The position numbers were made by a program, and so were the translations under genes. The notes beneath the pieces are model-generated. The model searched no databases, was not told where the DNA came from, and saw only the letters and a list, made by a program, of their open reading frames with translations. A stretch of 64,000 nucleotides of DNA from positions 35,292,107 through 35,356,106 of the forward strand of contig CM042091.1 of assembly GCA_023512835.1 (NCBI GenBank), read 5' to 3'. Below are positions 1-64,000 of the stretch, in pieces (the first letter of the stretch is position 1; each line of letters opens with the position of its first letter). Source of the stretch: Taxillus chinensis. Its lineage: Eukaryota > Streptophyta > Magnoliopsida > Santalales > Loranthaceae.

Positions 1-1466
1 TTTATAATTTTACAAAAAAAAGACAAAAAAAGCCTGTTTTTAGTTGCATGATTGTTTGAGTTGTTTGCTTGAATGATTTGCTTGTGGAGGCATGGATATT
101 AAGTATGTAATTTTGGCTTAAAATTTAATTTTTTATGCCACATTAGTATCATGTTGTGATAAGGTAGTTAAAGTAGTTAAAATGTGCTCCGAATTGGTTT
201 AATCATATCTTTATCTTTTGAATGATATCACCATGTTTTTGGAGCTGAGTTTTGCATATATTAGCTGAGCATGAAATGCTATGATAGACCTAAGTAACCC
301 TTAAAGTTGAGTGAAAAAGAAATGAAAAATGAGAACAGCTTCTTTTAGCCTTTGAGTGCCATTTTAGGGTATGGGTAATAATAGCTACTCTTCTTGCATT
401 CAACATTGGTTATTTAATGGTAGGAGTCAAGTAAGCATGTGATTACTTATTAGTGCTCAGTGTTTGGTGTTTAGTTAGGATGCAAGACCTCTAAGTCACT
501 GTGACTGTCTTTGCATCCTTTTCTTTATTTTCAGATATTATTGGAAAAGGCTGTGATATAGAATGTGAAAAAGCCATCTCTTAATTGGAAAATGGGATGT
601 GAGACATCAATGAATTTCTGTCTCTTCTTATGTAGCAAAATGGCAAGGAGTTTGCATTAGAAAAATCAGTCTTATTTATGTGTTATGTGAGTAAAAAAAA
701 AAGAGCGTGAATAATCCATCAAGGGAGAGCATAAAATGCAACCTTGTAAGGTTAATTACTAAAAAAAAAAGAAAAAAAAAAGAAAAAAAAAAGGAAAGAA
801 AGATTCATAATAAAAGCCACAATGGCTTGATGTTTATGTGTGATTGTTTAGATTTGTGAAGCCACATTGGCTGAATTATGTTTTGTTTTGAGAGTGTTGA
901 GCTCAATTCTTTAGCTCATGGTTTTGTTTTATCAGTTATTAGAATAGAGTGTGAGTTTATTGAGTTTAGTCTAGCGTGTGAGTTCAAATAAAGTAGAATA
1001 GAGAGTGTGATTTCTTTGATGAGCACAATAGGGAACTCTCATGATTGCTTGGCAAGTACTTAATCAATAGCTGATGGCGAGTGTAGAGATAGAGTTTTCC
1101 GTCCATTGTTCATTGATAGGTATTGGGCTTGAGAATTATTATATTAGAGTGAGGCTGCTTATCCTTGGTAAGAACTTAAAGGGAAACTAGGTGCTATTTT
1201 ATCATAGATTGCTTACTCATATCTGAAATTTAAGTGGTGATATTGCATGGTTGTTGGACTAGGGATATGGACATGAATGAACTAAGTTATGACTCATTTT
1301 GATGCTTAAATTCCCATTTCATCATGATAGAGTTGCATGCTTAGGAAACCATGATTCTCCTTGACTGTTATTTTATTTTTCTTCCGTTTGACGGCGTGTT
1401 TATTTTATTTTTGCATGCTTGTATGTTTTTGTGTGAGGACAAGCAATGGTTCAAGTGTAGTGTATT
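1..1466 (+). other. Element H: conserved 3' noncoding region, cut by window edge
   Basis: This is the noncoding stretch that lies between the accessory gene and the 3' LTR in every member of the dominant Athila-type family here. It aligns by eye with 17990-19539, 31468-33007, 43485-45058 and 58364-59921 on this strand, and with the reverse complements of 5936-7502 and 36634-38178. No ORF is conserved in it. A variable A-rich tract lies at 757-792. It ends in the purine-rich AAGTGT(A/G)GTGTATT just before the LTR, where the polypurine tract should be. The rest of element H lies left of the window. Confidence 0.85.
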
Positions 1467-2982
1467 TGATAACGTGCATTTTATGCCGTTATTCTAGTGT
1501 TTATTTAGGATGTTTAAGAGCATGATTAGAGACTTATTGCTTCATATATCATATATATTTGCTCTAACCCCTAGGAAGATGCTATTTGCAAATACATGCG
1601 TTTTTAAGCTGTTTTGGCAGACTTTGGAGCTCACTTTTCACATAGTAGATGGCCTCAAACAATTAGCATGCAAGAACAAAAGTTGCTTAGAATGATGTCC
1701 TCTACCTACCACAGAAATTTCAGAGCATTTGGAGCTGCACCTGAATTCACCTATTTCACGTGCAAGCCTATTTTTGCCTCTCAGGCCTCTACAGGATGCA
1801 AGGAAGCTTGGGGAGAAGTTTGAGCTGATTGGGAGTTGCACGTAAATTCAGCATATCACGTGCAAATTGACGTGCAGAGATATTTTTGGACCGATCCTAT
1901 CGTTTTTTCATGCTGATCATTTGTTACTGAAGGCCCATGTCCAAATTGTGGATGGAAGATAGAGATTTTAATCTTTGGAGTGTCAATTATCAAAACTACG
2001 TCGTTTTGATAGATGGGCTAGGGTACACACCTCAAGGCCCATCCAACCTCTATAAATACAGCCTCCATGCCCCATGCAACCCATCCTAGACCCCCCCTAC
2101 ACGTTTTTAGAGAGAGAGAGGCTCCACAACTTGGAGGTTGCTCCTTGACCTAGGAGAGCAGCCGTCGCAGCCGTCGCAGCTGGCCGTCGCGGATTTTGGA
2201 GCTTGGATTTGAAGCTTTGTTGCGTGCGTGGATTAGAAAAAGATGTTTAGCTTTACTGCTATGGTTTTGCTTGTAATCATGCGTGAGTAGTTCTTATAAT
2301 CTAGGGGAGTAATGTAGCCCCCTTGTTGCTTTGCTATGTTTATGAATATTGGGTTTGGATGATTGAGTTTTGCAAGTTTTATGAATCTGTTCTTAATTTC
2401 TATCTTTGGATGTACACCTTGGTATTCTTAGCCCTAGTCTGGGGCGGATTGAGATTCATAACTTATTTGTAATTGGTGTGATCATTATCCTTTTGCAAGT
2501 ATGATTTATTGGCTTTGCATGTTTGTGTGTTTAGATGACCATTCTGGCATACAACTCTTAAAAGGACCTTAATGACCATTTGTTGTCCTTGGCTTATGTT
2601 TAGCATGTTTTCAATCAGACAACCCTAATACCATGAACCAGTAGAGATAACATAGGGAGATGAAATTGTAACCGTAGATGCCTCTAATCCTTGAATCTTA
2701 ATCCTAAAATCAATTTGCTTTCTTTGTTTATTCAGAAAACCAAATAAAAATTAGATCTTTAGTTATAAATAGAATTTGTTTTTGCCAAGACATTGTTTTA
2801 AGCAAGATTAATTTGGTGATTTGAGTTAAAGCTAGATAACTTGGTAATCTCTGTGGGATCGACCCCTTTCTTGTCGCTATTCTATTTAGCATTAGTTAAG
2901 GGAATTAATATTTTGAGAAGGGATTTAAACGACAGTAGCTTAACCCTCACTTTGGTTTCGCTTACGAAATACCCGTTCGTCA
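1467..2982 (+). repeat. Element H 3' LTR (Athila-type, 'CGTTCGTCA' 3' end)
   Basis: Complete LTR of 1,516 bp starting TGATAACG and ending GTTCGTCA, matching 19540-21054 and 26740-28218. U3 has CACGTG-type repeats and an ACGT-centred palindrome; a TATA box is at 2051-2058. Directly after it, at 2983, sequence homologous to the middle of ORF3 begins (compare the reverse complement of 39740-39790), so H inserted into the ORF3 of element G. The adjacent AGCAT is the expected right-hand target duplication; the left one is outside the window. Confidence 0.9.
1989..2058 (+). promoter_or_regulatory. LTR core promoter: ACGT palindrome and TATA box
   Basis: A near-perfect 22-bp palindrome (1989-2010, core AAAACTACGTCGTTTT) lies about 40 bp upstream of TATAAATA (2051-2058). 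The same pair occurs in every full LTR of the family, for example 20063-20084 with the TATA near 20125. Plant LTR elements start transcription about 30 bp past the TATA box, which would place the R region near 2085. ACGT cores are typical bZIP sites; binding here is inference. Confidence 0.7.
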
Positions 2983-4455
2983 AGCATCACTCTTCCTTCT
3001 CACTGGGTGTTAAGAGTATTGCATGCTGAAGGGGGTTTGGGGATCAGTACCAGAGGTCATTGGGCAACCAAGGTTCCTCCTCCATCACAGCCCGCTAGGC
3101 AGTGTTCATGTGGAGCGATCCACTGACTTTGCATGGGAGACCTCTCCTCATGTGGATCAAAGGAAGCAGTCTCTATACAGACTCACTGCCATGTACATGC
3201 AGTTCAATGTACATAAAGAAGATATTTTCAATTTCTTTCAAGGCATTCGTGGGCAGGTGGTGAGCGAAGTGGAGGTCATCAATTGGGCAGTCACTAATGG
3301 GCACATCACTAGTGCCCAATTTGAAGAATTAATGGCCCTCATCTCTGGAGACCAACAAGCTACTTCACAACCTAGAACCGAGCATGGGAGGCCCCAGGAC
3401 GTAGCCGCTCATGCATCTCCTAGAGCATGGGAGGCCCCGAAGCTCCTCCTGCTGCATCTACCGAAGCTTGGAGGCAAGAAACACAGCAGCTCAGGGAGGT
3501 AAATGCCAGAACCCAGCGCGAGGTGGAAGCCCTGAGGAAGGACAACAAAGAAGTCAAAGGCCTCCTAGGCAAAATCTGGAAGGCCTTGAGCAAGCGGAAA
3601 GCATCAAAACGTTCTCCTATAGTGGAGATATCTGATGAAGAACCCTCTCCATCCCCTAAAGTTTCTTATCCTGCCCAGGCGGATCCACCTCAACCAGAAT
3701 CTTTAGCTAGGCCATCCTACTATCACCCAGAGGAGACAGAGCCAGCAAGAGGGTATTCACCCTTTCAACCTCAAGAGGAGACAGAGCCAGCCGAAGGGTA
3801 TTCCCCCTTCCAGCCTTTTACTGATCCTGCATATTCTCAGGCTCTTGTGCCTGTTATACATCCTGTCTCTTGGGGTACATACATGCCTGCTGAACCTGAA
3901 GACCTTCTTGGCCCTCCTATCCATTTAATAATTTATCCAGCCTTATCATCTGCTGAAAGTCAAGCAGCATTTGAAGACTTCATTAACTCTCAGGTGTTAA
4001 GGGCTCACTTTGCAAGGGACATGGACCTCTTCACCTCGTTTGTCCTTCAAAGGATTTTAGGCGATGAATATCTATATTCAGATGAGGTGGACTTATTTTG
4101 CAGGACTATGCGTTTTGTTGTGGAGGCTGAGCCTCATAATTACCCACTGTCCCAGTATACCTCTATTATGATGTGCGAGCTTTATGAGCAACCTTTGACT
4201 GAAAGTGTGTGGCGCCAGTGTATAAATGGTCGGAATGAAGGGCATCGTCCATGGCATGGTATGCATGAGGTGCTGATCCCTGTGCACATTGATCGTCACT
4301 ATGTCTTGGTGCGTGTGGATTTGAGTGCAGGGCATGCGGTGCTTTATGATCCAAGCCAAGGGGAAGGGTTCACCAGAAGAAAGAGACGGCTTGTTCATGG
4401 GCTCATAAAAAGAATCAAGGATGCGATGAAACAAGAAGGATTGTTGCAGGATAAG
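2983..4455 (+). pseudogene. Element G ORF3, first part (coiled coil and Ulp1-like domain), broken
   Basis: This is the middle and most of the protease part of ORF3, homologous to the better preserved copy at 38179-39988 (-). In order there is a helical segment (SPHVDQRKQSLYRLTAMYMQ), a coiled coil ending near 3600, a Pro/Ser/Glu-rich linker with a duplicated EETEPA(R/E)GYSPFQP unit (3730-3815), then the Ulp1/C48-like domain. The catalytic His is in DRHYVLVRVD (about 4290-4320) and the Asp in LYDPSQ (about 4345). Frameshifts occur near 3093 and 3370-3430. The N-terminal part is cut off by element H, and the chain stops at 4455 where element F inserted. The C-terminal piece resumes at 17775. 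Not functional as it stands. Confidence 0.85.
4451..4455. repeat. Left target-site duplication of element F (ATAAG)
   Basis: ATAAG directly precedes the TGACAG terminus of F and is repeated at 17775-17779 directly after its other terminus. Taking one copy out restores the ORF3 sequence across the gap, proving F inserted into G. Confidence 0.95.
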
Positions 4456-5935
4456 TGACAGACAAGATTTTTAGCCTCTCTAAGAGCTCGCTAATGTCGT
4501 TAAATCTCTCTTCAAAATAATAAATTCCTTAAGTTTGCACTAAAAGAATAGCAGCAAGCAAGGGGTCGAACCCACAGGGATTAACCTAGTTCTCTAGTTC
4601 TCAAATCAAAACACCCAATTACTCTTGTTCTATAAAATGTCTTGGCAAAAAGTTTTCTTTTTTAAACTAAAGGTCTAATTTTTATTTGGTTTTCTGAATA
4701 AACAAAGAAAGTAAACTGATTTTAAGATTAAAATTCAAGGATTAAAAGCATCTAGGGTCACAATTTCACCTCCCTATGTTATCTCTACTGGTTCATGGTA
4801 TTAGGGTTGTCTGATTGAAAACATGCTAAACACAAGCCAAGGACAACAAATGGTCATTGAGGTCCTTTTAAGAGTTGTATGCGGAATGGTCATCTAAACA
4901 CACAAACATGCAAAGCCAATAAATCATACTTGCAAAAGGATAATGATCACACCAATTACAAATAAGTTATGAATCTCAATCTGCCCTGAGACTAGGGCTA
5001 AGAATACCAAGGTGTACATCCAAAGATAGAATTAAGAACAGATTCATAAAACATGCAAAACTCAATCATCCAAACCCAATATTCATAAACACAGCAAAGC
5101 AACAAGGGGGCTACATTGCTCCCCTAGATTAAAAGACTACTCACGCATGATTACAAGCAAACACAAAGCAGAAAAGCTCAACATCTTCTTCTTGATCACG
5201 CGCACAGCAAAGCTTCAAATCCAGGCTCCAAAATCCGCGACGGCTGCACTCCTAGGTCAAGGAGCACCTCCAAGTCGTGGAGCCTCTCTCTCTCTAAAAA
5301 TGTGTAGGGGGGTTAGGTCTGGCTAGCAAGGGGCGTGGAGCTCTTATTTATAGAGTTTGGATGGGCCTTGAGGTGTGTAACCTAGCCCACCTATCAAAAC
5401 GACGTAGTTTTGATAAGTAACACTCGAAACATTAAAAACTCTATCTTCTATCCACAATTTGGACTTGGGCCTTCAGAAACAAATGATCAGCATGGAAAAA
5501 CGATTGGATCGGCCCAAAAACATCTCTGCACGCCAATTTGCACGTGATATGGTGAATTCACGTGCACCTCCAAATCAGGTCAAACTTCTCCCCAAGCTTC
5601 CTTGCATCCTGTAGAGGCCTGAGAGGCAAAAATATGCTTGCACGTGATATGGGTGAATTCACGTTCAGCTCCAAATGCTCTGAAATTTTTGTGGTAGGTA
5701 GAGGACATCATTCTAAGAAACTTTTGTTCTTGCACGCCAATTGTTTGAGGCCATCTACTATGTCAAAAGTGAGGTCCAAAACCTGCCAAAACAGCTTAAA
5801 AGCGCATGTATTTGCAACTAGCATCTTCCTAGGGGTTAGAGCAAATATATATGATATATGAAGAAATAAGGCTCTAATCATGCTCTTAACATCCTAAATA
5901 AACACTAGAATAACGGCATAAAATGCACGTTATCA
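4456..5935 (-). repeat. Element F 3' LTR
   Basis: LTR of 1,480 bp read on the minus strand from TGATAACG (5935) to CTGTCA (4456). It belongs to the LTR type ending CTTGTCTGTCA, as in A and B. Several differences from its partner at 16285-17774 fall on CAG/CTG triplets, for example GCGG at 4881 against GCCAG at 16711. Confidence 0.95.
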
Positions 5936-7502
5936 AATACACCACACTTGAACCATTGCTTGTCCTCAAGCAAAAACATACAAGCATGCAAAAATAAAAT
6001 AAACACGCAATCAAACGGAAGAAACATAAAATAACAATCAAGGAGAATCATGGTTTCCTAAGCATGCAACTCTATCATGATGAAATGGGAATTTAAGCAT
6101 TAAAATGAGTCATAACTTAGTTCATTCATGTCCATATCCCTAGTCCAACAACCATGCATTATCTCCACTTAAATTTCAGATATGAGCAAGCAATCCATGA
6201 TAAAATAGCACCTAGTTTCCCTTTAAGTTCTTACCAAGGATAAGCAGCCTCACTCAAATATAATAAATCTCAAGCCCAATACCCATCAATGAACAATGGA
6301 TGGAAAAACTCTATCTCTACACTCGCCATCAGCTATTGATTAAGTACTTGCCAAGCAATCATGAGAGTTCCCTATTGTGCTCATCAAAGAAAACACACTC
6401 TCTATTCTACTTTATTTGAACTCACACGCTAGTCTAAACTCAATAAACTCACACTCTATTCTAATAACTGATAAAACAAAACCATGAGCTAAAGAATTGA
6501 GCTCAACACTCTCAAAACAAAACATAATTCAGCCAATGTGGCTTCACAAATCTAAACAATCACACATAAACATTAAGCCAGTGTGGCTTTTATTTTGAAT
6601 CTTTCTTTTTCTTTTTTTCTTTTTTTTTTCTCTTTTTTTTAAAGTAATAACCTTACAAGGTTGCATTTTATGCTCTCCCTTGATGGATTATTCACTCTTT
6701 TTTTTACTCACATACCACACATAAATAAGACTGATTTTTCTAATGCATACCCCTTGCCATTTTGCTACATAAGGAGAGATAGAAATTCATTGATGTCTCA
6801 CATCCCATTTCCCAATTAAGTGATGGCTTTTTCACATTCTGTATCACAGCCTTTTCCAATAATATCACACAATAAAGAAAAGAATGCAAATACAGTCACA
6901 ATGACTTAGAGGTCTTGCATCCTAACTCCACACACCAAACACTGAGCACTAATAAGTAATCACATGCTTACTTGACTCCTACCATTAAATAACCAATGTT
7001 GAATGCAAGATGAGTAGCAAATCAAACTATTACCCATAAACCATAAATGTCACTCAAGGGCTAAAAAGAAGTTGTTCTCATTTTTCATTTCTTTTTCACT
7101 CAACTTTAAGGGTTACTTAGGTCTATCATAGCATTTCATGCTCAGCTAATATTCAAAACTCAGCTCCAAAAACATGGTGATATCATTCAAGAGATATAGA
7201 CATGATTAAACCAATTCAGAGCACATTTTAACTACTTTAACACCCTTATCACAACATGATACTAATGTGGCATAAAAATTAAATTTTAAGCCAAAATTGC
7301 ATACTTAATATCCATGTCTCCACAAACAAATCATTCAAGCAAACAACTCAAACAATCATGCAACTAAATTTTTTTTTTGTTTTTTTTTAATAAAACATGC
7401 AATCACAACATAAAAGACAAGCAAGTGGCTCAAGTCACTCCCATACACCACACTTAAAATATGCTATGTCCTCATGGCATAAAATAGGGAGTAGGAAAAT
7501 AC
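5936..7502 (-). other. Element F conserved 3' noncoding region
   Basis: Noncoding region between the ORF3 stop and the 3' LTR, the reverse complement of 17990-19539. It contains no conserved ORF. Motifs of the form AAGTGTGGTGTA lie at both ends (near 7445-7460 and 5937-5955, minus strand), so the second PPT-like motif sits directly at the LTR. A T-rich tract (plus strand) at 6603-6640 is the counterpart of the variable A-rich tract in the other copies. Confidence 0.85.
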
Positions 7503-9862
7503 TTACCTCTCAGTTGGCAAGCTGTAATAGTAGATGACATTGGCCACCATTCGTCGCACCTGAGCCACAAAGTCGACCAACGTCTCGCCGCGCACTTCCC
7601 AAGTTTCCTTCCCTTGCGAATAGCCATCATGTAGTAGCAAACAAAGATCCCACAGCTGAATTGGTCAGGCTGCTGAGGGATTTCCATTTCGTTGAGGTGA
7701 ATAAGCGGAAGCTTGTCCTGCAACAATCCTTCTTTCTTCATTGCATCCTTGATTCGTTTGATGAGCCCACGAACAAGCCGTCTCTTTCTTCTCGTTGAAC
7801 CCTTCATTTTGGCTTGGATCATACAAAGACCTGCATGCCCCTGATCAAATCCACTCGCACCAAGACATAATGACGTTCAATATGCCTGGGATCGGCACCT
7901 CGTGCATACCATGCCAAGGACGGTGCCCTTCATTTGCCCATTGATACGCCGGTGCCACACACTTTCGGACAAAGGTTGGTCGTAAAGCTCGCACGGCATA
8001 ATGGATGTATACCTGGGATAATGGGTAATTCCGAGGCTCGGCCTCCACAACAAAACGCATAGTTCTCGCAAAACAAGTCCACCTCATCTGAATATAGATA
8101 GTCATCGCCTAAAATCCTTTGAAGGACAAACGAGGTGAAGAGGTCCATGTCCCTTGCAAATCGAGCCCTTAACACCTGAGAATTAATGAAGTCTTCAAAT
8201 CTTGCTTGACTCTCAGCAGATGATATGGCTGGATCAATGATTAAATAGATAGGAGGGCCAAGAAGGTCTTCAGGTTCGGCAGGCATGTAGGTACCCCAAG
8301 AGACAGGATGTATAACAAGCACAATGCCTGAGAATATGGAGGATCGGTAAAAGGCTGGAAGGGTGAATACCCTTCCTGGCTGGCTTTGTCTCCTCTTGAG
8401 GCCGGAAGGGTGAATACCCTGTTCCGGCGCCGCCTCCTGCGGGTGATAGTAAGATGGCCGAGCTGAAGGTTCTTGTTGAGGTGGATCTGCCTGGGCTGGA
8501 TAAGCATCTTCAGGGAATGGAGAGGGTTCTTCATCAGATATCTCCACTATAGGAGAACGTTTTGATGCTTTCTTCTTGCTCAAAGCCTTCCAGATTTTGC
8601 CTAGGAGGCCTTTGACTTCTTTGTTGTCCTCAGGGCTTCCACCTCGCGCGGGGTTCTGGCATTTGCCTCCCTGAGCTGCTGTGTTTCTTGCCTCCAAGCT
8701 TCGGTTGATGCAGCAGGAGGAGCTTCTGGGGCTTCCCATGCTCTAGGTGATGCATGAGCAGCAACATCTGGAGCCTCCCATGCTCTGGTTCTAGGTTGTG
8801 AAGTAGCTTGTTGGTCTCCAGAGATGAGGGCCATTAATTCTTCAAATTGGGCACTAGTGATGTGCCCATTAGTGATCGCCCAATTGATGACCTCCACTTC
8901 GCTCACCACTGCCCACTAATGCCTTGAAAGAAATTGAAAATGTCTTCTTTGTGTACATTGAACTGCATGTACATGGCAGTGAGTCTGTATAGAGTTTGCT
9001 TCCTTTGATCCAAATGAGGAGAGGTCTCCCTTACAAAGTCTCGTGGATCGCTCCACAAGAACACCGTGCCTAGCGGCGGTCGTGATGGAGGAGGAACATT
9101 GGTTGCCCAATGACCTCTGGGTATCGACCCCCAAACCTCCTTCAACTTGCAATACTCTTAACACCCAGGTGAGAAGGAAAAGTAATGCTCTCCATGGAGG
9201 AAAAATGCAAACGAGGCATGCTTTGAAATATCACACACAAAATTCTGCCATTTATCTCGCTTGGATGAGTTTTTCTTCCACCATTTGAAAATGGTAGTGG
9301 CCCAATCCACATTTAGCATATGATCAATGCTATACATGAACTCAGTGTGGCTTAGGCACACTATCTAGCCCACTGTCCGAATCAATAAGCATTTCCCTAC
9401 CCAGGTAAGCTAGGCATCTAAATTTTCCAACAAAACCATTCTTGGTATACCGCCTTCGACTTTGAAATTTTCTAGCATAGTTACATGCAGTACCAAATTC
9501 TCCTAGGCTTAGCCGAGGGAAACTATCACCTGGGTTCAGGGAGGTTAAAGCAATTTCTAATAATATCAGGGGTTATCCGACATAAACCCCTTGCACAACC
9601 CCTATCAGTTCATCCTCATTCCCAAGAGACAGATGCATAGAATTCTTGTAGGGCGAGAATAGGAAATAGCCTGGTCGGGCGGATACTAACCTTTGTAATC
9701 CCGAGTTTGAATTTTAACAGCCACCTCTCTAGCCCGGCCCGGCTCTGAAGCCTCCAAAGCTTGCATATCAAGAGCATGCCCCAAGAGTATCTCCTCCTCA
9801 GGTTGGCTATCAGCACTAGGTGAGTGCACCTCCTCCTGGCCAGTCCTCCTTGTGCGCACCAT
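7503..9862 (-). pseudogene. Element F ORF3: transposon-associated domain plus Ulp1-like cysteine protease, frameshifted
   Basis: The start codon at 9862 (MVRTRRTGQEEVHSPSADSQ) lies about 124 bp downstream of a TATA-like box. Domains in order: a region resembling the 'putative plant transposon protein' family (LQEFYAS; about 9.2-9.7 kb), a segment with YSIDHMLN(V/L)DWAT, a coiled coil and Pro-rich linker, and a C-terminal C48/Ulp1-like domain. The catalytic His is in the RHYVLVRVD equivalent near 7870, the Asp in the YDP equivalent, and PDQFSCGIFVCYYM keeps the nucleophile Cys. The gene is in at least six frames. One break is a 1-nt loss at about 7618 (ATTCGCAAGG against ATTCTGCAAGG elsewhere). 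A DNA-binding or SUMO/ubiquitin-like protease role is inferred from the family only. Confidence 0.85.
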
Positions 9863-10725
9863 CTTTGGAATGAGAAAATAAGAGCAAAGAGCGGAAAACT
9901 GAAGAGCAAGAGAGCAAAAGGGCGAGTTTCTCTAATACTCGGATCCGGAGTGATTTTGGTGTGGAAGCCTTTGAAGATGGCCTCCCTTTATATAGCGTGC
10001 AGAAGGAAAGATGCTCCAATTGGCGTGATACACGTGCCCCTAACTTTTCAGAGTGTTCTGACCAAAATAGCCTCTGCACGTGAATTGGCCGAATTGGCGT
10101 GCAGGTCAGAATCGTTCCAAACTTTGGTGGTGGGTCCCCCTTGAGCTGGCAAGCAATAGTCCCTTCTGCACGTGAATTTGTTGAAGCTTTTTGCATTTTT
10201 GGGCCTCCATATGACAGCTAGCAATTCGCGTGCAAGAGTAAATGTGATTCACATGGTCTTCATCTACCATTCCAGAAAGTTACAGCTCAAAAGGAGGTGC
10301 ACGTGAATTGGGCAATTCACGTGCAAATTCACGTTCAGGCCCAAACTGGCCCAAATTTCTCCACTGAGTTGCTTATGCATTATGGACCATCTTTAAGTCT
10401 TGCACGTGAATTGTTTGAGCCCATCTTCAAGCACATTTGGGCTTCACTTGGTCCTTGCTCCTTGACTTTGACTTTTAAAAATAAGTCCACAAGTTCAGGA
10501 CCCAATAATTTGCTCATCCTGCACATGGTTAGTTAAGAAAGAAGCAAAGTCTCCTGCACAATGGTTAGCTTGCAAACAAATTTATTTAATAAAATAAATA
10601 AAAGAAAATAACATAAAATAAAACATAGCAATAAACATTGGGTTGCCTCCCAACCAACGCTTTATTTAAAGTCTGTAGCTAGACTTTCAGTTATGATCAT
10701 GCAATGGTAAAAGAGAGGGAATCAA
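9863..10725 (-). promoter_or_regulatory. Spacer between integrase and ORF3 with promoter-like motifs
   Basis: No ORF is shared with the homologous spacer of element C (47030-47901). It holds six CACGTG G-boxes (10031, 10077, 10169, 10300, 10318, 10403) and, on the minus strand, TATATAAAG (9994-9986) about 124 bp before the ORF3 start. The G-boxes sit in contexts such as GCACGTGAATTGGGCAATTC that resemble the LTR U3. The integrase-proximal end carries the GGGAGGCAACCCAA motif (reverse complement near 10645) also found after the coding region of A and B. I read it as a second, internal promoter for ORF3; the expression claim is inference. Confidence 0.65.
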
Positions 10726-11890
10726 CTATCTCCCCTCGAGTTGAATCAAAGTATGGTTTGACCTATTGCCATTCACCCAAAATTTCTTGCCATCTACGAC
10801 TTGGAGCTCAAAGCTCCCATATGGCTTCTTATCAACTATCACAAAAGGTCCCATCCACTTGGACCTTAATTTACCAGGAAATAACCTCAACCTTGTGTTA
10901 AATAGAAGAACTTTCTGCCCTAAGGTTAAAGGTTCATTGTTGAGTTGCCTATCATGCCATTTCTTAGTTCTTTCTTTGTAAAATTTAGCACTATCATAGG
11001 CATCCAACCTAAGCTCATCTAACTCAATTAATTGAGTCATCCTAAGCTCCTTGATCTCTTGTGGGTTAAAATTTAACTTCTTCAAGGCCCAATGAGCCTT
11101 GTGTTCTAGTTCCACAGGCAAGTGACATGCCTTACCATATAGAATACGGTAAGGTGACATCCCAATGGGAGTTTTGTAAGCTGTCCTATATGCCCATAAG
11201 GCTTCATCAAGCCTTTGAGACCAATCTTTCCTATTGGCTCCAACAGTTTTCTCTAAAAAAGGCCTTAATCTCCCTGTTGGACACTTCTGCTTGTCCATTA
11301 GCTTGTGGGTGGTAAGCTAAAGACTTCCTATGAGTGACACCATACTTGTTCAATAACTTGTCAAACAATTTGTTGCAGAAATGACTACCCTCATCACTAA
11401 TTATAGCCCTTGGTGTCCCAAAACGGCTAAAGATGTTCCTAGTAAGGAAGTGAGTCACAACCCTAGCATCATTCACTCTAGTAGGAATAGCTTCTACCCA
11501 CTTAGACACATAATCCCACAGCAAGCAAAATGTATGAGTAGCCATCGAATTGGGGAATGGCCCCATGAAGTCAATGCCCCAAATGTCAAAAATTTCAACT
11601 GGAAGGATTCCCAGCCAAGGGCATCTCATTTTTCCTAGACAAACCACCTACCCTTTGACATCTATCACACTTTTTGATGTAGACATAGGTGTCTTTCACC
11701 ATGTGAGGCCAATAAAAGCCACACTGCATGATCTTAGCCACAGTTCTCTGCACCCCAAAGTGGCCCCCATAATGTGATGCATAACAATGATGTATTATGT
11801 CATCTACTTCCTCCTCAAGGACACACTTTCTAATGATTTGGTCTGGACACCTCCTATAAAGAATTGGGTCTTCCCAAATGTATTTCTTAG
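10726..11890 (-). pseudogene. Element F integrase, frameshifted
   Basis: Minus-strand integrase of a Ty3/gypsy element. The HHCC zinc-binding region is seen as [13 protein letters not shown] followed by KKCDRC. The catalytic core has the first Asp in [11 protein letters not shown], the second in [11 protein letters not shown] and the Glu in [10 protein letters not shown]. The C-terminal part ([20 protein letters not shown] and on to about 10726) matches Athila integrases. Frames change near 11.6 kb and 11.24-11.30 kb. Compared with C, a 1-nt insertion (NSMATHTFCLLWDYV in place of YILLAVDYV) breaks the core. Its role would be insertion of the cDNA into chromosomal DNA. Confidence 0.9.
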
Positions 11891-11999
11891 CATCCACTAC
11901 CAATTTCTTTCTCTGGTGGTAGTCTAACCGCTTGGGTATGAACCCAGTGGCTAAATAATTTGCTATGTCAACAAACCAAGGAAGATGATGCACCTCAAA

Positions 12000-13785
12000 C
12001 AACTTCTCATCAGGAAAGTCATCTACAATGGGTAGAGACTTAGGTGCATTCTCCACACGGGAGAGGTGATCAGCCACAGAATTTAGGGCTCCCTTTGTGT
12101 CTCTAATTTCAAGGTCAAATTCCTGTAAGAGGAGAACCCATCTAATCAAGCGTGGCTTAGCTTCTTTCTTAGCAAACAAATATTTCAATGCAGCATGATC
12201 AGTATAAACAATGACTTTAGACCCCAAAAGGTAGGGTCTAAACTTGTTGCAGCCATAAACCACGGCTAGCAACTCTTTCTCAGTGGTGGTATAGTTCTGT
12301 TGAGCATCATCTAAGGTCTTACTAGCATAGTAAATGACCCTAAACACCTTTTCTCGCCTTTGCCCTAAGACTACCCCCACAGCATAATCACTCGCATCAC
12401 ACATTAGCTCAAAAGGCTGAGCCCAGTCAGGTGTGACTATAACAGGTGCAGTGACTAACTTACCCTTGAGGATGTTGAAGGCTTCTAAGCAATTTGCATT
12501 AAACTCAAAGCTAGTGTCTTTTTCTAACAACGTACTCATGGGTTTTGCAATTTTTGAGAAGTCCTTAATAAATCTCCTATAAAAGCCAGCATGGCCAAGG
12601 AAACTTCTCACTCCTTTTTCATTGGTTGGAGGTGGCAGAGTCTCAATAGTGGAGATTTTTGCCTTGTCTACCTCCAAACCATGTGCAGACACCTTGTGCC
12701 CTAGAACTATCCCCCCGTTACCATGAAATGGCATTTCTCCCAATTTAGGACTACTTCCTTCTCCTCACATCTCTCTAAGACCACATCTAGATTTTTCAAA
12801 ACCTTTGTTGGTAGGAGGAACCAAACACCGAGAAGTCATCCATGAAGACCTCCATGATCTCCTCAACCAAACCCTGAAAAATAGCCATCATACACCTTTG
12901 AAAGGTGGCAGGGGCATTACAAAGCCCAAATGGCATTCTCCTAAATGCAAATGTGCCACAAGGGCACGTGAAGGTGGTCTTTTCTTGGTCCTCGGGCTTA
13001 ACCATGATCTGATTATACCCGGTCACAGCTAACCTATCCAACATTTGATCAATGAAAGGAAGAGGAAAATGATCCTTCCTAGTAGCCTTGTTCAGCTTTC
13101 TATAGTCAACACATACTCTCCACCCCGTCACAGTGCGAGATGGGATCAATTCATTTTTCTCATTTTTAATCACGGTCATGCCCCCTTTCTTGGGCACAAC
13201 ATGCAATGGACTCACCCACTCACTATCTGAAATAGCATAAATTATACCCGCATTTTTCCATTTTAAAATTTCTTTTCTAACAACTTCTTTCATGGCAGGG
13301 TTTAATCTTCTTTGTCTTTCAGTAGTGGGTTTAAAATCATCATTCATCAAAATTTTATGCATGCAAATCCCTGGACTAATACCCCTAATGTCTTCAATGT
13401 TCCATCCTAGGGCCTTTTTGTGTTTCCTAAGGACTTCTAACAATTGAGTACACTCCACATCATTCAAATTAGAAGCAACAATGACAGGGAATTGATTTGT
13501 AGAGTCTAGAAATTCATACCTTAGGTGTCCAGGCAGCTCCTTCGATTCTGGAGCTGGATGCACGTCATCTTCTTTCTCCTCCTCGGCTTGCTCCAAAGAG
13601 TTTGTAGTTTGCTCATCTTCCTCAGTTGTCAAGTACATCTCTTCATCTTGTTGAGCTTCTATAAGCTGAAGGGCTCCATCATTGGTGGTGGTAATTTCTT
13701 CTGCCAAGTAATCTTCCACCAATTCCTCAAGGTCTTCAACCCAAAGGCAATCCTCCTCCTCTTGACCTTGCAAAGCCTTCCCCAT
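12000..13785 (-). pseudogene. Element F reverse transcriptase and RNase H, lacking RT motif A
   Basis: The RT begins after a linker (GHLRYEFLDSTNQFPVIVAS) and shows RVCVDYRKLNKATRKDHFPL, FRRMPFGLCNAPATFQR and the catalytic FMDD box (near 12835). RNase H follows ([14 protein letters not shown] near 12400, [23 protein letters not shown]). Against element C, about 35 bp are missing between DRLA and GYNQI (around 13025). The lost part holds the first catalytic Asp of the palm (the LDGYSG motif), so this RT should be dead even if the frameshift near 12.77 kb is ignored. Confidence 0.9.
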
Positions 13786-13843
13786 GTGGAAGACTAAGGT
13801 CTCCTCATTAATTCTCGAGTTAGCTGCCCTTGAGCAACATCAA

Positions 13844-14782
13844 TCAATGCACAACCCGTTTTGAGAAACGGTCTTCCAAGGAGTATTGAACTCCTCTATC
13901 TTCTTCCATCTCCAAAACTACAAAGTCCGCTGGAAATATGAAGGAGCCCACTTTAACTAGCACATCTTCAATGATTCCTTCAGGTCTTCCAGTGGACCGG
14001 TCTGCGAACTGCAATGATATGGAAGTGGGCTTCATGCCCTTGAGCCCAAGCTGCTTGTACAAAGCAAAGGAGATCAAATTGATGCTAGCCCCTAAATCAC
14101 ATAGGGCCTGCTGTTGCGGTGCATTGCTAATCACACAAGGGAGATTAAAGCTACCCGGATCTTTATGCTTGATGGGCAAACTCTGTTGAACAACACTGCT
14201 CACCTCGTTAAGGATCGCCACCGTCTCATGATCCCCATATTTCCTCTTCTTTGTCACAAAATCTTTGATGTATTTTCTGTACCTAGGCATCTGCTCCAAG
14301 ATTTCCACAAATGGAATGTTAATCTCAAGCTTCTTGAATAAACTCAGGAAGCGCTCATACTCTTCCTCAACCCTCTGGTTCCTTAGCCTCTGAGGAAATG
14401 GCAAAGTAGGCCTGAGCTCTTGCCTCTGTTCGTCAGCTATTCTGTCTTGACTCAGCTGCTTGTCCTTCTTTTCTTGCACTCTTTCTTCAGCTTTATTTGA
14501 TTTTCCTTGGTCATCAGCTTCCAAGGGTCTGCTTTGTTCTTCTGGAATTGGCCTTTTCTTAGGCTCTTCAGCTTCATTCAGTGTCTTCCCGCTCCTTAGA
14601 GTGATAGCCTTGCAACTCTCCTTGGGGTTCACCTCAATGTCACTTGGAAAAGTATTGGTTGACACCCCTTGATTTACATTCTGAGCCAAACTCACAAGCG
14701 ACTTTTCTATATTCTTCATTGAAGATTCCATGGTGACTACCCTTTCCTCCAAACTATCCTCTCTTTTGGTTGGCTCATCCAC
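13844..14782 (-). pseudogene. Element F gag C-terminal part and aspartic protease
   Basis: A 312-codon open stretch with the end of gag (LEERVVTMESSMKNIEKSL, ESCKAITLRSGKTLNEAEEP), a Lys/Glu-rich linker, a conserved LFKKLEINIPFVEILEQMPR block, and a retroviral-type aspartic protease with the DLGAS active-site signature in ALCDLGASINLISFALYKQL. The flap/core segment EDVLVKVGSFIFPADFVVLE follows. The protease would cut the gag-pol polyprotein. A frameshift after GVQYSLED disrupts the LLGRPFL motif kept in element I. Spacing to the RT shows that gag-pol was one long frame. Confidence 0.88.
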
Positions 14783-16076
14783 ATTCTCGATATACCCTTC
14801 CTCTTTGTCTTGTTGAGGCTAAGGCTCGTTTCCCGCTCGAATCCTGGAGGTGGGTGTAAATAATTATCCGTAGCATACGGATTCTCGCTTCATCCCTGGG
14901 GGCACATATTTGTACTTGAAATGAGGTATCTCCCCCTCGGTTCCGAGTTCTCCGAAATGGCCGAGGCTACTGCTGGTTCTGGTTGTACCCTTGTTGTTGT
15001 TGTTGAGGATAAAATTCGGCGTTTTCGGTACAAGCCCTTTCCTCCAACATAATTTGCTTCTTGACTCCACTCCACCTTGCTCAACTACTGGTAAAGCTCG
15101 TGATCCTTCAACTTTAAGAGCCAATACTTCCATGCCTTTCACTAAAGCTTGAATCGTGCTTGCACATCATTGGAAGAATTTTCAACCGAAGCTATCTTCT
15201 CCCTCGGCTTTGAAGTACGCACATTAGACCACCGCCAATCGGCTAATGACGGCCTCTCCAAGAGCTCTGTCTGCGTCAGGCTCTAGGTTCATCAAGCATC
15301 CTCCAGAATTGTATTCACCTTGTCTTGTGAATGGGACTGAAGACCTGTGTAGAAAGATTCAATTTGAATCCACTGGGGTCTTCCATGATCAGGGCATCTT
15401 CTCACTAAGTCTTTGAAACGCTCCCAAGCTTCATGAAGAGTCTCCAACTCATGTTGCCTGAATCTGCTAATCTCCCCTCTGAGCTGGATCACCTTGGAAG
15501 GAGGGAAGTACTTTGACATGAACTTGGTCTACATCTCCTCCCAAGTGTTGATTGAACTTGTTGGCGATCGTTGAACCAGCCAAGAGCTCTTTCCCTTAAA
15601 GAGAAAGGGAAAAGCCTTAGCTTTATTGCCTCCTCCGACACATTGTTGATCTTGATGGTGTCGCACACCTGGTAGAACCTCATCAAATGCTGGTGTGGAT
15701 CATCCACGACTGTTCCTCCAAACGCGTTGTTGCTCACCATGTTGATCAACGCCGGCTTCAGCTCAAAGCTAATTGCTTGGACTCTTGTTTGCCGAATCCC
15801 AGAATAATGGTCTGACATCATTGGCCTCGCATAGTCTAAGAAAGTTCTGGGCATAAACCTATTACCCTCTTCTTCTGGATATTGGCCATTGTAATTGGCT
15901 CATCCCTGCGGTGCGCCACCATCAGGTCTGAGATCTGCCATCAGATCGCCTACGGATTGCTCCAGGCCTTGCAATGCTTCTTCAGCCTCACGTGCTGCTT
16001 CCCTAGCTGCTCTACGCCGAGCTCTGAACAACCTTTCAGGTTCCCGAGTAAATTGTATATCCTCCTCTCTTTGCAT
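14783..16076 (-). pseudogene. Element F gag, multiply frameshifted
   Basis: The start ATG is at 16076 (MQREEDIQFTREPERLF), followed by an Arg/Ala/Glu-rich helix and then the Athila gag core (RTFLDYARPMMSDHYSGIRQ, RLFPFSLRERALGWFNDR, AWERFKDLVRRCPDHG). It would form the particle that packages element RNA. Frame breaks occur near 15,890, 15,500, 15,300, 15,150 and 14,850. Many coincide with CAG/CTG triplets that are intact in element I, for example 14,775-14,850 against 29,600-29,660, so some may be sequence errors rather than mutations. Confidence 0.85.
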
Positions 16077-16261
16077 GCACAACTAGGAATCCTTGATGTA
16101 TGTTCCTGTAAAACAACAAGAACACACCCAGCAGCTCCGAACAATGCAAAAGAAACAAATAAAGAACACAAAATAATAGAAAATAAAAGACAAAGTAAAC
16201 ACCAAGATCAGAATTCAAACAATTTCACTCAATGTTGATTTTAAAAACTAGTTAACCGTTG

Positions 16262-16281
16262 AATCCCCGGCAACGGCGCCA
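16262..16281 (-). promoter_or_regulatory. Element F primer-binding site, tRNA-Asp
   Basis: On the minus strand this reads TGGCGCCGTTGCCGGGGAT, complementary to the 3' end of plant tRNA-Asp(GTC), three bases inside the 5' LTR. It primes minus-strand cDNA synthesis. An Asp primer is usual for the Athila lineage. Confidence 0.95.
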
Positions 16282-16284
16282 ATT

Positions 16285-17774
16285 TGACAGACAAGATTTT
16301 TAGCCTCTCTAAGAGCTTGCTAATGTCGTTAAATCTCTCTTCAAAATAATAAATTCCCTAAGTTTGCACTAAAAGAATAGCAGCAAGCAAGGGGTCGAAC
16401 CAACAGGGATTAACCTAGTTCTCTAGTTCTCAAATCAAAACACCCAATTACTCTTGTTCTATAAAATGTCTTGGCAAAAAGTTTTCTTTTTTAAACTAAA
16501 GGTCTAATTTTTATTTGGTTTTCTGAATAAACAAAGAAAGTAAACTGATTTTAAGATTAAGATTCAAGGATTAAAAGCATCTAGGGTCACAATTTCACCT
16601 CCCTATGTTATCTCTACTGGTTCATGGTATTAGGGTTTTCTGATTGAAAACATGCTAAACACAAGCCCAAGGACAACAAATGGTCATTGAGGTCCTTTTA
16701 AGAGTTGTATGCCAGAATGGTTATCTAAACACACAAACATGCAAAGCCAATAAATCATACTTGCAAAAGGATAATGATCACACCAATTACAAATAAGTTA
16801 TGAATCTCAATCGCCCTTGGACTAGGGCTAAGAATACCAAGGTGTACATCCAAAGATAGAATTAAGAACAGATTCATAAAACATGCAAAACTCAATCATC
16901 CAAACCCAATATTCATAAACACAGTAAAGCAACAACGGGGCTACATTGCTCCCCTAGATTAAAATACTACTCACGCATGATTACAAGCAAACACAAAGCA
17001 GAAAAGCTCAACGTCTTCTTCTTGATCACGCGCACAGCAAAGCTTCAAATCCAGGCTCCAAAATCCGCAACGGCTGCTGCGACGGCTGCTCTCCTAGGTC
17101 AAGGAGCACCTCCAAGTCGTGGAGCCTCTCTCTCTCTCTAAAAACATGTAGGGGGGTTAGGTCTAGCAAGGGGCGTGGAGCTCTTATTTATAGAGTTTGG
17201 ATGGGCCTTGAGGTGTGTAACGTAGCCCACCTATCAAAACGACGTAGTTTTGATAAGTAACACTCGAAACATTAAAAACTCTATCTTCCATCCACAATTT
17301 GGACTTGGGCCTTGGAAACAAATGATCATCATGGAAAAACGATTGGATCGGTCCAAAAACATCTCTGCACGCCAATTTGCACGTGATATGGTGAATTCAC
17401 GTGCACCTCCAAATCAGCTCAAACTTCTCCCCAAGCTTCCTTGCATCCTGTAGAGGCCTGAGAGGCAAAAATATGCTTGCACGTGATATGGGTGAATTCA
17501 CGTTCAGCTCCAAATGCTCTGAAATTTCTGTGGTAGGTAGAGGACATCATTCTAAGAAACTTTTGTTCTTGCACGCCAATTGTTTGAGGCCATCTACTAT
17601 GTCAAAAGTGAGGTCCAAAACCTGCCAAAACAGCTTAAAAGCGCATGTATTTGCAACTAGCAGCTTCCTAGGGGTTAGAGCAAATATATATGATATATGA
17701 AGAAATAAGGCTCTAATCATGCTCTTAACATCCTAAATAAACACTAGAATAACGGCATAAAATGCACGTTATCA
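16285..17774 (-). repeat. Element F 5' LTR
   Basis: LTR of 1,490 bp, partner of 4456-5935, read on the minus strand from TGATAACG (17774) to CTGTCA (16285). It contains the U3 CACGTG repeats (17380-17500), the ACGT palindrome (near 17236-17257), a TATAAATA box (near 17190) and the polyadenylation/U5 end. Confidence 0.95.
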
Positions 17775-17989
17775 ATAAGCTCCCTCTTATTCACCTCAAC
17801 GAAATGGAAATCCCTCAGTAGCCTGACCAATTCAGCTATGGGATCTTTGCTTGCTACTACATGATGGCTATTCTGCAAGGGAAGGAAACTTGGGAAGTGC
17901 ACGGCGAGACGTTGATTGACTTTGTGGCTCAGGTGCGACGGATGGTGGCCAATGTCATCTATTATTACAGCTTGCCAACTAAGAGGTAA
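17775..17989 (+). pseudogene. Element G ORF3, C-terminal end of Ulp1-like domain
   Basis: Continues 2983-4455 after the second copy of ATAAG. It encodes the LPLIHLNEMEIPQ block, then a CAG-to-TAG stop just before PDQF, then SYGIFACYYMMAILQGKETW and the terminal AQVRRMVANVIYYYSLPTKR. The catalytic Cys of the QFSCG motif is Tyr here. The stop TAA at 17987 lies inside AGAGGTAAGT, a consensus-quality 5' splice site. The copy is inactive for three separate reasons: insertion, nonsense codon and lost nucleophile. Confidence 0.88.
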
Positions 17990-19539
17990 GTATTTTCCTA
18001 CTCCCTATTTTATGCCATGAGGACATAGCATATTTTAAGTGTGGTGTATGGGGAGTGACTTGAGCCACTTGCTTGTCTTTTATGTTGTGATTGCATGTTT
18101 TATTTATAATATTCTAAAAAAAAAAACACTGCTTTTAGTTGCATGATTGTTTGAGTTGTTTGCTTGAATAATTTGCTTGTGGAGGCATGGATATTAAGTA
18201 TGCAATTTTGGCTTAAAATTTAAAATTTAATTTTTATGCCACATTAGTATCATGTTGTGATAAGGGTGTTAAGGTAGTTAAAATGTGCTCTGAATTGGTT
18301 TAATCATGTCTTTATCTTTTGAATGATATCACCATGTTTTTGGAGCTGTGTTTTGCATATTAGCTGAGCATGAAATGCTATGATACACCTAAGTAACCCT
18401 TAAAGTTGAGTGAAAAAGAAATAAAAAATGAGAACAGCTTCTTTTAGCCTTTGAGTGCCATTTTAGGGTATGGGTAATAATTGCTACACTTCTTGCATTC
18501 AACATTGGTTATTTAATGGTAGGAGTCAAGTAAGCATGTGATTACTTATTAGTGCTCAGTGTTTGGTGTTTAGTTAGGATACAAGACCTCTAAGTCACTG
18601 TGACTGTCTTTGCATCCTTTTCTTTATTTTGAGATATTATTGGAAAAGGCTGTGATATAGAATGTGAAAAAGCCATCACTTAATTGGAAAATGGGATGTG
18701 AGACATCAATGAATTTTTGTCTCTCCTTATGTAGCAAAATGGCAAGGGGTATGCATTAGAAAAATCAGTCTTATTTATGTGTTATGTGAGTAAAAAAAAA
18801 AGAGTGAATAATCCATCAAGGGAGAGCGTAAAATGCAACCTTGTAAGGTTATTACTAAAAAAAAGAAAGAAAGAAAGATTCAGAATAAAAGCCACAATGA
18901 CTTGATGTTTATGTGTGATTATTTATTTGTGAAGCCACATTGGCTGAATTGTGTTTTGTCTTGAGAGTGTTGAGCTCAATTCTTTAGCTCATGGTTTTGT
19001 TTTATCAGTTATTAGAATAGAGTGTGAGTTTATTGAGTTTAGTCTAGCGTGTGATTTCAAATAAAGTAGAATAGAGGGTGTGTTTTCTTTGATGAGGACA
19101 ATAGGGAACTCTCATGATTGCTAGGCAAGTACTTAATCAATAGCTGATGGCGAGTGTAGAGATAGAGTTTTCCATCCATTGTTCATTGATAGGTATTGGG
19201 CTTGAGAATTTCTATATTTGAGTGAGGCTACTTATCCTTGGTAAGAACTTAAAGGGAAACGAGGTGCTATTTTATCATGGATTCCTTGCTCATATCTGAA
19301 ATTTAAGTGGTGATATTGCGTGGTTGTTGGACTAGGGATATGGACATGAATGAACTAAGCTATGACTCATTTTGATGCTTAAATTCTCATTTCATCATGA
19401 TAAAGTTGCATGCTTAGGAAACCATGATTCTCATTGATTGTTATTTTATTTTTCTTCCGTTTGACTGCGTGTTTATTTTATTTTCGCATGCTTGTATGTT
19501 TTTGCTTGAGGACAAGCAGTGGTTCAAGTGTGGTGTATT
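17990..19539 (+). other. Element G conserved 3' noncoding region
   Basis: Same noncoding module as 1-1466. It opens with TTTTAAGTGTGGTGTATGG (18031-18050) and closes with TTCAAGTGTGGTGTATTTG (19523-19541) at the LTR. The hairpin-forming AACCTTGTAAGGTT lies at 18837-18850, just before an A-rich tract. Confidence 0.85.
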
Positions 19540-21054
19540 TGATAACGTGCATTTTATGCCGTTATTCTAGTGTTTATTTAGGATGTTTAAGAGCATGATT
19601 AGAGACTTATTGCTTCATATATCATATATATTTGCTCTAACCCCTAGGAAGATGCTATTCGCAATTACATGCGTTTTAAAAGTCGTTTTGGCAGATTTTG
19701 GAGCTCACTTTTGACATAGTAGATGGCCTCAAACAATTGGCGTGCAAGAACAAAAGTTGCTTAGATTGATGTCCTCTACCTACCACAGAAATTTCAGAGC
19801 ATTTGGAGTTGCACGTGAATTCACCCATTTCACGTGCAAGCATATTTTTGCTTCTCAGGCCTCTACAGGATGCAAGGAAGCTTGGGGAGAAGTTTAAACT
19901 GATTTGGAGCTGCACGTGAATTCAACATATCACGTGCAAAACGACGTGCTGAGATATTTTTGGACCGATCCTATCGTTTTTTCATGCTGATCAATTGTTT
20001 CTGAAGGCCCATGTCCAAATTGTGGATGGAAGATAGAGATTTTAAAGTTTGAAGTGTCACTTATCAAAACTACGCCGTTTTGATAAATGCGCTAGGGTAC
20101 ACACCTAAAAGCCCATCCAACCTCTATAAATAAAGCCTCCACGCCCCATGCAACCCATGCTAGACCCCCCTACACGTTTTTAGAGAGAGAGAGGCTTCAC
20201 GACTTGGAGGTTGCTCCTTGACCTAGGAGAGCAGCCATCGCAGCCGTCGCAGCAGCCGTCGCGGATTTTGGAGCCTGGATTTGAAGCTTTGTTGCGCGCG
20301 TGGATTAGAAGAAGATGTTTAGCTTTACTGCTATGGTTTTGCTTGTAATCATGCGTGAGTAGTTCTTTTAATCTAGGGGAGCAATGTAGCCCCCTTGTTG
20401 CTTTGCTGTGTTTATGAATATTGGGTTTGGATGATTGAGTTTTGCATGTTTTATGAATCTGTTCTTAATTTCTATCTTTGGATGTACACCTTGGTATTCT
20501 TAGCCCTAGTCTGGGGCGGATTGAGATTCATAACTTATTTGTAATTGGTGTGATCATTTTCCTTTCGCAAGTATGATTTATTGGCTTTGCATGTCTGTGT
20601 GTTTAGATGACCATTCTGGCATACAACTCTTAAAAGGACCTCAATGACCATTTGTTGTCCTTGGCTTATGTTTAGCATGTTTTCAATCAGACAACCCTAA
20701 TACTATGAAGAAGTAGAGATAACATAGGGAGGTGAAATTGTGATCCTAGATGCTTTAATCCTTGAATTTTAATCCTAAAATCAATTTGCTTTCTTTGTTT
20801 ATTCAGAAAACCAAATAAAAATTAGATCTTTAGTTAAAAAAAGATTTCGTTTTTGCTAAGACATTGTTTTAAGCAAGATTAATTTGGTGATTTGAGTTAA
20901 AGCTAGATAACTTGGTAATCTCTGTGGGATCGACCCCTTTCTTGTCGCTATTCTATTTAGCATTAGTTAAGGGAATTAATATTTTGAGAAGGGATTTAAA
21001 CAACAGTAGCTTAACCCTCACTTGGGTTTCGCTCACGAAAAAACCCGTTCGTCA
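19540..21054 (+). repeat. Element G 3' LTR
   Basis: LTR of 1,515 bp from TGATAACG to GTTCGTCA, same subtype as H and I. It marks the right end of G; the 5' LTR of G would lie left of the window. Beyond it the sequence changes to unrelated AC-rich DNA. Confidence 0.93.
19812..19936 (+). promoter_or_regulatory. G-box pairs in LTR U3
   Basis: Four CACGTG hexamers at 19812, 19831, 19913 and 19931 form two inverted pairs 18-19 bp apart, each built as GCACGTGAATTCA...CACGTGC. They lie about 190-310 bp upstream of the TATA box near 20125. All LTRs of the family share the arrangement, with point losses. G-boxes bind plant bZIP and bHLH factors; use here is inference. Confidence 0.6.
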
Positions 21055-24000
21055 ATTAACCAACCCAACACTTGAAGACATACCATTAAGCATTATGAAG
21101 TAACAATACATTCATGATTCACATTCCCTTGAACTTACAATGCATCTACTAACCATTCAACATAATAGGGGGGGTTATCATCCTTTTGTAAACTATTTAT
21201 GATCCCTTGCCAACGCAAAAAGGCTAAGTCACATGGAATGCAGCGTAAACCCGGCCATCACAACAACAAGGCTAAACATGGGCAAACTAACACTTCCACA
21301 TAGATCTCCGGATCATAGTCAATATGATCACCTATCAAAATCCAATAATCAATTAGATCAACAAATTTCATCATGCACAACCACTGCATGCCCAATACCC
21401 AATATCAAACCACTACCATAAACCAATTTTTTATTAACCCGCTATATAACCATCATAACCGAACCGTTAATGAAACAACATCGTACAAACAACACCCCAA
21501 CTGACCACATATCAACTTAAAATTATACTAACGAATGCTAACATCACCACCCAAACTAACCAACCTAATTGCGCTCAAACAATAAGGATTAAGTCTAGAG
21601 CCCAAAAATCAATCAAAGCACTATCAGCTCAAATTAACAAGACAAACTCACCACCCTAATTAACCAAAGTCTAACAACCTAGTTCCAATTAACAATAGCC
21701 CACAACAAGTGCAACAAGGAAACATTGCCTCATAAATCATGATCACATAGTATAAACAATATAGCAACCATATAACAATCACAAACAGAGCACAAAACAA
21801 AACAACATCAACATATCAACAATTATGTGAATTTCTACTCTCATGCATAGAAGGAAGGTCACACTCAAGTAGGCTCCACCAAACAAGGTAAGACGCCGCT
21901 GAATCACAGCCAAGTCCCCTTATAAAGAGGGCTTCATAACCAAACAACAAGCTTGACTACTACAACAACATGTCACAATGACCTCACCGAGGGAAAGCTC
22001 ACCACGGTAGTCCCACCGTAAATCATTCACCAGTTCCACATCATCATGCTTACCACTAACCAATCAGGCCAAACAATCAAGAAACAAGGTTCATCCCGGT
22101 TTCACCATGAGTCACCACACAAAATAAGAATGCATGTAGTTGTTAATAATCCAATCAAGGTGGAACAAGGCAGCAATGGGAAATACAATTATGCTCACAC
22201 TCAGGCATAGATACATAACACGATACACGTATTAGTCACTCATCATAATAAATACATAGGTTAAAAATAACATTTATAATTAAGACAACCAAGCAAACAC
22301 AATTACAACCACAACCACACAGGCTTCCACATCCATAGCCACACAGGCTCCACTGCCACACAGGCTACCATAACCACAGCCACACAGATCGGCTACCAAA
22401 ACCACAGCCACACAGGCTACCATAACCATAGCCACATAGGCTCCACAACTACACAGGCTCCCACAATTCTACACAGCACATTTTCAAGCACAACACAATA
22501 ATATGCATTCACATTACATCAAATAACACATGTAGTCGTATCACACAACTATACCCCAAAACAGGGCAAAAGTCCATAACATGTCATTTGCACGCCATAT
22601 CATATGAAGAATATCCAAACAATTATACAGTGTGGTAATCCACATTGACATTAGTCGACATGAATCACAATAAAATTTAACATAGAGTCGGTCATTATTA
22701 TTTATTCATTTATTTACTATTGTTACTAGTGTTGTAAGTATATTATTTATGATGATTATTATTATTATTTATTAGTTTTATTATACATTTACCATTCTTA
22801 TCAATAACCGGTTACACGCACCAACATAGTCCACCACAAGCCAACACCACACAAAGTGTATATAGCCAACAATGAGCAACGACTCAAGAACGAGCAAGCT
22901 AACAACCAATCAATATTTACTGGACAAATAAACACAACTAATATGACAATCTATCCAAGGAAAAAGGCATACCTAGGAATGCTCATCACCATTCACTAAC
23001 ATTCAACCAAAATCCCATATCACTTTTCAACCAACTAGTAGCATATAACCAAGTCAACATAAAACTAACAACACAATCAACATACATTGATGAGAAATCG
23101 ATACAATCGCAATCACAAGTAAACAAAGGAAGTGAATAATCCAAACAATCGTTCACTAGCACTAACTAACAATTCATAGCAGTAGTGAACCAATCAATGT
23201 CATACAACAAGGTCACATCAACATCATATTATACAACTAACCACATCAATCAACATGCTCTTTTTTTTGCTATTTTATTTTACTATTATAATTTTTTTTA
23301 TCACACAAATTCAACATTTAACTATATCTTAAAGACATCATCACATGTTTAACAAGTCCCACAATTTAAATCTAGGGAAAAAGGGCATTACTTTCCTCTT
23401 GTGGTGTTTCTCCAAGACCATTTCCAAAACCTCTTATAAAGTCATAAGAAATATAACTCTCTTTGATTCTCAGATTATTTTATCACCTTCTAAATACTTA
23501 CTAACACTTTTTTTAAAAAAAACAATTATTGAAATATTTTATCTGATGGAAACGAATTCTTCACTCCCATTCCAAAAGACTATGTTATCACTATCTCCCC
23601 CACTCGTTGGCACGTCTACCCTTCAATTGCCTTAAAACAAAAAAAAACCATTATTCAATCTACCAATCCCATCATGGCTTTCTCATAATATTTAAGCCTA
23701 ATATCTGATCAGTATATATTGCTAGTCATAACAGTTGTTAGTTTCTGCCATATTATTATATTCACTGCACTATTTAATCATTGAATATTTTATTCCATCA
23801 TTTACCATTGTTGTACTTCATGTTTTGTTTTTATTAAGTTACATTTTTCCAACAATCCAATTCTTTTGCTACTACTTTATATACCACATGTTAGACAAAC
23901 ATGTTACATCAATTCATATCATAGGGGAAACAATCATGACTCGTAGGTCCATAACAAGTAAACAAGCAGGCTCTAACACCTTTTTTAAGAGATAATTACA

Positions 24001-25239
24001 GATTACTCTACCTCACTCGTGACCCTATACGATTTTCCTCTTTTTTTTTTTTTTCAATTTCCCATATCAACTCTCTCTCTCCAATCTATTCTCTCAACCT
24101 TTTTTTTTTACACGGTCCAAATCACAAGACAAAGGAAACCAAGATAATAAATCATCTTTAATCTCACTTCTTCTTTTTTAAAAAATATTCATTCTCTCAA
24201 TTCACACACCCATAAATTTAATTCCATAAATTTACGCCATGTAAATCTCACACACATATTTTTTTAAATCATTAACTCTCACCAAGATAAATTAATCATA
24301 TCTCCACATGCAAAAACTCTTCTCCCCAAAATTTCCTTAGTCCAAAAATTAATATTAAAATGGATAAAATAGTTAAAAACATGATAAAATAAGAAATTTG
24401 GAAGAGAATTTTAAAAAAATACATTAAATTATGGCACGTAATCCAAATCACTCAAAGTACATTTTAAATTTTTCTAAAATTACATTTAAAAAAAAAGTAC
24501 ACTAAAAGCTCAAAATACCAATGAATAAAATTTGTCCAATTAAAATAATTAATTAAGTTCAAATTATTGCACAAATATTTATCATTAAGCACAAATAAAA
24601 TGCAATTATCACTCCCAATTAGTGACCCATAAGTCTACACCACATAGAACTCATAAGTCCCAACTGTCATCCATGGGACATTGCTCCTCGCCTATACATA
24701 TCAATCAATCAATCAATCAAAACAAGCACGACCCAATTGATCCTCATCATATTCCAGTGGGGTCCATTTTCCCCTGAAATCAATTACATTTGCCCAATCA
24801 TTTAATTGGCTACCCAAGCCATCGAATAATTGGTAGGGTTCATGTTTCTCCTACCACAACATCATAATAATATAAAGCGAAAGGTAATACTCTAATATAT
24901 AGGACTTGAATTAACTCAGAACAATACAGGTCAATCCAAAACAATGTAAGTTATTAACAAGCAACTATGCAAATCATTCCAGGCAATTTCAAGAAATTTC
25001 ACAACTATAAAGTTAAACTATCATCAGAGTACCAAGCGCAACCAATTCTAATGTATATAATGCACAAGCAATGCCATGTCATGTATGTACCCATCCCAAT
25101 GCATCCTAAGATGATCTGACCGACACTAAGGTAACCAAGGACACTATTAAGGACTGCGTTGATCAGGCGCCCTCCCTAATGTCTCCCAAGCTCCAAAGTC
25201 TCAATCAATCACCCTACTATGCTAGGTCCACTAAATCGA
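21055..25239 (-). other. Noncoding, AC- and AT-rich interior of element E (LARD-like)
   Basis: About 4.2 kb with no ORF that resembles a known protein on either strand. It is assigned to E because it lies on the internal side of the initiator-Met primer site at 25240-25253. It contains a tandem repeat (22315-22462), ATT-rich stretches (22700-22800, 23265-23300), T tracts near 24040 and a short CAAT repeat (24703-24720). It may be a large retrotransposon derivative that lost its genes, or a heavily decayed internal region. The left part is cut by element G, and I cannot find the second LTR. Confidence 0.5.
22315..22462. repeat. Degenerate tandem repeat (CACAGGCT..CCA..ACCACAGC)
   Basis: Six or more imperfect copies of about 22-28 bp, each with CACAGGCTNCCA and AACCACAGCCA. 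The wording resembles the LTR repeat of element D at 51306-51442 (AGCCACACGGGCTAAC), suggesting a shared sequence module in the two families. Confidence 0.6.
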
Positions 25240-25253
25240 CCGCTCTGATACCA
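25240..25253 (-). promoter_or_regulatory. Element E primer-binding site, tRNA-iMet
   Basis: The minus strand reads TGGTATCAGAGCGG, complementary to the 3' end of plant initiator tRNA-Met, separated by 3 bp (25254-25256) from the LTR end TGTGACA. This fixes the orientation: 5' LTR on the right, internal region to the left. Confidence 0.9.
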
Positions 25254-25256
25254 ACT

Positions 25257-26739
25257 TGTCACACCCCCAAATTCTGAAGACAACAGAACTAGGAACGCAA
25301 CGTCCTCATGCCCACACCCGAGGGGCCGAGGGGATTAGTAGCCAACTATATCCTGTACAAAACTACAACAGGGGTAGAATTGCACTAAATGATGAAATTC
25401 AACATAAGACTTGGTCAATAAATATGGTACGAAGAATGCTTCATTCCTTTTCCATAAATATCCAACACACATTAAAATAATTTATGTACATATAAATTCT
25501 TAGTACAAATCTAATACAACTTTCATGGACCCTCGTCCGAATAATTCAAATAAATAAACAAATTATGTTATACAAATCCATAATCCAAGTTTTACAAAAT
25601 GTTAGTTAAATAACAAGTAACTTCGGTCTAGCCTTTAACGAATAGGTCGATACCTGAAACATGTCAACAAAGTAGGAGTGAGCACAAATGCCCAGTAGGT
25701 GATCTCCATCTCCTCACCATCCTATAATAAGAAATCCTAAGTCTACATGGTCAGTGTATGCTTGTGCCAGTGTAGTGTTCTACTCTATCACAATAAGTTT
25801 ACACTCAATCACAAAATATAACATCATACACATTGCATTTCATTCGTTAAGGGTACACACCGAATGATCCAACCATCCACTGGATTCCCGCAACCAACAC
25901 CAGGGATCCCAATCACTATCAGACAGCCATATGTGGGACCTGTGGTGTCCCCAATGACAACCTGTCACATATGGAACCTAGGTTAACTAGCCACATAGAG
26001 GACCCGCGGCCTCTTGCCTGCCCTATGTGGGACCCGAGGTTAACCCAACCAACTCCACCACCAATTCCACACATAAAGTCGATAAATAGAAATTTTTTAA
26101 TAATTTAATATTCAATACAACAGTCCCACTAAACATTTAAATCACCCCACCAGTGATAGCGTACCACAAATGATATATATATATACACACACTTTACCAA
26201 ATTAATAATATTAAGCTACAAATAATACTTTTAACGTCAAGTTAATAATATCACGCTACAATAATATTTTCAATGTCGAATTAATAATATCAAGCCAAAC
26301 AATATTTATATTACTAAACCAACATATTTTAACCTAAGCAGTATTTGTATTGTGAAACCAACAATATCAAGCCCAAATTAATATTTAATCTCAAAACTCT
26401 AACAATATTAATATAAATTATATATATATATATATGCAGCCCCCCGCCCGCTCAAGAAGACGCGGCAGGGCCGCCCTGCTACTGACCAGGCTGTCAGACG
26501 ACACAGCCTGGTGGCGCATGTCTTGCGGAAACAAGGCCAGGCCGAATGGCCTGGCAAACGTCCTTCTAATAATAATAATAGGTAGATAGGATTGTGAAGG
26601 AAAAGAATTAATTAGATGGGAAAAGAATTTCGGTCGGGAGAAGAAAAAAGAAAGGGGAAGGGGAGATAATTCAGCCATATATATATATATATATATATAT
26701 ATTTGCATATAATTACCAAGAAATCTGTATTTCTCCCTA
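25257..26739 (-). repeat. Element E 5' LTR and adjacent sequence
   Basis: The LTR ends at 25257 (TGTCACACCCCC on the plus strand). Its first half shows scattered similarity to the LTR of D at 50821 (shared GGAGTGAGCA, AGTAGG, GTCTACATG, CAGTGTAGTG), so E and D are related families. The upstream end is not resolved; I extend it to the start of element I. AT microsatellites lie at 26414-26436 and 26679-26702 and could supply a TATA region. Confidence 0.6.
26465..26555. other. Cluster of three GC-rich hairpins
   Basis: In an AT-rich setting, three perfect inverted repeats follow one another: GCAGGG/CCCTGC with a 3-nt loop (26465-26479), ACCAGGCTGT/ACAGCCTGGT with an 8-nt loop (26485-26512) and GCCAGGCC/GGCCTGGC with a 4-nt loop (26536-26555). 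The island is flanked by (AT)n runs. It probably lies in the transcribed part of the E LTR. Confidence 0.6.
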
Positions 26740-28218
26740 TGATAACATGCATTTTATGCTGTTATTCTAGTGCTTATTTAGGATGTTTAAGAGCATGATT
26801 AGAGCCTTATTGCTTCATATATCATATATATTTGCTCTAACCCCTAGGAAGATGCTATTTGCAAATACATGCGTTTTTAAGCTGTTTTGGCAGATTTTGG
26901 AGCTCACTTTTTACATAGTAGATGGCCTCAAACAATTGGCGTGCAAAAACAAAAGTTGCTTAGAATGATGTCCTCTACCTACCACAGAAATTTCAGAGCA
27001 TTTGGAGCTGCACGTGAATTCACCCATTTCACGTGCAAGCATATTTTTGCTTCTCAGGCCTCTACAGGATGCAAGGAAGCTTGGGGAGAAGTTTGAGCTG
27101 ATTTGGAGCTGCACATGAATTCACCATATCACGTACAAATTAACGTGCAGAGATATTTTTGGACCAATCCTATCGTTTTTTCATGCTGATCATTTGTTAC
27201 TGAAGGCCCATGTCCAAATTGTGGATGGAAGATAGAGATTTTAATGTTTGGAGTGTCACTTATCAAAACTACGTCGTTTTGATAGATGGGCTAGGGTACA
27301 CACCTCAAGGCCCATCGAAACTCTATAAATACAAGCCTCCACGCCCCATGCAAGATAGAGAGAAAGAGGCTCCACGACTTGGAGGTTGCTCCTTGACCTA
27401 GGAGAGCAGCCGTCGCAGCCGTCGTGGATTTTGGAGCCTGGATTTGAAGCTTTGTTGCGCGCGTGGATTAGAAGAAGATGTTTAGCTTTACTGCTATGGT
27501 TTTGCTTGTAATCATGCGTGAGTAGTTCTTATAATCTAGGGGAGCAATATAGCCCCCTTGTTGCTTTGCTGTGTTTATGAATATTGGGCTTGGATGATTG
27601 AAGTTTTGCATGTTTTATGAATCTGTTCTTAATTTCTATCTTTGGATGTACACCTTGGTATTCTTAGCCATAGTTTGGGGCAGATTGAGATTCATAACTT
27701 ATTTGTAATTGGTGTGATCATTATCCTTTTGCAAGTATGATTTATTGGCTTTGCATGTTTGTGTGTTTAGATGACCATTCTGGCATACAACTCTTAAAAG
27801 GACCTCAATGACCATTTGTTGTCCTTGGCTTATGTTTAGCATGTTTTCAATTAGACAACCCTAATACCATGAACCAGTAGAGATAACGTAGGGAGGTGAA
27901 ATTGTGACCCTAGATGCCTTTAATCCTTGAATCTTAATCCTAAAATCAATTTGCTTTCTTTGTTTATTCAGAAAACCACATAAAAATTAGATCTTTAGTT
28001 ATAAAAAGAATTCGTTTTTGCCAAGACATTGTTTTAAGCAAGATTAATTTGGTGATTTGAGTTAAAGCTAGATAACTTGGTAATCTCTGTGGGATCGACC
28101 CCTTTCTTGTCGCTATTCTATTTAGCATTAGTTAAGGGAATTAATATTTTGAGAAGGGATTTAAATGACAGTAGCTTAACCCGCACTTGGGTTTCGCTCA
28201 CGAAATACCCGTTCGTCA
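26740..28218 (+). repeat. Element I 5' LTR
   Basis: LTR of 1,479 bp, TGATAACA to GTTCGTCA, directly followed by the primer site. The TATA box CTATAAATAC is near 27323. Confidence 0.93.
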
Positions 28219-28221
28219 AAT

Positions 28222-28241
28222 TGGCGTCGTTGCCGGGGATT
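28222..28241 (+). promoter_or_regulatory. Element I primer-binding site, tRNA-Asp
   Basis: TGGCGTCGTTGCCGGGGAT, one mismatch (T for C) to the Asp primer site of the other copies. The leader that follows (28242-28436) is T-rich and has a good 3' splice-like site TTGTTGTTTTACAG (28385-28398) upstream of the gag ATG; the same is true in B and A. Confidence 0.9.
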
Positions 28242-28436
28242 CAACCGTTAACTAGTTTTTGAAATCAACATTGAGTGAAATTGTTTGAATTCTGATCTTG
28301 GTGTTTTATTTTGTCTTTTATTTTCTGTTATTTTTCTTTGAGTTTTTTTTTATTTTCTTTTGTTCGGAGCTGCTGGGTGTGTTCTTGTTGTTTTACAGGA
28401 ACATACACCAAGTGTTTGAGGAATTCCTAGTTGTGT

Positions 28437-29958
28437 ATGCCAAGACAGGAGTTTATACCATTTAATCGGGAACCTGAAAGATTGTTCAGAGCTCGGCGTA
28501 GAGCAGCTAGGGAAGCAGCACGTGAGGCTGAAGAAGCACTGCAAGGCTTAGAGCATTCAGTAGGTGAATTGATTGCAGATTTAAGGCCTGATGGTGGTGT
28601 ACCGCAAGGAGGGGCCAATTACAATGGCCAATATTCAGAAGAAGAGGGTAATCGGTTTATACCCAGAACCTTCTTAGACTATGCGAGACCGATGATGTTA
28701 GACCATTATTCTGGGATTCGGCAGACTAGTGTCCAAGCAAATAGCTTCGAGCTGAAGCCAGCGTTGATCAACATGGTGAGCAACAACGCGTTTGGAGGAA
28801 CAGCCGTGGATGATCCACACCAGCATTTGATGAGTATCTACTAGATGTGCGACACCATAAAGATCAACAATGTATCGGAGGAGGCAATAAAGCTAAGGAT
28901 TTTCCCTTTCTCTTTAAGGGATAGAGCTCTTGGCTAGTTCAACAGTCTGCCAGCAGGTTCAATCAACACTTGGGAGGAGATGCAGACCAAGTTCATGTCA
29001 AAGTACTTCCCTCCTTCCAAGGTGATCTAGCTCAGAGGAGATGCCCTGATCATGGAAGACCCCAGTGGATTCAAATTGAATCTTTCTACCCAGGTCTTCA
29101 GTCCCACACACAAGACAAGGTGAATGCAGCTGCTGGAGGATGCTTGATGAATCTAGAGCCTGACGCAGCAGCAAAGCTCTTGGAGAGGCTGTCATTAGCT
29201 GATTGGCAGTGATCTATTGTGCGTACTTCAAAGCCAAGGGAGAAGATAGCTTCAGTTGATAATTCTTCCAATGATATGCAAGCACAGATTCAAGCTTTAG
29301 TGAAAGGCATGGAAGTATTGGCTCTTAAAGTTGAAGGATCACAACAAGCTTTACCAATAGCTAAGCAGGGCTGGAATGGAGCTGAAGAAGCAAATTATGT
29401 TGGAGGAAAGGGTTTGTATTAGAAGCAGCAATTTTATCCTCAACATCAACAACAAGGGTACAACCAGAACCAGCAGTAATCTCAGCCATGTCAGAGAAAC
29501 CAGAACCGAGGGGGAGATACCTCATTTCTGTACAAATATGTGCCCCCAGGGATGACGCAGAATCCGTATGCTACGGATAATTATTTACACCCACCTCCAG
29601 GATTCGAGCAGAAACAGCCTCAGCCTCAACAGCAAAGAGGAAGGGTATATCAGAATGTGGATGAGCCAACCAAAAGAGAGGATAATTTGGAGGAACGGGT
29701 AGTCACCATAGAATCTTCAATGAAGAATATAGAAAAGTTGCTTGTGAGTTTGGCCCAAAATGTAAATCAAGGAGTCTCAGCTAAATCTTTTCCAAGTGAC
29801 ACTGAGGTGAACCCCAAGGAGAGCTGCAAGGCTATTACTCTAAGAAGCAGGAAGGCACTGAAAGAAGCTGAAGAGCCTAAGAAGAAGGCAAATCCAGAAG
29901 AACAGAGCCGACCCTTGGAGCTGATGACCAAAGAAAATCAGATAAAGCTGAAGAAAGA
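28437..29958 (+). pseudogene. Element I gag, broken
   Basis: The ATG at 28437 starts MPRQEFIPFNREPERLFRAR, followed by the Ala/Arg/Glu helix and the gag core (RTFLDYARPMMLDHYSGIRQ). A stop (CTACTAGATG against CTACCAGGTG in F) ends the frame near 28841. Later breaks lie near 28,935, 29,035, 29,213 and 29,420 (TATTAGAAG). The second half (MEVLALKVEG, DEPTKREDNLEERVVT, ESCKAITLRS) runs open from 29540. About 110 bp of the gag core present in A (54,660-54,745) are missing near 29,033. Several stops are C-to-T changes in CAG or CAA, as expected from deamination of methylated cytosine. Confidence 0.88.
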
Positions 29959-31245
29959 GTGCAAGAAAAGAAGGACCAGCAGCTGAGTCAAGACAGAATA
30001 GCTGAAGAACAGAGGCAAGAGCTCAGGCCTACTATGCCATTTCCTCAGAGGCTGAGGAACCAGAAGGTTGAAGAAGAGCATGAGCGCTTTTTGAGTTTAT
30101 TCAAGAAGCTTGAGATTAATATTCCATTTGTGGAAATTTTGGAGCAGATGCCTAGGTACAGAAAGTACATCAAAGATTTTGTGAAGAAGAAGAGGAAATA
30201 TGGGGATCATGAAACGGTGGCAGTCACTAACGAGGTGAGCAGTGTTGTTCAACAAAGTTTGCCCATCAAGCATAAAGATCCGGGCAGTTTTAATCTCCCT
30301 TGTGTGATTGGCAATGCACCGCAGCAGCAAGCCCTATGTGACTTACGGGCTAGCATCAATTTGATCTCCTTTGCTTTGTACAAGCAGCTTGGGCTTAAGG
30401 GCATGAAGCCCACTTCCATAACATTGCAGTTTGCTGACCGGTCTACTGGAAGGCCTGAAGGGATAATTGAAGACGTGTTAGTTAAAGTGGGCTCCTTCAT
30501 ATTTCCAGCGGACTTTGTAGTTTTGGAGATGGAAGAAGATAGAGGAGTTCAGCTACTCCTTGGAAGACCGTTTCTCAGAACGGGTTATGCATTGATTGAT
30601 GTTGCTCAAGGGCAGCTAACTCTGAGAATTAATGAGGAGACCTTAGTCTTCCACATGGGGAAGGCTTTGCAAGGTCAAGAGGAGGAGGACTGCCTTTGGG
30701 TTGAAGACCTTGAGGAATTGGTGGAAGACTACTTGGCAGAAGAAATTACCACCACCAATAATGGAGCCCTTCAGCTTATAGAAGCTCAACAAGATGAAGA
30801 GATGTACTTGACAACTGAGGAAGATGAGCAAACTACAAACTCTCTGGAGCAAGCTAAGGAGGAGAAAGAAGATGACGTGCCTCCAGCTCCATAATTGAAG
30901 GAGCTGCCTAGACACCTAAGGTACGAATTTCTAGACTCTACAAATCAATTCCCTGTCATTGTTGCTTCTAATTTGAATGATGTGGAGTGTACTCAATTGC
31001 TAGAAGTCCTTAGGAAACACAAAAAGGCCCTAGGATGGAACATTGAAGACATTAGGGGTATTAGTCCAGGGATTTGGATGCATAAAATTTTGATGAATGA
31101 TGATTTTAAACCCACTGCTGAAAGACAAAGAAGATTAAACCCTGCTATGAAAGAAGTTATTAGAAAAGAAATTTTAAAATGGAAAAATGCGGGTATAATT
31201 TATGCTATTTCCGATAGTGAGTGGGTGAGTCCATTGCATTTTCAG
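29959..31245 (+). pseudogene. Element I protease and N-terminal RT fragment
   Basis: Open from 29959 to a TAA at 30892-30894 (CCATAATTG against CCAGAATCG in F), then again to 31240. It contains LFKKLEINIPFVEILEQMPR, the aspartic protease with DLRAS in place of the active-site DLGAS (Gly to Arg, probably inactivating), the intact flap and LLLGRPFLRTGYALIDVA segments, and a linker rich in Glu/Asp. The RT start (KHKKALGWNIEDIRGISPGI through DSEWVSPLH) ends at the deletion junction near 31240. The catalytic RT palm is absent. Confidence 0.9.
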
Positions 31246-31537
31246 AGCTGGGCTGGGCTAGAGAGGTGGCTCTTAAAATTCAAAATCAGGGATTACAAAG
31301 CCTGACCAATTCAGCCGTGGGATCTTTGCTTGCTACTACATGATGGCTATTCTGCAAGGGAAGGAAACTTGGGAAGTTCGCGGCGAGACGTCGGTTGACT
31401 TTGTGGCTCAAGTGCGACGAATGGTGGCCAATGTTATCTACTACTACAGCTTGCCAACTGAGAGGTCAGTGTTTTTCCTACTCCCTATTTTATGCCATGA
31501 GGACATAGCATATTTTAAGTGTGGTGTATGGGAGTGA
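31246..31537 (+). pseudogene. Element I ORF3 remnant: two joined fragments
   Basis: 31240-31301 matches the early ORF3 of F/C (AGAGAGGTGGCTCTTAAAAT). From about 31301 the sequence jumps to PDQFSRGIFACYYMM, the end of the Ulp1-like domain, with the nucleophile Cys replaced by Arg (CGT). The usual stop is lost (GGTCAGTG in place of GGTAAGT), so the frame reads on to 31537. Confidence 0.85.
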
Positions 31538-33007
31538 CTTGAGCCACTTGCTTGTCTTTTATGTTGTGATTGCATGTTTTATTTATAATTTAAAAACAAA
31601 AAAACAAAAATAAAAAATAAAAAAAACAGTTTTTAGTTGCGTGATTGTTTGAGTTGTTTGCTTGAATGATTTGCTTGTGGAGGCATGGATATTAAGTATG
31701 CAATTTTGGCTTAAAATTTAATTTTTTATGCCACATTAGTATCATGTTGTGATAAGGGTGTTAAAGTAGTTAAAATGTGCTCTGAATTGGTTTAATCATG
31801 TCTTTATCTTTTGAATGATATCACCATGTTTTTGGAGCTGAGTTTTGAATATTAGCTGAGCATGAAATGCTATCATAGACCTAAGTAACCCTTAAAGTTG
31901 AGTGAAAAAGAAATGAAAAATGAGAACAACTTCTTTTAGCCTTTGAGTGCCATTTTAGGGTATGGGTAATAATTGCTACTCTTCTTGCATTCAACATTAG
32001 TTATTTAATGGTAGGAGTCAAGTAAGCATCTGATTACTTATTAATGCTCAGTGTTTGGTGTGTGGAGTTAGGATGCAAGACCTTTACGTCACTTTGACTT
32101 CCTATGTATCCTAATTTTTTGTTTGTTGTGTTGTAAATATAAAAGGCTGTGATATAGAATGTGAAAAAGCCATCACTTAATTGGGAAATGGGATGTGAGA
32201 CATCAATGAATTTCTGTCTCTCCTTATGTAGCAAAATGGCAAGGGGTGTGCATTAGAAAAATCAGTCTTATTTATGTGTTATGTGAGTAAAAAAAAGAGT
32301 GAATAATCCATCAAGGGAGAGCATAAAATGCAACCTTGTAAGGTTATTACTCAAAAAAAACAAAAACAAAAAACAAAAAAAAAGAAAAAAAGAAGAGGGA
32401 TTCAGAATAAAAGCCATAATGGCTTGATGTTTATATGTGATTATTTATTTGTGAAGCCACATTGCTGAATTGTGTTTTGTTTTGAGAGTGTTGAGCTCAA
32501 TTCTTTAGCTCATGGTTTTGTTTTATCAGTTATTAGAATAGAGAGTGTGTTTTCTTTGATGAGCACAATAGGGAACTCTCATGATTGCTTGGCAAGTACT
32601 TAATCAATAGCTGATGGCGAGTGTAGAGATAGAGTTTTTCCATCCATTGTTCATTGATAGGTATTGGGCTTGAGAATTATTATATTTGAGTGAGGCTGCT
32701 TATCCTTGGTAAGAACTTAAAGGGAAACTAGGTGCTATTTTATAATGGATTGCTTGCTCATATCTGAAATTTAAGTGGTGATATTGCATGGTTGTTGGAC
32801 TAGGGATATGGACATGAATGAACTAAGCCATGACTGATTTTGATGCTTAAATTTCTATTTCATCATGATAGAGTTGCATGCTTAGGAAACCATGATTCTC
32901 CTTGATTGTTATTTTATTTTTCTTGCGTTTGATTGCGTGTTTATTTTATTTTTGCATGCTTGTATGTTTTTGCTTAAGGACAAGCAATGGTTCAAGTGTG
33001 GTGTATT
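31538..33007 (+). other. Element I conserved 3' noncoding region
   Basis: Same module as 1-1466, about 1.5 kb, with the A-rich tract at 32353-32395. A block of about 60 bp containing GTGTGAGTTTATTGAG (present in G near 19021) is missing around 32540. Confidence 0.85.
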
Positions 33008-33568
33008 TGATAACGTGCATTTTATGCCGTTATTCTAGTGTTTATTTAGGATGTTTAAGAGCATGATTAGAGCCTTATTGCTTCATATATCATATATATT
33101 TGCTCTAACCCCTAGGAAGATGCTATTTGCAAATACATGCGTTTTTAAGCTGTTTTGGCAGATTTTGGACCTCACTTTTTACATAGTAGATGGCCTCAAA
33201 CAATTGGCGTGCAAGAACAAAAGTTGCTTAGAATGATGTCCTTTACCTACCACAGAAATTTCAGAGCATTTGGAGCTGCACGTGAATTCACAAATTTCAC
33301 GTGCAAGCACATTTTTGCTTCTCAGGCCTCTACAGGATGCAAGGAAGCTTGGGGAGATGTTTGAGCTGATTTGGAGCTGCACGTGAATTCACCATATCAC
33401 GTGCAAATTGACGTGCAGAGATATTTTTGGACCGATCCTATCGTTTTTTCATGCTGATCATTTGTTACTGAAGGCTCATGTCCAAATTGTGGATGGAAGA
33501 TAAAGATTTTAATGTTTGGAGTGTCACTTATCAAAACTACGTCGTTTTGATAGATGAGCTAGGGTACA
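33008..33568 (+). repeat. Element I 3' LTR, first part
   Basis: The first 561 bp of the LTR, ending in GTACA (33564-33568), the target duplication of insertion J. It resumes at 35352. Confidence 0.92.
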
Positions 33569-35351
33569 TGACAGACAGATTTTTAGCCTCTTTAAAAGAG
33601 CTAGCTATTGTCGTTAAATCTCTCTTGAAGATAATGAATTTCCTAAGTTTGCACTAAAAGAATAGCAGCAAGCAAGGGGTCGAACCCATAGGGATTAGCC
33701 TAGTTTTCTAGTTTTTAAATCAAAACACCCAATTACTCTTGCCCTATAAAATGTCTTGGCAAAAACAAATTCTTTTTATAACTAAAGATCTAATTTTTAT
33801 GTGGTTTTCTGAATAAACATAGAAAGCAAATTGATTTTAGGGTTAAGAGGTACTGACAGACAGATTATTAGCCTCTCTAAAAGAGCTAGCTAATGTCGTT
33901 AAATCTCTCTTCAAGATAATAAATTCCCTAAGTTTGCACTAAAAGAATAGCAACAAGCAAGGGGTCGAACCCACAGGGATTAGCTTAGTTTTTCTAGTTC
34001 TCAAATCAAAACACCCAATTACTCTTGTTCTATAAAATGTCTTGGCAAAAAGTTTTCTTTTTTAAACTAAAAATCTAATTTTTATTTGGTTTTCTGAATA
34101 AACAAAGAAAGCAAAGTGATTTTAAGATTAAGATTCAAGGATTAAAAGCATCTAGGGTCACAATTTCACCTCCCTATGTTATCTCTACTGGTTCATGGTA
34201 TTAGGGTTGTCTGATTGAAAACATGCTAAACATAAGCCAAGGACAACAAATGGTCATTGAGGTCCTTTTAAGAGTTGTATGCCAGAATGGTCATCTAAAT
34301 ACACAAACATGCAAAGCCAATAAATCATACTTGCAAAAGGATAATGATCACACCAATTACAAATAAGTTATGAATCTCAATCCGCCCTAGACTAGGGCTA
34401 AAAATACCAAGGTGTACATCCAAAGATAGAGATTAAGAACAGATTCATAAAACATGCAAAACTCAATCATCCAAACCCAATATTCATAAACACAGCAAAG
34501 TAACAAGGGGGCTACATTGCTCCCCTAGATTATAAGAACTGCTCACGCATGATTACAAGCAAAACCATAGCAGTAAAGCTCAACATCTTCTTTTAATCCA
34601 CATGCACCGCAAAGCTTCAAATCCAAGCTCCAAAATCCGCAACGGCTGCTGCGATGGCTGCTCTCCTAGGTCAAGGAGCAACCTCCAAGTCGTGGGGACT
34701 CTCCCTCTCTAAAAACGTGTAGGGGGGTCTAGGATGGGTTGCATGGGGCATGGAGGCTGTATTTATAGAGGTTGGATGGGCCTTGAGGTGTGTACCCTAG
34801 CCCATTTATCAATACGACGTAGTTTTGATAAGTAACACTCGAAACTTTAAAATCTCTATCTTCCATCCACAATTTGGACACGGGCCTCCAGAAACAAATG
34901 ATCAGCATGGAAAAACGATAGGATTGGTCCAAAAATATCTCTGCACGTCAATTTGAACGTGATATGGTGAATTCACGTGCAGCTCCAAATTAGCTCAAAC
35001 TTCTCCCCAAGCTTCCTTGCATCCTGTAGAGGCCTGAGAGGCAAAAATAGGCTTGCACGTGAAATGGGTGAATTCACGTGCAGCTCCAAATGCTCTGAAA
35101 TGTCTGTGGTAGGTAGAGGACATCATTCTAAGAAACTTTTGTTCTTGCACGCCAATTGTTTGAGGCCATCTACTATGTCAAAAGTGAGCTCCAAAATCTG
35201 CCAAAATAGCTTAAAAATGCATGTATTTGCAAATAGCATCTTCCTAGGGGTTAGAGCAAATATATATGATATATAAAGTAATAAGGCTCTAATCATGCTC
35301 TTAAACATCCTAAATAAACAATAAAATAATGACATAAAATGCACGTTATTA
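33569..35351 (-). mobile_element. Insertion J: truncated LTR joined to a complete LTR, no internal region
   Basis: Inserted in the I 3' LTR between GTACA copies (33564-33568 and 35352-35356). On the minus strand it consists of a complete LTR (33854-35351, 1,498 bp, TAATAACG to CTGTCA) followed by a second LTR end of only 285 bp (33569-33853), itself beginning TGACAG on the plus strand. No primer site or genes remain. It could be a deleted element, or a solo LTR with an aberrant reverse-transcription product. Confidence 0.85.
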
Positions 35352-35749
35352 GTACACACCTCAAGGCCCATCCAAACTCTATAAATACAAGCCTCCACGC
35401 CCCATGCAACCTATCCTAGACCCCCCCTACACGTTTTTAGAGAGAGAGAGAGGCTCCACGACTTGGAGGTTGCTCCTTGACCTAGGAGAGCCGCTGTCGC
35501 AGCCGTCGTAGCAGCCATCGCGGATTTTGGAGCTTGGATTTGAAGCTTTGTTGCGTGCGTGGATTAGAAGAAGATGTTTAGCTTTATTGCTATGGTTTTG
35601 CTTGTAATCATGCGTGAGTAGTTCTTATAATCTAGGGGAGCAATGTAGCCCCCTTGTTGCTTTGCTGTGTTTATGAATATTGGGTTTGGATGATTGAAGT
35701 TTTGCATGTTTTATGAATCTGTTCTTAATTTCTATCTTTGGATGTACAC
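35352..35749 (+). repeat. Element I 3' LTR, second part
   Basis: Continues 33008-33568 through the TATA region (CTATAAATAC near 35380) and stops abruptly at GGATGTACAC (35749), where a new LTR start TGATAACG follows. The expected continuation (CTTGGTATTC) is not seen again in the window. Confidence 0.88.
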
Positions 35750-36633
35750 TGATAACGTGCATTTTATGCCGTTCTTCTAGTGTTTATTTAGGATGTTTAA
35801 GAGCATGATTAGAGCCTTATTGCTTCATATATCATATATATTTGCTCTAACTCCAAGGAAGATGCTATTTGCAAATACGGCGTTTTAAGGCTGTTTTGGC
35901 AGATTTTGGAGCTCACTTTTGACTTAGTAGATGGCCTCAAACAATTGGCTTGCAAGAACAAACGTTGCTTAGAATGATGTCCTCTACCTACCACAGAAAT
36001 TTTAGAGCATTTGGAGCTGCACGTGAATTCACCCATTTCACGTGCAAGCCTATTTTTGCCTCTCAGGCCTCTACAGGATGCAAGGAAGCTTGGGGAGAAG
36101 TTTGAGCTGATTTGGAGGTGCACATGAATTCACCATATCACGTGCAAATTGACGTGCAGAGATATTTTTGGACCGATCCTATCGTTTTTCCATGCTGATC
36201 ATTTGTTCCTGAAGGCCCAAGTCCAAAAATATCTTTGCACGTGATATGGTGAATTCACGTGTAGCTCCAAATCAGCTCAAACTTCTCCCCAAGCTTCCTT
36301 GCATCTTGTAGAGGCCTGAGAGGCAAAAATAGGCTTGTACGTGAAATGGGTGAATTCACGTGCAGCTCCAAATGCTCTAAAATTTCTGTGGTAGGTAGAG
36401 GACATCATTCTAAGAAACTTTTGTTCTTGCATGCTAATTGTTTGAGGCCATCTACTATGTCAAAAGTGAGCTCCAAAATCTGCCAAAACAGCTTAAAAAT
36501 GCGTGTATTTGCAAATAGCATCTTCCTAGGGGTTAGAGCAAATATATATGATATATGAAGCAATAAGGCTCTAATCATGCTCTTAAACATCCTAAATAAA
36601 CAATAGAATAACGGCATAAAATGCACGTTATCA
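35750..36633. repeat. Head-to-head inverted LTR pair at the end of element C
   Basis: The first about 470 bp of an LTR in plus orientation (35750-36227) are joined to the first about 410 bp of an LTR in minus orientation (36221-36633). The junction shares GTCCAAA (36221-36227), which occurs in both LTR arms at different places. The result is an imperfect palindrome nearly 0.9 kb long with TGATAACG at one end and CGTTATCA at the other. Confidence 0.85.
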
Positions 36634-38178
36634 AATACACCACACTTGAACCATTGCTTGTCCTCAAGCAAAAACATACAAGCATGCAAAAATAAAATAA
36701 ACACGCAGTCAAACGGAAGAAAAATAAAATAACAATCAAGGAGAATCATGGTTTCCTAAGCATGCAACTCTATCATGATGAAATGGGAATTTAAGCATCA
36801 AAATGGGTCATAGCTCAGTTGATTCATGTCCACATCCCTAGTCCAACAACCATGCAATATCACCACTTAAATTTCAGATATGAGCAAGCAATCCATGATA
36901 AAATAGCACCTAGTTTCCCTTTAAGTTCTTACCAAGGATAGACAGCCTCACTCTAATATAATAATTCTCAAGCCCAATACCTATCAATGAACAATGGATG
37001 AAAAACTCTATCTCTACACTCGCAATCAGCTATTGATTAAGTACTTGCCAAGCAATCATGAGAGTTCCCTATTGTGCTCATCAAAGAAAACACACCCTCT
37101 ATTCTACTTTATTTGAACTCACACGCTAGTCTAAACTCAATAAACTCACACTCTATTCTAATAACTGATAAAACAAAATCATGAGCTAAAGAATTGAGCT
37201 CAACACTCTCAAATAAATAAAACTCAGCCAAAGTGGCTACGAATCTAAACAATCACACATAAACATCAAGCCATTGCGGCTTTTATTCTGAATCTATTTC
37301 TTTTCTCTTTTTTTTTAAGTAATAACCTTACAAGGTTGCATTTTATGCCCTCCCTTGATGGATTATTACTCTTTGTTTTTTTTTTGTTTTTTTTTACTCA
37401 CATAACACATAAATAAGACTGATTTTTCTAATGCATACCCCTTGCCATTTTGCTACATAAGGAGAGACAGGAATTCATTGATGTCTCACATCCCATTTTC
37501 CAATTAAGTGATGGCTTTTTCACATTCTATATCACAGCCTTTTCCAATAATATCACACAATAAAGAAAAGAATGCAAAGACAGTCACAGTGACTCGAGGT
37601 CTTGCATCCTAACTAAACACCAAACACTGAGCACTAATAAGTAATCACATGCTTACTTGACTCCTACCATTAAATAACCAATGTTGAATGCAAGATGAGT
37701 AGCAAATCAAACTATTACCCATACCCTAAAATGGCACTCAAAGGCTAAAAGAAGCTGTTCTCATTTTTCATTTCTTTTTCACTCAACTGTAAGGGTTACT
37801 TAGGTCTATCATAGCATTTCATGCTCAGCTAATATTCAAACTCAGCTCCAAAAACATGGTGATATCATTCAAAAGATAAAGACATGATTAAACCAATTCA
37901 GAGCACATTTTAACTACTTTAACACCCTTATCACAACATGATACTAATGTGGCATGAAAATTAAATTTTAAGCCAAAATTGCATACTTAATATCGATGTT
38001 TCCACATGCAAATCGTTCAAGCAAACAACTCAAACAATCATGCAACTAATTTTTTTTTTTTGAAATAAAACATGCAATCACAACATAAAAGACAAGCAAG
38101 TGGCTCAAGTCACTCCCCATACACCACACTTAAAATATGCTATGTCCTCATGGCATGAAATAGGGAGTAGGAAAATAC
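36634..38178 (-). other. Element C conserved 3' noncoding region
   Basis: The same noncoding module in minus orientation, next to the ORF3 stop at 38179. Poly-T tracts (plus strand) are at 37300-37315, 37376-37397 and 38048-38060. No ORF is conserved. Confidence 0.85.
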
Positions 38179-39988
38179 TTACCTCTCAGTTGGCAAGCTG
38201 TAATAATAGATGACATTGGCCACCATTCGTCGCACCTGAGCCACAAAGTCAACCGACGTCTTGCCGCGCACTTCCCAAGTTTCTTTCCCTTGCAGAATAG
38301 CCATCATGTAGTAGCAAGTAAAGATCCCATAGCTAAATTGGTCTGGCTGCTGAGGGATTTCCATTTCGTTGAGGTGAATAAGAGGGAGCTTATCCTGCAA
38401 CAAGCCTTCTTTTTTCATCGCATCCTTGATTCTTTTTATGAGCCCATGAACAAGCCGTCTCTTTCTTCTGGTGAACTCTTCGCCTTGGCTTGGATCATAA
38501 ATCACCGCATGCCCTGCACTCAAATCCACACGCACCAAGACATAATGACGATCAATGTGCACAGGGATCAACACCTCGTGCATACCATGCCAAGGACGGT
38601 GCCCTTCATTCTGCCCATTTATACGCTGGCGCCACACACTTTCAGTCAAAGGTTGCTCATAAAGCTCGCACAGCATAATAGAGGTATACTGGGATAGTGG
38701 GTAATTATGAGGTTCAGCCTCCACAACAAAACGCATAGTCTTGCAAAACAAGTCCACCTCATCTGAATATAGATATTCATCGCCTAAAATCCTTTGAAGG
38801 ACAAACGAGGTGAAGAGATCCATGTCCCTTGCAAATCGAGCCCTTAACACCTGAGAAGTAATGAAGTCTTCAAATGTTGCTTGACTTTCAGCAGATGATA
38901 AGGCTGGATTAATGATTAAATAGATAGGAGGGCCAAGAAGGTCTTCAGGTTCAGCAGGCATGTATGTACCCCAAGAGACAGGATGTATAACAGGCACAAT
39001 AGCCCAGGAAAAGGCTGGAAACTTCACCCCTAGCCTCCTCCTGGCCAGTCCTCCTTCTGCTGGCTCTTTCTCCTCTTGAGGCTGATAGTAGGATGGCCTA
39101 GCTGAAGATTCTGGTTGAGGTGGATCCGCCTGGGCCGGATAAGAAACTTCAGGGGATGGAGAGGGTTCTTCGTCAGATATCTCCACTATAGGAGAACGTT
39201 TTGATGCTTTCCTCTTCCTCAAGGCCTTCCAGATTTTGCCTAGGAGGCCTTTGACTTCTTTGTTGTCCTTCCTCAGGGCTTCCACCTCGCGCTGGGTTCT
39301 AGCATTTGCCTCCTTGAGCTGCTGTGTTTCTTGCCTCCAAGCTTCGGTAGATGCAGCAGGAGGAGCTTCTGGGGCCTCCCATGCTTTGGTTCTAGGTTGT
39401 GAAGTAGCTTCTCGATCTCCAGAGATGAGGGCCATTAATTCTTCAAATTGAGCACTAGTGATGTGCCCATTAGTGACTGCCCAATTGATGACCTCCACTT
39501 CGCTCACCACCTGCCCACTAATGCCTTGAAGGAAATTGAAAATATCTTCTTTGTGTACATTGAACTGCATGTACATGGCAGTGAGTCTGTATAGAGTCTG
39601 CTTCCTTTGATCCAAATGAGGAGAGGTCTCCCTTGCAAAGTCAGTGGATCGCTCTACATGAACACTGTGCCTAGCGGGCTGTGATGGAGGAGGAACATTG
39701 GTTGCCCAATGACCTCTGGTACTTATCCCCAAACCTCCTTCAGCATGCAATACTCTTAACACCCAGTGAGAAGGAAAAGTGATGCTATCCATGGAGGAAA
39801 AATGCAAAGCAGGCATGCTTTGAAATATCAAACACAAAAATCTGCCATTTATCTGCTTTGATGAGTTTTTCTTCCACCATTTAAAAATGGTAGTGGCCCA
39901 ATCCAGATTTAGCATATGATCAATGCTATACATCAACTCCAGGTGTGGCTTAGGCACACTATCTATCCCACTGTCCGAATCAATAAGC
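38179..39988 (-). pseudogene. Element C ORF3, main part: coiled coil and Ulp1/C48-like protease domain
   Basis: An uninterrupted frame of about 600 codons, the longest ORF in the window. In order (from the break with B): YSIDHMLNLDWATTIFKWWK; a helical block SPHLDQRKQTLYRLTAMYMQ; a coiled coil (WRQETQQLKEANARTQREVE); a basic KRKASKRSP patch; a Pro/Ser/Glu-rich linker; then the protease-like domain. Ulp1-family landmarks are the His in IPVHIDRHYVLVRVDL, the Asp in VIYDPSQ, the Gln in EIPQQPDQ and the nucleophile site in QFSYGIFTCYYM, where Cys has become Tyr. The stop at 38179-38181 overlaps a consensus 5' splice site (AGAGGTAAGT). Family members remove SUMO-like tags; the role in a retrotransposon is unknown. 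Split from its N-terminal part by element B. Confidence 0.88.
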
Positions 39989-39993
39989 ATTTC
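39989..39993. repeat. Left target-site duplication of element B (ATTTC)
   Basis: ATTTC is repeated at 46561-46565. With one copy removed, the flanks join as GCATTTCCCTAC, as in the uninterrupted copy of F near 9390. Confidence 0.95.
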
Positions 39994-41494
39994 GATAACG
40001 TGCATTTTATGCCGTTATTCTAGTGTTTATTTAGGATGTTTAAGAGCATGATTAGAGCCTTATTGCTTCATATATCATATATATTTGCTCTAACCCCTAG
40101 GAAGATGCTAGTTGCAAATACATGCGTTTTTAAGGTTGTTTTGGCAGATTTTGGACCTCACTTTTGACATAGTAGATGGCCTCAAACAATTTGCGTGCAA
40201 GAACAAAAGTTTCTTAGAATGATGTCAACTACCTACCACAGAAATTTCAGAGCATTTGGAGCTGAACGTGAATTCACCCAATTCACGTGCAAGCCTATTT
40301 TTGCCTCTCAGGCCTCTACAGGATGCAAGGAAGCTTGGGGAGAAGTTTGAGCTGATTTGGAGGTGCACGTGAATTCACCATATCACGTGCAAATTGGCGT
40401 GCAGAGATATTTTTGGACCGATCCAATCGTTTTTCCATGCCGATCATTTGTTCCTGAAGGCCCAAGTCCAAATTGTGGATGGAAGATAGAATTTTTAATG
40501 TTTCGAGTGTTACTTATCAAAACTACGCCGTTTTGATAAGTGGGCTAGGGTACACACCTCAAGGCCCATCCAAACTCTATAAATAAGAGCTCCACGCCCT
40601 CTGCTATGCATGCCTAACCCCCTACACGTTTTAGAGAGAGAGAGAGGCTCCACGACTTGGAGGTGCTCCTTGACCTAGGAGAGCAGCCGTCGCAGCAGCC
40701 GTCGCGGAATTTGGAGCCTGGATTTGAAGCTTTGCTGTGCGCGTGATCAAGAAGAAGATGTTTAGCTTTTCTGCTATGGTTTTGCTTGTAATCATGCGTG
40801 AGTAGTTCTTTTAATCTAGGGGAGCAATGTAGCCCCCTTGTTGCTTTCTTTGTGTTTATGAATATTTGGGTTTGGATGATTGAGTTTTGCATGTTTTATG
40901 AATCTGTTCTTAATTCTATCTTTGGATGTACACCTTGATATTCTTAGCCCTAGTCTCGGGGCAGATTGAGATTCATAACTTATTTGTGATTGGTGTGATC
41001 ATTATCCTTTTGCAAGTATGATTTATTGGCTTTGCATGTTTGTGTGTTTAGATGACCATTCTGGCATACAACTCTTAAAAGGACCTCAATGACCATTTGT
41101 TGTCCTTGGCTTATGTTTAGCATGTTTTCAATCGGACAACCCTAATATCATGAATCAAGTAGAGATAACATAGGGAGGTGAAATTGTGACCCTAGATGCT
41201 TTTAATCCTTGAATCTTAATCCTAAAATCACTTTACTTTCTTTGTTTGTTCGAAAACCAAATAAAAATTAGATCTTTAGTTTAAAAGAAGAAAACTTTTT
41301 GCCAAGACATTTTATAGAACAAGAGTAATTGGGTGATTTGATTTGAGAACTAGAGAACTAGGTTAATCCCTGTGGGTTCGACCCCTTTCTTGCCGCTTAT
41401 TCTTTTAGTGCAAACTTAGGGAATTTATTATTTTGAAGAGAGATTTAACGACATTAGCTAGCTCTTTTAGAGAGGCTAAAAATCTTGTCTGTCA
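39994..41494 (+). repeat. Element B 5' LTR
   Basis: LTR of 1,501 bp, GATAACG to CTTGTCTGTCA. The first T seen in other copies is C of the target duplication here. The TATA box CTATAAATAA is near 40577. Confidence 0.95.
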
Positions 41495-41497
41495 AAT

Positions 41498-41517
41498 TGG
41501 CGCCGTTGCCGGGGATT
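41498..41517 (+). promoter_or_regulatory. Element B primer-binding site, tRNA-Asp
   Basis: TGGCGCCGTTGCCGGGGAT, a full match to the Asp primer site, 3 bp after the LTR. A T-rich leader follows to about 41715 with no ORF. Confidence 0.95.
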
Positions 41518-41733
41518 CAACGGTTAACTAGTTTTTAAAATCAACATTGAGTGAAATTGTTTGAATTCTGATCTTGGTGTTTTATTTTGTCTTTTAAGTT
41601 CTGTTATTTTTGTTTGCGTTTTTTATTTGTTTATTTTGCATTGTTCGGAGTCCTGGGTGTGTTCTTGTTGTTTTTCAGAACATACATCAAGTGTTTGAGG
41701 TATTGCTAGTTGTGTATGCGATGAGGGGAACTT

Positions 41734-43158
41734 GTGTCCTTTAATCCAGAACTGAATAGCACTCCAATGGATAGACAGTTTGGAGATGAGGAGGAGCTAA
41801 CCATGGAACAATGTTTGGAAAGGATGATCCAATGCAACAAATATTTGTGGGAAAACCAAGGGAGAGATGAGGAGAATTCAATGATGGCAGACCAACATGT
41901 TTATGTTCCAGGCCATGCAGCAGATCAATTTTCATATAGTGCTTGGGATTGCACTGTCTATGATTCTCCCATAAACAGTTATTCATACCAGGAGCCTCCT
42001 TGTTATGGTGGGAGTATTAATGGAGATGGTAGAGAAGTATGGCCAACTTGCACCCAACCTGAGGGTGACTACTATCCACAAGAGCCACCACCTGAGGAGT
42101 TTAATGGTTTCTTCAATGGATATTCTGAGAATAGATGGGTTGGGCAATATCAAGATGAAGGTTACTATGAAGCCCCACTCTATGGCAATTATTGTCCATA
42201 TCAACAACAAGAGTGGCAGCCCCAAGTTGAAGATGAAGAAACCAAGAGAGGCTTTGAATGAAAGGCTAGGAAGTTTGGAGACTACCATAAAAAATGTAGA
42301 GCAATTATTGATGAGTATGGTTCAAAATGCAGATAACGGAGTCTCATCTAACTCCTTTGTTGGTGACACGAGAGATAGAGCCGAAGAGAATTGCAAAGCC
42401 ATCACTCCAACTTTCATGTATCAATCTTTGACATCCGCCTCACAAGAATGGGAGTTTTTCGCTAATAATGATTCTGAAGATGAAGCTCGCATTCTAGATG
42501 GTCAAACCATTAATCTTGCTATAGAACAAGGAGTGGATACAAGGGCAATGGTTCATTATGATGAGGTTGTCCCTCCACCACAATTTAATAGCCCATGTGA
42601 TGTATCCACTTCAACTCTTCCCATGGTTGGAGCTTATGAGGACAATTTTTCCATCCAAGAAGAAGAGGAAGACTTGAATTGTTCGGGGTGTTAGAAGAAC
42701 ATGAGAAACCAATAAATGACAACCCAAGGATGCAGCAACAAATCTTGGATGATGATGCTATAATTCTCATATCTGAAGGCACATCAAACCAAGGTACTCT
42801 TTATGAAGACAAGCTACATGAGCCCACCACTACTATGTTTGCTTTGGACTCATCTTCCCTTATACAAGAGAAGGAAGTGCTTGACAAGGGAGGTAACCAT
42901 GCGTGCATCATGACTACTCCAATTGTGGAGTATGTTGAATTTGTGTTACCATCTCGATGGAATGAGAGGAAGGAGAACCATAAGTTTGTGGAGGTGTCTC
43001 CCTATCAACAATTGAATCAGGAGTTCAAGTGGCTCCCACAGCGGTTCATTCATCCGATTGCTATGGTCTATGAGGCTGCCGAGGTTTACAATGCAAGGAT
43101 GAAAGCCTTTCATACATTGGTTGAGTTTAGTATGACAAAGTCTAGCTACGGACCTTAA
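41734..43158 (+). pseudogene. Element B orphan ORF, gag-derived, two frameshifts
   Basis: Reads from about 41734 (no clear ATG in frame; a TGA lies just upstream) to TAA at 43156. It is rich in Glu, Gln, Tyr and Asn. The middle (ERLGSLETTIKNVEQLLMSM, DNGVSSNSF, ENCKAIT) matches the gag C-terminal block of F/I (ESSMKNIEKSLVSLAQN, ESCKAITLRS), so it derives from gag. The rest (PMDRQFGDEEELTMEQCLER; EYVEFVLPSRWNERKENHKF) I do not recognise. Frame shifts lie near 42240 and 42690; the homologue in A is open across the second site, so the breaks differ between copies. It could be a specialised packaging protein of a parasitic lineage; this is inference. Confidence 0.8.
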
Positions 43159-43315
43159 ATAAAGCGCTTGTTGGGAGGCAACCCAATGTTTATTGCTATG
43201 TTTTATTTTATGTTATTTTCTTTTATTTATTTTATTCAATAAATTGTTTGCAAGCTAACCATTGTGCAGGAGACTTTGCTTCTTTCTTAACTAACCATTT
43301 GCGGGATGAGCAAAT
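43159..43315 (+). other. Post-integrase noncoding motif retained in B
   Basis: Starts TAAATAAAGCGCTTGTTGGG followed by AGGCAACCCAA, the reverse complement of sequence after integrase in F (near 10640-10660) and C (near 47820). It shows that the deletion that made B removed PR to integrase but kept the region just after, up to ATTATTGGGTC, where it jumps to the end of ORF3. Confidence 0.8.
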
Positions 43316-43484
43316 TATTGGGTCAATTCAGTTGTGGGATCTTTGCTTGCTACTACATGATGGCTATTCGCAAGGGAAGGAAACTTGGAAAGTGCGCGGC
43401 GAGACGTCGGTTGACTTTGTGGCTCAGGTGCGACGAATGGTGGCCAATGTCATCTACTATTATAGTGTGCCAAACCAGGGGTAA
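43316..43484 (+). pseudogene. Element B ORF3 remnant (last 55 codons)
   Basis: Begins at QFSCGIFACYYMMAI, keeping the Ulp1-type nucleophile Cys, then a 1-nt deletion (ATTCGCAAGG) and the end AQVRRMVANVIYYYSVPNQG with TAA at 43482 in GGGGTAAGTG. There is no start codon of its own, and it lacks the catalytic His and Asp, so it cannot be a protease. Confidence 0.85.
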
Positions 43485-44358
43485 GTGTTTTTCCTACTCC
43501 CTATTTTATGCCATGAGGACATAGCATATTTTAAGTGTGGTGTATGGGGAGTGACTTGAGCCACTTGTTTGTCCTTTATATTGTGTGATTGCATGTCTTG
43601 TTTTTGTTTAAGTGTTTTTGTTGTCCTTTATTTTTATTTTGCATGATTGTTTGAGTTGTTTGCTTGAATGATTTGCTTGTGGAGGCATGGATATTAAGTA
43701 TGCAATTTTGGCTTAAAATTTAATTTTTATGCCACATTAGTATCATGTTGTAATAAGGGTGTTAAAGTAGTTAAAATGTGCTCTGAATTGGTTTAATCAT
43801 GTCTATATCTTTTGAATGATATCACCATGTTTTTGGAGCTGAGTTTTGAATATTAGCTGAGCATGAAATGCTATGATAGACCTAAGTAACCCTTAAAGTT
43901 GAGTGAAAAAGAAATGAAAAATGAGAAACGACTTCTTTTTAGCCCTTGAGTGACATTTATGGTTTATGGGTAATAGTTTGATTTGCTACTCATCTTGCAT
44001 TCAACATTGGTTATTTAATGGTAGGAGTCAAGTAAGCATGTGATTACTTATTAGTGCTCGGTGTTTGGTGTGTGGAGTTAGGATGCAAGACCTCTAAGTC
44101 ATTGTGGACTGTCTTTGCATTCTTTTCTTTATTTTGTGATATTATTAGAAAAGGCTGTGATATAGAATGTGAAAAAGCCATCACTTAATTGGGAAATGGG
44201 ATGTGAGACATCAATGAATTTGTCTCTCCTTATGTAGCAAAATGGCAAGGGGTATGCATTAGAAAAATCAGTCTTATTTATGTGTTATGTGAGTAAAAAA
44301 AAAGAGAGTGAATAATCCATCAAGGGAGAGCATAAAATGCAACCTTGTAAGGTTATTA

Positions 44359-44420
<62 letters not shown>

Positions 44421-45058
44421 GATTCAGAATACAAGCCACAATGGCATGATGTTTATGTGTGATTGTTTAGATTTGTGAAGCCACATTGGCTGAATTGTGT
44501 TTTGTTTTGAGAGTGTTGAGCTCAATTCTCTGGCTCATGTTTTGTTTATTCAGTTATTAGAATAGAGTGTGAGTTCAAATAAAGTAGAATAGAGAGTGTG
44601 TTTTCTTTGATGAGCACAATAGGGAACTCTCATGATTGCTTGGCAAGTACTTAATCAATAGGCGATGGCGAGTGTAGAGATAGAGTTTTCCATCCATTGT
44701 TCATTGATAGGTATTGGGCTTGAGAATTATTATATTTGAGTGAGGCTGCTTATCCTTGGTAAGGACTTAAAGGGAAACTAGGTGCTATTTTATCATGGAT
44801 TGCTTGCTTATATCCTGAAATTTAAGTGGTGATATTGCATGATTGTTGGACTTAGGATATGGACATGAATGAACTAAGTTATGACTCATTTTGATGCTTA
44901 AATTCCCATTTCATCATGATAGAGTTGCATGCTTAGGAAACCATGATTCTCCTTGATTGTTATTTTATTTTTCTTCCGTTTGACTGCGTGTTTATTTTAT
45001 TTTTGCATGCTTGTATGTTTTTGCTTGAGGACAAGCAATGGTTCAAGTGTGGTGTATT
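43485..45058 (+). other. Element B conserved 3' noncoding region with long poly-A
   Basis: The shared noncoding module. The variable tract after AACCTTGTAAGGTT is an uninterrupted A run of 53 (44362-44414), far longer than in other copies. It ends at TTCAAGTGTGGTGTATT before the LTR. Confidence 0.88.
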
Positions 45059-46560
45059 TGATAACGTGCATTTTATGCCGTTATTCTAGTGTTTATTTAG
45101 GATGTTTAAGAGCATGATTAGAGCCTTATTGCTTCATATATCATATATATTTGCTCTAACCCCTAGGAAGATGCTAGTTGCAAATACATGCGTTTTTAAG
45201 GCTGTTTTGGCAGATTTTGGACCTCACTTTTGACATAGTAGATGGCCTCAAACAATTTGCGTGCAAGAACAAAAGTTTCTTAGAATGATGTCAACTACCT
45301 ACCACAGAAATTTCAGAGCATTTGGAGCTGAACGTGAATTCACCCAATTCACGTGCAAGCCTATTTTTGCCTCTCAGGCCTCCTAGGATGCAAGGAAGCT
45401 TGGGGAGAAGTTTGAGCTGATTTGGAGGTGCACGTGAATTCACCATATCACGTGCAAATTGGCGTGCAGAGATATTTTTGGACCGATCCAATCGTTTTTC
45501 CATGCCGATCATTTGTTCCTGAAGGCCCAAGTCCAAATTGTGGATGGAAGATAGAATTTTTAATGTTTCGAGTGTTACTTATCAAAACTACGCCGTTTTG
45601 ATAAGTGGGCTAGGTACACACCTCAAGGCCCATCCAAACTCTATAAATAAGAGCTCCACGCCCTCTGCTATGCATGCCTAACCCCCCCTACACGTTTTAA
45701 GAGAGAGAGAGAGGCTCCACGACTTGGAGGTGCTCCTTGACCTAGGAGAGCAGACCGTCGCAGCGCCGTCGCGGAATTTGGAGCCTGGATTTGAAGCTTT
45801 GCTGTGCGCGTGATCAAGAAGAAGATGTTTAGCTTTTCTGCTATGGTTTTGCTTGTAATCATGCGTGAGTAGTTCTTTTAATCTAGGGGAGCAATGTAGC
45901 CCCCTTGTTGCTTTCTTTGTGTTTATGAATATTTGGGTTTGGATGATTGAGTTTTGCATGTTTTATGAATCTGTTCTTAATTCTATCTTTGGATGTACAC
46001 CTTGATATTCTTAGCCCTAGTCTGGGGCAGATTGAGATTCATAACTTATTTGTGATTGGTGTGATCATTATCCTTTTGCAAGTATGATTTATTGGCTTTG
46101 CATGTTTGTGTGTTTAGATGACCATTCTGGCATACAACTCTTAAAAGGACCTCAATGACCATTTGTTGTCCTTGGCTTATGTTTAGCATGTTTTCAATCG
46201 GACAACCCTAATATCATGAATCGGTAGAGATAACATAGGGAGGTGAAATTGTGACCCTAGATGCTTTTAATCCTTGAATCTTAATCCTAAAATCACTTTA
46301 CTTTCTTTGTTTGTTCGGAAAACCAAATAAAAATTAGATCTTTAGTTTAAAAGAAGAAAACTTTTTGCCAAGACATTTTATAGAACAAGAGTAATTGGGT
46401 GATTTGATTTGAGAACTAGAGAACTAGGTTAATCCCTGTGGGTTCGACCCCTTTCTTCTTGCTTATTCTTTTAGTGCAAACTTAGGGAATTTATTATTTT
46501 GAAGAGAGATTTAACGACATTAGCTAGCTCTTTTAGAGAGGCTAAAAATCTTGTCTGTCA
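45059..46560 (+). repeat. Element B 3' LTR
   Basis: LTR of 1,502 bp, TGATAACG to CTTGTCTGTCA. About nine small differences from 39994-41494; most fall at CAG/CTG triplets, for example ATCAAGTAG (41155) against ATCGGTAG (46220) where A has ATCAGTAG. Confidence 0.95.
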
Positions 46561-46565
46561 ATTTC

Positions 46566-47029
46566 CCTACCAGGTAAGCTAGGCATCTAAATCTTCCAGC
46601 AAAACCATTCTTGGTATACTACCTTCTACTTTGAAATTTTCTAACATAGTTGCATGCAGTACCAAATTCTCCTAGGCTTAGCTGAGGAAGGCTATCACTG
46701 GGTGCAGGGAGGTTAAAGCAATGTCTAATAATTTCAGGGGTAATCCTGACATAAACCCCTTGCACAACCCCTATTAGTTCATCCTCACTCCCAGAGATAG
46801 ATGCATAAAATTCTTGTAGGGCAGAATAGGAAATAGCTGGCTGGGCAGATACTAACCTTTGTAATCCCAGATTTTGAATTTTAAGAGCCACTTCTCTAGC
46901 CCATCACAGCTCTGAAGCCTTCAAAGTCTGCATATCAAGAGCATGCCCCAAGAGTATCTCCTCCTCAGGTTGGCTATCAGCACTAGGTGAGTGCACCTCC
47001 TCCTGGCCAGTCCTCCTTGTGTGCACCAT
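46566..47029 (-). pseudogene. Element C ORF3, N-terminal part (putative plant transposon protein-like domain)
   Basis: The start ATG at 47029 lies 116 bp downstream of TATATAAAG. After a Glu-rich leader (GQEEVHSPSADSQPEEEILL) there is one stop (GAGCTGTGATGG near 46908), then ALKIQNLGLQRLVSAQPAIS, LQEFYASISG, GVYVRITPEIIRHCFNLP and EFGTACNYVRKF. The EFYA...VRI.PEIIRHCFNLP pattern resembles the 'putative plant transposon protein' family found in plant retroelements, function unknown. It continues through FAGRFRCLAYLVGK directly into 39988 once element B is set aside. Confidence 0.8.
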
Positions 47030-47901
47030 CTTTGGAATGAGAATAAAGAGCAAAGAGCAGAAAACTAAAGAGCAAAAGAGCAGAGTTTCTCTAATACTCA
47101 GATCTAGAGTGATTTTGGTGTGGAAGCCTTTGAAGATGGCCTCTCTTTATATAGCGTGCAGAAGGAAAGATGCTCCAATTGGCGTGATACATGTGCCCCT
47201 AAATTTTCAGAGTGTTCTGACCAAAATAGCCCTTGCACGTGAATTGGCTGAATTGGCGTGCAGGTCAAAATCGTCCCAAACTTTGGTGGTGGGTCCTCCT
47301 TGAGCTGGCAAGCAATAGTTCCTTCTACACGTGAGTTGTTGGAAGCTTCTAGGAGGGCTAAAATCGGTATTTTGCATTTTTGAGCCACCATATGACAGCT
47401 AGCAATTCTCGTGCAAGAGTAAACATGATTCACATGATCTTCATCTACCATTCCAGAAAGTTACAGCTCAAAAGGAGGTGCACGTGAATTGGGCAATTCA
47501 CGTGCAAATTCACGTTCAGGCCCAAACTGGCCCAAATTTCTCCACTTTGTTGCTTGTGCATTATGGACCATCTTTAAGTCTTGCACGTGAATTGTTTGAG
47601 CCCATCTTCAAGCACTTTTGGGCTTCACTTGCTCCTTCCTCATTGACTTTGGCTTTAAAAATAATTTCACAAGTTCAGGACCCAATAATTTGCTCATCCT
47701 GCAACTGGTTAGTTAAGAAAGAAGCAAAGTCTCCTGCACAATGGTTAGCTTGCAAACACATTTATTGAATAAAATAAATAAAAGAAAATCACATAAAATA
47801 AAACATAGCAAAAAACATTGGCTTGCCTCCCAACCAGCGCTTTATTTAAAGTCTGTAGCTACACTTTCAGTTATGATCATGCAATGGTGAAAGAGAGGGA
47901 A
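47030..47901 (-). promoter_or_regulatory. Element C spacer with G-boxes and TATA before ORF3
   Basis: Homologue of 9863-10725. CACGTG at 47236, 47481, 47499 and 47584; minus-strand TATATAAAG at 47153-47145; the closest pair has the GCACGTGAATTGGGCAATTC arrangement. No ORF is conserved. Preservation of the TATA and of the paired G-boxes in both F and C supports a promoter role. Confidence 0.65.
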
Positions 47902-49083
47902 TCAACTATCTCCCTCTCGAGTTAAATCAAAGTATGGTTTCGGTCTGTTGCCATTTACCCAAAATTTCTTGCCATCTACGACTTGGAGCTCAAAGCTCCC
48001 ATATGGCTTCTTATCAACTATCACAAAAGGTCCCATCCACTTGGACCTTAATTTTCCAGGAAATAACCTCAACCTTGTGTTAAATAGAAGAACTTTCTGC
48101 CCTAAGGTTAAAGGTTCATTGTTGAGTTGCCTATCATGCCATTTCTTAGTTCTTTCTTTGTGAAATTTTGCACTATCATAGGCATCCAGCCTAAGCTCAT
48201 CTAACTCAATTAATTGAGTCATCCTAAGCTCCTTGATCTCTTGTGGGTTAAAATTTAACTTCTTCAAGGCCCAATGAGCCTTGTGTTCTAGTTCGACAGG
48301 CAAGTGACATGCCTTACCATATAGAATACGGTAAGGTGACATCCCAATGGGAGTTTTGTAAGCTGTCCTATATGCCTATAAGGCTTCATCAAGCCTTTGA
48401 GACCAATCTTTCCTATTGGCTCCAACAGTTTTCTCTAAAATGGCCTTAATCTCTCTGTTGGACACTTCTGCTTGTCCATTAGCTTGCGGGTGGTAGGCTA
48501 AAGACTTCCTATGAGTGACACCATACTTGTTCAATAATTTGTCAAACAATTTGTTGCAGAAATGACTACCCTCATCACTGATTATAGCCTTTGGTGTCCC
48601 AAAACGGCTAAAGATGTTCCTGGTAAGGAAATGAGTTACAACCCTAGCATCATTCACTCTAGTAGGAATAGCTTCTACCCACTTAGACACATAATCCACA
48701 GCAAGCAAAATGTATGAATACCCATCAGAATTGGGGAATGGCCCCATGAAGTCAATGCCCCAAATGTCAAAAATTTCAACTGGAAGGATTCCAGTTAAGG
48801 GCATCTCATTTTTCCTAGACAGACCACCTACCCTTTGACATCTATCACACTTTTTGATGTAGACATAGGTGTCTTTCACCATGTGAGGCCAATAAAAGCC
48901 ACATTGCATGATCTTTGCCACAGTTCTTTGCACCCCAAAGTGGCCCCCATAATGTGATGCATGACAATGATGTATTATGTCTTCTACTTCCTCCTCAAGG
49001 ACACACTTTCTAATGATTTGGTCTGGACACCTCCTATAAAGAATTGGGTCTTCCCAAATGTATTTCTTAGCATCCACTACCAA
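47902..49083 (-). pseudogene. Element C integrase, one nonsense codon
   Basis: The best integrase in the window. [17 protein letters not shown] and KKCDRC. DDE core: [22 protein letters not shown] and [10 protein letters not shown], all three acidic residues present. The C-terminal domain runs to about 47902 ([20 protein letters not shown]). A single TGG-to-TAG change near 48375 (ALWAYR to AL*AYR) separates two long open stretches. Confidence 0.92.
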
Positions 49084-49103
49084 TTTCTTTCTCTGGTGGT
49101 AGT

Positions 49104-49640
49104 CTAACCGCTGGGTATGAACCCGGTGGCTAAATAATTTGCTATGTTAGCAAACCAAGGAAGATGATGCACCTCAAACAACTTCTCATCAGGAAAGTCA
49201 TCTACAATGGGTAGAGACTTAGGTGCATTCTCCACACGGGAGAGGTGATCAGCCACAGAATTTAGGGCTCCCTTTGTGTCTCTAATTTCAAGGTCAAATT
49301 CCTGTAAGAGGAGAACCCACCTAATCAAGCGTGGCTTAGCTTCTTTTTTAGCAAACAAATATTTCAATGCAGCATGATCAGTATAAACAATGACTTTAGA
49401 CCCAAAAAGGTAGGGTCTAAACTTGTTGCAAACCATAAACCACGGCTAGCAACTCTTTCTCGGTGGTGGTATAGTTACGTTGAGCATCATCTAAGGTCTT
49501 ACTAGCATAGTAAATGACCCTAAACACCTTTTCTCGCCTTTGCCCTAAGACTACCCCCACAGCATAATCACTCGCATCACACATTAGCTCAAAAGGTGAG
49601 CCCGGTCAGGTGTGACTATAACAAGTGCGATGACTAACTT
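49104..49640 (-). pseudogene. Element C RNase H, frameshifted
   Basis: The Ty3-type RNase H after [43 protein letters not shown], then [20 protein letters not shown] and the tether [21 protein letters not shown] frame change near 49436 (one extra base in the TTTGCAACAAG stretch) and others near 49600 and 49115 break it. It degrades template RNA during cDNA synthesis. Confidence 0.88.
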
Positions 49641-50816
49641 ACCCTTGAGGATGTTGAAAGCTTCTAAGCAATCTGCATTAAACTCAAAGCTTGTGTCTTT
49701 TTCTAACAACCTACTCATGGGTTTTGCAATTTTTGAGAAGTCCTTAATGAATCTCCTATAAAAGCCAGCATGGCCAAGGAAACTTCTCACTCCTTTTCCA
49801 TTGGTTGGAGGTGGCAGAGTCTCAATAGTGGAGATTTTTGCCTTGTCTACCTCCAATCCATGTGCAGACACCTTGTGCCCTAGAACTATCCCCTCAGTTA
49901 CCATGAAATGGCATTTCTCCCAATTTAGGACTAGTTCCTTCTCCTCACATCTCGCTAAGAGCACATCTAGATTTTTCAAGCACTGTTGGTAGGAGGAACC
50001 AAACACCGAGAAGTCATCCATAAAGACCTCCATGATCTCCTCAACTGAACCCTGAAAAATAGCCATCATACACCTTTGAAAGGTGGCAGGGGCATTACAA
50101 AGCCCAAATGGCATTCTCCTAAATGCAAAAGTGCCAAAAGGGCACGTGAAGGTGGTCTTTTCTTGGTCCTCGGGCTTAACCATGATCTGATTATACCCGG
50201 AATAGCCATCTAAAAGCAGTAGTGACTATAGCCAGCTAACCTATCCAACATTTGGTCAATGAAAGGAAGAGGAAAATGATCCTTCCTAGTAGCCTTGTTT
50301 AGCTTTCTATAGTCAACACACACTCTCCACCCCGTCACAGTGCGAGATGGGATCAATTCATTTTTCTCATTTTTAATCACGGTCATGCCCCCTTTCTTGG
50401 GCACAACATGCAATGGACTCACCCACTCACTATCGGAGATAGCATAAATTATACCCGCATTTTTCCATTTTAAAATTTCTTTTCTAACAACTTCTTTCAT
50501 GGCAGGGTTTAATCTTCTTTGTCTTTCAGCAGTGGGTTTAAAATCATCTTTCATCAAAATTTTATGCATGCAAATCCCTGGATTAATACCCCTAATGTCT
50601 TCAATGTTCCATCCTAGGGCCTTTTTGTGTTTCCTAAGGACTTCTAGCAATTGAGTGCACTCCACATCATTCAAATTAGAAGCAACAATGGCAGGGAATT
50701 GATTTGTAGAGTCTAGAAATTCGTACCTTAGGTGTCCAGACAGCTCCTTCAGTTCTGGAGCTGGAGGCACGTCATCTTCTTTCTCCTCCTCAGCTTGCTC
50801 CAGAGAGTTTGTAACT
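49584..50816 (-). pseudogene. Element C reverse transcriptase, 1-nt deletion in motif A
   Basis: The linker GHLRYEFLDSTNQFPAIVAS and RT finger motifs (VPKKGGMTVIKNEKNELIPS, RVCVDYRKLNKATRKDHFPL) run open to HYCF near 50212. There one T is missing before the LDGYSG motif, shifting the frame. The second half is open again ([65 protein letters not shown]). With that base restored the palm would be complete, unlike F. The upstream end is cut by element D at 50821. Confidence 0.9.
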
Positions 50817-50820
50817 TGCT

Positions 50821-51644
50821 TGTCACGCCCCGGATTTCCAACCCGAGGAAACCGGTACGTGACTCTCCTTGTACCCACACGGAGGGCAAAGGGGTTAGGG
50901 TGCAAACCCCGAACATAACATTTTAAACATCCACGACACATTCAAGACAGTAAAGATCGTAAAAGCAATCCACAATCCAAACCAGTCTTTATTACAACAA
51001 AATCCTCTTTTCAATCCATCCCCACTGGGGTTACATCAATTCTCATAAAAATAACATAAATGGTAGACGGTAAAGTAAATAAGGTCTTCCACCTTGGGGT
51101 CCCTCCTAACGCCTGTATGTTCCTAAAAGAAAACACAACATAGAGGGAGGAGTGAGCAACCACAGCTCAGTAGGGATCATGTCTCCCCAACCCATCCCAT
51201 GCTCCTAGCGTCTACATGAGTGTGTACAGGTGCAGTGTAGTGACAATAGAATGTAAACAAGTTGTATACCACATTCAAATGGCACCCACCTATCCATAGC
51301 CATACAGGCTTAGCCATATAGGCTAACATATCCCTGACCACTTAGGCTTAGCCACACGGGCTAACATATCCACACCTCTCAGGCTTAGCCACACGGGCTA
51401 ACATATCCACGGCCATATAGGCTTAGCCATACAGGCTAACAGTTCCAGTCCCGGGCTTCCACAGCCACCGGGTTCCACAAGCACAACATGCAAGGTCACA
51501 CAGGCATTAAACCAAACACATAGCATACACACTTTCACAGGCATAATACCAAACACTTAGTTCGCACAGCCCATCAGGCATAAAATCAAACACATACTAG
51601 GCATATACACACAGACATATCCACATAGGCATTTTATCAAACAC
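50821..51644 (-). repeat. Element D 3' LTR (TGTCACGCCCC family)
   Basis: Begins TGTCACGCCCCGG at the break in element C. No CDS. It holds a 37-38 bp tandem repeat (51306-51442). It is on the minus strand, because D's gag is on that strand and runs straight into it. The exact inner boundary is not fixed: gag codons continue to a TAA near 51645 with no pol between. It is similar in parts to the LTR of E at 25257. Confidence 0.7.
51306..51442. repeat. 37-38 bp tandem repeat in the D LTR
   Basis: About 3.6 copies starting at 51306, 51344, 51381 and 51419, each beginning AGGCTTAGCCA and containing GGCTAACATATCC. Direct repeats without spacers of variable sequence; ordinary LTR minisatellite. Confidence 0.85.
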
Positions 51645-52351
51645 TTAATATGCACACCATCCAACACCCTTGTTGCTACTCCGGCAAACCCGGCTCAAAT
51701 GGCCTTCTCGTCCACAGCTATTGCATCGCCAGTTCTTCTTGGGACACTCCCTCTTGAAGTGGCCTTGCTCCCCACAGCAATGACAACCGCTGGGGAGTCC
51801 TCCTGCTGGACCTTCCTGTCTGCTACCGCCAAAGCTAGACCTCCCTGGGGGCACTGATGGTTGTCCCCGGCTGCGGAAAGAACTGCTATCCCTTTCCTCA
51901 GTCTTGGGCCGCTTAGACCCGGAATCACGCTCCAACCCACCCTGCAACAGGCGACCCTGATGGGTCTGCCTCCCATCATCCAGCTCCCTCTCAGCTATAC
52001 GGGCCGTCTCCACAACCTCAGCATAGGTCCTCAAGCGTAGAATTGCCACCCTCTGTCTAAGGGCTGGCCTGAGACCCAAGGTGAACTTGTGGGCCTTCAG
52101 GTCCTCCCTTGCCACAGTCTCAGGAGCAAACCTACTCAAGCTCCGGAACTCCCGCTCATACTCAGGTACCGTCCTGGATCCCTCGCTTCAGCCGCCGAAT
52201 TCTTCCCTCTTCGCCATCTCACCGATTCGGGAAGAACTCCTCATGGAAGAGTTGCAAGAACTCCTCCCAAAGCATGAGTTGCACCACACGGCTCCCCGCG
52301 ACACTCGTCCACCACTCCAAAGCATCCCCCTCCAAGCTGCCGAATGCAGTC
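51645..52351 (-). pseudogene. Element D gag, C-terminal half with two zinc knuckles
   Basis: Ty3/gypsy gag of a lineage distinct from Athila. From the break: LEGDALEWWTSVAG, a LWEEFLQLFHEEFF block, frameshifts near 52.2 kb, then an open frame RFAPETVAREDLKAHKFTLG (gag core), a Ser/Arg-rich linker, and two CCHC knuckles, CHCCGEQGHFKREC and CNSCGREGHLSRVC, that bind RNA. The frame ends NKGVGWCAY at 51645, directly against LTR sequence, so protease and the rest of pol are missing. Its N-terminal part is at 61424-61790, separated by element A. Confidence 0.85.
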
Positions 52352-52355
52352 GCAC
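52352..52355. repeat. Target-site duplication of element A (GCAC)
   Basis: GCAC at 52352-52355 and again at 61424-61427. Only 4 bp match (the fifth base differs on both sides), against 5 bp for B, F and J. Removing A and one GCAC rejoins the D gag (KV to FGSLEGDAL) within one base of frame. Confidence 0.85.
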
Positions 52356-53860
52356 GATAACGTGCATTTTATGCCGTTATTCTAGTGTTTATTTAGGATG
52401 TTTAAGAGCATGATTAGAGCCTTATTGCTTCATATATCATATATATTTGCTCTAACCCCTAGGAAGATACTATTTGCAAATACATGCGTTTTTAAGTTTG
52501 TTTTGGCAGATTTTGGACCTCACTTTTGACATAGTAGATGGCCTCAAACAATTTGCGTGCAAGAACAAAAAGTTTCTTAGAATGATGTCAACTACCTACC
52601 ACAGAAATTTCAGAGCATTTGGAGCTGAACGTGAATTCACCCAATTCACGTGCAAGCCTATTTTTGCCTCTCAGGCCTCTACAGGATGCAAGGAAGCTTG
52701 GGGAGAAGTTTGAGCTGATTTGGAGGTGCACGTGAATTCACCATATCACGTGCAAATTGGCGTGCAGAGATATTTTTGGACCGATCCAATCGTTTTTCCA
52801 TGCCGATCATTTGTTTCTAAAGGCCCAAGTCCAAATTATGGGTGGAAGATAGAGTTTTTAATGTTTCGAGTGTTACTTATCAAAACTACGTCGTTTTGAT
52901 AGATGGGCTAGGTTACACACCTCAAGGCCCATCCAAACTCTATAAATAAGAGCTCCACGCCCTCGCTTGTGCATGCCTAACCCCCCTACACGTTTTAGAG
53001 AGAGAGAGAGGCTCCACGACTTGGAGGTGCTCCTTGAAATAGGAGAGCAGCCGTCGCAGCAGCCGTCGCGGATTTTGGAGCCTGGATTTGAAGCTTTCTT
53101 TGTGCGCGTGATCAAGAAGAAGATGTTGAGCTTTTCTTGCTATGGTTTTGCTTGTAATCATGCGTGAGTAGTTCTTATAATCTAGGGGAGCAATGTAGCC
53201 CCCTTGTTGTTTCTTTGTGTTTATGAATATTTGGGTTTGGATGATTGAAGTTTTGCATGTTTTATGAATCTGTTCTTAAGTTCTATCTTTGGATGTACAC
53301 CTTGATATTCTTAGCCCTAGTCTAGGGGCAGATTGAGATTCATAACTTATTTGTAATTGGTGTGATCATTATCCTTTTGCAAGTATGATTTATTGGCTTT
53401 GCATGTTTGTGTGTTTAGATGACCATTCTGGCATACAACTCTTAAAAGGACCTCAATGACCATTTGTTGTCCTTGGCTTATGTTTAGCATGTTTTCAATC
53501 AGACAACCCTAATATCATGAATCAGTAGAGATAACATAGGGAGGTGAAATTGTGACCCTAGATGCTTTTAATCCTTGAATCTTAATCCTAAAATCACTTT
53601 ACTTTCTCTGTTTATTCAGAAAACCAAATAAAAATTAGATCTTTAGTATAAAAAAGAAAACTTTTTGCCAAGACATTTTATAGAACAAGAGTAATTGGGT
53701 GATTTGATTTGAGAACTAGAGAACTAGGTTAATCCCTGTGGGTTCGACCCCTTTCTTGCTGCTATTCTTTTAGTGCAAACTTAGGGAATTTATTATTTTG
53801 AAGAGAGATTTAACGACATTAGCTAGCTCTTTTAGAGAGGCTAAGAATCTTTGTCTGTCA
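52356..53860 (+). repeat. Element A 5' LTR
   Basis: 1,505 bp, GATAACG to TTTGTCTGTCA, same subtype as B. The TATA box CTATAAATAA is near 52940. Confidence 0.95.
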
Positions 53861-53863
53861 AAT

Positions 53864-53883
53864 TGGCGCCGTTGCCGGGGATT
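53864..53883 (+). promoter_or_regulatory. Element A primer-binding site, tRNA-Asp
   Basis: TGGCGCCGTTGCCGGGGAT, full Asp match, 3 bp after the LTR. The leader that follows (53884-54070) ends in TTGTTGTTTACAG before gag. Confidence 0.95.
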
Positions 53884-54070
53884 CAACGGTTAACTAGTTT
53901 TTAAAATCAACATTGAGTGAAATTGTTTGAATTCTGATCTTGGTGTTTTATTTTGTCTTTACTTTTCTGTTATTTTGTGTTGTTTATTTGTTTATTTTGC
54001 ATTGTTCGGAGTCCTGGGTGTGTTCTTGTTGTTGTTTACAGGAACATACATCAAGGATTCTTAGTTGTGC

Positions 54071-56465
54071 ATGCAAAGAGAGGAGGATATACAATTTACG
54101 CGGGAACCTGAAAGGTTGTTCAGAGCTCGTCGTAGAGCAGCTAGGGAAGCAGCACGTGAGGCTGAAGAAGCATTGCAAGGCTTGGAGCAATCCGTAGGCG
54201 ATTTGATGGCAGATCTCAGACCTGATGGTGGTGCACCGCAAGGAGGGGCCAATTACAATGGCCAATATCCAGAAGAAGAGGGTAATAGGTTTATGCCCAG
54301 GAACCTTCTTAGATTATGCGAGGCCGATGATGTCGGACCATTATTCTGGGATTCGGCAGACAAGAGTCCAAGCAAATAGCTTTGAGCTGAAGCCGGCGTT
54401 GATCAACATGGTGAGCAACAACGCGTTTGGAGGAACAGCCGTGGATGATCCACACCAAGCATATGATGAGGTTCTACCAGGTGTGTGACACCATCAAGAT
54501 CAACAATGTGTCGGAGGAGGCCATAAAGCTAAGGCTTTTTCCTTTCTCTTTAAAGGATAGAGCTCTTGGCTGGTTCAACGATTTGCCCGGGTTCAATCAT
54601 CACTTGGGAGGAGATGCAGTCCAAGTTCATGTCAAAGTACTTCCCTCCTTCCAAGGTGATCCAGCTAAGGGGAGAGATTAGCAGGTTCAGGCAAGATGAG
54701 ATGGAGACTCTTCATGAAGCTTGGGAGCGTTTCAAAGACTTAGTGAGAAGATGCCCTGATCATGGAAGGCCCCGGTGGATTCAAATTGAATCTTTCTACA
54801 CAGGTCTTCGGTCCCATTCACAAGACAAGGTGAATGCAATTACTGGAGGATGCTTGATGAATCTAGAGCCTGACGCGAGCAGCGAGCTCTTGGAGAGGTT
54901 GTCATTAGCTGATTGGCGGTGGTCTAATGTGCGTACTTCAAAGCCAAGGGAGAAGATTGCTTCAGTTGAAAATTCTTCCAATGATGTGCAAGCACAGATT
55001 CAAGCTTTAGTGAAAGGCATGGAAGTATTGGCTCTTAAAGTTGAAGGATCACAAGCTTTACCAGTAGTTGAGCAGGGCTGGAGTGGAGCTGAAGAAGCAA
55101 ATTATGTTGGAGGAAAGGGCTTGTACCGAAACAGCAATTTTATCCTCAACAACAACGGCTAGGGTACAACCAGAATCGCAGCAATCTCAACCATTTCAGA
55201 GAACTCGAACCGAGGGGGAGATACCTCATTTCAGGACAAATATGTGCCCCCAGGGATGAAGCGAGAATCCGTATGCTACGGATAATTATTTACACCCACC
55301 TCCAGGATTCGAGCGAAACGGCCTCGGCCGCAACAAAGAAAGAGGAAGGGTATATCGGAATGTGGATGAGCCAACCAAAAGAGAGGATAGTTTGGAGGAA
55401 AGAATGAAGAATATAGAAAAAGCTGCTTGTGAGTTTGGCTCGGAATGTAAATCAAGGGGTGTCAACCAATACTTTTCCAAGTGACACCGAGGTGAACCCC
55501 AAGGAGAGTTGCAAGGCTATAACTCTAAGGAGCGGGAAGACACCGAATGAAGCTGAAGAGCCTAAGAAGAAGGCAATTCCAGAAGAACAAAGCAGACCCT
55601 TGGAAGTCGATGACCAAGGAAAATCAGATAAAGTTGAAGAAAAAGTGCAAGAAAAGAAGGACAAGCAGCTGAGTCAAGACAGAATAGTGAAGAACAAAGG
55701 CAAGAGCTCAGGCCTACTATGCCATTTCCTCGAGGCCGAGGAACCCGAGAGGGTTGAAGAAGAGTATGAGCGCTTCCTGAGTTTGTTCAAGAAGCTTGAG
55801 ATTAACATTCCATTTGTGGAAGTTTTGGAGCAGATGCCTAGGTACAGAAAATACATCAAAGATTTTGTGACAAAGAAGAGGAAATATGGGGATCATGAGA
55901 CGGTGGCGGTCACTAACGAGGTGAGCAGTGTTGTTCAACGAGTTTGCCCATCAAGCATAAAGATCCGGGCAGCTTTAATCTCCCTTGTGTGATTGGCAAT
56001 GCACGCGCAAGAAGGCCCTATGTGATTTAGGGGCCAGCATCAATTTGATTTCCTTCGCTTTGTATAAGCGGCTTGGGCTTAAGGGCATGAAGCCCACTTC
56101 CATATCATTGCGGTTCAGCAGACCGGTCCACTGGAAGGCCTGAAGGAATTATTGAAGATGTGCTAGTCAAAGTGGGTTCCTTCATATTTCCAGTGGATTT
56201 TGTTGTTTTGGAGATGGAAGAAGATAGAGGAGTTCAGCTACTCCTTGGAAGACCGTTTCTCGAACGGGTTGTGCATTGATTGATGTTGCTCAAGGGCAGC
56301 TAACTCGAGAATTAATGAGGAGACCTTAGTCTTCCACATGGGGAAGGCTTTGCAAGGTCAAGAGGAGGAGGACTGCCTTTGGGTTGAAGACCTTGAGGAA
56401 TTGGTGGAAGATTACTTGGCAGAAGAAATTACCACCACCAATGATGGAGCCCTTCACTTATGAAG
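54071..56465 (+). pseudogene. Element A gag and protease, many frameshifts
   Basis: The ATG at 54071 opens MQREEDIQFTREPERLF, then the Athila gag core (RLFPFSLKDRALGWFNDL, EISRFRQDEMETLHEAWERF) and the gag end (NPKESCKAITLRSGKTPNEA). The block LEINIPFVEVLEQMPRYRKY follows, then the aspartic protease region with DLGAS reachable only after a shift near 55,990-56,010 (GCACGCGCAAG against GCACCGCAGCAGCAAG in I). The linker (EEEDCLWVEDLEELVEDYLA) ends at about 56465. Frame breaks near 54,300, 54,470, 55,150, 55,320, 55,690, 55,940, 56,110 and 56,262 nearly all sit on CAG/CTG positions. It would encode capsid and protease if intact. Confidence 0.88.
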
Positions 56466-56495
56466 CTCAACAAGATGAAGAGATGTACTTGACAG

Positions 56496-56577
56496 CTTTG
56501 ATTTGATTTGAAATTGTTTGAATTCTTGTTGTTTTACAGGAACATACACCAAGTGTTTGAGGTATTACTAGTTGTGT
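56496..56577 (+). other. Second, partial 5' leader inside element A
   Basis: After GATGTACTTGACAG the sequence becomes TTTGATTTGATTTGAAATTG and TTTGAATTCTTGTTGTTTTACAG, followed by GAACATACACCAAGTG: a shortened copy of the leader that normally lies between primer site and gag (compare 53912-54055 and 41550-41715). It precedes the B-type orphan ORF, marking a recombination joint. Confidence 0.85.
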
Positions 56578-56593
56578 ATGCAATGAGGGGAAC

Positions 56594-58030
56594 TTGTGTC
56601 CTTTAATCCAGAACCTGAACAACACTCCAATGGACAGAAAGTTTGGAGATGAGGAGGAGCTAACCGTGGAAGAATGTTTGGAAAGGATGATCCAAGGCAA
56701 CAAATATTTGTGGGAAAATCAAAGGAGAGATGAGGAGAATTCAATGATGGCAGACCAAAATGTTTATATTCCAGGTCATGCGACAGATCAATTTTCATAT
56801 AGTGCTTGGGATTGCAGCCTGTCTATGATCCTCCCACAAGCGCCTATTCATACCAGGAGCCTCCTTGTTATGGTGGGAGTATTAATGGAGATGGTAGAGA
56901 AGTATGGCCAACTTACACCCAACCTGGAGGGTGACTACTATCCACAAGAGCCACCACCTGAGGAGTTTAATGGTTTCTTCAATGGATATTCCGAGAATAG
57001 ATGGGTTGGGCAATATCAAGATGAACCTTACTATGAAGCCCCACTCTATGGTAATTATTGTCCATATCAACAACAAGAGTGGCAGCCCCAAGTTGAAGAT
57101 GAAGAAACCGGAAGAGAGGGAGAGGCTTTGAATGAAAGGCTAGGAAGTTTGGAGACTACCATAAAAAATGTAGAGCAATTATTGATGAGTATGGTTCAAA
57201 ATGCAGATAACGGAGTCTCATCTAACTCCTTTGCTGGTGACACGAGATAGAGATCGAAGAGAATTGCAAAGCCATCACTCCAACTTCCATGTATCAATCT
57301 TTGACATCTGCCTCACAAGAATGGGAGTTTTCTGCTAATAATGATTATGAAGATGAAGCTCGCATTCTAGATGGTCAAACCATTAATGCTGCTATAGAAC
57401 AAGAGGTGGATAAAAGGGCAATGTTTCATTATGATGAGGTGGTCCCTCCAAGACAATTTAATAGCCCATGCGATGTATCCACTTCAACTCTTCCCATGGT
57501 TGGAGCTTATGAGGACAATTTTTCTATCCAAGAAGAAGAGGAAGACTTGAATTGTTCTGGGGTGTTAGAAGAACATGAGAAACCAATAAATGACAATCCA
57601 AGGATGCAGCAACAAATCTTGGATGATGATGCTATAATTCTCATATCTGAAGGCACATCAAACCAAGGTACTCTTTATGAAGACAAGCTACATGAGCCCA
57701 CCACTACTATGTTTGCTTTGGAATCATCTTCCCTTATACAAGAGAAGGAAGTGCTTGACAAGGGAGGTAACCATGCGTGCATCATGACTACTCCAATTGT
57801 GGAGTATGTTGAATTTGTGTTACCACCTCGTTGGAATGAGAGGAAGGAGAACCATAAGTTTGTGGAGGTGTCTCCCTATCAACAATTGAATCGGGAGTTC
57901 AAGTGGCTCCCACTGGTTCATTCATCCGATTGCTATGGTCTATGAGACTGCTGAGGTTTACAATGCCAGGATGAAAGCCTTTCATACATTGGTTGAGCTT
58001 AGTATGACAAAGTCTAGCTACAGACTTTAA
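56594..58030 (+). pseudogene. Element A orphan ORF, B-type gag derivative
   Basis: Homologue of 41734-43158: PMDRKFGDEEELTVEECLER, YYPQEPPPEEFNGFFNGYSE, ERLGSLETTIKNVEQLLMSM, then a stop at about 57248 (GACACGAGATAG, two bases fewer than in B). It reopens from 57289 (TSASQEWEFSANNDYEDEAR) to 57945 without the second frameshift of B. The last part is shifted near 57912 (CCCACTGGTTC against CCCACAGCGGTTC). The original stop is at about 58028. Unknown function; the shared middle block derives from gag. Confidence 0.8.
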
Positions 58031-58211
58031 ATAAAGCGCTGGTTGGGAGGCAACCCAATGTTTATTGCTATGTTTTATTTTATGTTATTTTCTTTTATTT
58101 ATTTTATTCAATAAATTGTTTGCAAGCTAACCATTGTGCAGGAGACTTTGCTTCTTTCTTAACTAATAAAGAGAGGCCATCTTCAAAGGCTTCCACACCA
58201 AAATCACTCCA
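58031..58211 (+). other. Post-integrase motif plus fragment of the ORF3 promoter region
   Basis: 58031-58165 repeats the GGGAGGCAACCCAA region of B. At about 58166 it jumps to TAAAGAGAGGCCATCTTCAA and onward to CAAAATCACTCCAG, which is the stretch just downstream of the ORF3 TATA box in C (47099-47147, minus strand). It then jumps again to the end of ORF3. Confidence 0.8.
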
Positions 58212-58363
58212 GTGGAATCTTTGCTTGCTACTACATGATGGCTATTCTGCAAGGGAGAGAAACTTGGGAAGTGCGCGGCGAGACGTCGGTTGACTTTGTG
58301 GCTCAGGTGCGACGAATGGTGGCCAATGTCATCTACTATTACAGTGTGCCAAACCAGGGGTAA
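58212..58363 (+). pseudogene. Element A ORF3 remnant (last 50 codons)
   Basis: SGIFACYYMMAILQGRETWE to AQVRRMVANVIYYYSVPNQG, stop TAA at 58361. The codon at the nucleophile position is formed by the deletion joint and reads Ser. Here, unlike B, the frame is undisturbed. Confidence 0.85.
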
Positions 58364-59921
58364 CTGTTTTTCCTACTCCTTCTTTTATGCCATGCGGACA
58401 TAGCATATTTTAAGTGTGGTGTATGGGAGTGACTTGAGCCACTTGCTTGTCTTTTATGTTGTGATTGCATGTTTTATTTAAAAAAAAAAAAAAACTGTTT
58501 TTTTTTTGCATGATTGTTTGAGTTGTTTGATTGAATGATTTGTTTGTGGAGACATGGATATTAAGTATGCAATTTTGGCTTAAAATTTAATTTTTATGCC
58601 ACATTAGTATCATGTTGTGATAAGGGTGTTAAAGTAGTTAAAATGTGCTCGAATTGGTTTAATCATGTCTATATCTCTTGAATGATATCACCATGTTTTT
58701 GGAGCTGAGTTTTGAATATTAGCTGAGCATGAAATGCTATGATAGACCTAAGTAACCCTTAAAGTTGAGTGAAAAAGAAATGAAAAATGAGAAATGACTT
58801 CTTTTTAGCCCTTGAGTGACATTTATGGTTTATGGGTAATAGTTTGATTTGCTACTCATCTTGCATTCAACATTGGTTATTTAATGGTAGGAGTCAAGTA
58901 AGCATGTGATTACTTATTAGTGCTAAGTGTTTGGTGTGTGGAGTTAGGATGCAAGACCTCTAAGTCATTGTGGATCGTCTTTGCATTCTTTTCTTTATTT
59001 TGTGATATTATTAGAAAAGGTTGTGATATAGAATGTGAAAAAGCCATCACTTAACTGGAAAATGGGATGTGAGACATCAATGAATTTCTGTCTCTCCTTA
59101 TGTAGCAAAATGGCAAGGGGCATACATCAGAAAAATCAGTCTTATTTGTTTGTTATGTGAGTAAAAAAAAAGAGTGAATAATCCATCAAGGGAGAGCATA
59201 AAATGCAACCTTGTAAGATTATTACCAAAAAAAACAGAAAAAGAAAAAAAAAGAGAAAGATTCAGAATAAAAGCCACACTGGCCTGATGTTTATGTGTGA
59301 TTGTTTAGATTTGTGAAGCCACATTGGCTGAATTGTGTTTTGTTTTAAGAATGTTGAGCTCAATTCTCTAGCTCATGTTTTGTTTATTCAGTTATTAGAA
59401 TAGAGTGTGAGTTTATTGAGTTTAGACTAGCGTGTGAGTTCAAATTAAGTAGAATAGAGAGTGTGTTTTCTTTGATGAGCACAATAGGGAACTCTCATGA
59501 TTGCTTGGCAAGTACTTAATCAATAGGCGATGGCGAGTGTAGAGATAGAGTTTTCCATCCATTGTTCATTGATAGGTATTGGGCTTGAGAATTATTATAT
59601 TTGAGTGAGGCTGCTTATCCTTGGTAAGGACTTAAAGGGAAACTAGGTGCTATTTTATCATGGATTGCTTGCTTATATCCGAAATTTAAGTGGTGATATT
59701 GCATGATTGTTGGACTTAGGATATGGACATGAATGAACTAAGTTATGACTCATTTTGATGCTTAAATTCCCATTTCATCATGATAGAGTTGCATGCTTAG
59801 GAAACCATGATTCTCCTTGATTGTTATTTTATTTTCTTCCGTTTGACTGCGTGTTTATTTTATTTTTGCATGCTTGTATGTTTTTGCTTGAGGACAAGCA
59901 ATGGTTCAAGTGTGGTGTATT
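58364..59921 (+). other. Element A conserved 3' noncoding region
   Basis: The shared noncoding module, about 1.56 kb, with A-rich tracts at 58481-58494 and 59226-59262 and the PPT-like TTCAAGTGTGGTGTATT at the end. Confidence 0.88.
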
Positions 59922-61423
59922 TGATAACGTGCATTTTATGCCGTTATTCTAGTGTTTATTTAGGATGTTTAAGAGCATGATTAGAGCCTTATTGCTTCAT
60001 ATATCATATATATTTGCTCTAACCCCTAGGAAGATACTATTTGCAAATACATGCGTTTTTAAGGTTGTTTTGGCAGATTTTGGACCTCACTTTTGACATA
60101 GTAGATGGCCTCAAACAATTTGCGTGCAAGAACAAAAGTTTCTTAGAATGATGTCAACTACCTACCACAGAAATTTCAGAGCATTTGGAGCTGAACGTGA
60201 ATTCACCCAATTCACGTGCAAGCCTATTTTTGCCTCTCAGGCCTCTACAGGATGCAAGGAAGCTTGGGGAGAAGTTTGAGCTGATTTGGAGGTGCACGTG
60301 AATTCACCATATCACGTGCAAATTGGCGTGCAGAGATATTTTTGGACCGATCCAATCGTTTTTCCATGCTGATCATTTGTTTCTAAAGGCCCAAGTCCAA
60401 ATTATGGGTGGAAGATAGAGTTTTTAATGTTTCGAGTGTTACTTATCAAAACTACGTCGTTTTGATAGATGGGCTAGGTTACACACCTCAAGGCCCATCC
60501 AAACTCTATAAATAAGAGCTCCACGCCCTCTGCTGTGCATGCCTAACCCCCCTACACGTTTTAGAGAGAGAGAGAGGCTCCACGACTTGGAGGTGCTCCT
60601 TGACCTAGGAGAGCAGCCGTCGCAGCAGCCGTCGCGGATTTTGGAGCCTGGATTTGAAGCTTTGCTGTGCGCGTGATCAAGAAGAAGATGTTGAGCTTTT
60701 TCGCTTTGGTTTTGCTTGTAATCATGCGTGAGTAGTTCTTATAATCTAGGGGAGCAATGTAGCCCCCTTGTTGCTTTCTTTGTGTTTATGAATATTTGGG
60801 TTTGGATGATTGAGTTTTGCATGTTTTATGAATCTGTTCTTAATTCTATCTTTGGATGTACACCTTGGTATTCTTAGCCCTAGTCTGGGGCAGATTGAGA
60901 TTCATAACTTATTTGTGATTGGTGTGATCATTATCCTTTTGCAAATATGATTTATTGGCTTTGCATGTTTGTGTGTTTAGATGACCATTCTGGCATACAA
61001 CTCTTAAAAGGACCTCAATGACCATTTGTTGTCCTTGGCTTATGTTTAGCATGTTTCAATCGGACAACCCTAATACCATGAACCAGTAGAGATAACATAG
61101 GGAGGTGAAATTGTGACCCTAGATGTTTTTAATCCTTGATTCTTAATCCTAAAATCAGTTTACTTTCTTTGTTTATTCAGAAAACCAAATAAAAATTAGA
61201 TCTTTAGGTTAAAAAAGAAAACTTTTTGTGCCAAGACATTTTATAGAACAAGAGTAATTGGGTGATTTGATTTGAGAACTAGAGAACTAGGCTAATCCCC
61301 GTGGGTTCGACCCCTTTTCTTGCTGCTATTCTTTTAGTGCAAATTTAGGGAATTTATTATTTTGAAGAGAGATTTAACGACATTAGCTAGCTCTTTTAGA
61401 GAGGCTAAAAATCTTGTCTGCCA
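59922..61423 (+). repeat. Element A 3' LTR
   Basis: About 1,502 bp, TGATAACG to CTTGTCTGCCA. It differs from 52356-53860 at a limited number of sites, for example CAG at 53500 against CGG at 61061. Confidence 0.95.
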
Positions 61424-61790
61424 GCACCTTATCCTCTTCCCGGGGCAGGAGAAAGGAGAACACATGCTCTATCTGCCTCAACCACTGTTCAGCTACCACG
61501 GGTTCACCTTCCCCCTTGAATCGCGGAGGTTGTTCCTTTCGGAACCGTGTCACCACGTCATCCTCTGCACGAGTTGGTACACCACCCAGCGAACTCTCAC
61601 GCTCACGAGGCAGTTCTCCTACTGGTGGTGGTGGTGGTGGTGGCACCACCTGCTGTGCTGCCATCTCACGGCGCACCTCCTCCCGAACGTCCTGCCGAAG
61701 TCCCTCCCGTAGCTCTCGTACCTCCAGCCGGATGCCTTCTCGTAGCTGTGCCAGCAACAACGCATGCCCTCCAACGTCACATTGGGCGAA
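61424..61790 (-). pseudogene. Element D gag, N-terminal part
   Basis: The minus-strand frame contains ALLLAQLREGIRLEVRELRE, an Arg/Glu-rich helix, a run of seven prolines encoded by a GGT/GGC-rich tract (61621-61645, plus strand), then VVTRFRKEQPPRFKGEGEPV and AEQWLRQIEHVFSFLLPREE, the typical start of the chromovirus-type gag fold. It ends at the insertion point of A. The true start codon is not visible: the sequence upstream gives way to the LINE at about 61.8 kb. Confidence 0.8.
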
Positions 61791-61869
61791 CTACGTCAAA
61801 CAAGTGTTCTCCATTTTTTCATTAGGCAACGTCACAATCAAAAAATATGCGCTCTGCTAGGGTTTGGCG

Positions 61870-63441
61870 ATGACGACGGCTCCTCCTTCGTTTTCTTTGA
61901 TGGCGGATTCGGCAACTGCAGTGAGGGATCTAAGGTCAACCGCGCCGTCGGTTGGCTTCCCTTCAGCGGTTGTTGCTGGCGCGGTGCGACTTGCCAAGCG
62001 GGGAGTGCCTCTCCTGGGCTCTGTTGGCGCCGCTGCGTCGGTCGGTGCTGATTCCTGGTCGTCTATTGTGAAGGGACCACCTTCCACCTCTATGTCTCTT
62101 TCTTTTGTCCCTCCTCCTGCCCAATCCGGGGGTCGCATTACGCTTAAGCCTTCCCCTTCGGTGATTTCCTGCGGGGCTTCTCGGTGGCAATCTACCCTTG
62201 TGGGGTTTTTTCTCGATCGCCTCCCTTTCTCTTTCGTTCAAAAGGGTGCGATTAAAGTTTGGAATTCTCACGGTCTCCTTGAGGTTCTCAGTAATGGCGA
62301 TGGCTTTTTCTTCTTTCGCTTCTCCTCCGAGGAGGGGATGAAGGAGGTTCTAGCCGGTGGCGCTTGGCATTTTGGGGGTCGTCCGATCTTCCTTCAACAG
62401 TGGCGGGCGGGCTTGAACCTTTCCAAGATGAGCTGCCGCAAGGTACCCATTTGGGTTCACTTTTCCCACATTCCTTTGGAGTTTTGGTCGGCTGAAGGAT
62501 TGAGTCTCATTGCCAGTGTGGTTGGGAAGCCTTTATATGCTGATAAATTAACTGATTCTATTCAACGGATCTCCTTTGCTCGTATCTGTGTGGAGGTGGG
62601 CGTTGATGATGATTTACCCCATTCGGTTGATTTGGAATTAGGAGATGGAGATTTGGTGACTATTGGCATTGACTATAAATGGGTTCCTAAGAAGTGCCTT
62701 CGCTGCCGCGAATTTGGTCATCTTACGCGTGTTTGCCCGCAGCGACAGATGTGGATTCAAAAGGGTTTGGTTGTAGACCCTTCCGGTGTGCCTTCGGCCA
62801 GTGCTCCCTCGGTGGACGCTACCTCGGATGGTCCCTCGGCCACTATGGCTGCAGGCCCCTCGGCACGTCCCTCGGCAGGCCCTACGGCAGCTCCTGTTGC
62901 TGACTGTGTGTCGATCGATCCTGGACGCGGCAAAGAGATTGTTGTTGATCGCTCGCCCTCCCCCTCGCCGTCGGATGTTTTAGCTTCGACTTCGGATCCT
63001 CCCGCTACTCCCTTGGCGGCCAGTCCAACCCGGTCTTCTGATGCTATCCCAGCAATGGTCTGTGCGCTGGTTGATTCTGCTGCGCCGGGGCTTCACTCCC
63101 CCTTGCGTCTGGGTTTGGATTCGGAGGCCTCCCCTTCTCCCCCGGATGGACTGCCTTCTCCCCAGTCCGATGGACTGCCTTCTCCCCCGGATGGACTGCC
63201 TTCTCCCCCGGATGGACTGCCTTCTCCCCAGTCCGATGGACTGCCTTCTCCCCCGGATGGACTGCCTTCTCCCCCGGATGGACTGCCTTCTCCCCAGTCC
63301 GATTGCCCCACGATTCCCTTTTCCCCTTTGGTTGATGAGGCTCCTCTGTCAAAGTCTGCTAAAAGGAATCTGAAACGTAAAGAGACTCGCCTGAAACGGA
63401 AGGGGTTGGCTTCCCCTTGTCATTCCCACCGATCTCTATGA
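61870..63441 (+). CDS. LINE ORF1: DUF4283-like domain with CCHC zinc knuckle
   Basis: An open frame of 523 codons from the ATG at 61870 (MTTAPPSFSLMADSATAVRD). Residues about 95-260 form a DUF4283-like fold (FFFFRFSSEEGMKEVLAGGA, WHFGGRPIFLQQW, KVPIWVHFSHIPLEFWSAEG), followed by a zinc knuckle CLRCREFGHLTRVC (near 62697-62738). The C-terminal half is low complexity, rich in Ser, Pro and Ala, with a DGLPSP tandem repeat (63145-63300) and a basic tail (KRNLKRKETRLKRKG). ORF1 proteins bind LINE RNA and form the retrotransposition particle. No frameshift or stop. The ORF2 start overlaps its stop (ATGA). Confidence 0.88.
   Translation: MTTAPPSFSLMADSATAVRDLRSTAPSVGFPSAVVAGAVRLAKRGVPLLGSVGAAASVGADSWSSIVKGPPSTSMSLSFVPPPAQSGGRITLKPSPSVISCGASRWQSTLVGFFLDRLPFSFVQKGAIKVWNSHGLLEVLSNGDGFFFFRFSSEEGMKEVLAGGAWHFGGRPIFLQQWRAGLNLSKMSCRKVPIWVHFSHIPLEFWSAEGLSLIASVVGKPLYADKLTDSIQRISFARICVEVGVDDDLPHSVDLELGDGDLVTIGIDYKWVPKKCLRCREFGHLTRVCPQRQMWIQKGLVVDPSGVPSASAPSVDATSDGPSATMAAGPSARPSAGPTAAPVADCVSIDPGRGKEIVVDRSPSPSPSDVLASTSDPPATPLAASPTRSSDAIPAMVCALVDSAAPGLHSPLRLGLDSEASPSPPDGLPSPQSDGLPSPPDGLPSPPDGLPSPQSDGLPSPPDGLPSPPDGLPSPQSDCPTIPFSPLVDEAPLSKSAKRNLKRKETRLKRKGLASPCHSHRSL
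63145..63300 (+). repeat. Tandem DGLPSP repeat within LINE ORF1
   Basis: Seven in-frame copies of DGLPSP followed by P or QS, in the order QS-P-P-QS-P-P-QS, giving a higher-order unit of 66 bp (22 residues). Length changes of this repeat keep the frame. Confidence 0.92.
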
Positions 63442-64000
63442 TAAAGCTTGCTGCTTGGAACATTCGGGGTCTCAATGATCCTGTCAAACAAGCTGAGGTT
63501 CGCCACTTAGTGCAGGTCCAATCTCTGTCCTGTATTGCCTTAATTGAGACCAAAGTCCGCTTGCCTTCCAAGCCTGTGGTTGCTGCTTCCTTAATGCATG
63601 GCTGGAAATCTATTGACAACTTTGATTGTCATCCTCTGGGTCGTCTTTGGCTTTGGTGGGATCCTCTTCGTTTAGATGTCACCTGCCTTTCTTCCCATGC
63701 TCAGTTTCTCCATCTCTCCATCTCGCTAGCTGACTGTTCTCAACATTTTTACCTAACTGTTGTGTACGGTTCTAACACGGTGGAGGGGCGCAGTCACCTT
63801 TGGCATTCTCTCCCTGGTCTTGCTCGTGCTTCTCCTTCCTTGCCTTGGATGGTGATGGGGGACTTTAATGCTCTTCGCTTTCGTTCTGATCGCAGTGGTG
63901 GCTCCTTGGAATGGCCGAAATCCATGCATTCGTTCAATGAGGCCCTTCAGGCCGCCCAGCTTGATGATCTCCGCTATCTTGGTTTGTTTTTCACATGGCA
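63438..64000 (+). CDS. LINE ORF2, endonuclease domain (partial)
   Basis: The ATG at 63438 overlaps the ORF1 stop by the ATGA arrangement, suggesting coupled translation. The open frame of about 187 codons to the window end shows the apurinic-endonuclease-like (EEP) fold: MIKLAAWNIRGLNDPVKQAE (catalytic Asn), CIALIETKVRLPS (metal-binding Glu), LWLWWDPLRLDVTC, LTVVYGSN and WMVMGDFNALRF (Asp and Asn). The domain nicks target DNA to prime reverse transcription. The reverse transcriptase part would follow beyond 64000. Confidence 0.9.
   Translation, partial: MIKLAAWNIRGLNDPVKQAEVRHLVQVQSLSCIALIETKVRLPSKPVVAASLMHGWKSIDNFDCHPLGRLWLWWDPLRLDVTCLSSHAQFLHLSISLADCSQHFYLTVVYGSNTVEGRSHLWHSLPGLARASPSLPWMVMGDFNALRFRSDRSGGSLEWPKSMHSFNEALQAAQLDDLRYLGLFFTW

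What the first reader, a model, noticed from the sequence alone, without database searches (positions are those of the whole stretch)
38179..47029. Athila-type retrotransposon carrying an Ulp1/C48-like protease in a composite accessory gene
The gene after integrase (F 7503-9862; C 38179-39988 plus 46566-47029; G 2983-4455 plus 17775-17989) joins a domain resembling the putative plant transposon protein family, a coiled coil, a basic patch, a Pro/Ser/Glu linker and a C-terminal domain with Ulp1-type landmarks: His in DRHYVLVRVD, Asp in YDPSQ, Gln in IPQQPDQ and Cys in QFSCGIF. This is the slot where Athila elements usually have an env-like gene. Ulp1-type proteases are known passengers of some plant Mutator-like DNA transposons; I do not know of them as a standard part of Athila. 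A de-SUMOylating activity could protect the element from silencing, but that is inference.
Basis: partly seen in the sequence, partly recalled or inferred. Interest (0 to 1): 0.78.

Follow-up and report, generated by a model that had tools for sequence, protein, structure and literature searches.

The report
Plant retrotransposon with SUMO-protease-like gene
A common plant jumping gene, and a second one of another kind in the same genome, carry a conserved gene that looks like an enzyme for cutting protein tags such as SUMO, in the place where an envelope gene was expected, which hints that they tamper with host regulation rather than build an envelope.

Summary
The gene downstream of integrase in elements C and F (minus strand) and G (plus strand) ends in a real Ulp1/C48 domain: PF02902 E=5e-9 in C, and 3e-6 to 1.6e-11 in four natural copies of the same 521-Mb genome. 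SENP1 aligns over the His/Asp/Gln/Cys columns. The window copies are decayed: C has Tyr for the catalytic Cys, G has Tyr plus a stop, only F keeps Cys. In 68 genome copies Cys stands in 63; three copies are uninterrupted (770-785 aa); the C48 region is the most constrained part (pooled pN/pS 0.23; off-frames 0.95 and 1.34).

Beyond the finding: (1) a ~530-nt protease-core cassette exists in two deeply diverged forms (dS ~1-1.4, dN/dS 0.12), exchanged among otherwise uniform elements; (2) a Ty1/copia family in the same genome carries a related gene of the same layout.

Best reading: a maintained deSUMOylase-like accessory protein acting against host SUMO-linked control. Catalysis, substrate and anti-silencing are inferred. 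My open-access searches listed no report of C48 in Athila; supplementary tables were not readable.

The parts
38179..40014 (-). Element C, ORF3 downstream piece (611-aa open frame; its first few codons lie in the nested element D)
46566..47029 (-). Element C, ORF3 upstream piece (ATG at 47029; carries in-frame stops), weak PF20167 match
   Evidence: E=0.0011, 19.4 bits, below cut-off 45
38266..38574 (-). C48 (Ulp1) core match in C
   Evidence: PF02902, residues 478-580 of P0001, E=5.2e-9
38545..38547 (-). Catalytic His codon (CAT)
38494..38496 (-). Catalytic Asp codon (GAT)
38350..38352 (-). Oxyanion Gln codon (CAG)
38329..38331 (-). Catalytic Cys position, TAT (Tyr) in this copy; TGT in 63 of 68 genome copies
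38371..38904 (-). Exchangeable protease-core cassette, subtype I in this copy
   Evidence: 73 diagnostic sites, residues 368-545 of P0001
39166..39189 (-). Candidate SUMO-interacting motif IVEISDEE, after a basic patch (39196-39237)
   Evidence: the pattern also arises in 2.7-4.0% of shuffles
47902..49146 (-). Element C integrase, in two reading frames; pol stop to ORF3 ATG 873 nt
   Evidence: (rve and H2C2 in the 48376-49146 piece)
39994..46560 (+). Nested LTR element D interrupting the C gene (LTRs about 39991-41498 and 45057-46564 in the blastn table); no pol domain found in the two D frames scanned
7503..9862 (-). Element F ORF3 (frameshifts and stops; keeps Cys)
4456..17774 (-). Element F, with LTRs at both ends (4456-5936 and 16285-17774, K2P 0.0165), TSD ATAAG, primer site TGGCGCCGTTGCCGGGGA at 16264-16281
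2983..4455 (+). Element G ORF3, first part (interrupted by F)
17775..17989 (+). Element G ORF3, last part (Tyr at the Cys site, stop at the second Gln of the Gln pair)
43324..43484 (+). ORF3 3' remnant in D (Cys codon TGT); similar remnants at 31299-31466 (CGT) and 58213-58363 (starts inside the codon)

Best explanation
This is an accessory gene (ORF3) of an abundant Athila-like Ty3/gypsy family. Where uninterrupted it encodes 770-785 aa: a transposon-protein-like N-part, a coiled coil, a basic patch with a SUMO-interacting-motif-like stretch, a Pro-rich linker and a C-terminal Ulp1/C48 cysteine protease. Shown here: the domain, its catalytic residues, its constraint, its retention in many copies and its cassette exchange. 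Inferred: the protein enters the nucleus, binds SUMO or SUMOylated proteins, and removes SUMO (or a related tag) from host factors so that the element escapes silencing or other SUMO-dependent restriction. The element keeps it for that reason, and it is not an envelope gene. My estimates: a maintained Ubl protease 0.9; SUMO as substrate 0.6; anti-silencing as the main purpose 0.4.
For: C48 above the Pfam cut-off in C and four natural copies. A profile of 22 copies finds 13 distinct PDB sequences up to E=1, each a SENP1/2/5 or Ulp1, best E=2.2e-4. His 67 of 68, Asp 67 of 68 (66 of 68 by the protein alignment), Gln 59 of the 63 copies with letters there, Cys 63 of 68. Pooled pN/pS over the 68 copies: C48 0.23, N-part 0.38, coil/linker 0.68; C48 off-frames 0.95 and 1.34. 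C-F pair in the C48 region: w=0.21 (0.12-0.33); C-F integrase 0.08; F against another gag-side copy 0.17. Two C48 lineages at dS ~1-1.4 with dN/dS 0.12. Integrase sequence of this family just upstream in 19 of 20 copies tested. The exact Cys-site string occurs 341 times in the genome, the reversed control 0. A related gene sits in a copia family. Ulp1-carrying VANC genes (KIU) of VANDAL transposons are described as anti-silencing in PMC13317346 (passages).
Against: No activity, expression or localisation data exist here. The Trp after the catalytic His in SENP1 is Tyr in 68 of 68 copies, so specificity may differ from SENPs. Single-sequence PDB matches are weak: best E 0.0026 for the C piece, 0.02 for the complete copy L043, 0.059 to SENP1 for the copia protein. 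The last part of G against C does not separate frames (0.37 in frame; 0.35 and 1.02 off frame). Cys is not among the most conserved columns (174 of 257 are higher). The SIM-like pattern arises in 53-79 of 2000 shuffles. In Arabidopsis the SUMO ligase activity of PIAL1/2 and the SIM of MOM1 were dispensable for silencing (PMC6084981, passages). All three window copies are broken. Structure models are low confidence (pLDDT 37 and 53). Searches with P0001 in 5.8 billion proteins found no relative, so spread of the Athila form beyond this genome is untested.
Confidence: 0.6

Rival explanations
1. The protease acts on the element's own proteins (Gag, integrase or ORF3 itself), removing SUMO or ubiquitin so that particles assemble or enter the nucleus; silencing is not the target.
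For: The C48 region is constrained much like gag-side and pol frames, the gene sits next to integrase, and a related gene occurs in a second retrotransposon superfamily.
Against: No SUMO site or interaction was tested; DNA transposons with another life cycle also carry Ulp1 domains (PMC2836005, passages), which favours a host-directed role.
Confidence: 0.22
2. It is a peptide-bond maturation protease like viral CE-clan proteases, cutting the element's polyprotein.
For: Foldseek hits of the weak model also include, lower down, a poxvirus core protease and bacterial effectors (CE-clan label recalled). The Trp after His of SENPs is absent.
Against: SENP/Ulp1-type SUMO proteases make up 21 of the 22 hits with E<=0.001. 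The element has a constrained gag-side frame where the usual protease would lie (13844-14818), although Pfam gave no hit for it.
Confidence: 0.1
3. A non-catalytic Ubl-binding or env-like structural domain; catalysis is not what is selected.
For: C and G have Tyr at the Cys site; 5 of 68 genome copies do overall, C among them. Cys is no more conserved than many other columns.
Against: The 5 Tyr copies need 5 separate changes on each of two trees, each TGT to TAT, and 63 of 68 keep Cys. The change fits decay of a methylated CHG site (inference).
Confidence: 0.06
4. A captured host fragment riding along without function.
For: Plant TEs often capture gene pieces (PMC13317346, passages).
Against: Frame-specific constraint and a long-diverged pair of C48 lineages; a similar layout in a second superfamily.
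Confidence: 0.02

Closest known systems
KIU / VANC-Ulp1 genes of VANDAL Mutator-like transposons (PMC13317346, passages)
   Same: A transposon accessory gene carrying an Ulp1 domain; conservation noted; anti-silencing described for VANC.
   Different: A MULE DNA transposon, not an LTR element. Ours follows integrase, and its N-part matches PF20167 weakly; it was not compared with VANC.
Ginger1 transposases with C-terminal Ulp1 (PMC2836005, passages)
   Same: Ulp1 domain on a mobile element whose integrase-like transposase groups with the Athila/Tat type.
   Different: A DNA transposon (hydra in the table passages seen) with Ulp1 fused to the transposase itself; here it is a separate ORF of an LTR element.
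Athila accessory ORF with PF20167 in sunflower, 487 aa (PMC11728184, abstract and section 2.5)
   Same: Same slot (3', sense), PF20167-related part, predicted nuclear signal.
   Different: No C48 domain is reported in that section; ours is longer by a coiled coil, linker and protease.
Human SENP1/SENP2/SENP5 and yeast Ulp1
   Same: Catalytic order His-Asp-Gln-Cys, local alignment, top structure hits.
   Different: 14-21% identity in the SENP1/2/5 and yeast Ulp1 Foldseek rows with E<=0.001; Tyr in place of the Trp after His; substrate unknown.

Membership tests
Peptidase C48 (PF02902) | Profile match above the curated cut-off | tested here: met
   36.7 bits in C; 27.6-44.9 in four natural copies; cut-off 20.7
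Peptidase C48 (PF02902) | His-Asp-Gln-Cys catalytic residues in order | tested here: met
   67/68, 67/68, 59/63 and 63/68 copies (one search counts Asp 66/68 and Gln 59/68). The window copy C itself has Tyr
Peptidase C48 (PF02902) | Papain-like CE-clan fold | tested here: inconclusive
   Foldseek best E=8.1e-6 to SENP5, 21 of 22 hits with E<=0.001 SENP/Ulp1-type SUMO proteases, but mean pLDDT is 53 and rmsd 7.7-9.6
Peptidase C48 (PF02902) | Isopeptidase activity on a ubiquitin-like protein | not testable with these tools
   no bench data
SENP/ULP SUMO proteases proper | Trp directly after the catalytic His | tested here: not met
   Tyr in 68 of 68 copies; SENP1 has Trp in the alignment. That this Trp defines the group is recalled. 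The copia relatives have His-Trp
Athila lineage (Ty3/gypsy) | gypsy order RT-RNaseH-integrase with a single RNase H (no Tat-type extra RNase H) | tested here: met
   RVT_1, RT_RNaseH, Integrase_H2C2 (F) and Integrase_H2C2, rve (C); no second RNase H in the 7 F and C pieces scanned, which do not cover every base of pol
Athila lineage (Ty3/gypsy) | tRNA-Asp-type primer site | tested here: inconclusive
   TGGCGCCGTTGCCGGGGA stands 3 nt after the 5' LTR of F; that this is the tRNA-Asp site typical of Athila is recalled. tRNA-Asp is among the primers of non-chromoviruses (PMC6317226, passages)
Athila lineage (Ty3/gypsy) | Placement in an RT tree with Athila references | not tested
   no plant reference RTs on hand
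Athila lineage (Ty3/gypsy) | Athila ORF-1 domain (PF03078) | tested here: inconclusive
   no hit in the ORF3 scans, but whether this Pfam copy still holds the model was not checked, and it was found in only 16% of Athila elements (PMC6317226, passages)
Mutator-like elements with Ulp1 (KIU) | MULE transposase beside the Ulp1 gene | tested here: not met
   LTRs, primer site, RT and rve integrase instead; no MULE transposase among the Pfam hits of the pieces scanned
Retroviral-type envelope gene | Signal peptide and transmembrane helix | not tested
   no predictor run; domains found are C48 and a weak PF20167

The most novel reading that the evidence does not exclude
Plant LTR retrotransposons of both superfamilies share one accessory gene family, a nuclear Ubl-protease protein. 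Its protease core is exchanged as a cassette between element lineages, as host-facing genes of viruses are. The 'env-like' slot of at least some plant endogenous retroviruses is then a host-manipulation enzyme, and the two long-diverged core types are kept for different targets.
Probability: 0.33. Interest if true: 0.84.

Novelty: new variant of a known kind. Interest (0 to 1): 0.68.

Why it matters
What the genes after pol do in plant 'endogenous retroviruses' has been open; PMC6317226 calls their function rather speculative (passage). A conserved C48 protease in at least 72 scored copies of an Athila-like family, with a related gene in a copia family, gives that question a testable enzyme. 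If active, it joins SUMO control, retrotransposon spread and the known Ulp1 genes of DNA transposons, and points to host SUMO machinery as a repeated target of plant mobile elements. The cassette exchange is a natural experiment in which, along ORF3 and integrase, mainly the protease core differs between otherwise alike elements.

Tried and rejected
Rejected: a MULE origin of the locus (LTRs, primer site and integrase present). Rejected: Tyr at the Cys site as the family state (5 of 68 copies, five separate changes). Rejected: the subtype split as a plain subfamily split (integrase and N-part divergence are alike within and between subtypes). Led nowhere: protein database searches with P0001, scans of viral and prokaryote contigs, NCBIfam, the first structure model (pLDDT 37). 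An early dN/dS script used the wrong frame and was replaced. The genome-wide count of the Tyr string did not complete, so the 341 Cys strings have no matching Tyr count.

On print: no paper on C48 or Ulp1 in Athila stood in the listings. Only (3 papers; 2; 3) were listed whole; the others showed 20-25 of 39-875 papers. Of the three papers holding both 'Athila' and 'Ulp1' I read passages of one (PMC2836005) and did not open the other two. Open-access text only.
Full report
OBSERVATION. The gene after integrase is present in three nested elements: C (minus strand, 38179-40014 and 46566-47029, split by element D), F (minus strand, 7503-9862) and G (plus strand, 2983-4455 and 17775-17989, split by F). 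D duplicates 5 bp (ATTTC) inside the C gene while F has that site whole, and F duplicates ATAAG in G. The LTR pairs differ by K2P 0.0165 (F) and 0.0094 (D); the pol stop and the ORF3 ATG are 873 nt (C) and 864 nt (F) apart.

THE DOMAIN IS REAL. PF02902 matches the C product at E=5.2e-9, an F piece at 1.7e-5 and the G piece, which lacks the Gln/Cys part, at 0.062; the C-terminal piece of C alone gives 1.8e-9. phmmer against the PDB gives SENP1 at best E=0.0026 with the His, Asp, Gln and Cys columns in register. Other single sequences are weaker: 0.0059 for whole P0001 and 0.02 for the complete copy L043. A profile from 22 natural copies gives SENP1 at 2.2e-4, and each of the 13 distinct matches up to E=1 is a SENP1/2/5 or Ulp1. 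Of two AlphaFold models the first (two sequences) is unusable at pLDDT 37. The second (three sequences, pLDDT 53, pTM 0.55) gives 22 Foldseek hits with E<=0.001: 21 are SENP or Ulp1-type SUMO proteases and one is SseL. Because the model is weak, I count this as support and not as proof of fold.

THE WINDOW COPIES ARE DECAYED. The Cys codon is TGT in F and in the D remnant, TAT (Tyr) in C and G, and CGT (Arg) in the remnant at 31299: 2 of 5 read Cys. G also has a stop in the Gln pair.

THE GENOME SETTLES THE FAMILY STATE. The window lies in a 520.9-Mb genome. P0001 matched 150 places; 72 of 10,448 candidates were scored, so copy numbers are lower bounds. By my count 72 of the listed places reach the C-terminal end; I examined 68 of them (L001-L068, the window's C copy included). 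Left out were C4:8178410, C5:5331, C5:23866030 and C5:24838607. Cys is present in 63 of 68, Tyr in 5; His in 67; Asp in 67 by nucleotide projection and 66 by protein alignment; Gln in 59 of the 63 with letters. The 5 Tyr copies need 5 changes on both trees (FastTree). Three of the 68 loci have an ORF3 uninterrupted from the usual start to the stop: 785, 771 and 770 aa. In these three and in a 753-aa frame that starts later, PF02902 scores 27.6-44.9 bits (E 3.2e-6 to 1.6e-11), and PF20167 20.9-24.7 bits, under its cut-off of 45. Integrase sequence of the same family lies upstream in 19 of 20 copies tested, in two of them (L074, L081) only its last part; the exception, L077, has only a 30%-identical integrase on the other strand. 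An exact 25-base string around the Cys codon occurs 341 times in the genome, the reversed control 0 times. That count can include remnants such as those in the window, and the Tyr counterpart search did not complete.

CONSTRAINT. Between C and F the C48 region has dN/dS 0.21 (bootstrap 0.12-0.33) in frame and 1.40 and 0.87 in the other two frames; C against the first part of G gives 0.22 (0.10-0.45), off-frames 1.38 and 1.13. The short last part of G does not discriminate: 0.37 in frame, 0.35 and 1.02 off frame. For comparison: C-F integrase 0.08, C-F RT/RNaseH side 0.34 (0.13-0.88), and the gag-side frame of F against the copy near 29.7-30.6 kb 0.17. Over all pairs of the 68 copies the pooled pN/pS is 0.23 in the C48 region against 0.95 and 1.34 off frame, 0.38 in the N-part (off-frames 0.76 and 1.10) and 0.68 in the coil/linker, where off-frames are similar (0.66, 0.88). 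The linker is thus little constrained as protein, while the protease is. The Cys position is not among the most conserved columns: 174 of 257 positions are higher (His and Asp: 52 of 257). The loss is each time TGT to TAT. On the other strand that C lies in a CAG (CHG) context, so decay of methylated DNA is a likely cause (inference).

CASSETTE EXCHANGE. The copies fall into two types by their protease core. One search sorted 43 as I, 23 as II and 2 unclear; with those two placed it is 44 and 24. Between types the median dS is 0.067 in the N-part, 0.122 in the coil, 1.384 and 0.943 in the two parts of the core, and 0.155 in the last stretch with Gln and Cys; within types it is 0.07-0.13 in each part. 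dN/dS across the core is 0.12. Seventy-three diagnostic sites lie between residues 368 and 545 of P0001, and one copy (L033, counted as I) is a mosaic within the core. Integrase divergence is alike: median 0.026 (I-I), 0.030 (I-II) and 0.032 (II-II), from 171 of 190 pairs of 20 copies; 19 pairs had too little overlap. Type changes once on the core tree and 14 times on the N-part tree; 200 label shuffles give 15-24, so there is some structure but many exchanges. The simplest reading is template switching between co-packaged RNAs of related elements (inference). At usual plant rates (recalled) dS near 1 means tens of millions of years under constraint. The donor of either core was not sought.

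A SECOND FAMILY. PF02902 searched in the genome gives 150 listed matches above cut-off (150 of 4,308 candidates scored), many of them over about profile positions 60-190. I read seven of these places, picked mostly for long open frames: L089-L094 and L098. Five carry the same gene (L089, L090, L091, L094, L098). Four of the five (L089; L091 with L096; L094 with L097; L098) have Ty1/copia reverse transcriptase sequence upstream on the same strand (PF07727, E=6.9e-71 in L097); L090 with L095 showed none. The gene (1059-aa frame in L098, 844 aa in L089) has an N-part, coiled-coil-like stretch, an acidic patch (VISDSDDDDD; not in L090), a Pro-rich linker and a C48 domain with His-Trp, Asp, Gln and Cys. 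PF20167 is at best weak: 19.5 bits in L090, 16.6 in P0003, no hit in L098. Profile comparison with the Athila gene aligns 317 columns of the N-parts, P=1.4e-21, 24% identity, from shallow alignments; the C48 parts are not in that alignment but match by pairwise BLASTP at 5e-5, whole proteins at 3e-7. Its C48 dN/dS is 0.17-0.26 in five pairs with dS 0.21-0.33, 0.56 in the close pair L091-L098 (dS 0.05), and 0.13-0.14 at dS about 2 in two pairs with L090; two further pairs with L090 were saturated. A public protein, P0003 (978 aa, 58% identical over the C48 region of P0002, 3377-bp contig, source label lgn), has the same layout. L092 and L093 carry other C48 frames; L092 shows distant matches to the copia gene; neither was worked out. 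The lineage of the copia family was not tested.

MECHANISM. Shown: domain, residues, constraint, copies, exchange. Inferred: activity, substrate, target. A basic patch (KRKASKR; its last Arg kept in 55 of 68) is followed by IVEISDEE, with I273, V274 and I276 kept in 67, 68 and 67 of 68 copies; the pattern occurs by chance in 53-79 of 2000 shuffles of four copies, so it is a lead only. Ulp1-carrying VANC genes of VANDAL elements are described as causing hypomethylation of their own kind (PMC13317346, passages); VANC itself is shown to do so in PMC5735166 (passages), whose text has no 'Ulp1'. In Arabidopsis the SUMO-ligase-like PIAL2 and MOM1 silence repeats, yet the ligase activity and the MOM1-SUMO contact were dispensable (PMC6084981, abstract and passages). 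The route by which deSUMOylation would help the element is therefore open.

KNOWN OR NEW. Ulp1 domains are known in Mutator-like and Ginger elements (PMC2836005, passages). A screen of 121 angiosperm genomes for extra domains in LTR elements names other domains (PMD, G-patch, AIR1, DUF1409 and more), and a term search of its text found no word beginning with ULP, SUMO or peptidase (PMC9289625, section 12 and term search). The same term search is empty for the survey of plant LTR elements (PMC6317226), and no word beginning with ULP was found in PMC7264820, PMC10508981 and PMC11963269 (passages only). Supplementary tables were not readable. A sunflower Athila ORF in the same slot has PF20167 and no C48 in the section read (PMC11728184, section 2.5). 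I therefore file it as a new variant of a known kind: accessory ORFs of plant LTR elements, here with a C48 protease. I do not file it as a SENP, because the Trp after His is not met.

Noticed in passing
L089, L090, L091, L094, L098 (genome loci): A gene with the same layout and a C48 domain, next to Ty1/copia pol in 4 of these 5 loci; 5 of the 7 PF02902 places read carry it, so it may account for many of the genome's C48 matches.
   Followed up: partly
L001-L068, residues 368-545 of P0001: The protease core occurs as two deeply diverged cassettes exchanged among otherwise alike elements; L033 is a mosaic.
   Followed up: yes
window 41725-43158 and 56561-57945: D-type relatives with the same LTRs carry their own reading frames, alike in two copies and partly gag-like by eye; Pfam found nothing in the two D frames scanned.
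   Followed up: no
window 31299, 43324, 58213: The three ORF3 remnants start close to the 3' edge of the cassette, near the catalytic Cys codon.
   Followed up: no
window 61861-63441 (+): A 526-aa frame with DUF4283 (E=8.7e-32) and a tandem LPSPPDG/LPSPQSDG repeat near its end, possibly a LINE-type ORF (recalled association).
   Followed up: no
L093 (C191:94103-98603): A 1092-aa frame with the best C48 score listed for the genome (84 bits, 79.7) on a small contig; host gene, other element or foreign DNA not decided.
   Followed up: no
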